Virus record (IMG/VR): IMGVR_UViG_3300003691_000025
Span: 1 to 39,268 of that record
From: a virus
Length of the DNA: 39,268 nucleotides
Direction: 5' to 3' (one strand)
Shown: positions 1-39,268 of the stretch, piece by piece
How the letters are laid out: every line of letters begins with the position of its first letter
How positions within the stretch are numbered: the first letter of the stretch is position 1
Program-made: the position numbers and the translations under genes
The notes under the pieces: generated by a model
What the model was told of the DNA's origin: nothing
The model's input: only the letters and a program-made list of their open reading frames with translations
The model's database searches: none

Positions 1-45
1 GAGATCACTGTGTGACTGGAGTTCAGACGTGTGCTCTTCCGATCT
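1..45 (+). other. Illumina TruSeq adapter remnant (not phage DNA)
   Basis: Bases 12-45 match the TruSeq read-2 adapter, ending in the familiar CTCTTCCGATCT. Before it lie GAGAT, the end of the P7 primer, and the six-base index CACTGT, the reverse complement of ACAGTG (TruSeq index 5). This is library sequence left on the contig end, so phage sequence starts at about base 46. Confidence 0.97.
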
Positions 46-82
46 ACTATGAATAAACCTAATAATATATACGAGGAGTCAG

Positions 83-3000
83 ATGCCATATAGATCTATC
101 AGATGGAAGAAAACAGTTGCCGAGATTATAGGTAGTGACGGGAAGGTATTATTCAGTAAGGATGTTACTATGCCCTCCGACCTTAGCGATCAGGCAATAT
201 CTATCATTGCCGAAAAATACCTTTGCAACTCCGCAAGGCCTGATACCTCTTTACAGCAGTTATTCGATAGGGTTTCGGATACCATAGCAGAACAGGGGAT
301 GAAACAAGGCTATTTCGACAATACCGCTGAGCAAAAAGATTTTGCTGATTGGCTGAAGTGGATCCAAGTCCACCGATTAGCAGGGTTTAACAGTCCTGTT
401 TATTTTAATGTCGGTTTGCATGATTTCCCTCAGAGCAGCGCGTGCTTTATCAATGGACTTGTCGATTCTATGGATGGAATCGCTGAGCTTGGTATGCGCG
501 AGGCAAACATATTTAAGAATGGTTCTGGTAGTGGAGTAGACTATTCAGTCCTTCGTAGTTCTAAGGAACTTGTTCAATTGACAGGCAATGCTTCTGGTCC
601 AGTCAGCTTCCTTAAGGTGCATGATACCTTTGCTGGTGAGATTAGATCCGGTGGAGTTGTTCGACGGTCCGCTAAGATGGCTGTACTTGATGTATCTCAT
701 CCAGATATCATCCCATTTATTCGAGTGAAGCAGCATGAAGAGAATAAGCTTCGAGTATTGTCTGCTGCTGGTGTGCAACCTTATTTATCCACTACCCTTT
801 CTGATGAGGTCTCTTATCAGAACACCAATCTCTCTGTAAGAATGTCTGGTGATTTCATTAAGGCTGCTTGTAATGGAGATATGTGGCCCCTTATAGGTCA
901 AGAAGGTCAGGTAATTGAAGAGGTGAGTGCTTCTTCATTGATGGATGAGATTGCAGATAATGCTTGGTCCAGTGCTGAGCCAGGTCTACACTTTAGGGAT
1001 AACATCAATAAGTGGAACACTGTACCGCACCTAGGTGATATCGATGCAAGTAATCCCTGCTCTGAGTTCCTCTTCATTAACGACTCTGCATGTAACCTGT
1101 CCGCGCTTAGCTTGGTGAATCTCTTTCTCCAGCAGCCTACTTGTACCTTTAGAGAGGAATACAATAGAGACGAGCTTATACAGAAAGTCATTGAGACCAT
1201 GATCACTGCTCAGGATATCCTGGTAGACTATTCTAAGTATCCAGATGAGAAGATTAGACGGAATTCTCATCGATGTAGACCTTTAGGTCTTGGCTTTACA
1301 GATCTCGGTAGTTATCTGATGCTTATAGGTATGGCGTATGGTAGTGATGAAGGTAGAGATGAAGCTGGTAGGCTTACTTCGGCTATCTCTGCTGAAGCTC
1401 ATCTTGCTTCTACTATGCTTGCGAAGCGGCTCGGCTCTTATGAGGACTTCAATGCTGAGCACCATATAGATGTTGTTCGTATGCATAGGGACGCTGCTAA
1501 AGAGCGAGGTTATCCAGTAGATGTATGGGAACAAGTTATTGAGAGTGGTATGCTTCGTAACGCTCAGTTGACTTTGTTAGCTCCGTGTGGTACTATGGGC
1601 TATCTGCTGGATAATATTACTACTGGGATCGAGCCTATCTTTAGTCATGTATCCTACAAGAATCTTGCAGGTGGTGGTCAGTTGAAGTTGACTAACCGAT
1701 ACTTTCCAGAAGCCCTTCTCAATATGGGCTATGCTCCTAATGAGGATGGTTCATGGGATATTAAGGAAAAGCATAAGGACATCTTTGCATGTGCTGGTGA
1801 GATTGATTGGCAAGATCATATCGGTATGATGGCTGCTGTTCAACCTTTCCTTAGTGGTAGTATCTCTAAGTGTGTTTGTAGATCTACCATTTGTCTAACT
1901 GCGGAAGGTATGTTTCGTCTAGGCGATCTTGTAGGTGATATGGAGCCGGATACTTTCACCCCTGTTACTGTTGATGTTGCATCCATCTATGGTCTGGACA
2001 AGGCTGATCAGTTCTACTATGGTGGTATGAAGGATACTCGTCGACTAGAGCTTGTTGATGGTCGGATCATTGAAGGTACGCCTAATCATAGGGTGATGGT
2101 AGTTGTACAGGATGAGATATCTTGGAAGCGACTGGATGAGATCACTCAGGATGACTATGTTGCTATTCAGATAGGACAAGAGATGTTTGGTCAGACTATG
2201 CTTGATGCTGGTACTGCTAGTTATTATGGCTATGCACTTGCTACTGGTAGTATTGACCAAATCCCGTCTGATGTGTTGGCAGCTACTCGTGCTGATGTGT
2301 TCTCTTTCCTCCAGGGATTTCTACTGCATTCTCCGAATAGTGATGATTGTTATATCATGCCTAATGATCAAGTAGCTAGGGATATTATGACCATCCTTGG
2401 TAACTTTGGTTATCTCTGTCAAATAGAGAAGGATCTTCTTACTATCTATGGTCCTTCTGATATGGGTATTCGTACCTCTTTGGCCCCGAGTAAATATCAC
2501 AAACACTTCTTACCTGTCTTTGAAGAAAACATCTTGGATAACCATCGATGGTTCTGTATAAAAGTAGGCTCTATCAATCGAGGAAGGAGGGAGGTTTGTG
2601 ACTTTCAGATCCCAGAGAGTCATGCCTTTATCGGTAACAGTATGATCAATCATAATACTGTTAACATGCCTGAATCGGTAACCCCTGATGATATTAAGCA
2701 ATGCTACAGAGAATCCCATGAGCTTGGGCTTAAGAGCGTTATTGTGTATCGGGATGGCTCGAAGACTGGCCAAGTACTGAAGACTACTTCTGGTGAAGAA
2801 GATTTAGAGGTTGAAGAGGTAGGTCATACTTCTTGTGAGCGGGTTCCATTGAATGATGAGAGGAAAGGAGGAACTCACAAGTTCACCATTGCTCAGACGA
2901 AGGGTTATCTCACATGGTCAGAGTATGAAGATGGTCGGATCGGAGAGATCTTCATCCGTATTGCTAAAGAAGGCTCCACCTTAAGTGGTTTAATTGATGC

Positions 3001-3355
3001 CTTAGCAACAGTCGCCTCTATTGCTTTGCAATATGGAGTACCATTGAGTACCCTTGTAGATAAAATGATGCATCGTAAATTCGAACCTGCTGGTATTACG
3101 CGGAATAAGGACCTCCGATTCGCTGATAGTATCGTAGATTACGTATTCAGGTATCTTGGGTCGAAATTTTTGACCCCTGACGAACTAATTGATTTAGGCT
3201 TGATCAGTAAGTCGGACCAGTCTGCAGAAACTACTGGACAAATGGTCTCCAAACCATCAGATAGTCTTTGTCTAGTATGTGGTATGCCACTGAGAAGACT
3301 CGGTACCTGTGACACCTGCGTATCCTGTGGATACTCCGGCGGAGCTTGTTCCTAA
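83..3355 (+). CDS. nrdJ: Adenosylcobalamin-dependent (class II) ribonucleotide reductase with intein
   Basis: Reduces ribonucleotides to deoxyribonucleotides by a B12-generated thiyl radical, supplying dNTPs with or without oxygen. The ATG follows GAGGAG by 4 nt. The 1090-residue precursor minus a 262-residue intein (597-858) leaves an 828-residue enzyme, a normal size for NrdJ. Visible family signatures: SACF with redox Cys121, the NPCSEF loop (N324, C326 as radical cysteine, E328), SACNLS with the partner Cys337, APCGTMG at 500-506, and a C-terminal cysteine cluster (CLVCG...CDTCVSCG, about 1061-1084) typical of class II enzymes. The RSGG and RRSAKM stretches near 188-198 also fit NrdJ. It is convergent with the LamG gene, and the two stop codons overlap. 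No companion small subunit or activase is seen, as expected for class II. The family call is strong. Confidence 0.95.
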   Translation: MPYRSIRWKKTVAEIIGSDGKVLFSKDVTMPSDLSDQAISIIAEKYLCNSARPDTSLQQLFDRVSDTIAEQGMKQGYFDNTAEQKDFADWLKWIQVHRLAGFNSPVYFNVGLHDFPQSSACFINGLVDSMDGIAELGMREANIFKNGSGSGVDYSVLRSSKELVQLTGNASGPVSFLKVHDTFAGEIRSGGVVRRSAKMAVLDVSHPDIIPFIRVKQHEENKLRVLSAAGVQPYLSTTLSDEVSYQNTNLSVRMSGDFIKAACNGDMWPLIGQEGQVIEEVSASSLMDEIADNAWSSAEPGLHFRDNINKWNTVPHLGDIDASNPCSEFLFINDSACNLSALSLVNLFLQQPTCTFREEYNRDELIQKVIETMITAQDILVDYSKYPDEKIRRNSHRCRPLGLGFTDLGSYLMLIGMAYGSDEGRDEAGRLTSAISAEAHLASTMLAKRLGSYEDFNAEHHIDVVRMHRDAAKERGYPVDVWEQVIESGMLRNAQLTLLAPCGTMGYLLDNITTGIEPIFSHVSYKNLAGGGQLKLTNRYFPEALLNMGYAPNEDGSWDIKEKHKDIFACAGEIDWQDHIGMMAAVQPFLSGSISKCVCRSTICLTAEGMFRLGDLVGDMEPDTFTPVTVDVASIYGLDKADQFYYGGMKDTRRLELVDGRIIEGTPNHRVMVVVQDEISWKRLDEITQDDYVAIQIGQEMFGQTMLDAGTASYYGYALATGSIDQIPSDVLAATRADVFSFLQGFLLHSPNSDDCYIMPNDQVARDIMTILGNFGYLCQIEKDLLTIYGPSDMGIRTSLAPSKYHKHFLPVFEENILDNHRWFCIKVGSINRGRREVCDFQIPESHAFIGNSMINHNTVNMPESVTPDDIKQCYRESHELGLKSVIVYRDGSKTGQVLKTTSGEEDLEVEEVGHTSCERVPLNDERKGGTHKFTIAQTKGYLTWSEYEDGRIGEIFIRIAKEGSTLSGLIDALATVASIALQYGVPLSTLVDKMMHRKFEPAGITRNKDLRFADSIVDYVFRYLGSKFLTPDELIDLGLISKSDQSAETTGQMVSKPSDSLCLVCGMPLRRLGTCDTCVSCGYSGGACS
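1871..2656 (+). other. Intein (262 aa) in NrdJ with decayed LAGLIDADG region
   Basis: Class II reductases normally read ...GSISKTVNMPE... Here 262 residues lie between SISK and TVNMPE, giving exact boundaries. The insert starts with Cys597 (CVCRSTICLT, splicing block A), has block B GTPNH (T666, H669), block F-like CDFQIPESHAFIGN, and ends SMINHN (His857-Asn858) followed by Thr859 as the +1 nucleophile. All splicing residues are present, so autocatalytic excision is expected. The middle holds two LAGLIDADG-like helices (about YYGYALATGS, 714-723, and FLQGFLLHS, 742-750), but the acidic catalytic residue expected at the end of each is missing. The length lies between mini-inteins and full endonuclease inteins. 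I infer it still splices but no longer cuts DNA. Confidence 0.93.
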
Positions 3356-5649
3356 GCTAGTCCTTTGAGAGATGTGTCCTTGGCCCAGAGCCAAGGACAT
3401 GTTTTGAAAGATAACCTTCTGTCTAATGCTGGTTCGAACTGATAATCTTCGTCCGGTAGGCCGGTTAGAGCTATATATTTGTTAAGCTCTAACCGGTTTC
3501 CTGTTCTTTTGAACAAGTGGATCTTGATTGCCGACTCATCTATAAGTTGTACAAGTAAACCCTCTGTATGTAGACTTCTCCATATACCGAATAGTCTCGC
3601 TTCCTCATACAAGCTCCAATACCCGTCTTCTAGTCTGTAGATACTATTTTCTGTCTTTGATCCATAGAATAATGTCTGTATATCTGTCACTGCATCAGTG
3701 ATACCAAGTAGTACTGGATCTGGTAAGAGTACTCCTGGAGTCTGTGCTATAAGTACCTGATCCAGGTAGATATTACTTGCTTCAATATGTAGCCGCCCAA
3801 TGCTTTCCATCCTCTTGTTACCAGCTAAATATAGATCACCTACACAGTGGATCGCTCCTGTAGTTACGATCTTTATCTGTGGATTAACTGCTTCAACAAT
3901 ACCTTTACTTAATGGTCCGAAGTAGATGGATCTTATCTGGCATTCACAATCTGCATCGATCAGGGTTATGGATGCCGATCCTGTTTGTATAGTAGTAGAC
4001 AACGATGAACAAAGCAGGTCATTCACATATATACTGGTATCTGTTGCTGAACATTCTATTCTCACTGCTATATATTCAGTAGTCCACGGAAAATCTGGTT
4101 TTACTGCTGACTGGCCGAGATTTATTGTGGCGGTAGAGTCATCTATATCAAAGCCTATCGATCGTTGGCCTACTTTTATGAGGAATGATGCAGTATCAGC
4201 TACATCCAGTGACGTCTTTCGCAATACTACTATGAAAGATAGATTATCGCTATCTGATGAGCAATTACATTGCAGCTCTCCACCGATATCTATTATTCTA
4301 TTACTACCATTAGGATGAATACCTTGGCCTACTACATCAGATACTGTCCTCATATCTAACCCACTACCGATAAGATCATCAGCGGTCCAATCAGCATCGA
4401 ATGAGTCATTGATATGTATGAATATATTATCTTTTTCAGAAGCTCGGAGGATTACATCCATGTAATCTGCCTGTGTATTCATTATAAGATATCCAAGTTC
4501 TGTCCTATCCACAGACAAAGTGACATTGGATAACTCTGAAGTGGCAGCGACAATCCTATCCATCCGGATTAAAGTATCCCTTGTCGCTGATCCTCTATAT
4601 GCATATACTGCCTCTGATATGACATTACCTATATTCCAGATATTTTCTTCTTCTATATCCATACTGACTATAGTCATCTGACCCACAGATCTATACACCT
4701 CGCCTACAAAAGTATTAGACCGGAGGAGTTCTACCTGGGTAGTATCTAATGCCTTATCGTATAAAACAGGATTACCGACAGTCCCATCGAAATTGCCAGC
4801 ATATCCAGTGCCTAATGTGATTGAGCTACTACTGATGGTCGCAGGGTTATATAATGCCACTGATGATGCTGTTATTCGACGATCTATCATCCAGATAAGC
4901 TGTGAATTAGACAGGTCCCTGACTACAGCTATATGCGCCTCTTGACCTGATTGTATCGCTATTGCACTATTGAAACCCTGATACGGTGAACCATCTAAGC
5001 CAGAAGTTCCATAATAAAAATTTAATGTACCGTTAGTTTCTCTTGTGATAGAAAATTCACCACCATATGCCTTATGTAATATTGATGCTCGTACCCCTAG
5101 AGTATTAGGCCGGATCCACATAGCCAATGTCAGATCTCCTATTAACTGGAGTGATGGTGGGTTACCGATATCCAAATAACCACTTGCTACTGATATACCT
5201 GGACCCAGTGATAACTCTGCTGGTTCGGTAGAATAGCCGACCATGGATATACTCTTACCTGTCGATTCCATCAGATCGCCATCTTCGAAACCCCAATATG
5301 CCACTGGATTATATGGAGCTATCTGCTGGTCAGATGCATATATTCCACCAAGAACCAGACCTATATAGATCTCCCCTGACATGCCTTCTAGCAATGACCA
5401 TAATTCCTCTAGGTCGATAGAACTAGATGTCCTAACCGTATCCAATGATGGTTCGATTGACCACACACTGGCCCATATTATCTGATCGGCTATGAAGATA
5501 GCACTGGCAGCGATAATACGATTGACGTCAATCTTGAAATAGACAGCTTGTTCGCTACCTAAAGGATCGACCAGTCGCATACCGAATTCAGTGAATTCTA
5601 TCCCCGGGTCAGCAGTGAAGCCTACCGGGGATGAAAAATCGATTAACAC
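3352..5649 (-). CDS. LamG/concanavalin-like domain virion protein (probable tail or host-contact)
   Basis: A 765-residue protein. Residues about 115-315 read as a LamG (concanavalin A-like, jelly-roll) domain: VAYWGFEDGD at the start, SGYLDIGNPPSLQL, the central LTLAMWIRPN strand, HIAVVRDLS and FDGTVGNPVLYDKALD near the end. Such domains in phages usually sit in tail fibres or spikes and bind sugars. The remaining 450 residues are beta-rich, with no signal peptide or membrane segment. The start is GTG; its reading frame overlaps the upstream gene's stop by 7 nt, which suggests translational coupling in a three-gene minus-strand operon with the kelch-like protein. The domain is recognisable; virion location is inferred from domain type and neighbours. 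An adhesin that is not a fibre is also possible. Confidence 0.6.
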   Translation of the reverse strand: MLIDFSSPVGFTADPGIEFTEFGMRLVDPLGSEQAVYFKIDVNRIIAASAIFIADQIIWASVWSIEPSLDTVRTSSSIDLEELWSLLEGMSGEIYIGLVLGGIYASDQQIAPYNPVAYWGFEDGDLMESTGKSISMVGYSTEPAELSLGPGISVASGYLDIGNPPSLQLIGDLTLAMWIRPNTLGVRASILHKAYGGEFSITRETNGTLNFYYGTSGLDGSPYQGFNSAIAIQSGQEAHIAVVRDLSNSQLIWMIDRRITASSVALYNPATISSSSITLGTGYAGNFDGTVGNPVLYDKALDTTQVELLRSNTFVGEVYRSVGQMTIVSMDIEEENIWNIGNVISEAVYAYRGSATRDTLIRMDRIVAATSELSNVTLSVDRTELGYLIMNTQADYMDVILRASEKDNIFIHINDSFDADWTADDLIGSGLDMRTVSDVVGQGIHPNGSNRIIDIGGELQCNCSSDSDNLSFIVVLRKTSLDVADTASFLIKVGQRSIGFDIDDSTATINLGQSAVKPDFPWTTEYIAVRIECSATDTSIYVNDLLCSSLSTTIQTGSASITLIDADCECQIRSIYFGPLSKGIVEAVNPQIKIVTTGAIHCVGDLYLAGNKRMESIGRLHIEASNIYLDQVLIAQTPGVLLPDPVLLGITDAVTDIQTLFYGSKTENSIYRLEDGYWSLYEEARLFGIWRSLHTEGLLVQLIDESAIKIHLFKRTGNRLELNKYIALTGLPDEDYQFEPALDRRLSFKTCPWLWAKDTSLKGLA
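3375..3406 (+). terminator. Terminator-like hairpin after nrdJ
   Basis: TGTCCTTGGC (3375-3384) and GCCAAGGACA (3390-3399) form a perfect 10-bp stem with a 5-nt loop, followed by TGTTTT on the plus strand. It lies 20 nt past the nrdJ stop, inside the 3' end of the convergent LamG gene. The short T-run makes it a plausible but not strong intrinsic terminator. Confidence 0.55.
3461..3496. repeat. Perfect 12-bp inverted repeat inside coding sequence
   Basis: CCGGTTAGAGCT (3461-3472) and AGCTCTAACCGG (3485-3496) are exact reverse complements around a 12-nt loop. It lies within the 3' end of the minus-strand LamG gene, about 70 nt beyond the terminator-like hairpin at 3375. Read on the plus strand it is followed by only three T's. 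Confidence 0.85.
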
Positions 5650-6437
5650 TCTTGAGTCAATGTAGCTGTTAAATCAAGTGCATTCAGAGATTCCACGAAT
5701 GCACAAACTGCAGCACTAGGATCTACGGGTGAACATTCACCCAACCCGCCACTTCCACTTTTGTCATAAGCAGACAATGTCCGAGTAGCATCTACCCGCC
5801 CAGTCTGTGTATTAACTGTGACATTATCTTCATATTCTGCGCCATGAAGTACATTACCTACTACTGCCATCTGTGTATTCAGGCCGACGAACAAAGTCCA
5901 ACTGGCCGAACCAGACTGCCAATCATCCACTGAAATACTGGAGTCAAAAGCAGTAGGTACCCAATGTCCATTAGGCGGCATAGAAAATGGAATATTGTTC
6001 AATGTAGCTATAGCTATACTAATAGCATCACGAACATCTGTATATTCGACCGCCCATGGTTCACCCTTACCATTGACAGCTAGGGTATGCTCTGCCGAAG
6101 TAGTAACACCGGATATGGTAGTATTTATAAGCTTACCTTCATCAATCAGATGATCGGTACAACAGCCTATATAAACAGGGTTATTCTGTACTGATACGGT
6201 ATAAGATGCAGAGTCAGCGAAGAAAGTACCATCGCCCCCGCCACATGCTCCTCCATCTGTTATACACAGTTTATCAGTTATTTGAGATGGAGCTACAGAT
6301 GATACATCAGACATACTGACTGAGCCGGATAGATCTGTAGCATATACGAATGCCTGGCAGCCACATATGAGATTCGTTCTTCCCAAGTTGACTCTTCGGC
6401 CCCTAACAGCTGAACAGAAGCCATATTTAATTCCCAC
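5643..6437 (-). CDS. Unknown 264-aa protein in the fibre-type operon
   Basis: No family recognised. The GTG start at 6437 is supported by GAGGAGGG five to six nt upstream, one of the best ribosome sites in the window. The protein is cysteine-rich at its N-terminus (FCSAV, ICGC), then KLCITDGGACGGGDG and IGCCTD, with two more near the end (GECS, AVCAF) and a C-terminal Cys. Much of it is serine/threonine/valine-rich and predicted beta-like. It has no signal peptide or membrane segment. It sits between the giant kelch-like gene and the LamG gene, 47 nt from the first and overlapping the second, so a virion or assembly role is likely by context only. The cysteines could bind metal or form disulphides in a particle. 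Confidence 0.6.
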   Translation of the reverse strand: MGIKYGFCSAVRGRRVNLGRTNLICGCQAFVYATDLSGSVSMSDVSSVAPSQITDKLCITDGGACGGGDGTFFADSASYTVSVQNNPVYIGCCTDHLIDEGKLINTTISGVTTSAEHTLAVNGKGEPWAVEYTDVRDAISIAIATLNNIPFSMPPNGHWVPTAFDSSISVDDWQSGSASWTLFVGLNTQMAVVGNVLHGAEYEDNVTVNTQTGRVDATRTLSAYDKSGSGGLGECSPVDPSAAVCAFVESLNALDLTATLTQEC

Positions 6438-6484
6438 TTGACCCTCCTCTATTTTGAGGTATTTTATTGATTTATTGGATTAGT

Positions 6485-9400
6485 TCACATTCCGATGAGC
6501 CTTAGGTGACAACTTGACCTAGCAGACTCAAATTTAAAACTTGTCTCCCCTTTTAGCGGCTCTGTGAGTTTTATAGTCACCAGCATCATATTACTGGTGA
6601 TTGGCACATTGCGTATCCCGTCTATCTCATATGATTCAGCACATGTCAAGAAAAATCTTTGATCCCCACTATTTGATACCCACATATCTGTGCCAGATAG
6701 TCTTATGACCAAACGGATGATTTGTATGCCTGATCCGGGTACGATCAAAACACCCTCATTGGCCGCCACACCCATATTACGATCTATCGAGTATATAAAA
6801 TCACTATTACCAAAACGGCCATTGATGAGATCCAAAATCCTGTCACTGTCTATTGTAGTCTCGCCTGATCTGACCAATTTGTTCCATATCTCGACAAGGT
6901 CACCTGATCCTATCTCACCAGATAATAAAGTAGCTAATCCTTCACCTGCGAATAGATCCCAATTGGCCGAGAATATAGCTGGTATATAGCACCGTCTAGA
7001 TGTGACGTGGCCACCGATATATAACTGACACATTCGGGCAGACCCATAGGTATTCCATGATGGCCGAGTTACTATTATATTCAGATCAGTTTTTAATTGA
7101 TCATATACTATATAGCAAGTTAGGTCCGAACTACCTGTATCTACCGCCGGTGTATGTATTGATCTATCAGTGTAATGATGCTCTACTGAATGGTGTATAT
7201 TTACTGGTATGGCAGTTGCTATAGTATCTGCACATATAGCTAATGCGTCTATTTTTTCTGTCCCATATGATGATAGTAAACAGATCAATTCAGAGTAGCC
7301 ACTATCATAAACTTCGTGAAGTAGACTTGGTCGATCAGTGAATGTGTAATCTCTGATGACTTCAGCAGTCAACCAGGTTCTATATGAACCCTGAGCGGCA
7401 CTGACCATAGCCGATCGATCTGATATAAGAGAGCTGAGCGGACTACAATAACTATATGGATACATTGACGATACATCAAAGAATATAGGTACTAGATCGA
7501 CCCCAGCAGTCAATATATCTGTGAATGCATCATATGTGTATATAGTCTTTGTTGGCTGTGCCCCATATACCTGCCCATGTACTACAGGATCCTCGATTCT
7601 GTCAGAGCACCCACCTATAAGTAGCCCATTGGACGATTGGGTGGTCATAGACTCTCCAAATCGGATAGGCCAATTACTTAGTTGACTGACTGATCCAGTA
7701 GTTGTATCTATAAAGACCCCATTGGATGTGACTATATTATCGTCTGACCTAGTTATAGCTTGATGTAGATCGGTCACTGTAGGTAATAAGCTCACCGATG
7801 ACGATAGTATGTCGGTAGAGCTGTCGATCAATTCTATCTCATCAGTCGGTGAATGTATAGAATTGATTGATCCACCAAGTATATATCCAATGCCGTTTAT
7901 GATCCTACTTGCCGCTGCCCTTGTTATATTCCTAACTGTAGATGTTGTGCCCACAGTCAATATGTAAGTGGTGATGTCCCAACTACGTACTTTATTTGTT
8001 ATTGGTAGGCCGTAACTACTAGAATCTGAATACTGGCAACCACCTACTAAAAAGTGCTTTTCTACACTACTGATCGGTATCGCTGACTCGCATAATTGGT
8101 CTGTATCGCCAGGTCTGATAGTAGTGGTCTCGTCAGCATAGTTGAGAGTCTCTATTTTACTAGCCGATCCACCAAGCATATATCCTGTCTGGCCGGTAGA
8201 CAAACCAGCAGCCCGACTACTTGGTGTGGCTGCTGCGACCTCAACTGGGTGTGATGAATTATGTTCAGATCTCCACACTGAGCCATCTGCTGCCTGGAAC
8301 CAACTACTTTCGAATGCTGACGTATATGAGCAACTCAGTGCCGCCGTGCATATACAGTCAACACTCCCATATAATCGTTCACCAACAAGTAGACGAGACA
8401 GGAGACTGGATCCAGCGGATGCTCCTATAGAACTGGCTATGGTGGTAGAGTTCTCTGTTCCAATAGCTGGTAAGTAAGACTTGATATTGATTGAAGCCAC
8501 ATCAGCAACAGTACTTCTACCCGCCATCCAATGATTATGTCGGTTATAATTCAAGCCAGGCAGATTGGTGTGTACTGACGTATACTGATCCACTATACCT
8601 ATTCGGTCAGTATTTATAAAACTTGCATTTGTACCGCCGGATATAAGATCCTGACCGCCGAGAGTATGCGATCTATATTGGTCTAAATTGGGTAAGTCGG
8701 ATATGACCACCTCTACACCAGTAGTATCACTATACGTGTACATATTGGATTTATTGAATATAATGATACTGGCATCATCAATTCCCGGACAGGTTGTCGT
8801 ATTAGACATACCTAACGGTAGAGAGGTTCGGGTTACAAAGCCAGTATCAGAAGTCGGGTTGAATGACCGAATCCAATTTCTATCTTGCACACCTACTTGA
8901 CCCCCAAATCCATATGCATCTCCGTATAAAAATTCAGCATCAAATCGGTTACGAGGCCAATCATCTGACCTATAGAGAGCAGCAGCGGTATCATTACTTT
9001 TATCCAGCCGATCCAATGTGCCCACTAGTCCATTCGGTGAAGCTCCACCCCAATACCAACCATATGTGGAGTTATTAGCTGATGCCATATAACTCCTATT
9101 TTGAGAAAGATCCGTACGATCACCAGTGACCACTGTATCTGTATCATATATGAGCAATTCTACTATATTCTGTATATCATGACCACCAGCAATCCATGCC
9201 ATATCAGATGATGTGACTGTTGCTGATCCCATCCTTGGTAGAAATGTTGTGCCCCTAGTATATGCAACTAAAGTAGAGGCATCCATTCGCTCAATAGATG
9301 CGACATTTAGGCCACCCCCTATCCAAACCGAATCTGGGTTGGCTGATGATAAATGTACAGATGTATTGGATGACAGGGTGTATACACTGCGATCGGTCAT

Positions 9401-11527
9401 TGGATCCATGGCCACAACTAGTGAATTCAATTCAATCCATGTGCGTAGTGCTATTTTTACTGGCCTATCATTAAAATATGGATCAGCACAATCGAGTGAG
9501 CAGGGTATAGAATTACTGTATTCTACTGGTTCAAATACTAGCCCAATAGAGGTATCTGTATGAACTGTTAAGGCCGGTTGTTTGATCTGGACAGATGTGT
9601 CAGATACGCCTCTCAGTCCATGTATTCCAATAACCACATCACTAACTGCTGCAGTGGTCAACGCACAATGGATTATATGACCATTCATTACACCATAGTC
9701 TACGGGTGCTCCGGTGGCCAATGAATGTCTTGTAGCTGTAGATAGCCTGGGCGTAGTCTCCACTGTCCCACTAGTTCCATCAAACTTATCAACCTCGGAT
9801 AAAGCTGCCGATCTGTAGCCGCAGAATACCCAAGAATATTCTGAATTAGAAAAAGCGACTGTGCGACTTCTAGCAGTGCTTAATACTCCACGCCATTCAA
9901 CCTGTGAATGATCAGATAGATGATACACACTTTCTATCTCAGCAATCTGTGATATCTTAGTGCCGCCTAGTATCAGGCTGGTATCATGTACTGATGTACT
10001 GCTAGCTGCGAATTTTGGTGATGATAGATTACTGGAAGGCGAGATCAATACCTCTGTGTCCATGTCCAAAACGTCGATACGGTTGGTCGGTGTACCATTA
10101 TCCACACCGCCAGCGAATACTCCTCTCCCATTTAGTCCCGACCCAGCTATGAAGATTTCTTGACCAGATCCCGCTAAGGCCGTCCATGTTTCAGTTGATA
10201 AATCAAATGATGCCATATTACTGGCCCATTTGATATACCCGTCTGAATCCGAGTATGCAGAACCAGCATATGCGAAAGCCGATGTACCAGTACTAGTTAC
10301 GACAGAAGATGTATCTGATGCATGGTCTAATCTCTCATTAATACCTGTTTCTACGTGGTTCGAATCAAATCCACCAATGAACCAAGTATTACCCAATGTA
10401 CTAAAAGATGTGAGACCATACCTAGGTGTCAAAGAACCATTGATTATTGTCTCGAAATCCGTATTAAGGTCGACTTTAATAATATCGCCATAGATACTGG
10501 CATAATTCTGCCCCCCTCCTAAATACAAAATGTTGGATAAAATGAGCTCACTGCTTCCACATCGATAGCTTATTAGACAATTTAGATCAGGAGAGCTTTC
10601 AGATATTATGGCGGAAGCATACACTACTAGATCATCGAGTCCTATTGAATTGATCAGTGTAGTCCTGTCACCTGACACTATTGGATATTGTCTGGCCGTA
10701 ATCAGATCGCATCTATAAGAAGCATCTGTGGTGTCTGTATAAAAATCTGTTCTATCTACAACAGACGATACAGACAGATTCAATCCTGCTACCCACCAGG
10801 ATTTTAAAGGAGTATTTATACCTTGCAGATCCTGTCTGGCCAAGCTGAGATAACTACGTGACCCTGAGTTGGCTGTGTCTACAGATACATCTATCTTATG
10901 GATTGTCATAGCTAATCCATCATTATCTACTCCACCGGCTACATAGGCATCACCACCACGTCCAGTTGAACCATGACGGGTACGACCATCAATGATATAT
11001 AGTGTACCTAGTAGGGACCATATATAAGTGGATACGTCCATCTTCTGTGTATGTGATAAGATAGACCCTGTAGTATCAGTCCCTCCAAATCCCCATAAAT
11101 TAAGACCATCTGTATATCCATGCGATGCTATACTTCGAACGGGCGAGGATCCTATATTAGATAGTATCTCAGTGGAATCATCAAACTCGGATACCGTATT
11201 GGTCTGCGAATCTCCGAGGAGATAACCGTACTCGCCTACACTAAAGGATGAACCATGTGACTGTATATATGCGGATTGGCCCTGGTCGCTGACTGCATTT
11301 GTGTATGTAGAATGATCAAGTCTTTCTATAGCATCAGACCCGCCACCTACTAACCAAGTATAAGAGGCATTACTGATACCGAAGCCCCCGATCCTAATCA
11401 ATGAAGAGGCAGAGGCTAAAGTGACAGAAGTGTCGTTAGATGGATCTATGTGCTCTACGGACCCATGTGTACCTGAAATAATAAATATATCAGGTGGATC
11501 TATCGTACGATAAGTTTGCTCAGCCAA
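6485..11527 (-). CDS. Giant kelch-like repeat protein (probable tail or adhesin)
   Basis: This 1680-residue protein is the largest in the window. It repeats a kelch-like pattern: a hydrophobic strand into Gly-Gly (WLVGGGSD, YVAGGVDN, WFIGGFDS, AWIAGGHD, WYWGGASP, YMLGGSAS, YILGGSIN, LLIGGCSD), then a strand ending in a 'phi-D-x-S/T-T' turn (ERLDHSTYT, ERMDAST, DRLDKSND). Units fall into four blocks at roughly 20-290, 330-610, 715-1010 and 1090-1350, consistent with four beta-propellers. Between and after them lie cysteine-containing beta segments with a recurring 'DLxCxI' look (SPDLNCLIS, YSELICLL, SSDLTCYIV). No signal peptide is seen. The start is uncertain: TTG at 11527 is used; the open frame runs upstream to a TAA with no ATG and no good ribosome site. 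Size, repeats and position first in the operon suggest a tail or receptor-binding component, but this is inference. Confidence 0.7.
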   Translation of the reverse strand: MAEQTYRTIDPPDIFIISGTHGSVEHIDPSNDTSVTLASASSLIRIGGFGISNASYTWLVGGGSDAIERLDHSTYTNAVSDQGQSAYIQSHGSSFSVGEYGYLLGDSQTNTVSEFDDSTEILSNIGSSPVRSIASHGYTDGLNLWGFGGTDTTGSILSHTQKMDVSTYIWSLLGTLYIIDGRTRHGSTGRGGDAYVAGGVDNDGLAMTIHKIDVSVDTANSGSRSYLSLARQDLQGINTPLKSWWVAGLNLSVSSVVDRTDFYTDTTDASYRCDLITARQYPIVSGDRTTLINSIGLDDLVVYASAIISESSPDLNCLISYRCGSSELILSNILYLGGGQNYASIYGDIIKVDLNTDFETIINGSLTPRYGLTSFSTLGNTWFIGGFDSNHVETGINERLDHASDTSSVVTSTGTSAFAYAGSAYSDSDGYIKWASNMASFDLSTETWTALAGSGQEIFIAGSGLNGRGVFAGGVDNGTPTNRIDVLDMDTEVLISPSSNLSSPKFAASSTSVHDTSLILGGTKISQIAEIESVYHLSDHSQVEWRGVLSTARSRTVAFSNSEYSWVFCGYRSAALSEVDKFDGTSGTVETTPRLSTATRHSLATGAPVDYGVMNGHIIHCALTTAAVSDVVIGIHGLRGVSDTSVQIKQPALTVHTDTSIGLVFEPVEYSNSIPCSLDCADPYFNDRPVKIALRTWIELNSLVVAMDPMTDRSVYTLSSNTSVHLSSANPDSVWIGGGLNVASIERMDASTLVAYTRGTTFLPRMGSATVTSSDMAWIAGGHDIQNIVELLIYDTDTVVTGDRTDLSQNRSYMASANNSTYGWYWGGASPNGLVGTLDRLDKSNDTAAALYRSDDWPRNRFDAEFLYGDAYGFGGQVGVQDRNWIRSFNPTSDTGFVTRTSLPLGMSNTTTCPGIDDASIIIFNKSNMYTYSDTTGVEVVISDLPNLDQYRSHTLGGQDLISGGTNASFINTDRIGIVDQYTSVHTNLPGLNYNRHNHWMAGRSTVADVASINIKSYLPAIGTENSTTIASSIGASAGSSLLSRLLVGERLYGSVDCICTAALSCSYTSAFESSWFQAADGSVWRSEHNSSHPVEVAAATPSSRAAGLSTGQTGYMLGGSASKIETLNYADETTTIRPGDTDQLCESAIPISSVEKHFLVGGCQYSDSSSYGLPITNKVRSWDITTYILTVGTTSTVRNITRAAASRIINGIGYILGGSINSIHSPTDEIELIDSSTDILSSSVSLLPTVTDLHQAITRSDDNIVTSNGVFIDTTTGSVSQLSNWPIRFGESMTTQSSNGLLIGGCSDRIEDPVVHGQVYGAQPTKTIYTYDAFTDILTAGVDLVPIFFDVSSMYPYSYCSPLSSLISDRSAMVSAAQGSYRTWLTAEVIRDYTFTDRPSLLHEVYDSGYSELICLLSSYGTEKIDALAICADTIATAIPVNIHHSVEHHYTDRSIHTPAVDTGSSDLTCYIVYDQLKTDLNIIVTRPSWNTYGSARMCQLYIGGHVTSRRCYIPAIFSANWDLFAGEGLATLLSGEIGSGDLVEIWNKLVRSGETTIDSDRILDLINGRFGNSDFIYSIDRNMGVAANEGVLIVPGSGIQIIRLVIRLSGTDMWVSNSGDQRFFLTCAESYEIDGIRNVPITSNMMLVTIKLTEPLKGETSFKFESARSSCHLRLIGM

Positions 11528-11669
11528 TTGGATACCTAAGTTTTTAGAGGTGTCTGATGATCTCGAGGGATTAGTCCAGCCGATCAGTAATTAACTAATA
11601 TCATGATGAGGCGGCGACTGTTGTCTGTATGAAGACAAAAAATAAGGTGAACAACGGAGTGGCGATATA
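11528..11669. promoter_or_regulatory. Divergent intergenic region between fibre-type and head operons
   Basis: The only gap between the minus-strand kelch-led operon and the plus-strand terminase operon, so promoters for both should lie here. A small inverted repeat, TTGTCT/AGACAA, spans 11621-11638 with a 6-nt loop. I see no confident -35/-10 pair and no T4-type late TATAAATA box. Confidence 0.4.
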
Positions 11670-12125
11670 GTGTCTATAATACAATTGGGCAACCCAAATA
11701 CCTCAGAACTATTCAGTAGTGATATATGCCGTATCGGACATGGAGCGGTAGTGATAGACCTAAAGACCTGTTCAGTGAAATATCCAGTAATGACAGCAGA
11801 CAATGCTGCCAAATTGGCTGCTAGTCAGATATATCAAGCCATGATGCCTAGTGAGGCTGTATCTAACGAACCTGAATGGCTGAATAAAGTGACCTTTGCT
11901 GCTGAGGGGATGGAAGATAGACCTGCGATAAAAATCGTAGATAATAAATGGCGGTATACGGCCCCACCATTTATACCGAATAAGCGGAATATGAAGTTCT
12001 GGGCTAAATTTGCCGATGCATGGTATGCAATGTGCATGAAAGCAATGACCCGAGCACTTGTAGGTCATCAGAGGACACAGAAAGAAGACGATTTGATTCA
12101 TGAGTACTCTTCTGTGGATATCTAA
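11670..12125 (+). CDS. Unknown 151-aa protein upstream of large terminase
   Basis: No family recognised. The GTG start follows GGAG by about 11 nt, and the stop overlaps the terminase start by one base (TAATG), so the two are translationally coupled. The first 70 residues look like a small alpha/beta fold (GHGAVVIDLKTCSVKYPVMTADN); the second half is aromatic and basic (FWAKFADAWYAM, MKAMTRALVGHQR) with an acidic tail. The position directly before the large subunit is where many phages keep the small terminase subunit, but I see no convincing helix-turn-helix, so I do not assign that role. It could also be a head completion or capsid accessory protein. Confidence 0.65.
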   Translation: MSIIQLGNPNTSELFSSDICRIGHGAVVIDLKTCSVKYPVMTADNAAKLAASQIYQAMMPSEAVSNEPEWLNKVTFAAEGMEDRPAIKIVDNKWRYTAPPFIPNKRNMKFWAKFADAWYAMCMKAMTRALVGHQRTQKEDDLIHEYSSVDI

Positions 12126-13873
12126 TGAAACTAGGACCCGCTGATAAATTATGGATGAAAATATTCCAAGCTAGGGGAGTAACACTCAGTAAAGAATGGG
12201 CTAAAGACGAGATTGACCGGTGTCGAGAGGATCATAAATATTTCATTGATCATTATTGCCTTATACGTAACCGGACAGAAGATGGTATGATACTGCCTCC
12301 GAAATCTGTTGTGTATGACGATGTCATCGATATAAAATTATACGATATCCAAGGCGTCTATTTGGATTCGGTAAATGACAATCAGAATACAGCAGTAGTT
12401 AAAACGAGACAGTCTGGTATCAGTTTAACTACTGGTCTATATGTGCTCAAACGTGCCACGTTTGAGAATAATAAAGAATTCATCGTTATATCTAAATCTG
12501 AGAGAGAGTCCATAAAATTCTTGGACGAGCTTAAATTCTCCCACATGTATCTACCATTCTTCCTACGCCGCCCAAAGAACGGTAATATGAAGAAATTAGT
12601 ACTTGGTGGTGAGTATAATAGTAGTGTGATACGTGCACTACCAGGTGGTAAGGATGCCGGTAGATCCTACACAGCCACCCTATTGGTCTTAGATGAAACA
12701 GCATTTATCGAACATGCCGACAATATATGGTCTGCCGCATCTCCGACATTGACAACCACTGGTGGTAAGGCGATATTGATATCTACCCCATGGGAGGACG
12801 AAGGTTTATTCTTTGATGTGGTGGAAGGTGCTAGAGATGAGATCAATGATTTCAAACTTGTAGAAGTACCATGGCGAGCTATACCCAATCGGGATGAGGC
12901 TTGGTATGCCAAAGAGTGTGCTAGATTGCAGCATGTAGAGGAGAAGATAAAGACTGAGCTAGATATGCAATTCATAACACGTGGTGTAGCTTTTTTCTCC
13001 ATGGACAAGATAAAGGAATTGCCTCTCGCTGCTCCTCTGGTCAATATCATAAATGAGACCGCAGATCTAGTAGATCCGAATTATCATAATATAGAGATAT
13101 CTGATTTCTATAGTGGCGTATCCCTTCCACTATTAGGTAAGGGCCACATATACGAGTTTCCGAAGAAAGAAGCAGTCTATATTATAGGACATGATCCAGC
13201 CGAGGATGGTACCTCTTCTTGCCATGGTACGGTGATATTTCAAGTAGACGGTTTTCCACAAGTACATCCAAGGGTAGTAGCTGAATTCAGAAGTAAAAGT
13301 ATTGTTATGGATTCTCTCATAGATATGTCGGTATACTACAACAACGCCAAAATAGTTATAGAGAAGAATCGAGGCTTTGCTGTCATAATGCATTTTGCCT
13401 CCCTCGACCGAGATGATCTAATTATCACTAGACCAAATGGTGAACCTGGTATAGTCACAACCACAGCTAGTAGGCAGATATTACTTAAATTGCTCAATAA
13501 ATTTTTCTGTTCAGATGTGGACTCGATACCCCTTATACTATATGAAGAGGCGAAGGAATTCCGGCGTAATAGTGCCGGTAAATTAAAGGGTAAGAAATAC
13601 GATGATCTATTATTTGGTGCTGGTATAGCTCTTCTCGGTCTGGCCACTCTGCCTGAAAGAATTCTGGATATGACTGGGGTCAGTAAGGATGAACGCCTTG
13701 CCCTATTGGCCTCTCTTAGAGACCTTACTACAGACAAGAGGATACCAGCATCCACAGCTGATAGATATATGGCTCAACTAAAGGAAGATCTATTCGGTCA
13801 GTATAAGCAACCTGTCGACACTAATCGTACAAAAGATATAATGAAAAAATATGAACACATGTTGCCAAGATGA
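12125..13873 (+). CDS. terL: Terminase large subunit (packaging ATPase-nuclease)
   Basis: Pumps DNA into the prohead and cuts the concatemer. At 582 residues it is close to T4 gp17. ATPase half: a Walker A-like KTRQSGIS (93-100), Walker B TLLVLDETAF with D190 and catalytic E191, and motif III ILISTPW (217-223). Nuclease half (RNase H fold): GHDPAEDG with D357, VIEKN with E413, and KKYDDLLFG with D493/D494. The usual Walker lysine is replaced, giving RQSGIS, a variant I recall in other phage terminases where the arginine serves. It starts on the last base of the preceding gene's stop and overlaps the protease gene by 4 nt, so all three are co-translated. Assignment is firm. Confidence 0.94.
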   Translation: MKLGPADKLWMKIFQARGVTLSKEWAKDEIDRCREDHKYFIDHYCLIRNRTEDGMILPPKSVVYDDVIDIKLYDIQGVYLDSVNDNQNTAVVKTRQSGISLTTGLYVLKRATFENNKEFIVISKSERESIKFLDELKFSHMYLPFFLRRPKNGNMKKLVLGGEYNSSVIRALPGGKDAGRSYTATLLVLDETAFIEHADNIWSAASPTLTTTGGKAILISTPWEDEGLFFDVVEGARDEINDFKLVEVPWRAIPNRDEAWYAKECARLQHVEEKIKTELDMQFITRGVAFFSMDKIKELPLAAPLVNIINETADLVDPNYHNIEISDFYSGVSLPLLGKGHIYEFPKKEAVYIIGHDPAEDGTSSCHGTVIFQVDGFPQVHPRVVAEFRSKSIVMDSLIDMSVYYNNAKIVIEKNRGFAVIMHFASLDRDDLIITRPNGEPGIVTTTASRQILLKLLNKFFCSDVDSIPLILYEEAKEFRRNSAGKLKGKKYDDLLFGAGIALLGLATLPERILDMTGVSKDERLALLASLRDLTTDKRIPASTADRYMAQLKEDLFGQYKQPVDTNRTKDIMKKYEHMLPR

Positions 13874-14742
13874 ATATAGCGGACGTAAGAGTTACTAAAA
13901 AATACATCGAAGTCAAAAATCAGGTAGCCCTGACTCCTAATTTACAGGGAGAGACTGGTGTAGTGTTCAAACCTGAGACAGTGAAGACTGCTGTAGCAGA
14001 CTATCAAGCCCTCATAGCTAAAGCGCCATACTATCGTGTATTACTCGATAGTCATGTAGAGCTTGGTAAGGCTAAATGGGCAGATGTTGGTGGTATACTG
14101 AACGATGTATGGGTTGATGGTGCTGGAGCAGCAAGGATTAATTATACCGTATTTCCAAATACACCTACATATGATCGATTATCTTTGATGGCCCAGATGT
14201 CTGATATAGGTAATGTATCCCTCTCTGCTAGAGGATTTGGACGGCAGATGAAAATAAAGCCAGCGGGCCGATATCAGTCCGATCAGAAGGTATCCAAGAT
14301 ACGGATGCTGAGTGATTCACAGATAAAGTTCTTCCAAACCCTATCTAGTGTAAAGTTTAAGAAAGGTGGCGTATTTATAGATGAATTTGTTCTACTAGGA
14401 TGGGATCTTGTAGTTGCCCCCAGTCAGATAGAAGCCTCATCTCTCCTGATGCTTTCGGGTAAGAAAGGCGACGCCGCTCTAGTCCGAGAATCCTCGGGTA
14501 TCATACGGAAGGCATTTGGTAGTCAGACAACTATCAAAAATCATATAATGACGGAGTTGGGTGTATCTATAGACGATGGTGGATATGGTCCTGTATTAGA
14601 GGCCTCATCCGGTCTGTCACTCGATAGTTCCCCCACTGTACCACCTCTACGTACATATATAGTAGGCGGAGAAGAAATCGGCGATATCGGTTCTAAATAC
14701 GGTAAGCCTATTGATGATATATTATCATGTAGATGGGTATAA
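13870..14742 (+). CDS. Prohead maturation protease (T4 gp21-like)
   Basis: A serine protease packed inside the prohead that cleaves scaffold and capsid proteins before DNA entry. The 290-residue protein shows the family pattern: LLDSHVE with the probable catalytic His62, the GGILNDVWVDG strand pair, and NVSLSARGFG at 115-124, where Ser119 (alternatively Ser117) aligns with the catalytic serine of the usual 'SxRG' motif. The start ATG overlaps the terminase stop (ATGA). After residue about 205 comes a tail containing VRESS and VLEASS, which resemble the V-x-E-S motif repeated in the scaffold and may be self-cleavage sites. It is followed directly by scaffold and capsid genes, the T4 order 21-22-23. 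The family is supported by motifs plus order. Confidence 0.82.
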   Translation: MNIADVRVTKKYIEVKNQVALTPNLQGETGVVFKPETVKTAVADYQALIAKAPYYRVLLDSHVELGKAKWADVGGILNDVWVDGAGAARINYTVFPNTPTYDRLSLMAQMSDIGNVSLSARGFGRQMKIKPAGRYQSDQKVSKIRMLSDSQIKFFQTLSSVKFKKGGVFIDEFVLLGWDLVVAPSQIEASSLLMLSGKKGDAALVRESSGIIRKAFGSQTTIKNHIMTELGVSIDDGGYGPVLEASSGLSLDSSPTVPPLRTYIVGGEEIGDIGSKYGKPIDDILSCRWV

Positions 14743-14799
14743 CTGTATACTAATCTATCAAATATAGATCGAACGAACTATTGGAGGTTCTATCTAAAT

Positions 14800-16281
14800 A
14801 TGAGTATTAAAAATTTAGCAGAGTTTCTCACCCATGTGAAGGAATCTGCCCGAAATAACAGTGCCACTACTACCTACTCTTTTGACCTTAATGATGTCAC
14901 TACTCGGCAATATGTCAGTGGTCTACTCACTCGGATCGAAGAGTCTACCGGCTCGGATAGATCGAAACTATTCCAGCTTAATCTCGGTGATATATGTACT
15001 GCTTTGGCATCTAGTACATTTCCGAATGTCAGTGAAAGTACCGATGAACTGCCTGGTGATCAAGAAGCCATTCTAGTCGCAGCTAAAGAGGTTGTCGATA
15101 ATTCCACCGGTGTACATCAGCTGTTGTCTACAACTGGTGATGCCGATCTTTTGGACGCCAAACTGACAGAAACTACAGAAGAAGTCGAAACTACTGCTGA
15201 AGTCGAAACTACTGCTGAAGTCGAAACTACAGAAGAAGTCGAAACTACAGAAGAAGTCGAAACTACAGAAGAAGTCAAAACTGTAGAAGAATCTGCCTTT
15301 ACTATCTCAGATGAGCTAGATACCACACCCTGGGCCGATGTAGATACTGCTGGAATAAAAGGTCGATTGAAAGCAGCAAAAGAGTCAGGTGCTGCTGGAA
15401 TTGATGATGTCATTAATGAAGTATATGGCTCTGCCGACACTGAAGATCCTAGTACATGGAGTTACCCACATCATACTGTGTCTGAATCTGGCTCTGTCCA
15501 TGTTAATGTAGAAGGTCTGGCCTTAGCATCGGCTCAGATAGCATCTCGTTTTCGTGGAACTGCCGACTCTATGATATCTGCTGCTGGTCGAATGCAGGAT
15601 CATTTCACCGATCAGATGACTAACTCGACTATCACATCGGTTTCAGAGGCTAGGACAGGGGTCCACATGCTATCACTGGAAGTGGTAGACGAAGATGGTC
15701 TTGTACATAGTCTGGATAATGCTACAGATATGGCTGATCAGCTATGCGTAGCTGAGTCGGCTGTTAATCTGCTGCGTGACTCTGGTCTACTGGGCCTGAA
15801 TGAGCCAACAACGTTACAAATCGATGTTGATCAGCTGAAAGCCGTGCAGACTAATCTTACGAACATGTCAGATATTGTTCTCGGTAAGGCTGACCTTGAT
15901 ACTGTAGAAGAGTCTGCCGGTGACCCACTGGTCTCAGATGCTGAACTTGATGATCTGAGAAAACAGCTCCGATTAGCTGAGCAAAAAGTAGATGCCCTAC
16001 AATCACTGCTAGAGGGATCTGCGCTACAAGGTGTCGCTGAAAGTGTAGCCGGTGCTAAGGACCCACTTACAGTATCAGCATTCAAAGATGTGTCCCAATC
16101 CATCGGGATTAAGAAATTGATCACGGCAAGAAGAAAACCAGCAAGCGCTGATCTCGATATGGTACGCGAGGGCGCAAGTTTGGATGATTTAGATAACCTT
16201 ATCACAGACGATCACGAGACAGCTGTTTCAGAGAGTGCTGGCCCTAAAAGAAAGGCCAAAACTCTAGCTGTATACGTATAA
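14800..16281 (+). CDS. Scaffold / prohead core protein (T4 gp22-like position)
   Basis: A 493-residue, strongly acidic, largely helical protein between protease and capsid genes, the place of the T4 core protein gp22. The ATG follows GGAGG by 12 nt. Residues about 126-165 are an acidic run of six EVETT(A/E)-type repeats. A short motif, V or I-x-E-S with A, G, T or V after it, recurs at residues 13, 46, 77, 162, 227, 317, 369, 412 and 476, with related sites at 281 and 455. Such regular spacing fits a protein meant to be cut into small peptides by the protease next door. The extreme C-terminus turns basic (GPKRKAKTL), which could anchor it to the shell or portal. No sequence family was recognised, so the role rests on position, composition and motif spacing. 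Confidence 0.72.
   Translation: MSIKNLAEFLTHVKESARNNSATTTYSFDLNDVTTRQYVSGLLTRIEESTGSDRSKLFQLNLGDICTALASSTFPNVSESTDELPGDQEAILVAAKEVVDNSTGVHQLLSTTGDADLLDAKLTETTEEVETTAEVETTAEVETTEEVETTEEVETTEEVKTVEESAFTISDELDTTPWADVDTAGIKGRLKAAKESGAAGIDDVINEVYGSADTEDPSTWSYPHHTVSESGSVHVNVEGLALASAQIASRFRGTADSMISAAGRMQDHFTDQMTNSTITSVSEARTGVHMLSLEVVDEDGLVHSLDNATDMADQLCVAESAVNLLRDSGLLGLNEPTTLQIDVDQLKAVQTNLTNMSDIVLGKADLDTVEESAGDPLVSDAELDDLRKQLRLAEQKVDALQSLLEGSALQGVAESVAGAKDPLTVSAFKDVSQSIGIKKLITARRKPASADLDMVREGASLDDLDNLITDDHETAVSESAGPKRKAKTLAVYV
15181..15288 (+). repeat. Six tandem 18-bp repeats coding an acidic linker
   Basis: Units begin at 15181, 15199, 15217, 15235, 15253 and 15271. Each is close to GAAGTCGAAACTACAGAA. 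The first two end ACTGCT, the next three ACAGAA, and the last has changed to GAAGTCAAAACTGTAGAA. A partial unit precedes them. They encode EVETT plus A or E. Nearly identical neighbouring copies suggest recent slippage growth. Confidence 0.93.
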
Positions 16282-16299
16282 TTCGGAGGACAAATAAAG

Positions 16300-17436
16300 A
16301 TGTTGCAGAAAATAATTGAGGCCAGCAAGTACGTACAGCTGAACGAAACAGAATCAGGCGAGATCGATTCATTCGTTGCCAATGTGGCCGAGAGACATCC
16401 AGGAGTTGATTCTGGTGTACTAACCCAGGCTGCTACCAATATCCGCAGATATTACTCAGCGGTTAATGAGGCCAACAGTGGTCTCTATGCTGCCGATATC
16501 GATACATTTGCTGACATCTCGCAGATTGTAACCGCGAAGTTTTTCGTCGGAAGTGTATTGAATGAACTGGCATCCACGCAGCCACTGGAAAATCCCTATG
16601 GTCATATCTATCGATTGACCTTCGAATATGCAGATACCCATGTACCGGCCGGTGTTACTGCAGGACAGGCACTGTCCGCTGTTCGTACAACCCAGTATGC
16701 CACTGATCCGGGCGAGGATGTTATTCCCCGTAAATTGAAAGCTGAGCTTCGAAGTACATTGGTTGAGGCTAAGCTAAGACCATTGGATCTGAGTTCCACC
16801 TTCCAGTCTCTTTTGAGACGTGCATCGGTTTACGGTAAAAACAACTCAGCAGTATTCAATAACCAATTCCTCAATGCTGCATACGGTAAGCTACGAGATG
16901 AGCTGGAATTGGGTGCCATTCAGGCTATTGATGCAGCTGTCCCTGCTGCAAATGTAGTATCGTTTGCGGATCCGACTCTCATTGCCGGAATCGCTTGTAC
17001 AGAGCTGGAGTGTGAATACCATAAGATTCATGACACTGTAGCTGAAGCTTCCCGTCGAGTATACGATAAGACTGGTTACTACCCGAATGCCCTGATCACT
17101 GGACCCGAAGGTCTAGCTATGATGGACAAATGGATCAAGACTCCTGGTCAGAATATGACAGATCCGGCAGCTCTGATTCCCCAACGTGGTCGAATCGGCG
17201 TCTTTGCTAAACGCTGGATCGTATATTACGATCCATCTTTGGCTAGCAAGATCATCGCTGGTGTATTTGAGCCAAGCAACCCGATGAATAACCCATTGGT
17301 ATACGCACCGTATATTACTCTGGCAGTAACTCCCGAGATCATGGATAGAGACTTGAGCACCAGTCAGGTCGTATTCGCTGTAGATCGAGTAGATGTTACT
17401 GAGCCTGAATTCTTCGCCCGTGTAGATATCGCATAA
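16300..17436 (+). CDS. Major capsid protein (HK97 fold, T4 gp23-like)
   Basis: Forms the icosahedral shell. The ATG follows CGGAGG by 9 nt. The 378-residue protein carries the T4 gp23-like stretch FFVGSVLNELASTQPLENPYGHIYRLTFEY (about 85-114), equivalent to gp23's 'VQPMTGPTGLIYALR' segment. Later come YNPNAL-type lines typical of the domain: YDKTGYYPNALITGPEGLAMM, KRWIVYYDP and PLVYAPYITLAVTPEIMD. It is smaller than gp23 and probably lacks the insertion domain. The N-terminus IIEAS (residues 5-9) resembles the motif repeated in the scaffold and could be the maturation cut. By eye it prefers C-ending isoleucine codons, as highly expressed genes often do. A hairpin terminator follows, closing the head module. 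Confidence 0.85.
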   Translation: MLQKIIEASKYVQLNETESGEIDSFVANVAERHPGVDSGVLTQAATNIRRYYSAVNEANSGLYAADIDTFADISQIVTAKFFVGSVLNELASTQPLENPYGHIYRLTFEYADTHVPAGVTAGQALSAVRTTQYATDPGEDVIPRKLKAELRSTLVEAKLRPLDLSSTFQSLLRRASVYGKNNSAVFNNQFLNAAYGKLRDELELGAIQAIDAAVPAANVVSFADPTLIAGIACTELECEYHKIHDTVAEASRRVYDKTGYYPNALITGPEGLAMMDKWIKTPGQNMTDPAALIPQRGRIGVFAKRWIVYYDPSLASKIIAGVFEPSNPMNNPLVYAPYITLAVTPEIMDRDLSTSQVVFAVDRVDVTEPEFFARVDIA

Positions 17437-17443
17437 ACCGGCG

Positions 17444-17460
17444 TCAAAACACTGTTTTGA
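17444..17460. repeat. Small perfect hairpin after capsid gene
   Basis: TCAAAAC (17444-17450) and GTTTTGA (17454-17460) pair perfectly around ACT, 8 nt after the capsid stop and directly before the stronger terminator hairpin. Confidence 0.7.
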
Positions 17461-17464
17461 ATCC

Positions 17465-17496
17465 TACCGGGGGCTAATAAGTCCCTGGTATTTTTA
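17465..17496 (+). terminator. Intrinsic terminator after major capsid gene
   Basis: TACCGGGGGC (17465-17474) pairs with GTCCCTGGTA (17481-17490), including G-U pairs, around TAATAA, and is followed by five T's. This matches a rho-independent terminator and would separate late capsid mRNA from the replication genes. Confidence 0.8.
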
Positions 17497-17625
17497 TGCC
17501 TTCTGTCATATATATGTATTCGATGTCCCTGCTCTATCTAATACCACCACTATCGTTGATGTGTTGTATAGTTTTCTATCTTTAAAAAATTAGCATCTAC
17601 ATAACTCAAAGAGGTGGTACACCGT

Positions 17626-17880
17626 ATGGTACATCGTACAGCACATAAAGTAACTAATGGTCGGGCTATACTGGATCGTAAAATAGAAGAAGTCGCATCC
17701 AAGGCCTGGTGTGGGAAGATCAGTCGTATCCGTCGACGGATTATAGGTATCAAATTTCTCTTCGATGTTATTGTAAATATGGCAAGGGGTAACATTGATA
17801 GTAGTCCAGATGAATTCGACTATATGATCGACGAGTTAATGAAAGTCAAGGACGGTAGCTATAATGCCGACGCCAGCTAA
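17626..17880 (+). CDS. Small basic unknown protein, 84 aa
   Basis: No family recognised. I choose ATG 17626 because AGAGGTGG ends 8-9 nt upstream; an in-frame GTG at 17614 lies inside that ribosome site. The N-terminal half is very basic (RTAHK, SRIRRRIIGIKF) and the C-terminal third acidic (PDEFDYMIDELM). It could bind nucleic acid through its basic half, but no known fold is visible. It follows the capsid terminator and probably opens the next transcription unit with the 90-aa gene and topoisomerase. The 189-nt gap upstream likely holds its promoter; nothing in it is convincing enough to mark. Confidence 0.6.
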   Translation: MVHRTAHKVTNGRAILDRKIEEVASKAWCGKISRIRRRIIGIKFLFDVIVNMARGNIDSSPDEFDYMIDELMKVKDGSYNADAS

Positions 17881-17893
17881 GTCTGATTAACCT

Positions 17894-18166
17894 ATGCTGA
17901 CTGTCGTATTCGATAACGGTCTACCCGATCTGTCCGTACTACATCGGGTATATCTGATTTCTGTGAGAGATAACACACATATATTTCAGAAGAACCGATC
18001 AGGTAAAAGGCCTCAGATATATAGGTCCGTAGCATCTGATAAAATATGGGATCTCATAGATATGGAAGTAGACCCACCAGAGAGAACGGATTTACGTTAT
18101 AAATTATCGACAGCCATATTAGCATTTATGTACTCAATCTATACAGGGATAACAAATGCCAGGTGA
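17894..18166 (+). CDS. Small unknown protein, 90 aa
   Basis: No family recognised. It begins 13 nt after the previous gene and overlaps the topoisomerase start by 11 nt, so its translation is probably coupled to the downstream subunit. The N-terminus looks like two beta-strands (MLTVVFDNG, HRVYLISVRDN), then a basic patch (KNRSGKRPQ), then a helix ending in a hydrophobic stretch (STAILAFMYSIY). The hydrophobic run is short for a membrane segment. No ribosome site is obvious. The conserved-looking overlap and intact frame support a real gene. Confidence 0.55.
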   Translation: MLTVVFDNGLPDLSVLHRVYLISVRDNTHIFQKNRSGKRPQIYRSVASDKIWDLIDMEVDPPERTDLRYKLSTAILAFMYSIYTGITNAR

Positions 18167-19955
18167 TATTAAGAAACTGACTGCAAGGGAACATATAATG
18201 TCCTACCCGGATGCCTATCTGGGCAGTACGCAAAAAAGTGAGGTACCCCAAATAGGGTATGATGCCGCTGGAAAAATTGTTAATGTAACCAATCATATAC
18301 CAGCAGCAATAAGAGCGGTCAAAGAGATATTGGACAATTCAGCGGATGCAGCTATCCGAGCTGGCCTAGAAAAAGGCCTCCGATTGGATTGCTCCTTCAC
18401 TGATGATGGGTTCACTGTGACTGATGATGGCCATGGTATACCAATCAAGATGTCAGCTGAACAGGGTGTATATATGCCCCAATTAGCTCTCGGTGAAAAT
18501 AGAGCTGGCTCCAATTTTGAAGTGGATACCCGATCTACCATCGGTATGTATGGTGTGGGTGCCTATTGCACAAATGTTGTATCTACCAAGCTATTACTAA
18601 AAACTGATGACGGCATAAAGTCGTATAAGCAGGAATTCTCTGAAAACTGTGGTAAAGTTGGTAAACCCACATTAGGTAAGACAAAAAAATCTGGTACATC
18701 CGTCAGTGTTGTTCTGGATCAGAATTTGGTCCAGTGGACTGATGAGTCCATATGGTGTTGCCTGCATCTATTAAACAATACCATGTTTGTATATCCGTCA
18801 ATCAAGATAACAGCAAAAGTACATGGTAAAACTGTCAAACTTTTAAAGGGCGACGGATATCATAAGGCCTTAGGTATAGAAGATGAGTGGTTTTCTGTAG
18901 ATACAGGATCTTTCCGAGCTATCTTTGGGCTATTCAATGGTAGATCTGACGTAAAAGGCCTAGTAAACGGTACAGACTGCAGTGGTATACACATATCCAC
19001 GATTAAATCAGCCATCTCGAGTCATTTAATAGATTCATTAAAGACCGATCTATCACCTGATGTGACCAGAGGAGATATCAGTAGATGCATATCTATGGTA
19101 GCATCTTTCCGAGTTGTAGATCCGAGTTTTGACAGTCTGACGAAGACCTCACTTGTAGGTTGTGATAAGGACAGACTAAACGCTGACATAGGTGATGCCC
19201 TTGAGCGAATAAAGAACGGTCTGTACCATTCTAGTCAGTTCAAAGAAGCTGTTATGACCCTTGTTGAAAGTAGGGGTGGTAACAAGATCAAGCAGGCCGA
19301 AAAAAAGGCTGCTCGACGTCGGAAGTCAACTAAATTGGTAGACGTATACCGAAGCTCCCGAGCTGATAAACGACCTACCTATCTACTAGTGACAGAAGGG
19401 GACTCGGCGAAGGGGTTATTCCTACAGGCTAGAGATCCTGGTCTGCATGCTATTTATCCACTCCGCGGTAAAATAATGAACGCCATCTCGGCCAGCAGTA
19501 CTAAGAAAGTAGTTAACAATCAAGTATTGTTTGAACTAGCTTCTATTCTGGGCCTGAGTATAACAGATCCAGATATAAGTAACTGCAGATACACATATCT
19601 AGTGAGTCTAACGGATGCTGACGCAGATGGTGATAATATATGTGGTCTATTATATGGCTTTATATTCCGTTACTGGCCTGATCTTTTTAAAGCTGGCCGA
19701 GTTTTGAGATTACAAACACCGTCTCATGTGGGTGTAAGCGGGAAGGAACGGAAGCATTTCTATGGATCACCCCCTGATGATTTTCAAGGTAGACTTGAAT
19801 ATATAAAAGGATTGGCTTCTTTGACTTTACCAGATGTCAAAGAAATATTGGCCAAACCGCATTTCGAAACTATGGTATTGGATGATGGAGCACCAGATCT
19901 GATCCAAGTAGTACTTGGTGAAAGTTCAGACGCTAAACGAAGATGGCTAAGCTGA
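18156..19955 (+). CDS. DNA topoisomerase II ATPase/toprim subunit (GyrB/ParE, T4 gp39-like)
   Basis: Uses ATP to drive strand passage together with the cleavage subunit at 28907. Domains: a GHKL ATPase with VKEILDNSADAA (E57 general base, N61), TDDGHGIP (89-96) and GMYGVGAYCTN (130-140); a transducer region; then toprim with LVTEGDSAKG (E414), PLRGKI (435-440) and LTDADADGD (D487, D489, D491). At 599 residues it is the size of the single-chain large subunit of T-even-like phages and shorter than bacterial GyrB. GGGAT is 6-8 nt upstream of the ATG. The stop lies inside a long hairpin preceding the polymerase gene. The partner subunit lies almost 9 kb away, with polymerase and four unknown genes between. 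Confidence 0.93.
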   Translation: MPGDIKKLTAREHIMSYPDAYLGSTQKSEVPQIGYDAAGKIVNVTNHIPAAIRAVKEILDNSADAAIRAGLEKGLRLDCSFTDDGFTVTDDGHGIPIKMSAEQGVYMPQLALGENRAGSNFEVDTRSTIGMYGVGAYCTNVVSTKLLLKTDDGIKSYKQEFSENCGKVGKPTLGKTKKSGTSVSVVLDQNLVQWTDESIWCCLHLLNNTMFVYPSIKITAKVHGKTVKLLKGDGYHKALGIEDEWFSVDTGSFRAIFGLFNGRSDVKGLVNGTDCSGIHISTIKSAISSHLIDSLKTDLSPDVTRGDISRCISMVASFRVVDPSFDSLTKTSLVGCDKDRLNADIGDALERIKNGLYHSSQFKEAVMTLVESRGGNKIKQAEKKAARRRKSTKLVDVYRSSRADKRPTYLLVTEGDSAKGLFLQARDPGLHAIYPLRGKIMNAISASSTKKVVNNQVLFELASILGLSITDPDISNCRYTYLVSLTDADADGDNICGLLYGFIFRYWPDLFKAGRVLRLQTPSHVGVSGKERKHFYGSPPDDFQGRLEYIKGLASLTLPDVKEILAKPHFETMVLDDGAPDLIQVVLGESSDAKRRWLS

Positions 19956-20010
19956 TTAGACCGACTATTTTTTAGTCAGCTTAGCCTTTCCTACTCAAGC
20001 TGACTAAAAA
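19945..20010 (+). promoter_or_regulatory. Two mutually exclusive hairpins before the DNA polymerase gene
   Basis: Arm 1 GGCTAAGCTGATTA (19945-19958) pairs with arm 2 TAGTCAGCTTAGCC (19973-19986) over 14 bp with one G-U. The overlapping arm TTTTTAGTCAGCTT (19969-19982) also pairs perfectly over 14 bp with AAGCTGACTAAAAA (19997-20010). Both cannot form at once. A small third option is GACTA/TAGTC (19963-19977). Arm 1 contains the topoisomerase stop. The second hairpin ends 20 nt before the polymerase ATG, which has no Shine-Dalgarno. T4 and RB69 polymerases repress their own translation by binding an mRNA hairpin at this place, so a translational operator or attenuator is likely. Confidence 0.75.
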
Positions 20011-20030
20011 TACTCGATTTAACCAGACTT

Positions 20031-22997
20031 ATGGAAGATGAATTCAAGAAGTTTCATGACCGGCGATATCACGATAGCTACTGGCATCCCAAGACTAATA
20101 AGCTCACCATTTGGAGTTATGATAGGAAAGGTACTTTACATAAAGATTCCATAATACAAAAGCCGTATATATACATAGAATCTCCAGAGGCAGGTATGGA
20201 GAACCGAACTACAATGTCCGGTTCTCCTGTGAAGAGATACAGTTTTGGTGATAAATATGCACTCAACAAAGCAATAAAGACAGCAAATCCCGCCGAACGA
20301 AGAATGATTCATGAGAATGGATTTGTGCCTGCAGAGATGGGCCTGATCGCCGATATATTCCCTCATGAAGCAGACTTCGACCCCGCAGTCAAGATCCTAT
20401 GTTTTGATATAGAAGTATATTCAGAAACTGGATTTCCCCTTCCTGAAGAAGCCCGTTGGCCTGTTACTTCCATTGCTGTATGCAGAGAATGGGAAGATGA
20501 TAAAATCGTAGTTTATGGGTGTAAGCCACTAGATCTGGATCAAATAAGTAAATTACCAGACAATGCTGAATTCGTATACTGCCAGAATGAGGCTCTATTA
20601 CTCCTCGGCTTTCTCATAGAGGTGGAGCGGGCAGACATGCTAACTGGCTGGAATAGTAATCAATTCGATATACCATATCTATTCCATCGGATGAAAAGAC
20701 TCGCTCTGTCTATGAAGCCTGGTGAACTCAAGACTGCTATGCAAATCGGTTTCAATTCAGTGACTGTAGATAAAGCTGCTTACATCTATAAGTCATATGA
20801 TAATAATGAGAAACGCGATAAATGGCATCCACGCATACCTGGTAAAGGCTTAGTAGATCTATTAGACCTTTATAAGAAATATGCCTTCATAAAGTTACCC
20901 AGTTATTCATTGGATAATGTTGGTAAGTTTGAGTTCGGAGATGGTAAACTCAAACAGTATGATAATGGCGGATCAAAGGAATTGAGTTTATCCAGTATGT
21001 TTCTACATCACTGGAATGTGTATGTGGCCTACAATATACGAGATGTCGTCCTTACTCGCGATATCAATCGTAAGAGAGCCCTAACTGATCTTGCTATTGA
21101 GATCAATGGTATTTCTAAGATACCACTTGATCGGGTGACTTATATGAGCGCTATTATTGATGGTGCCCTCCTCGGGTTTATGCGCCCCCGCGGTATGGTT
21201 TCACTAGGTAGACATGAGCCCGAAAAGGTGGCATTCAAAGGTGGCTTTGTGAAGGCGCCAATAGATGTCTACAATAATGGGCGACGACTTTACAAGCATG
21301 CATGTTGCTTTGATGTAACTTCTGAATATCCATCAGTAGTTGTCAGGCTTAATGTATCTCTAGAGACTTATGTTGGTCGAATCAAATTACCTCAATTTGA
21401 AGAACTAAAAGAAGTAGCACTTGTGAGGAACGCTGATGATCTATTACCCGGTGATGATGACCTGGTACTGATCGAAGTGTATGGAGGTGATGATTTCGTA
21501 CAGAGTGCTAAGGAGATAAGGCAGAAGTGGGCTGACGGAATATGGGGCGTGTCGTGTGATGGCGTAATTTTTGACCTTAGGACTGAGGGGGTATTCTCAG
21601 CATTTACAGAGGATGGATTCTCTAAGAGAAAGGGATTCAAACGGGAATATCAGATGTATAGAGATCGCTATGAGGATACTCATGACGAAAAAGATAAAGT
21701 AGCCAGGGATAAATTCTACACCAAGCAGATAGGTCGGAAACTTATACTCAACTCTGGCTATGGACAGACAGGATCACGTTTTTCTCGCTTATACAATCCA
21801 CATATAGCTCAGGCCATCACATCGACTGGTCAGTCTATCGTATTTAATGGCGAACGATTTATAAATGAATGGTTCACTATGCATTATAAGGATCATTCAG
21901 ATGATATTTTATCCTTCGTACAGGAGTACCACCCACAGATAGAAAAAATACCATTCTGGGATGATACAATCGAAGATCGAGTAGTGACAATGGATACAGA
22001 CTCGGTCATCTATACTGTAGATGATCTCACTAGAAGACTATACGCAGAAGAGGGAAAAGCGGATTTCAACAGTGAAGATGGCGGTGATTCCGTCAGATCT
22101 ATATTATTTCTGAATGCCTTTATGATACGATTCATAGAGCCGGCTCTGAATGAATATCTTAATGAAGATTTTGCTAAGAACAGACTGAAATCTAATAGGG
22201 CTTTCCAACTAGGCTTTGAATTAGAGGGTGAAAAAACTTCAGCTGGTAGCATATTCTTGAAGAAGAAAAAATACATACATCAAATACCCAAACATAATGA
22301 TGATGGTACCTGGTCACTAGCACTGAAGGTAACAGGGTATGAGATGAAGAAAGTAAACACACCTCCAGCTATAGCTAAAGGCTTAGAGAAATTTGTGCAC
22401 TTTATGTTCGAAGATGCGCATAATTGGCTCACTGAAGAAGTCACATTCATACATGCTGTCAATAGAGCCGTTCATCTGATGACAGAATTGACAGACACCG
22501 ATGATGAACAAGAGATCATGCATAGACTGGCAAACTCCACCTCAGTCAATGGGATAGAGAAATATACTCCGGATGAATCAGAGGGCGCATTATTCAAAAA
22601 AGGTAGTCCCATCCATGTAAAGGGTGCACTATTGCATAATTTTCTTGTAGAGCAGTTAAACCTAGATATAGCCCCTATATATTCAGGAGAGAGATGTATG
22701 GTGCTCCGGATAAAAGAGGAACTACCTAAAGCCACTGCTATTGCATATAAGGAGCAATTTCCACCAGAATTTATAGGACTAGTTCAACCTGATGTATATA
22801 GTGTGGCAAAGACTCATTTTCTGAATAAGTGCTCTAGTCTGTTCGACGCATTTTCTTATGAGAAGGCTTGGACTAATCTACTGGCAAAGTTATATAAGAG
22901 AGATCAGGATTGGCCTATACACGGTGAGTTAAGTACTGAGACCTTAGCACAACTTAAGCCACTGACAACAAGGCAAGTCATCCCGATAAACAAATGA
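20031..22997 (+). CDS. Family B replicative DNA polymerase with 3'-5' exonuclease (T4 gp43-like)
   Basis: Copies the phage genome with proofreading. In 988 residues: Exo I CFDIEVY (D126, E128), Exo II NSNQFDIPY (D213), Exo III YNIRD (Y334, D338), motif A FDVTSEYPSVV (D428), motif B KLILNSGYG (K570, N574, Y577, G578), motif C TMDTDSV (D655, D657), and a KKKKYIH motif of the thumb-palm. The complete active sites suggest an active enzyme. Odd: motif A reads S-E-Y-P-S where the family nearly always has S-L-Y-P-S. The C-terminal 200 residues fit a thumb. No ribosome site precedes the ATG; instead a pair of alternative hairpins does, implying controlled translation. The next gene starts 13 nt after it. 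Confidence 0.95.
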   Translation: MEDEFKKFHDRRYHDSYWHPKTNKLTIWSYDRKGTLHKDSIIQKPYIYIESPEAGMENRTTMSGSPVKRYSFGDKYALNKAIKTANPAERRMIHENGFVPAEMGLIADIFPHEADFDPAVKILCFDIEVYSETGFPLPEEARWPVTSIAVCREWEDDKIVVYGCKPLDLDQISKLPDNAEFVYCQNEALLLLGFLIEVERADMLTGWNSNQFDIPYLFHRMKRLALSMKPGELKTAMQIGFNSVTVDKAAYIYKSYDNNEKRDKWHPRIPGKGLVDLLDLYKKYAFIKLPSYSLDNVGKFEFGDGKLKQYDNGGSKELSLSSMFLHHWNVYVAYNIRDVVLTRDINRKRALTDLAIEINGISKIPLDRVTYMSAIIDGALLGFMRPRGMVSLGRHEPEKVAFKGGFVKAPIDVYNNGRRLYKHACCFDVTSEYPSVVVRLNVSLETYVGRIKLPQFEELKEVALVRNADDLLPGDDDLVLIEVYGGDDFVQSAKEIRQKWADGIWGVSCDGVIFDLRTEGVFSAFTEDGFSKRKGFKREYQMYRDRYEDTHDEKDKVARDKFYTKQIGRKLILNSGYGQTGSRFSRLYNPHIAQAITSTGQSIVFNGERFINEWFTMHYKDHSDDILSFVQEYHPQIEKIPFWDDTIEDRVVTMDTDSVIYTVDDLTRRLYAEEGKADFNSEDGGDSVRSILFLNAFMIRFIEPALNEYLNEDFAKNRLKSNRAFQLGFELEGEKTSAGSIFLKKKKYIHQIPKHNDDGTWSLALKVTGYEMKKVNTPPAIAKGLEKFVHFMFEDAHNWLTEEVTFIHAVNRAVHLMTELTDTDDEQEIMHRLANSTSVNGIEKYTPDESEGALFKKGSPIHVKGALLHNFLVEQLNLDIAPIYSGERCMVLRIKEELPKATAIAYKEQFPPEFIGLVQPDVYSVAKTHFLNKCSSLFDAFSYEKAWTNLLAKLYKRDQDWPIHGELSTETLAQLKPLTTRQVIPINK
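20198..20227. repeat. Perfect 9-bp inverted repeat in the polymerase gene
   Basis: GGAGAACCG (20198-20206) and CGGTTCTCC (20219-20227) pair around a 12-nt loop near the 5' end of the polymerase coding sequence. Confidence 0.8.
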
Positions 22998-23009
22998 GGT
23001 AATGATAAC

Positions 23010-24410
23010 ATGTTTATAGCATTATACCATCTCGATCAGGGAAATCAAATATTGCATGGGTGGGAGATCTTTACTACTCAATCCACCGGTTCTGCTGTGG
23101 CTGGAAAACCGGGCGTATACTATGCCGATTTGATCCTAGAGAAGAAGATAGATATACCTGGTCTGGTCATGCAGATAACCAAATATGGTGTTGTACCAGT
23201 TAAGCCATATACCAGTGACGCACCGAGTACTCTAGCTGGTATGAAACAAATTAAGATAGGACTGATCAATCGTTATTTTGACAGTATATCCGATCAGGTG
23301 GCACCAGCTGGATACCTACTTTATTTATACACAGCTTCGTTATTCAGAGACATAAAGGTACGACCGCTCTTTAAATGGCTTAAGAGCCTGAATGAGGAGA
23401 GGGTGAGGCACATACGCCGAATATATGCTGCTGGTGATATGACCGATATATTGGCGATGCGGGATGAACTAGGTGCGCTTGCCTTGTCACCACCAGAACT
23501 ACCAGAAGTGATAGTCAAAGATTCGGATTATACATTCGGTCGGACAGCTAGTTCATATTATAATAGAGGACCACTAAATATCGCACCTGAAAGTAGTGTG
23601 TCCATTTCATACGACAGAAAGGTAATACCTATATGTGCCAGTATAGAAGAAAGTGATAGTGACATACAAGAATATACACTGACCAACCACGAGGCGGACA
23701 CCAACCCAGTAATGCCATCTTTTGTAGTTTTTAGAGATGTCGACGGTGATGCCATACCGGCTACCTCTGTTCTGCAGAACTGGGTAGAATTATCTGAGAC
23801 CCATAGTGTAATGGAGATAACAGTAGCCTCATCTATCAGACTGACTGGCCTATCACTATACGTCTCCGGCGAGGGTAACATAGATTTGATCATAGGTTCT
23901 AAGATAATACAGAGAAATTCTATGAATTCTCAAATTGAGAATTCCGTTATAGCCTATAGGCAATCTATAGATGCACAGACCCAAGTAGTGCAGGTAGATC
24001 TAAAGGGCAATTCAAGGGTAGGACATCTGACTCTATATGGTCGTGAATTATCCAAAGTGCAGCAGATCGAGAGGTACCAGACATTAAGTTCTGGAAGACT
24101 CACTATTAATTCAGTCGACGATGTAGAGTACTCCATAGAGGATAGAGCAGGCCAGGTATTACGATCTGGCCGATGTAATACCTCGATAGCCGGTATAGTA
24201 GTGCCCGACCAGAGTCGACTGATAGCTAAATTTGGTACATCCAGTACACCAAAGTCCCTCTGGGCCCAGCATGATCCTGATTCAGCCGAGGTTAGAGTGA
24301 CCAATGTATATCTTACGTTATCTGCTGACCGTGATAAACTAACCGTTCATAATCCGACTGATCGTCAACTGGTAGGTCGGTTAAGATTACTTAATCCTGT
24401 AGAAGTCTGA
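23010..24410 (+). CDS. Unknown 466-aa protein, possible virion component
   Basis: No family recognised. The ATG follows GAGG by about 10 nt, 13 nt after the polymerase stop, and the stop overlaps the next gene by one base (TGATG). Residues 1-170 are mixed, with a helical stretch (PLFKWLKSLNEERVRHIRRIYAAGDM, about 122-147). From about 180 on it is beta-rich with repeated short strand-turn units (SGRLTINSVDDVEYSI, QVLRSGRCNTSIAGIVV), like structural or carbohydrate-binding modules. No signal peptide is seen. It heads a tight run of four similarly composed genes lodged between replication genes. Composition suggests virion parts, but nothing proves it. Confidence 0.6.
   Translation: MFIALYHLDQGNQILHGWEIFTTQSTGSAVAGKPGVYYADLILEKKIDIPGLVMQITKYGVVPVKPYTSDAPSTLAGMKQIKIGLINRYFDSISDQVAPAGYLLYLYTASLFRDIKVRPLFKWLKSLNEERVRHIRRIYAAGDMTDILAMRDELGALALSPPELPEVIVKDSDYTFGRTASSYYNRGPLNIAPESSVSISYDRKVIPICASIEESDSDIQEYTLTNHEADTNPVMPSFVVFRDVDGDAIPATSVLQNWVELSETHSVMEITVASSIRLTGLSLYVSGEGNIDLIIGSKIIQRNSMNSQIENSVIAYRQSIDAQTQVVQVDLKGNSRVGHLTLYGRELSKVQQIERYQTLSSGRLTINSVDDVEYSIEDRAGQVLRSGRCNTSIAGIVVPDQSRLIAKFGTSSTPKSLWAQHDPDSAEVRVTNVYLTLSADRDKLTVHNPTDRQLVGRLRLLNPVEV
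23924..23944. repeat. 21-nt near-perfect palindrome in coding sequence
   Basis: GAATTCTCAA, a single A, then TTGAGAATTC: 10-bp arms with one central base. Just upstream, GAGAAATTC can pair with the left arm instead, giving an alternative structure. Confidence 0.85.
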
Positions 24411-25600
24411 TGAAAGGCGATGTATATAAACCATACCCCTATGTGTTTTCACAAGGTTCAAAATCATTAGGTATAGGGATGAGTGGTCCAGGTGGTCTAC
24501 TTTGGCCTAATTGGCCACCCCGGATAGATACTCCCATGCATCAGCATGGGAGTATACCAACTCCTGTATATCTCCATTCTATCGATTTTTCTGATATCAA
24601 TATAGGAGAGACCACAAGTGTATCATTCAGCACCTCTCTGAGTCCACAGAACTTACTGAGTTCTTTGGACTCAGTAGGCCCTGAGGTAGAGTTTTATACC
24701 AGTTTTGAGAATGCCGACTTATATCCAGAAGGTACTGGTATAGAATCGATAGAGGAGAGTCTAGGCGCACCCCTTATCTATCTAGTATTCGCATATGATG
24801 GTGAAGTCGATGGTATAACACCTCCAGTGCTGGCCCAGTTGGAGCATACTACCCCCTTTGAAGTATTGATAGGTCTAGGTGGGTGTCTCACACCAGAACC
24901 AGATCTGGATTCTCGTACCAGTGTTGTATCTTTCAATCATCTAGTATGTAAGATACGACTACAGCTTATGTCTCAAGGCTATGAGATAGCAGAGGTCGAT
25001 TGGTATTACAAATATACTACTGATTCAGATTGGACTATAACGGTCACGCATACAGATAATACACTGAGTGGGTTGCCCATGCCCACATTGAATATCGAAG
25101 TCAAAGATATCATAGTAGTATCGCATCCAGATAAATCGGGTACAGCCATTTTTTATTGGGGCGGACTAGTAGCACATAATGGTTTCTCCTCAATCTGTCC
25201 TGTACAGTATGAGTATGAATGTGACAAGATATTAGGTCCGATATGGCTGCCACATACTACGTTTTATCCATTAGTGGATGCGTATAGACCTGATATGTCT
25301 GCGGATTTATTACCCAGTCTGGGTGAAGCTGATCCCGAATTCTACTCCCAAATAAATGGCTATGGTATACTTGCTCGACCAGAGGGACTTTATCCGGCCG
25401 AGCAAGTATTGGCTTATTCTGGCCAGCTATTATATTATCCACAGAAGATCAACAATCGAGGCTATGGTAGTTTCCAGCCGGATTATGCAGATACCAGGAT
25501 AATACAAGATACCTGTATATATCCTGTTGTTGGTCCATTAGATACAAATCAAATAAAGGGATTCGAGGACGAGCACAAAAGGGCTACTTCCTCTTTTTAG
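24410..25600 (+). CDS. Unknown 396-aa protein, possible virion component
   Basis: No family recognised. It overlaps the preceding gene by one base and the next gene starts 4 nt after it. It is rich in Gly, Pro, Tyr, Trp and Ser, with few charged helices (SGPGGLLWPNWPPR, VDWYYKYTTDSDW, AIFYWGGLVAHNG), as seen in beta-structured particle proteins. The C-terminus has PLVDAYRPD and QPDYADTR segments. No signal peptide or membrane segment. Its DNA holds several strong hairpins (24528, 24638 and 25367). No ribosome site is seen, so translation probably depends on coupling to the gene before. Function unknown. Confidence 0.58.
   Translation: MKGDVYKPYPYVFSQGSKSLGIGMSGPGGLLWPNWPPRIDTPMHQHGSIPTPVYLHSIDFSDINIGETTSVSFSTSLSPQNLLSSLDSVGPEVEFYTSFENADLYPEGTGIESIEESLGAPLIYLVFAYDGEVDGITPPVLAQLEHTTPFEVLIGLGGCLTPEPDLDSRTSVVSFNHLVCKIRLQLMSQGYEIAEVDWYYKYTTDSDWTITVTHTDNTLSGLPMPTLNIEVKDIIVVSHPDKSGTAIFYWGGLVAHNGFSSICPVQYEYECDKILGPIWLPHTTFYPLVDAYRPDMSADLLPSLGEADPEFYSQINGYGILARPEGLYPAEQVLAYSGQLLYYPQKINNRGYGSFQPDYADTRIIQDTCIYPVVGPLDTNQIKGFEDEHKRATSSF
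24528..24555. repeat. Perfect 12-bp hairpin, 4-nt loop, in coding sequence
   Basis: ATACTCCCATGC (24528-24539), loop ATCA, GCATGGGAGTAT (24544-24555). It lies within the 396-aa gene; no T-run follows, so it does not look like a terminator. Confidence 0.9.
24638..24675. repeat. Overlapping alternative hairpins in coding sequence
   Basis: CTGAGTCCA (24638-24646) pairs with TGGACTCAG (24666-24674). ACTGAGT (24655-24661) pairs with ACTCAGT (24669-24675). The two share the right arm and exclude each other, echoing the arrangement before the polymerase gene. Confidence 0.75.
25367..25409. repeat. Long hairpin (11 bp perfect, 13 of 14) in coding sequence
   Basis: ATACTTGCTCG (25367-25377) pairs perfectly with CGAGCAAGTAT (25399-25409). 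After one mismatch the stem continues with CC/GG, leaving a 15-nt loop. No T-run follows. Confidence 0.88.
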
Positions 25601-25604
25601 ACTT

Positions 25605-26648
25605 ATGATATTACATACGACGGATAGGACGAGAGTGATAGGTACCATGTCTGGCTCGTCCTATGAACTTTCATTATCCACCTATTATCTAATAGGCAAG
25701 AGTCTTGTAGATGCTCGAAATGAGCCCCGGTGGACCAATATATACACCGACATCACCGGTAGGTCAAGGAACCATAGGGCAAAGAGGTCAACCCTTCTAT
25801 CAACTCTAGACCAGACCATTAAAGTTCACCGACTGGCTATAGGTATTAGTGTTCACAATGGTATCTACGGATTGATGTCTTCTAGGTACGAAATACTTAT
25901 ACCAGATATGGAGGCTCCTGGTCATGCCCCAGATATACTTAGACATATTCTGACGAAGATATCAGCCCAAATTATATTTGACGTGGATCTGGGTGAATGC
26001 CTACCACCAAATCAGACCGAGTATCTCACCAGGTCTGATATACGGTTGGATGAATATTTTATACCTATAAACCCACAAAGAAATACAGTCAGACGCACTT
26101 TATCCTATGCTAATTATGTGGCCGATAGTAATACTGCGATAGACGCCGATCCTGGTGCCGGCCATAGTGGTTCTAGTAGTGGGTATGGACAGACTTGGCT
26201 TATAAATGGTGATATCCGTAGGCAGTGGATATGGGGTAGACGACTACAAGCACCCCTCACCTCCGGTATAGACCTTAAATGCTCCAATTTCGATTTCATA
26301 CATCCTATATATACTGGAACCTGGAAAGGTATTGATACTTTTCAGAAGCAGAATAATTCATCTGCATGGATCCCAAGTGAATTATTTGCCTGGCCATGCT
26401 CGGCCCTGTATAGATTTTATTCGGCAGCTGGATTTGTAGATGAGGTACCGGACTGCTCCAGTCGTTCACTATCAGTGGCTTTTTTGATGCCGCTGACCTT
26501 ATCTGACCCACCTACTGCAGTTGGTATCAGTGATTTATCTATGGGTAACGTAGCCACCCATAATAGTTCTCAAAAATACATGTCTATCTATAGTAGACCG
26601 TATGTAGATGATTCTGATGGCAGTGGGATATACCATCCAATGGCATAA
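25605..26648 (+). CDS. Unknown 347-aa protein, possible virion component
   Basis: No family recognised. It starts 4 nt after the previous stop. The N-terminal 130 residues carry basic segments (DITGRSRNHRAKRSTLL), then VHRLAIGISVHNGIYGLMSSRYEILIPD, possibly alternating strands. The middle has a Gly/Ser-rich stretch (AGHSGSSSGYG, about 185-195) and the C-terminal part is rich in W, Y and P (YTGTWKGIDTF, IPSELFAWPCSALYRFYS). No signal peptide. Shared composition, spacing and direction with its neighbours suggest one operon and perhaps one multi-protein structure. I assign no function. Confidence 0.55.
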   Translation: MILHTTDRTRVIGTMSGSSYELSLSTYYLIGKSLVDARNEPRWTNIYTDITGRSRNHRAKRSTLLSTLDQTIKVHRLAIGISVHNGIYGLMSSRYEILIPDMEAPGHAPDILRHILTKISAQIIFDVDLGECLPPNQTEYLTRSDIRLDEYFIPINPQRNTVRRTLSYANYVADSNTAIDADPGAGHSGSSSGYGQTWLINGDIRRQWIWGRRLQAPLTSGIDLKCSNFDFIHPIYTGTWKGIDTFQKQNNSSAWIPSELFAWPCSALYRFYSAAGFVDEVPDCSSRSLSVAFLMPLTLSDPPTAVGISDLSMGNVATHNSSQKYMSIYSRPYVDDSDGSGIYHPMA

Positions 26649-26664
26649 GAATGGAGATGATATT

Positions 26665-28887
26665 ATGCATAATGTAGAATATATATGCGGTCTATATGAA
26701 GACAACCCTTATATCCGTATAGCCCCATATACAGGGTATTATCAATTTAGGCGTAAATACGAGTCCCAGACCGATCAAGTAGGCTACTCAGCTAGTAGTC
26801 AGGGTACTCAATATTATTCATGGAGCATCGTAAGAAATAGGCTGAGAGGTGTATATCCGACCGGTGGTAGAATGGGTATGTGTGTGGTCTTAGAAAAAAC
26901 TCGGGCGTCCCGGTTTCTACCCTATGGTGTATATACTTGGCCTTATTATAATATGTCAGACTACCCGACTTGGGGATTTCCGTTGATGCTCAGTAATGGT
27001 AGAGTCGACTATATAGGTGTAGCAGACCAAGCAGCACAGGCCAGTCAAGCTGTAAGCTCGAGTTTAGTATTAGCTTGGACAGTAGGACAGTCCAGTGTGA
27101 ATACTATAAACGATACACATCCTCCAGCTGGATTCTGCACTGATCTGCGTGGTATTCTGACGTATATAAGGAATAGCGACATACCCATACAAACCATCGA
27201 TCTGGATCTCATACCGGCACAACCAGATATGTCCAGATACACAGGAGCAGCACCGGTCGCATCTACCCGATGCCGCTATGACATAGCACCTGTAGACCTA
27301 TGGCCCCCTATATCCGATGATCTAAATGCATCTGCACAATCAGCCCTATCCGAAATCACACCAGTAGGTATATTCTGGCCGTTAGACATAGACCCATTAG
27401 CTAGCAGTGCCAACCTAGATAAGAATAAAGTTCTATCAGCAGTAGAAACATGGAAAGAAATAAATCTTTTCCCTGTAGCCTACGATGATCGTACATATGA
27501 GACCGCCTACGTGGCCAATTATCCTACTGATTATACTGAAGAGCCTAGTACTAACGGCTCGGCCCTATATCTGTCCACCCCTGGATCAATCGACCACATA
27601 GCTCAGCAATTTGACGGTTTTGTGTATTGGGTAACGAGAGACGGTCCGATAGATCGTGTAAATACTATCGCCCTACCTGACGGTACAAATGAGAGAATCG
27701 TAGACCGCCGGGTAATATGCCTACTGTTTGAAGTAGATCTTAACTCTCTTATAGATAATGTAGATAGTAGATATAGGTCAACTGGTAATACATTATTTGG
27801 CTCAAATTCTATATCACCCAGAGATATCAAATCTGAACCAGAGGGTCTTTTAGAACCGCATGGTCTACCTCTCGGTGGCCGGTATAATCAGGTATTCACT
27901 GAATTCGGTATGAATTCTGCTGGTGCACCAGCAGATAGTTCGGCAGCCTGGAGTATACATTCTGAGATACTGCATCACTACGATCTGTCTGGTGTCGTAA
28001 TGTCGGGTAATGTGGTCATTGATTCGGATATAGTATCCAGATCAATGACTGCTGGACAGGTACACCATTTTGCCTGGAGTGAATTAGGTCGTGTTTTTAG
28101 ATACTCCGACACATCGACGATGCCGTCTGGTGGATCATTATCCCTTATAGGTGCAATGGCCACTATGTCTACCATGAGTATATTGGGTCAGGGAAGTCAA
28201 TTTACCAATGATCGATTTGCTGTATACCTCGGTGGTATATCCTACTCAGTTCTACAGAATAATACTATGCCTGAGATGGGTGTAGCGATAGGTAGTCACC
28301 GGGGTAATCATACTATACATTTGCTAGAATGCGGTGCCGACCTAAGTAATACAACAGAGGATGAAGATATAGACGACGATTCACCGGCTACAGATGGCGC
28401 TCCACCCAACCTAAATAGGATGTTAGAATTACCTAAGGTCATATTTCAGTATAACGGCTTCGGTGCATCCCCACATAAACTGACTTTTTTAGATAATGGC
28501 ATAATACTAATTCCTACAGATATAGGTATACTGCAGTATGACTATATAAATAATGATATAATGGGAGAATGGTTAAATCCAACACTGATACCATCTATCA
28601 GAGATGGTATCTATATCGATGGAGGAGATAAATTGAATATACTGTATCACTCAATTCCTTCAATGGTCAATATCGAAGTCGATGGTCAGATGATGAGTTA
28701 CCCAGAACCATCTCTCAGTGTACATACTCAGAAAGATGGTATACCACATATTCTATCCGACCAGGATACATTATGTGTGGATGCTGAATATGTATATGAG
28801 AAGGCATCTCATATAGGTAGTTATGGACAAGTAACATTCCATAGTGCTGATTTCTCCGGAGATCTCATCATAAAATTAGTAAGATAA
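26665..28887 (+). CDS. Unknown 740-aa protein, possible virion component
   Basis: No family recognised. The open frame extends to 26608, but ATG 26665 is chosen because GGAG lies 8 nt upstream and it starts just after the previous gene's stop. The protein is beta-type in composition, with aromatic strands near the start (YIRIAPYTGYYQFRRKY) and Gly/Ser/Thr-rich strands throughout. An acidic linker DEDIDDDSPATD (about 578-589) separates a C-terminal 150-residue part with repeating short strands (KLTFLDNGIILIPTDIGILQYDY, GDKLNILYHS) that could be a partial propeller. No signal peptide. It is the last of four such genes before the second topoisomerase subunit. Confidence 0.58.
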   Translation: MHNVEYICGLYEDNPYIRIAPYTGYYQFRRKYESQTDQVGYSASSQGTQYYSWSIVRNRLRGVYPTGGRMGMCVVLEKTRASRFLPYGVYTWPYYNMSDYPTWGFPLMLSNGRVDYIGVADQAAQASQAVSSSLVLAWTVGQSSVNTINDTHPPAGFCTDLRGILTYIRNSDIPIQTIDLDLIPAQPDMSRYTGAAPVASTRCRYDIAPVDLWPPISDDLNASAQSALSEITPVGIFWPLDIDPLASSANLDKNKVLSAVETWKEINLFPVAYDDRTYETAYVANYPTDYTEEPSTNGSALYLSTPGSIDHIAQQFDGFVYWVTRDGPIDRVNTIALPDGTNERIVDRRVICLLFEVDLNSLIDNVDSRYRSTGNTLFGSNSISPRDIKSEPEGLLEPHGLPLGGRYNQVFTEFGMNSAGAPADSSAAWSIHSEILHHYDLSGVVMSGNVVIDSDIVSRSMTAGQVHHFAWSELGRVFRYSDTSTMPSGGSLSLIGAMATMSTMSILGQGSQFTNDRFAVYLGGISYSVLQNNTMPEMGVAIGSHRGNHTIHLLECGADLSNTTEDEDIDDDSPATDGAPPNLNRMLELPKVIFQYNGFGASPHKLTFLDNGIILIPTDIGILQYDYINNDIMGEWLNPTLIPSIRDGIYIDGGDKLNILYHSIPSMVNIEVDGQMMSYPEPSLSVHTQKDGIPHILSDQDTLCVDAEYVYEKASHIGSYGQVTFHSADFSGDLIIKLVR
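27916..27935. repeat. Perfect 20-nt palindrome in coding sequence
   Basis: TCTGCTGGTG followed directly by its reverse complement CACCAGCAGA, with no spacer. This could be a dyad binding site or a cruciform rather than a normal RNA hairpin. Confidence 0.88.
28587..28611. repeat. Perfect 10-bp hairpin in coding sequence
   Basis: GATACCATCT (28587-28596), 5-nt loop, AGATGGTATC (28602-28611), near the 3' end of the 740-aa gene. No T-run follows. Confidence 0.88.
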
Positions 28888-28906
28888 AACACAACAGGGA
28901 GAGTAC

Positions 28907-30199
28907 ATGCAGACTGGTAATAAGAGGACGATAAGTGATTTCCTTAATACTGAATTCAGACAATATGCACTATATACAGTACATGGCCGGGCATTACCAA
29001 CCCTACTCGATGGATTTAAGCCTGTACACAAAAAGATAATGTGGACAGCTCGTAGGAAGGCTGCGAATAAGCCAGTCAAGACTGTATCTCTATCTGGCTA
29101 TGTAATAGCTGACGCTGATTATAAACATGGTGATGCCTCAGCCATAGATTCTATAGTAAATATGGCCGCTCCTTGGCGAAACAATCTTAACCTATTGGAA
29201 GGTCTGGGTAATTTTGGATGGAGGATGGTACCTGAGGCCGGGGCCCCTAGATATACCAAGGTGCAATTGCATGATAATTTCAATAGATGGTTTAGTGACT
29301 TTAACGCCCTTGATTTTGTGCCTGGTGACGATGGCGCATTCTATGAACCAGTATGTTATTACGCCAATGTGCCCTGGTTCTTCGTTAATGGTTTTAGAGG
29401 TATAGCAACTGGCTATAGTTGCTTCTGTCATCCAAGAGACCCTCAAAAATTAGCACAGTTAATGTTAGACCTCCTCGACGGAAAGGTTCCATGCACATCA
29501 TCATTGGATATATCATATCCAGAGTATGATGGTATTATAGCTGATGGTATGTCGATGGGAGCAGTAAAAAAGATATCTCAGAAGAAAATGGCCATATGCT
29601 CACTACCAGTAGAGTATACCATTGAGTCATATGCAAAATATCTGTCTAATCTAATAGATAAGGGTATCATACGGGATTTTCATAAGACTGTAGCCGAGGG
29701 ACAACCACCTTTCGTAGTCGATCTCAAGGGTCCATTAGCTAACCCTATAAAGTCTTTAGGTCTGTCAAGGAAACTCACGGGCGAGACCCTCACCTTTATA
29801 CACGATGGCCATCTTGTTGAATTTGATACACCATGGGATGCAGTAGGTCTATTCGTGCAAGAGAGATTGAAGATAGCTGGTAAGGGTCTGCAAGCAGCAA
29901 AAACATCTAACCAAGATCTGCAATCCCGTATACAGACAAAGATCCGATTTGTCGAATTGCTGACAGAAAGAGGCCTTGAGGGGCTTACTAGGCAGGATCT
30001 ACGCAAGATCATAGTTGGTCTAGATAGACCCGATATGGCTGATACTCTACTTAGTATGGCAGCCAGTAAAATGACCGAAGATAGTATAGGTAAATGGACT
30101 GATCAGATCATGAATCTGTCTGAAGACCTATCCGTACTTAACTCAGTTAATCCATCCATTTGGTTGAAATATAACATACTTAATCAACCATCGAGTTAA
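28907..30199 (+). CDS. DNA topoisomerase II cleavage subunit (GyrA/ParC, T4 gp52-like)
   Basis: Breaks and rejoins both DNA strands through a tyrosine ester; partner of the ATPase subunit at 18156. GGGAGA lies 6 nt before the ATG. In 430 residues: RALPTLLDGFKPVHKKIMW (28-46, the R-P-x-x-DG-x-KP-x-H family signature), YKHGDAS (72-78) and AGAPRYTKVQL with catalytic Tyr116 after Arg115. The IATGYSCFCHPR segment (about 166-177) fits the isoleucine region that intercalates DNA. It stops after the coiled-coil part and lacks the C-terminal beta-pinwheel that wraps DNA in GyrA, as does the 442-residue T4 gp52. It should therefore relax or decatenate rather than supercoil, by analogy with T4. Confidence 0.93.
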   Translation: MQTGNKRTISDFLNTEFRQYALYTVHGRALPTLLDGFKPVHKKIMWTARRKAANKPVKTVSLSGYVIADADYKHGDASAIDSIVNMAAPWRNNLNLLEGLGNFGWRMVPEAGAPRYTKVQLHDNFNRWFSDFNALDFVPGDDGAFYEPVCYYANVPWFFVNGFRGIATGYSCFCHPRDPQKLAQLMLDLLDGKVPCTSSLDISYPEYDGIIADGMSMGAVKKISQKKMAICSLPVEYTIESYAKYLSNLIDKGIIRDFHKTVAEGQPPFVVDLKGPLANPIKSLGLSRKLTGETLTFIHDGHLVEFDTPWDAVGLFVQERLKIAGKGLQAAKTSNQDLQSRIQTKIRFVELLTERGLEGLTRQDLRKIIVGLDRPDMADTLLSMAASKMTEDSIGKWTDQIMNLSEDLSVLNSVNPSIWLKYNILNQPSS

Positions 30200-30217
30200 G
30201 AATAAGGAGCTAATTAG

Positions 30218-31177
30218 ATGTATATGAAGCGACTATTATGTGCCGATCTGCATATAGGGAAAGGCACAGTGAAGGAGGATGAAGTCTTTGATATAGCAGA
30301 CTTCATCCTGGAGACTGCGATAGCAAAGAAATGTACCCATCTTGATATTCTTGGTGACCTACTGGAGAACAGGGCCCTCCTAATGTTCCGTATATGGCCA
30401 AGAGTACAATCCTGGTTCGACAAACTGATCGAAGCTGGTATAACAGTCAATCTGATGGCCGGTAACCATGATTTCTATGGTAATGAAGTACGTAGGCCAT
30501 CCAATTTTCGATATGTACAATTAAATCCTGCCGTCAATATAATAGACACTCTATTCACTGACCCCGATGGAGTTGTCTGGGTCCCCTGGTTATTCAAAGA
30601 CGAGAAGATCGACACCACAGGTGGTAAAGTAGTATTTGCTCATCTGCCTATAAATGGATTCAGAATGACTAAATCCATGATAGCCGATAATGGCGTAGAC
30701 CTAGCTGGTACAACAGATCTACCTATATATGCTGGTGATTTCCATCTGGCTCAAGTATCCGGCAACATAAGATACTTGGGCTCTATCATGCACCATACCT
30801 GGAATGATGCCAACACTAAAAAAAGCATCTATGTACTGGATGAAAAGTTCCAGGTGGAAGAAGTAGTACCATTAAATCCATTATTCACTGACCTACTGAA
30901 AATCAATTACAGCGAACTCAGTGACCTGCAGATAGAGGGAAAGGCCAGAGTAACTGTCACCGATGTGCCGAAGGGTGAAGAGGAACTGGTGATACAGGTA
31001 GCTACTAATAAGGGGGCCACTTCCGTTGAGTGCTTATCCAAATCCGATGAAGTGGACGATGAGGAGCAAGAAGTAGACGGCCATATGACCGTAGATGAGG
31101 CTATAGGTGAGCAAGTCGACCTACATGACATGACAGATGAATTGGCCGAATTTCATCAGGAGATGAAAAATGGATAA
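30218..31177 (+). CDS. Mre11/SbcD-like nuclease subunit (T4 gp47-like)
   Basis: A manganese-dependent metallophosphatase nuclease that acts with the Rad50-like ATPase downstream on DNA ends in recombination and replication restart. The ATG has AAGGAG 8 nt upstream. The motifs are in order: CADLHIG (D10, H12), ILGDLLENR (D47), MAGNHDFYG (N83, H84, D85), FAHLPI (H142) and YAGDFHLAQ (H176). The last motif has D where the family typically has H (G-H-x-H), which may change one metal contact. The C-terminal 60 residues are acidic (EVDDEEQEVDG) and probably contact the partner. It overlaps the ATPase gene by 8 nt, the normal SbcD-SbcC arrangement. Confidence 0.9.
   Translation: MYMKRLLCADLHIGKGTVKEDEVFDIADFILETAIAKKCTHLDILGDLLENRALLMFRIWPRVQSWFDKLIEAGITVNLMAGNHDFYGNEVRRPSNFRYVQLNPAVNIIDTLFTDPDGVVWVPWLFKDEKIDTTGGKVVFAHLPINGFRMTKSMIADNGVDLAGTTDLPIYAGDFHLAQVSGNIRYLGSIMHHTWNDANTKKSIYVLDEKFQVEEVVPLNPLFTDLLKINYSELSDLQIEGKARVTVTDVPKGEEELVIQVATNKGATSVECLSKSDEVDDEEQEVDGHMTVDEAIGEQVDLHDMTDELAEFHQEMKNG
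30276..30309. repeat. Perfect 12-bp hairpin in the SbcD-like gene
   Basis: AGGATGAAGTCT (30276-30287), 10-nt loop, AGACTTCATCCT (30298-30309). It starts about 60 nt into the gene and encodes EDEVFDIADFIL. Confidence 0.9.
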
Positions 31178-33011
31178 TAAAATAAGACCAATCTATGTGG
31201 AACTTCGAAATTTCGGTTCTTTCGGTAATAAGGTAACCAGAGTGGATTTTCCTGGACCTGGTGAGTCTATGCTGATAAGGGGACCGGTAGGCTCGGGTAA
31301 ATCCTCTATATTGAATGCTATGTTTTGGTGTATAACTGGTAAGAAGATGTCGCGTAAAGGTGGTACGCTCGTCAATACAGTCAATCAAAAGAACATGGTA
31401 GTCACATGTGCTTGGGTCATTCCTGGAGAAAAGGAGCCCTTAGTAGTTACTCGGGGTATGAAGCCAGCACAGCTAAAAGTCTCTGGTGTGGATGGTACGA
31501 TACAGAAAGAGATGGCTCAAGAATTGACACGCCGGTTACCTATCACAGATCCACAGGTACTCTTGAATCTGTGTATATTGTCAGTGTCCAGGAGTCTACC
31601 ATTCTTTGATTTGGGTAAACAAGATCGTATGGGGTTTCTGCGTAATTTTGTAGATACTCAGTTACTGGATACACTAGCAGTCCGGTCCAAGAATGTGCAC
31701 CTTGATTCGAAAAGAGAATCAGATATCCTGTCGGGTGAGGTGAGAGTATTGACCAGCCAAGTAGCCAGTATGGCTAATAAATTGCATACCACTGTATGCG
31801 ATGATGAAAAGCCGACCAAGGCCATGAATCAGGATTACCGGGCCAAAGTAGAACGAGGAAAGACAGTTGCCCTAAAATTACTGAAGAGGGCAGATGAGGA
31901 TCTCTCGTCCTTCTCAACTGGTGTATATACTGTTGAACCAGACGATCTACCAGACCGAGAATATAAAAGTCCTGAAATGGGTCAAGATATACTGGCCAAT
32001 ATTGAAGCACTGGGTCTATCTGGTCTGAATGAGAAGTTAAAAGGCCTGCAAGATATAAAACGAAAGATATTGGCTAGATTGGAGTCAGTCAATAAGTCGA
32101 TTACAAATGCTGAGGCCGATGCCAGTGGTATAGAATCTATCGAGTGTAGGGCGTATTTCGACTCTGTAGTTCTACTACATCGTGATGACCTGGCCATACT
32201 AAAACCAGATTTGCAACAAGTTAACAGTGTACTAGATGATCTGGAAAATAAGGTAGAACAAACCAATAGTAAGGCAAGAAAGATCAAGCGGGGACTAGGC
32301 GACATACAGACAAGTATCATACAAGCCCGTCAACGCCTACAAGCCGATATTAGTCAGCTGACAACTATGCTAGACTTTGATGATAAGACCAGACAGCATG
32401 TGAACGAGATAGAGGCAAAGAAAGCAGCCTGGACTACTTTGGACGGTCTGAGAAAAGAGACCGAGGCTAAATTGGAGGAGATGTCTATTCGGCAAGCGAC
32501 ATTATCCAGACGAACCATGATAGCCGCCGAGTATAGGACCATACTGGACTCCACTTGGAGTTATATGACAAGGCGGATGGTACCATATCTCAATAGTCGT
32601 ATACCAGTCTACATGAAGGCCCTTGATATGGATTTCCATATGGCACTAGACTCATCCGATATATCCAAGCCTATATTTAAGGGTAGACCAGGTGTAGGTC
32701 ATCTCAAACTGGAAGACCTGTCTACTGGCCAGAAGAGAGTACTGTCGTTCTGTCTAGCCCATGCCTTGCGGGATCTAGAGGCTACTACACATGGCGTGGA
32801 TATCGGATTCCTCGCCGTTGATGAATTGTCTGGTAACTTTGATAGTGATTTGGTAGACCGTATGATGGAGTTTGAATTTGGCTATATGGGTAGTCATCAA
32901 TCCTCTCTAATCGTCATAACACATGACATAGCTCTACAACAGAGGTCTGAGTGGGATCACATCTATTCTGTGGACCGAAATGTATTCTCTACTGTAGATA
33001 AGGTGAAATAG
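31170..33011 (+). CDS. Rad50/SbcC-like ATPase (T4 gp46-like)
   Basis: Clamps DNA and gates the nuclease subunit encoded just upstream. At 613 residues it is near T4 gp46. Walker A is GPVGSGKSS (38-46). The C-terminal lobe has the ABC signature DLSTGQKRV, then Walker B FLAVDELSGNFD and the ITHD switch histidine. The middle (about 155-455) is coiled-coil-like, with many charged heptads and breaks. A CxxC zinc hook, which normally joins two Rad50-type coils at their tips, is absent: no CxxC occurs anywhere in the protein. It overlaps the nuclease gene by 8 nt. Confidence 0.92.
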   Translation: MDNKIRPIYVELRNFGSFGNKVTRVDFPGPGESMLIRGPVGSGKSSILNAMFWCITGKKMSRKGGTLVNTVNQKNMVVTCAWVIPGEKEPLVVTRGMKPAQLKVSGVDGTIQKEMAQELTRRLPITDPQVLLNLCILSVSRSLPFFDLGKQDRMGFLRNFVDTQLLDTLAVRSKNVHLDSKRESDILSGEVRVLTSQVASMANKLHTTVCDDEKPTKAMNQDYRAKVERGKTVALKLLKRADEDLSSFSTGVYTVEPDDLPDREYKSPEMGQDILANIEALGLSGLNEKLKGLQDIKRKILARLESVNKSITNAEADASGIESIECRAYFDSVVLLHRDDLAILKPDLQQVNSVLDDLENKVEQTNSKARKIKRGLGDIQTSIIQARQRLQADISQLTTMLDFDDKTRQHVNEIEAKKAAWTTLDGLRKETEAKLEEMSIRQATLSRRTMIAAEYRTILDSTWSYMTRRMVPYLNSRIPVYMKALDMDFHMALDSSDISKPIFKGRPGVGHLKLEDLSTGQKRVLSFCLAHALRDLEATTHGVDIGFLAVDELSGNFDSDLVDRMMEFEFGYMGSHQSSLIVITHDIALQQRSEWDHIYSVDRNVFSTVDKVK

Positions 33012-33014
33012 GGT

Positions 33015-33353
33015 ATGCGGAAATCTGTCTTGTATCTAGCCTGTAGAGCAATATCTGATACTATAGAGGACATACAGGAGGGTGATCGGGATGAGGTGCA
33101 CCATTTACTTATAAATACTGTAGGATCCCTGATTGATCAACTAGCTAATTCAGCATACTACAATACTCTTACAGCACATATGAATTCTATCTGGTCAAAT
33201 GGGCATGTTAGATTCACAACTCAAATGCAACTCGGCTCGACTGATCTTACCCTATCTGTGTTCGGTTATGACATAACAGGGTCGTTTGTCCGGATGTACC
33301 ATTATCCGGAGGACCAATATTTAGATATGCTCTACCAATCTATGCTGGCTTAA
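33015..33353 (+). CDS. Unknown 112-aa protein
   Basis: No family recognised. It starts 3 nt after the Rad50-like stop, so it belongs to the recombination operon and ends it: a convergent hairpin terminator follows 7 nt later. The N-terminal half is helical and acidic (AISDTIEDIQEGDRDEVHHLL), the second half beta-like (VRFTTQMQLGSTDLTLSVFGYD). Its opening (LACRAISD) weakly resembles that of the 139-aa protein at 34104 (LLAHAISD), so the two might be distant paralogues. Length and layout are similar, but the match is too short to rely on. Confidence 0.6.
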   Translation: MRKSVLYLACRAISDTIEDIQEGDRDEVHHLLINTVGSLIDQLANSAYYNTLTAHMNSIWSNGHVRFTTQMQLGSTDLTLSVFGYDITGSFVRMYHYPEDQYLDMLYQSMLA

Positions 33354-33359
33354 AAAGCT

Positions 33360-33389
33360 GTCCGGTGCTCCTTTGATCGAGCACCGGAC
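33360..33389. terminator. Bidirectional hairpin between convergent genes
   Basis: GTCCGGTGCTC (33360-33370) pairs perfectly with GAGCACCGGAC (33379-33389) around CTTTGATC. It lies in the 42-nt gap between the stops of the 112-aa gene and the resolvase-like gene. There is no long T-run on the plus strand and only AGCTTTTTAA on the minus-strand side, so it would terminate better in the minus direction. Confidence 0.7.
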
Positions 33390-33395
33390 ACACCG

Positions 33396-33947
33396 TTACA
33401 GCTCAGCTACTCCTTTGATCGAGCTTTCTCTCTCACACATCAGGTCAAAGAATTTATCCAGGTCCATCACGACTACATAGGTATCCTCATATTTCAGTTT
33501 CAAATACCAATCAGTTCCACCAACTCTCGCCGTGTCTATATACTTCTCAAGAAACCAATTCTTCGCCGCATATTCAATTAGTTGGAGGCCAGATTCACTG
33601 AATAATCGATTAAAGACCTCTATATCGAAGCAGACAGCAGGCTTAAATCTATTTTTCTTGAAGAGCACAATCCATTGAGTATGCTCCAATATATTGGTCG
33701 AAGCCTGTCGTATCCATGATTTCAGATTGAATGACTCATCGGCCTTACACTCACATGACCATGGAAATTCTATACGAGCTGGTCCAATCAATACTATGTC
33801 TACCGATGTACCACCCATAATCCTTGACTGTATACACTCATCCTTGCCATAGGGCATATTAAGTAGAGCGGATACACGTGCTGCCACATACTTCTGAAAC
33901 CTAGCACCCTTATTCTTTGCACTCCGGGTAGTTATTCTCTTTGCCAT
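33396..33947 (-). CDS. PD-(D/E)XK nuclease, Holliday-junction-resolvase-like
   Basis: A 183-residue probable endonuclease. The N-terminus KNKGARFQKYVAARV (11-25) resembles motif I of archaeal Hjc-like and related resolvases, followed by MGGTSVDIVLIG with Asp50 and SCECKADE with Glu66-x-Lys68, the D...ExK catalytic core, then a helix with QAS (81-83). The motif I acidic residue is Gln18 here. Such a nuclease would cut branched DNA before packaging, the job of endonuclease VII in T4, or degrade host DNA. It is alone on the minus strand with its own upstream region. GGAG lies about 13 nt before the ATG. The fold is likely; junction specificity is inferred. Confidence 0.72.
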   Translation of the reverse strand: MAKRITTRSAKNKGARFQKYVAARVSALLNMPYGKDECIQSRIMGGTSVDIVLIGPARIEFPWSCECKADESFNLKSWIRQASTNILEHTQWIVLFKKNRFKPAVCFDIEVFNRLFSESGLQLIEYAAKNWFLEKYIDTARVGGTDWYLKLKYEDTYVVVMDLDKFFDLMCERESSIKGVAEL

Positions 33948-34026
33948 CTTTATATAATACTCCAGTTTTTATATGACCAAACAGAAGAGCCTTATTGGTC
34001 GATCTATGATCATCCTTAGTCATCCA

Positions 34027-34064
34027 ATTTATCATTTGTATCCAATATATTATAAATGATAAAT
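34027..34064. promoter_or_regulatory. Inverted repeat in divergent promoter region
   Basis: ATTTATCATTT (34027-34037) and AAATGATAAAT (34054-34064) are perfect 11-bp arms 16 nt apart, lying between the divergent nuclease (minus) and 139-aa (plus) genes. ATCCAAT occurs at 34022 and 34040, and its reverse complement ATTGGAT at 34096, just before the plus-strand start. The layout suits an operator acting on both genes. No clear sigma-70 promoter is resolved in the 156-nt gap. Confidence 0.55.
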
Positions 34065-34103
34065 AGTCAATAAGTACACTCACTTAAACAAACGGGTTAT
34101 TGG

Positions 34104-34523
34104 ATGAATCTTACCCCCTATATATTGCTGGCACATGCCATATCTGATGAATCAGCACAGCTGAATAGGTGGACTGATGACTTGAATATTCAATTCGATG
34201 CTGGCTCGAAACTGAAACCCTGGGTTTGCTGTAAATTAGTATCCACCATGTATGAGTCAGTAATTACAGCATTAAGGATGAAGAAGAATAGCCAATTTGA
34301 TATCACTGGTCATCCCGGTTACATATATGGCTACTTCACAGAGTCTGAAAAATCTATCTGTCTGACGGTGACAATCACCATTATACTAGATGGGTCTAAT
34401 GATGTGGGTATAGAATTAACAGCCACCACTCCTGGCCTATCCCCCCTGTATGTGTGCACTATAGATAAAAATGATCTAACTCAGCATAGATATACATTAC
34501 TAAAACAGCTGGTACTAATATGA
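34104..34523 (+). CDS. Unknown 139-aa protein
   Basis: No family recognised. It is the first gene of a plus-strand run, with no good ribosome site; GGGTT lies about 12 nt upstream. The N-terminus is helical (ILLAHAISDESAQLNRWTDDL), then a beta region (ICLTVTITIILDGSNDVGIELTATTPG). It overlaps the next gene by 4 nt (ATGA), so the pair is coupled. Overall layout, helix first then strands, resembles the 112-aa protein at 33015. No membrane segment or signal peptide. Confidence 0.58.
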   Translation: MNLTPYILLAHAISDESAQLNRWTDDLNIQFDAGSKLKPWVCCKLVSTMYESVITALRMKKNSQFDITGHPGYIYGYFTESEKSICLTVTITIILDGSNDVGIELTATTPGLSPLYVCTIDKNDLTQHRYTLLKQLVLI

Positions 34524-34873
34524 TAATAATATACAGTGATGGAGCAGTACAGTGCTATGTAGGCACAGAAGCACGAAACATGAATCTACAATTAGCTGAA
34601 CGAATACCAGCCAAGCTTAGATCGACTAGACTTGTACGGATAGCAGCCTTACATGAGAATCATATTAGACTTTACCAATTCATAAATGATACAGAGGACA
34701 TATACCTCTGCCGCCGAGCAGCATTAAAGATAACAATGCTCGAATATATGATGCAGGACCTATGGGGTTTCCCCCTGGATGCTAATAAGCACTACCGGTC
34801 CTCTTTCCCCAAATGCCGCTGTGCCAAGAGAGGTGAAGTCAACTGTCCTATACATTGGCTCCTACCAGTATGA
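34520..34873 (+). CDS. Unknown 117-aa protein with C-terminal cysteines
   Basis: No family recognised. It overlaps the previous gene by 4 nt. It begins IIIYSDGAVQCYV, continues with two predicted helices (RAALKITMLEYMMQDLW) and ends with a cysteine/histidine group, KCRCAKRGEVNCPIHW (about 98-113), that could bind zinc, though four ligands are not clearly spaced as in any named finger. It is small and charged, probably an early accessory protein. Confidence 0.58.
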   Translation: MIIIYSDGAVQCYVGTEARNMNLQLAERIPAKLRSTRLVRIAALHENHIRLYQFINDTEDIYLCRRAALKITMLEYMMQDLWGFPLDANKHYRSSFPKCRCAKRGEVNCPIHWLLPV

Positions 34874-34946
34874 ACAACTAATCTCAGGAAGAATCGACAA
34901 TTTTTGTCGAATAGATCAACCCTTTCTGAGAGAGGTTATTGTAAAG

Positions 34947-35390
34947 ATGGGAGCACTATCACCCGCCAGTGTTAACTGGATGTGGACGCTAGTCTTTGTC
35001 CCTGTGTTCATCGGTATATTTAAAAGCCAGATAGGAGAGATCTTCTCTGACTGGAAGATATACAGTGGACGCCTGTATGACCAAGACGGCAACCCAAAGA
35101 GTGCTGACATATGCCAACTAGTAAATGAGGCTGGTCAGAAATTCATTTGCATCATAGAGCGGTATAACTTTTGGCCGACTTTGAAGTACAAGAATGGCAT
35201 TTTGCCGTATCTGAGCTTCAATAGGGGTCTAGATATCGCAATTGTGAACCCAGGCAATGCAACGATGGATCGGAAGACTATCAGCTTTGCCGAATGGAAA
35301 AAGATGGATACTCGAGAGTTGGAAACTGAAATTCCACCGGTATATATCGACCAGTTGCAGAAATTGGGTCTGATATGTGTAGAAGATTAA
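34947..35390 (+). CDS. Unknown 147-aa protein with one hydrophobic segment
   Basis: No family recognised. The open frame reaches back into the previous gene, but ATG 34947 is preferred: AGAGG precedes it and it removes an 95-nt overlap. The N-terminus has a hydrophobic run (WMWTLVFVPVFIGIF, about 11-25) that could be a signal anchor, followed by a soluble domain with a strand-rich middle (FICIIERYNFWPTLKYK). That suggests an inner-membrane protein facing either side. A clear terminator 34 nt downstream ends this unit. Confidence 0.58.
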   Translation: MGALSPASVNWMWTLVFVPVFIGIFKSQIGEIFSDWKIYSGRLYDQDGNPKSADICQLVNEAGQKFICIIERYNFWPTLKYKNGILPYLSFNRGLDIAIVNPGNATMDRKTISFAEWKKMDTRELETEIPPVYIDQLQKLGLICVED

Positions 35391-35423
35391 CCAATTAGAT
35401 GTTCTAGTAGTTTTTATAACATT

Positions 35424-35457
35424 AAGTGGCACTGATTGAATCAGTGCCACTTTTTTT
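35424..35457 (+). terminator. Strong intrinsic terminator
   Basis: AAGTGGCACTGA (35424-35435) pairs with TCAGTGCCACTT (35441-35452), a 12-bp perfect stem with a 5-nt loop, running into seven T's (35451-35457). It is the best terminator in the window and closes the 34104-35390 unit. Confidence 0.95.
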
Positions 35458-35475
35458 GGCCAAAAAGGAGAGTAC

Positions 35476-35503
35476 TTCTACAGACTGGTCGATTTGATAT
35501 AAT
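35476..35503 (+). promoter_or_regulatory. Extended -10 sigma-70-type promoter
   Basis: TGATATAAT at 35495-35503 is an exact extended -10 element (TG-n-TATAAT). A weak -35 TTCTAC (35476-35481) lies 16 nt upstream, which is acceptable for an extended -10 promoter. It sits between a terminator and the exported-protein gene run, implying host-polymerase early or middle transcription of that run. A second TATAAT occurs at 35538-35543. Confidence 0.7.
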
Positions 35504-35528
35504 GATTATAAGTACACAAACAGCACAT

Positions 35529-35536
35529 AAAGGAGG
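35529..35536 (+). promoter_or_regulatory. Orphan Shine-Dalgarno sequence
   Basis: AAAGGAGG is a near-perfect anti-16S match, yet no ATG, GTG or TTG follows at usable spacing; the next ATG in any frame with an open frame is at 35616. It may bind ribosomes for mRNA protection, mark a dead gene, or use a non-standard start. Confidence 0.5.
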
Positions 35537-35615
35537 ATATAATCAGTAGATAGTAGGACTAGGATAGTTAGTTATATATAAATTCAATCTTTAAATACCA
35601 ACATACACATTCTCT

Positions 35616-35756
35616 ATGAAACAAATAATTGTATTTTTCTCTTTACTGTTCATCACCCATATGGTCCCTGTAAATCAAGATGTCCCAGTTATCGTAACAG
35701 ACGACCAGATCGAGACTGGCGAAGGGGTCATCCTACCTTCTGATAAGGGCGACTGA
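35616..35756 (+). CDS. Small secreted-type peptide, 46 aa
   Basis: Too short for usual ORF lists. It starts MKQIIVFFSLLFITHMVP, a textbook signal-peptide-like N-terminus (Lys, then a 12-residue hydrophobic core), followed by a 25-residue acidic mature part (DVPVIVTDDQIETGEGVILPSDKGD). No cysteine, so it is not a lipoprotein such as an outer-membrane spanin. No ribosome site is evident. It lies between the promoter at 35476 and a secreted-type 233-aa protein. The signal-like start and position argue for a real gene, but its size leaves doubt. Confidence 0.5.
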   Translation: MKQIIVFFSLLFITHMVPVNQDVPVIVTDDQIETGEGVILPSDKGD

Positions 35757-35774
35757 TCAAATAAGAGTAATATC

Positions 35775-35799
35775 GGTATGCCACATCTAGTGGCATACC
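35775..35799. repeat. Perfect 10-bp hairpin upstream of the 233-aa exported gene
   Basis: GGTATGCCAC (35775-35784), loop ATCTA, GTGGCATACC (35790-35799), between the stop of the 46-aa gene and ATG 35841. It buries a competing in-frame ATG at 35778, supporting the later start. No T-run follows. Confidence 0.85.
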
Positions 35800-35840
35800 A
35801 TACCCACCTACGAAACTCACCCCAAGCGACTAAAACTCCC

Positions 35841-36542
35841 ATGATAACTAGAATTGTATTAATGGTGCTACTGACTGTATTAGGCACCACTGAATCATAT
35901 GCAAGGACTTTCCGTATAGCAGTTGGGTCAGACCTAAGCCAACAAGAATTAGCTCTGTCGGTAGTAGCAGGTCTGGACCAGCATTACATGAGGATGTCAA
36001 CCGGCATCGATCCAGTAGAGGCCTTAAAAGGTCTGAACAGTAGATTATATGAAGCTATCATCATACCGATGGATACATATAGGACTGTACCAAAAGGTAT
36101 GATAGAGATAGAGCTACATACCGAGAGCTTAGTGATAGCTCATCTATGCGAGAATATATTTCATCCAACATTAGACCTACTCAGTACAATCGAGATAGGA
36201 GCCAGTCAAGCAGGGTATCAGACCTGGCTACGTATAGTAGACCTCGATCCACTGTACGTAGCACATGCCACTATGATGGATGACTATAAAGGACTGCTAA
36301 GAGACGGCACAATCGAAGCATACCTATACTACACAGACCATGCTACCCAGACTGGTGACATATGCCTGACCGGTTTCGATGACGTCTACCTACCAGAGGG
36401 TAGACCATCATATAGCCCAGTAACAATAGATGTAGAAACGCCAGGGGGGCTAGCGAAGATCAGGACACTTAAAACTCCTATAGTGTTACTCATAAGAGAT
36501 AACATAGGTAGAGAACTTATCGCCAAACTAAGAACCAAGTGA
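35841..36542 (+). CDS. Exported protein resembling a periplasmic solute-binding fold
   Basis: A 233-residue protein. ATG 35841 is chosen over 35778 because it gives a clean signal peptide: MITRIVLMVLLTVLGTTESYA, with cleavage likely after SYA. The mature part opens RTFRIAVGSDLSQQELALSVV and contains a weakly TAXI/NMT1-like pattern: 'phi-phi-GSD' start, about 40 residues to YEAIIIPMDTY, then DDYKGLLRDGTIEAYLYYTDH, similar to the 'x-L-x-x-G-x-I-D-A-x' line of TAXI solute receptors, and a final TPIVLLIRDNIG. By eye this is suggestive only. In a phage it might bind a small molecule in the periplasm, or act in superinfection exclusion or lysis control. No ribosome site is strong. Confidence 0.5.
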   Translation: MITRIVLMVLLTVLGTTESYARTFRIAVGSDLSQQELALSVVAGLDQHYMRMSTGIDPVEALKGLNSRLYEAIIIPMDTYRTVPKGMIEIELHTESLVIAHLCENIFHPTLDLLSTIEIGASQAGYQTWLRIVDLDPLYVAHATMMDDYKGLLRDGTIEAYLYYTDHATQTGDICLTGFDDVYLPEGRPSYSPVTIDVETPGGLAKIRTLKTPIVLLIRDNIGRELIAKLRTK

Positions 36543-36546
36543 ATCC

Positions 36547-36789
36547 ATGTACACCTTCATTGCACTATTGATCTGTTTTTCCGCTGCACTGATATTTACT
36601 ATAATAGTGGACTCAGGTAAACTGGCAATACTAATCATTACCGCCGCGATCATCACAGGATTATGTATGGTACAAGATGGCTATTTCGTAAAGTATAGAC
36701 AACCAAAGAAAGTATTCGTGACTCCAGTAGAACAGATAATGACTGACCAGGCTGAATTATGCAAAAGGTGGAAGAAACTACCGATATGA
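36547..36789 (+). CDS. Small protein with two membrane segments, 80 aa
   Basis: No family recognised. Hydrophobic segments at about 2-20 (YTFIALLICFSAALIFTII) and 27-43 (AILIITAAIITGLCMVQ) are joined by VDSGKL; a charged tail follows (YRQPKKVF, AELCKRWKKLPI). Two closely spaced segments and a basic tail are compatible with a class II holin, but the same shape fits other inner-membrane accessory proteins, and no endolysin is recognised nearby. It starts 4 nt after the exported protein and overlaps the next gene by 4 nt. Confidence 0.6.
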   Translation: MYTFIALLICFSAALIFTIIVDSGKLAILIITAAIITGLCMVQDGYFVKYRQPKKVFVTPVEQIMTDQAELCKRWKKLPI

Positions 36790-36956
36790 TATACATCACC
36801 CAATGCACCGACCCCCGATTGTGGTATCAAGATCTGGTCGGTCATACTCTCCCCATGATAAGCTACTGTCCGAATGCATACTTCAATACAGTCGAGCCAG
36901 GCAGCTTGTCCAACCTTGTCCTGATAGAAGATGCGATCAGGCTACAGATTTCATAA
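36786..36956 (+). CDS. Small unknown protein, 56 aa
   Basis: Starts at an ATGA overlap with the 80-aa membrane gene; the same frame is open earlier, but this start is the standard coupled one. The product has two cysteines (TQCTD, SYCPN), a tryptophan-tyrosine pair and no membrane segment or signal. The tight overlap on one side and the 6-nt gap on the other support it as part of the operon. Function unknown. Confidence 0.5.
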   Translation: MIYITQCTDPRLWYQDLVGHTLPMISYCPNAYFNTVEPGSLSNLVLIEDAIRLQIS

Positions 36957-36962
36957 AAAACA

Positions 36963-37490
36963 ATGTGGAAAAAACAATTATTAACCTTCCTTATACTGAC
37001 AGCAGCAGTTATATTAAAGCAGACCTCAATGCTTGCAGCCAGCACTGGTAGCTGGCTGCAAGCTCTCACAGAAGCAGTAAGTACGACAGGTCCATTCTCG
37101 TATGATGCTCTCGGTCTCACAACTCATGTAGTCCTCATATTCGGTGCAAGTGGAATACTGGTCGGTATACTGGATCGAAACCTAGAGCTATTCATCCATA
37201 CAAGCGTACTCGCATCATTGCTCCTAGTAGCCTTAGTAGCCGATAGGGAATTTACTTACAACCAGAATGGACCTAATTCCCTCAATGCCATCTCAGTAGG
37301 CTATAAAGAGGGCTTTACCTTTGGTAAAAAGATCATCACCAAAATAGGAACAGATCAATACACGTTAATCAGAACAGAAGGACTTGAGAGGACCTTCGGT
37401 ATAAAGAGTTGTACAGAGATGACAGATCCAGCAGTATGTGAGGCTTGGTCTACTGGTTTCCATGTAGCAATAAGGGGTATTACTCAATGA
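36963..37490 (+). CDS. Exported membrane protein, 175 aa, vaguely VirB2/TrbC-like
   Basis: The N-terminus MWKKQLLTFLILTAAVILKQTSMLAAS looks like a signal peptide with cleavage near LAA-S (residues 24-27). Two hydrophobic segments follow, about 50-70 (ALGLTTHVVLIFGASGILVGIL) and 76-93 (ELFIHTSVLASLLLVALV), separated by the short loop DRNLE. Signal peptide plus two close helices is the layout of VirB2/TrbC-type pilins, but the length is greater and an extra soluble 80-residue C-terminal domain (two cysteines, CTEMTDPAVC) is not typical. I treat the likeness as topological only. It is coupled to the DHH gene by a 4-nt overlap. A 13-bp hairpin lies over the signal-peptide junction. Confidence 0.55.
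   Translation: MWKKQLLTFLILTAAVILKQTSMLAASTGSWLQALTEAVSTTGPFSYDALGLTTHVVLIFGASGILVGILDRNLELFIHTSVLASLLLVALVADREFTYNQNGPNSLNAISVGYKEGFTFGKKIITKIGTDQYTLIRTEGLERTFGIKSCTEMTDPAVCEAWSTGFHVAIRGITQ
37031..37063. repeat. Perfect 13-bp hairpin in coding sequence
   Basis: GCTTGCAGCCAGC (37031-37043), 7-nt loop, GCTGGCTGCAAGC (37051-37063). It is GC-rich and therefore very stable. It encodes the region just around the predicted signal-peptide cleavage site and has no T-run after it. Confidence 0.92.
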
Positions 37491-38398
37491 GAGAGATAGA
37501 CGTGTGCTACCATCATTCAGATGCAGATGGTTGGGCCTCAGCAGCAATCGTGAATGCTAAGAAAAACTACCCAATGGGCTATAGGGCTCACTACAACTCA
37601 TCAGAGATACTAGGCAACATTGCTGGTAGACATGTAGCAATAGTAGACTTCAGCTTTCCAGAGTCGGTAATGAAGATGATCGCACAAGCAGCGAAGAGTC
37701 TTATCTGGATAGATCACCACGAAGATAGCAAGTACTTACTAGAGAAGGACTGGTGGGATAGTATCTCTACAAATACTGACATGATCAAACAAGGCTCAAA
37801 GGAGAATGGTCTTACTGCCATATGGGATGTGAGTGAAGCAGCTTGCGTACTGTGCTGGAACTATCTCCATACCGAAGTGATGCCGGATTCAGTGAAGTAC
37901 ATCGGCGATAGGGATATCTGGCGATTCAATCATCCAGAGACAAAAGATTACAACTACGGATTGGATATGCTCCCGGGTATAGCTGATCCAAGATCCACTA
38001 CTTGGCAAGAATTGCTCTACTCAAACAAGTTGACTGAGAATCTGATCCAAGCTGGACAGATCATATCAGCACGAGTAAACTCCGAATGTATATGGCATGC
38101 TAGACTACGCTCTCATATAGTACAGGATGGAGACCGCAAATTCATCTTGACCAACTGTACGAGTAATATGTCTGAGATCTCTGCGTACCTCATAGAGACG
38201 TTTGATGTACCGATAGTGCTTATGTGGGATATAGCAAAGGACTGTCTGTCCCTACATGGTAGAGGAGAAGGTGCAAGAGAGTTCTTCGGTGGATTACTGA
38301 AAGGACATCCTTCAGCATGTGGTGCAAAGCTAGCTTTACCTGAAGGTTGGGGTCTAATACAAGAACTACATAAGAAAGCAAGAAGGGTAATGCCTTAA
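37487..38398 (+). CDS. DHH-family phosphoesterase
   Basis: A 303-residue manganese-dependent phosphoesterase of the DHH superfamily (RecJ exonuclease, NrnA nanoRNase and cyclic-dinucleotide phosphodiesterase relatives). Start 37487 (ATGA overlap, AAGGGG upstream) is preferred over a more distant in-frame ATG at 37445. Motif I is CYHHSDADGWAS (H10, D12, D14), motif II IVDFSF (D54), motif III IWIDHHED (D76, H77, H78), and IGDRDIW follows at about 143-149. All metal ligands are present. No separate DHHA1 GGGH motif is seen; RGEGAREFFGG near 262-272 may replace it. The substrate may be short RNA or DNA ends or a cyclic nucleotide; sequence alone does not decide. It ends the plus-strand run before a hairpin. 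Confidence 0.85.
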   Translation: MREIDVCYHHSDADGWASAAIVNAKKNYPMGYRAHYNSSEILGNIAGRHVAIVDFSFPESVMKMIAQAAKSLIWIDHHEDSKYLLEKDWWDSISTNTDMIKQGSKENGLTAIWDVSEAACVLCWNYLHTEVMPDSVKYIGDRDIWRFNHPETKDYNYGLDMLPGIADPRSTTWQELLYSNKLTENLIQAGQIISARVNSECIWHARLRSHIVQDGDRKFILTNCTSNMSEISAYLIETFDVPIVLMWDIAKDCLSLHGRGEGAREFFGGLLKGHPSACGAKLALPEGWGLIQELHKKARRVMP

Positions 38399-38409
38399 CG
38401 TCCATAGTG

Positions 38410-38437
38410 TATGGCCTGCCGTCAATGGCAGGCCATA
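38410..38437. terminator. Bidirectional hairpin between convergent genes
   Basis: TATGGCCTGCC (38410-38420) and GGCAGGCCATA (38427-38437) form a perfect 11-bp stem with a 6-nt loop, in the 53-nt gap between the DHH gene and the minus-strand 100-aa gene. There is no long T-run on either side, so termination may need a factor. Confidence 0.7.
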
Positions 38438-38451
38438 ATATCCTAGCGGAT

Positions 38452-38754
38452 TTATTTTGCAGCAACACCGGCCGGTTTCTTCACTGGTTTCTTCACAGCA
38501 GGTTTCACTTCTTTCACTTCTTCCGAGACAGGCTTAGTGCTTATCATGTTAGGTGACTCAATAGGTCGGAACCATTTAACACGACCGTATGCTACCCGGG
38601 CGAGATATAGTTGACCCTGGTCATCTACTCTCAGCTCACGTGGTTTAGCTAGTACTGAGGTCTGATCCTCAGGACTAGTAGGGGCAGGGTTATCGGTAGG
38701 TTTATCCAGCTTAGAGAGGATATTTTCATCAAGGATGAGTTCAGGGAATTTCAT
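38452..38754 (-). CDS. Small Lys/Pro-rich unknown protein, 100 aa
   Basis: No family recognised. The first 30 residues are acidic (PELILDENILSKLDKP), the centre has a short strand-rich patch (DDQGQLYLARVAYGRVKWF, about 44-62) and the last 25 are a flexible lysine/proline/valine tail (EVKPAVKKPVKKPAGVAAK), like histone H1-type or ribosome-associated tails. Such a tail may bind nucleic acid or a membrane surface. No strong ribosome site. It reads toward the DHH gene with a hairpin between. The AT-rich region upstream probably holds its promoter. Confidence 0.6.
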   Translation of the reverse strand: MKFPELILDENILSKLDKPTDNPAPTSPEDQTSVLAKPRELRVDDQGQLYLARVAYGRVKWFRPIESPNMISTKPVSEEVKEVKPAVKKPVKKPAGVAAK

Positions 38755-38939
38755 GTAGTATGCTCGCTATTTTGATTATGGGTGTTTACATTTTCATAGA
38801 TTAGTGAGTATAACCGTATGGGTCATGTAAGTAGTCCCCTTTGTGTGTGACTAGTACTTCTTTTAAAGTATCATCCATCGTATATACTGTATAGAGTACT
38901 ACCTATCCAGATCCGTCTATAATATCTGATGTACCGAAA

Positions 38940-38971
38940 ACCCCTCCGTATGGGCATTTTTTACTCGTATA
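38940..38971 (+). repeat. 32-bp direct repeat, copy 1
   Basis: ACCCCTCCGTATGGGCATTT, then TTTACTCGTATA: identical to copy 2 at 39043. It holds a short CCC/GGG stem followed by six T's and ends in a TATATT box. Confidence 0.95.
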
Positions 38972-39042
38972 TTTTTTAGAGAGAATATTATATCCATTCC
39001 AGTCAATCCTAAAAAAAATATAAAAAAACCATATACTTATAT

Positions 39043-39074
39043 ACCCCTCCGTATGGGCATTTTTTACTCGTATA
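39043..39074 (+). repeat. 32-bp direct repeat, copy 2
   Basis: Identical to copy 1, 103 bp downstream. Here the last bases run into TATAATG, a consensus -10 hexamer, so the repeat may be a phage promoter element firing rightward past the contig end. No TTGACA-like -35 is present. Confidence 0.95.
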
Positions 39075-39144
39075 ATGCTGTGCCAGGCAATTGGAATCGG
39101 GTAATCTATATAGAATAGCCCTACCCCCCCCTTTCTACACTAGT

Positions 39145-39175
39145 TTTTCCTATATTCTGTCGGAATATAGGAAAA
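39145..39175. repeat. Perfect 13-bp hairpin in the right-end region
   Basis: TTTTCCTATATTC (39145-39157), loop TGTCG, GAATATAGGAAAA (39163-39175). The A and T flanks make it usable as a terminator in either direction. Confidence 0.88.
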
Positions 39176-39195
39176 TGTCATTAAAAAAATCGGAT

Positions 39196-39268
39196 AATAA
39201 TAAATATTAAGTAATAATAAATATTAAGTAATAATAAATATTAAGTAATAATAAATATTAAGTAATAA
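39196..39268. repeat. 17-bp tandem repeat, 4.3 copies, at contig end
   Basis: Four exact copies of AATAATAAATATTAAGT plus five further bases, cut off by the window end. Each unit contains the palindrome AATATT. True copy number is unknown because the assembly stops inside the array. Confidence 0.95.

Follow-up and report, generated by a model that had tools for sequence, protein, structure and literature searches.

In bacteriophage T4, both inhibitory and enhancing RNA structures are found at translation starts (PMC3014915). The gp43 operators of T4 and RB69 are hairpins of 18 and 16 nt, respectively, that carry a UAAC loop and overlap the ribosome binding site, and some T4-related polymerases are known not to autoregulate (PMC3014915). 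In the T4 genes e, soc, 49, and I-TevI, the start region is sequestered on long transcripts by a single inhibitory helix, which in gene e is relieved by a nearer promoter. The split translation initiation regions of the T4 genes 25 and 38 contain an intercistronic hairpin just 5' of the start codon that brings a distant Shine-Dalgarno (SD) sequence near the AUG. Finally, the start region of lambda cIII adopts alternative RNA conformations, one of which inhibits translation, and the balance between them is shifted by RNase III bound to the 5' leader (PMC2777011).

The junction described here is located between the genes for a topoisomerase subunit and a DNA polymerase in a 39-kb virus record from a very divergent phage of the T4 lineage. 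The whole stretch analyzed, 39,268 nt in length, is referred to as the window. Relevant coordinates are provided in Table 1. The topoisomerase large subunit shows 31% amino acid sequence identity to those of Klebsiella T4-like phages, and the polymerase is ∼25% identical to known phage polymerases.

Table 1. Coordinates of the junction elements and of selected genes in the window.
Feature	Position	Strand	Description
Terminase	12125		
Gp23-type capsid	16300		
DNA topoisomerase II large subunit	18156–19955	+	599 aa; PHROG 543, E 3.5e-118; stop TGA 19953–19955
Arm A	19945–19960	+	Pairs with B (upstream hairpin) or D (long hairpin); holds topoisomerase stop codon
Imperfect inverted repeat	19948–20031	.	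84 nt; arms 19948–19982 and 19997–20031, 14-nt center
Arm B	19969–19986	+	Central arm common to both hairpins; partner is A or C
Arm C	19997–20010	+	Perfect pairing with B (downstream hairpin); weak pairing with D in the tandem-hairpin state
Arm D	20011–20031	+	Outer 3' arm; pairs with 19948–19968; extends to the first base of the polymerase start codon
Family B DNA polymerase	20031–22997	+	988 aa; Pfam DNA_pol_B and exo1; PHROG 262, E 4e-121
Topoisomerase second subunit	28907		
SbcD/SbcC-like proteins	30218, 31170		

Several other features of the window deserve mention. An intein is embedded in the large subunit of ribonucleotide reductase (83–3355), with the Intein_splicing match covering residues 641–858 of 1090. 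The minus strand encodes a 1680-aa protein with Kelch repeats (6485–11527) that adjoins a 765-aa Laminin_G-like lectin protein (3352–5649); a role as an adhesin or fiber is possible for these neighbors. A tandem repeat whose unit of 18 nt is divisible by three is present in 6.8 copies at 15169–15291 within the 493-aa gene preceding the capsid gene. The long gap 3' of the capsid gene (17437–17893) contains a clear terminator (17465–17490) and an 88-aa open reading frame (17614–17880). In the noncoding right end, the 31-nt sequence CCCCTCCGTATGGGCATTTTTTACTCGTATA is repeated exactly in direct orientation (38941–38971 and 39044–39074), for which the chance expectation is none, and a perfect 17-nt tandem repeat, TAATAATAAATATTAAG, runs off the end of the record in 4.4 copies (39195–39268).

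Two alternative hairpins built on one shared central arm had been reported at the junction in an earlier note, and both are present at the positions given there. The upstream stem, A-B, is formed by 19945–19960 and 19971–19986 and contains 16 pairs, including two G·U pairs, closed by a 10-nt loop (-22.0 kcal/mol). The downstream stem, B-C, is formed by 19969–19982 and 19997–20010 and contains 14 Watson-Crick pairs around a 14-nt loop (-16.1 kcal/mol); it ends 20 nt before the polymerase ATG at 20031, as had been stated. The pairing of the central arm was described as perfect in both directions. This holds for the downstream stem, whereas the upstream stem is perfect only if G·U pairs are counted, and its inner 14-nt repeat is 93% complementary. 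The arrangement exceeds chance. Four Watson-Crick stems of at least 13 pairs were observed versus a mean of 0.017 per shuffled window, and in none of 60 whole-window dinucleotide shuffles did long stems share an arm. No match to Rfam was obtained in the window at the gathering score. The same stem was found elsewhere in IMG/VR in 10 matches, all with other loops and contexts, which is approximately the estimated chance level.

The two stems are sub-parts of the 84-nt inverted repeat, with B-C forming the tip of a long hairpin. The repeat fills the intergenic span, starting two codons short of the topoisomerase stop and ending at the first base of the polymerase ATG. Its alignment score of 36 is the best in the 39-kb window, whereas the highest value among 20 shuffled windows was 27. 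The outer arm 19948–19968 matches the reverse complement of 20011–20031 with p = 0.002 by shuffling; judged by energy with the tail shuffled, the outer helix is only marginal (p 0.083). An alternative reading of the region is as a direct repeat, in which two copies of a single hairpin unit, since diverged, lie at a spacing of 48 (p 0.018); on this reading, the choice offered to the shared arm follows naturally from the duplication. It could thus be argued that the junction is the by-product of a duplicated and diverged palindrome without a regulatory role. The perfect 14-bp core and the nearly perfect A-B stem, however, lie in a fast-evolving gap and suggest upkeep, although quasi-palindrome correction could do likewise, and we consider a mere by-product very unlikely.

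The plus-strand RNA of the repeat folds at -28.1 kcal/mol with a z-score of -4.65 (-4.7 for the leader). The minus-strand RNA folds better still, at -37.5 kcal/mol with a z-score of -7.1 (range, -6.6 to -7.9), and by z-score it ranks first among the listed 96-nt stretches of the window (z -7.9, or -6.6 with 500 shuffles). Such a difference would also be expected of a DNA-level palindrome or of an antisense RNA. The repeat might serve as an operator or as a palindrome used in replication or recombination, in which a protein would recognize three or four TTAGTCAGCTT-like sites in double-stranded DNA. The palindrome is strong whichever strand is considered, and its exact core motif occurs only here in the window, but there are no further clustered copies in the window, no sigma-70-type promoter is listed at the junction, and there is no turn in GC skew at the site. 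An origin of replication likewise receives no support from the skew, the window being a fragment. On balance, a DNA-level element is quite unlikely.

The polymerase gene is preceded by no SD sequence, in keeping with the earlier note: none of the tetramers GGAG, GAGG, AGGA, AAGG, or GGGA is present in 19901–20030, and pairing of the start region with the anti-SD amounts to +0.3 kcal/mol. Since several other genes in the window also lack an SD, its absence at the polymerase is not special. A split initiation site of the type seen in T4 genes 25 and 38, with which the junction shares an intercistronic hairpin just 5' of a start codon, is excluded because there is no SD in 19901–20030 to be brought near the AUG. 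The topoisomerase and polymerase genes are in the same frame, and the only stops between them are TGA codons (19953 and 20001). A fusion protein produced by TGA recoding was rejected because TGA ends 10 of the 28 genes, that of the polymerase included.

The junction had been likened to the gp43 operators, and the parallel is that a T4-type family B polymerase gene has a hairpin in its leader, in a phage of the T4 lineage. The features that can be compared in the sequence do not bear out the analogy. The stems here measure 14–16 bp, and the loops, CCGACUAUUU and AGCCUUUCCUACUC, contain neither UAAC nor the UAAA of RB49; UAAC is found only at 20020 in arm D and UAAA at 20005 in arm C. No SD is present, and the outer helix reaches the ATG in only one of the two predicted folds (state 2, below). 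Given also the low sequence identity of the polymerase and the T4-related polymerases that do not autoregulate, it is extremely unlikely that the enzyme binds the hairpin to repress its own translation.

Two states are predicted for the RNA. In state 1, there are two tandem hairpins, a strong A-B and a weak C-D, and in state 2 there is one long hairpin in which the B-C tip is extended by an A-D outer helix over the polymerase start region. The two are near-isoenergetic, at -47.3 versus -48.3 kcal/mol for 19900–20090 and -25.7 versus -28.1 kcal/mol for 19945–20034; these are model values with an error of a few kcal/mol, and the minimum state depends on the stretch folded. When a growing transcript is folded, A-B is preferred until ∼20030, after which the long hairpin becomes the predicted minimum. 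In state 2, bases 20018–20030 are mostly paired, with unpaired probabilities near 0.05 at most positions. The earlier note had the upstream form sequester the topoisomerase stop codon. The TGA does lie within arm A, but it is paired in both full-length folds. When 19938–19968 is masked, as by the footprint of a ribosome on the topoisomerase stop, the upstream stem is no longer predicted, the downstream stem is the only one to remain, and the polymerase start region becomes approximately half open. The folding calculations thus lend support to the notion, also put forward in that note, of a two-state fold that could be biased by a ribosome located on the topoisomerase stop.

On the basis of the predicted folds, the opening of the start region under a ribosome, and the absence of an SD, a translation-coupling element is favored. 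Specifically, we tentatively propose, at somewhat less than even confidence, that the junction is a cis-acting intercistronic RNA element that sets access to the polymerase start and is coupled to translation of the topoisomerase. Action at the RNA level, an effect on translation, and the direction of that effect are inferred. The element would sit on the plus-strand message, where A-B would form first during transcription and the long hairpin, once ∼20029 had been transcribed, would cover the polymerase start region. A ribosome finishing the topoisomerase at 19955 would mask arm A, such that A-B would be lost together with the A-D helix over the start, and B-C alone would be left. The SD-less start would thereby open, the path from stop to start would shorten from 75 to about 33 nt, and polymerase translation would therefore be low on its own and coupled to that of the topoisomerase. 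Weak support comes from the last Ser codon of the topoisomerase, inside arm A, which is AGC (5% of Ser usage). A more ambitious version, namely a bistable switch read by the ribosome, in which termination on the topoisomerase gene would choose between the closing long hairpin and the opening short one and thus keep polymerase output in step, is doubtful.

The early formation of A-B in the nascent chain also fits a hairpin marking a transcript boundary, either a 3' end or a weak, leaky terminator for the topoisomerase gene with B-C as the antiterminator when ribosomes cover arm A. This remains the main rival because many gene ends in the window carry stable hairpins (3369, 17465, 33359, 35424, 37031, and 38399) and terminators just before the polymerase gene are often found in distant relatives (four cases). 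The tail score of A-B, 2.76, is within the top 1% of random tails. This tail, TTTCCTAC, is nevertheless weak when compared to those of the two clear terminators in the window (4.15 and 3.69), and by a d'Aubenton-Carafa rule A-B scores approximately -16 versus +23 and +15. A-B is absent from the terminator scan, where its loop would in any case exceed the limit of 8, and B-C has no U-tract (tail score 1.35). With its poor tail, the junction is not a canonical intrinsic terminator, that is, a GC-rich hairpin followed by a U-rich tract. A transcript boundary in the broader sense carries a low but appreciable probability.

Gene-end hairpins elsewhere in the window are of some interest in themselves. 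Between two convergent genes at 33329–33424 there is a very stable hairpin with a 12-bp perfect stem (33359–33390) and a T-tract on the minus-strand side only. The strong gene-end hairpins at 37031–37063 and 38399–38451 have a U-tract on neither strand. The latter two suggest that gene-end hairpins in this phage may terminate transcription in a non-canonical way or protect 3' ends.

The long hairpin, with more than 30 imperfect pairs, could alternatively be cut by RNase III or a similar endonuclease, which would separate the two messages and free the polymerase start. Its long, imperfect intergenic helix resembles the RNase III targets of rplL-rpoB and rpsO-pnp (PMC2777011), and it is predicted on the plus strand. 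The first structure to form, however, is expected to be A-B with just 16 pairs, and processing is regarded as unlikely.

No homologous topoisomerase-polymerase junction was found in the phage, viral, and genome collections, from which records very near the window may be absent. A blastn search of phages with 4.8 kb gave no match, scans of IMG/VR with polymerase, topoisomerase, and capsid peptides gave no relatives, and clade-specific motif patterns and genome contigs likewise yielded no homologous junction. The best match in a polymerase profile scan showed 27% identity. In 129 distant relatives, the leader of the polymerase gene is only a little more structured than those of other genes (mean z of -0.92 versus -0.53).

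Returning to the translation-coupling element, the start region is predicted to be sequestered in a helix as in the T4 genes e, soc, 49, and I-TevI. Whereas a single helix is inhibitory in those genes and that of gene e is relieved by a nearer promoter, here two folds compete, and the junction has no late promoter motif (no exact TATAAATA); this T4 late promoter sequence occurs in seven copies in the window, which is not above chance. A single copy of CTAAAAATAC is present, and its variants are weak and scattered. The nearest analogue in behavior would appear to be the start region of lambda cIII. In both cases there are alternative folds at the start of a phage gene, two of them near-isoenergetic and one covering the start, albeit here by prediction only. 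In lambda, RNase III acts on a 5' leader, whereas the present element lies across the boundary of two genes, with the ribosome on the upstream gene as the proposed factor.

If the switch works in this manner, it would provide a protein-free tie between the dosages of two replication proteins. It would also constitute an SD-independent initiation site in a phage of the T4 lineage, in which the polymerase is classically under protein autoregulation. If true, this would point to divergent T4-like lineages having reinvented the control of the phage replicative polymerase through its leader.
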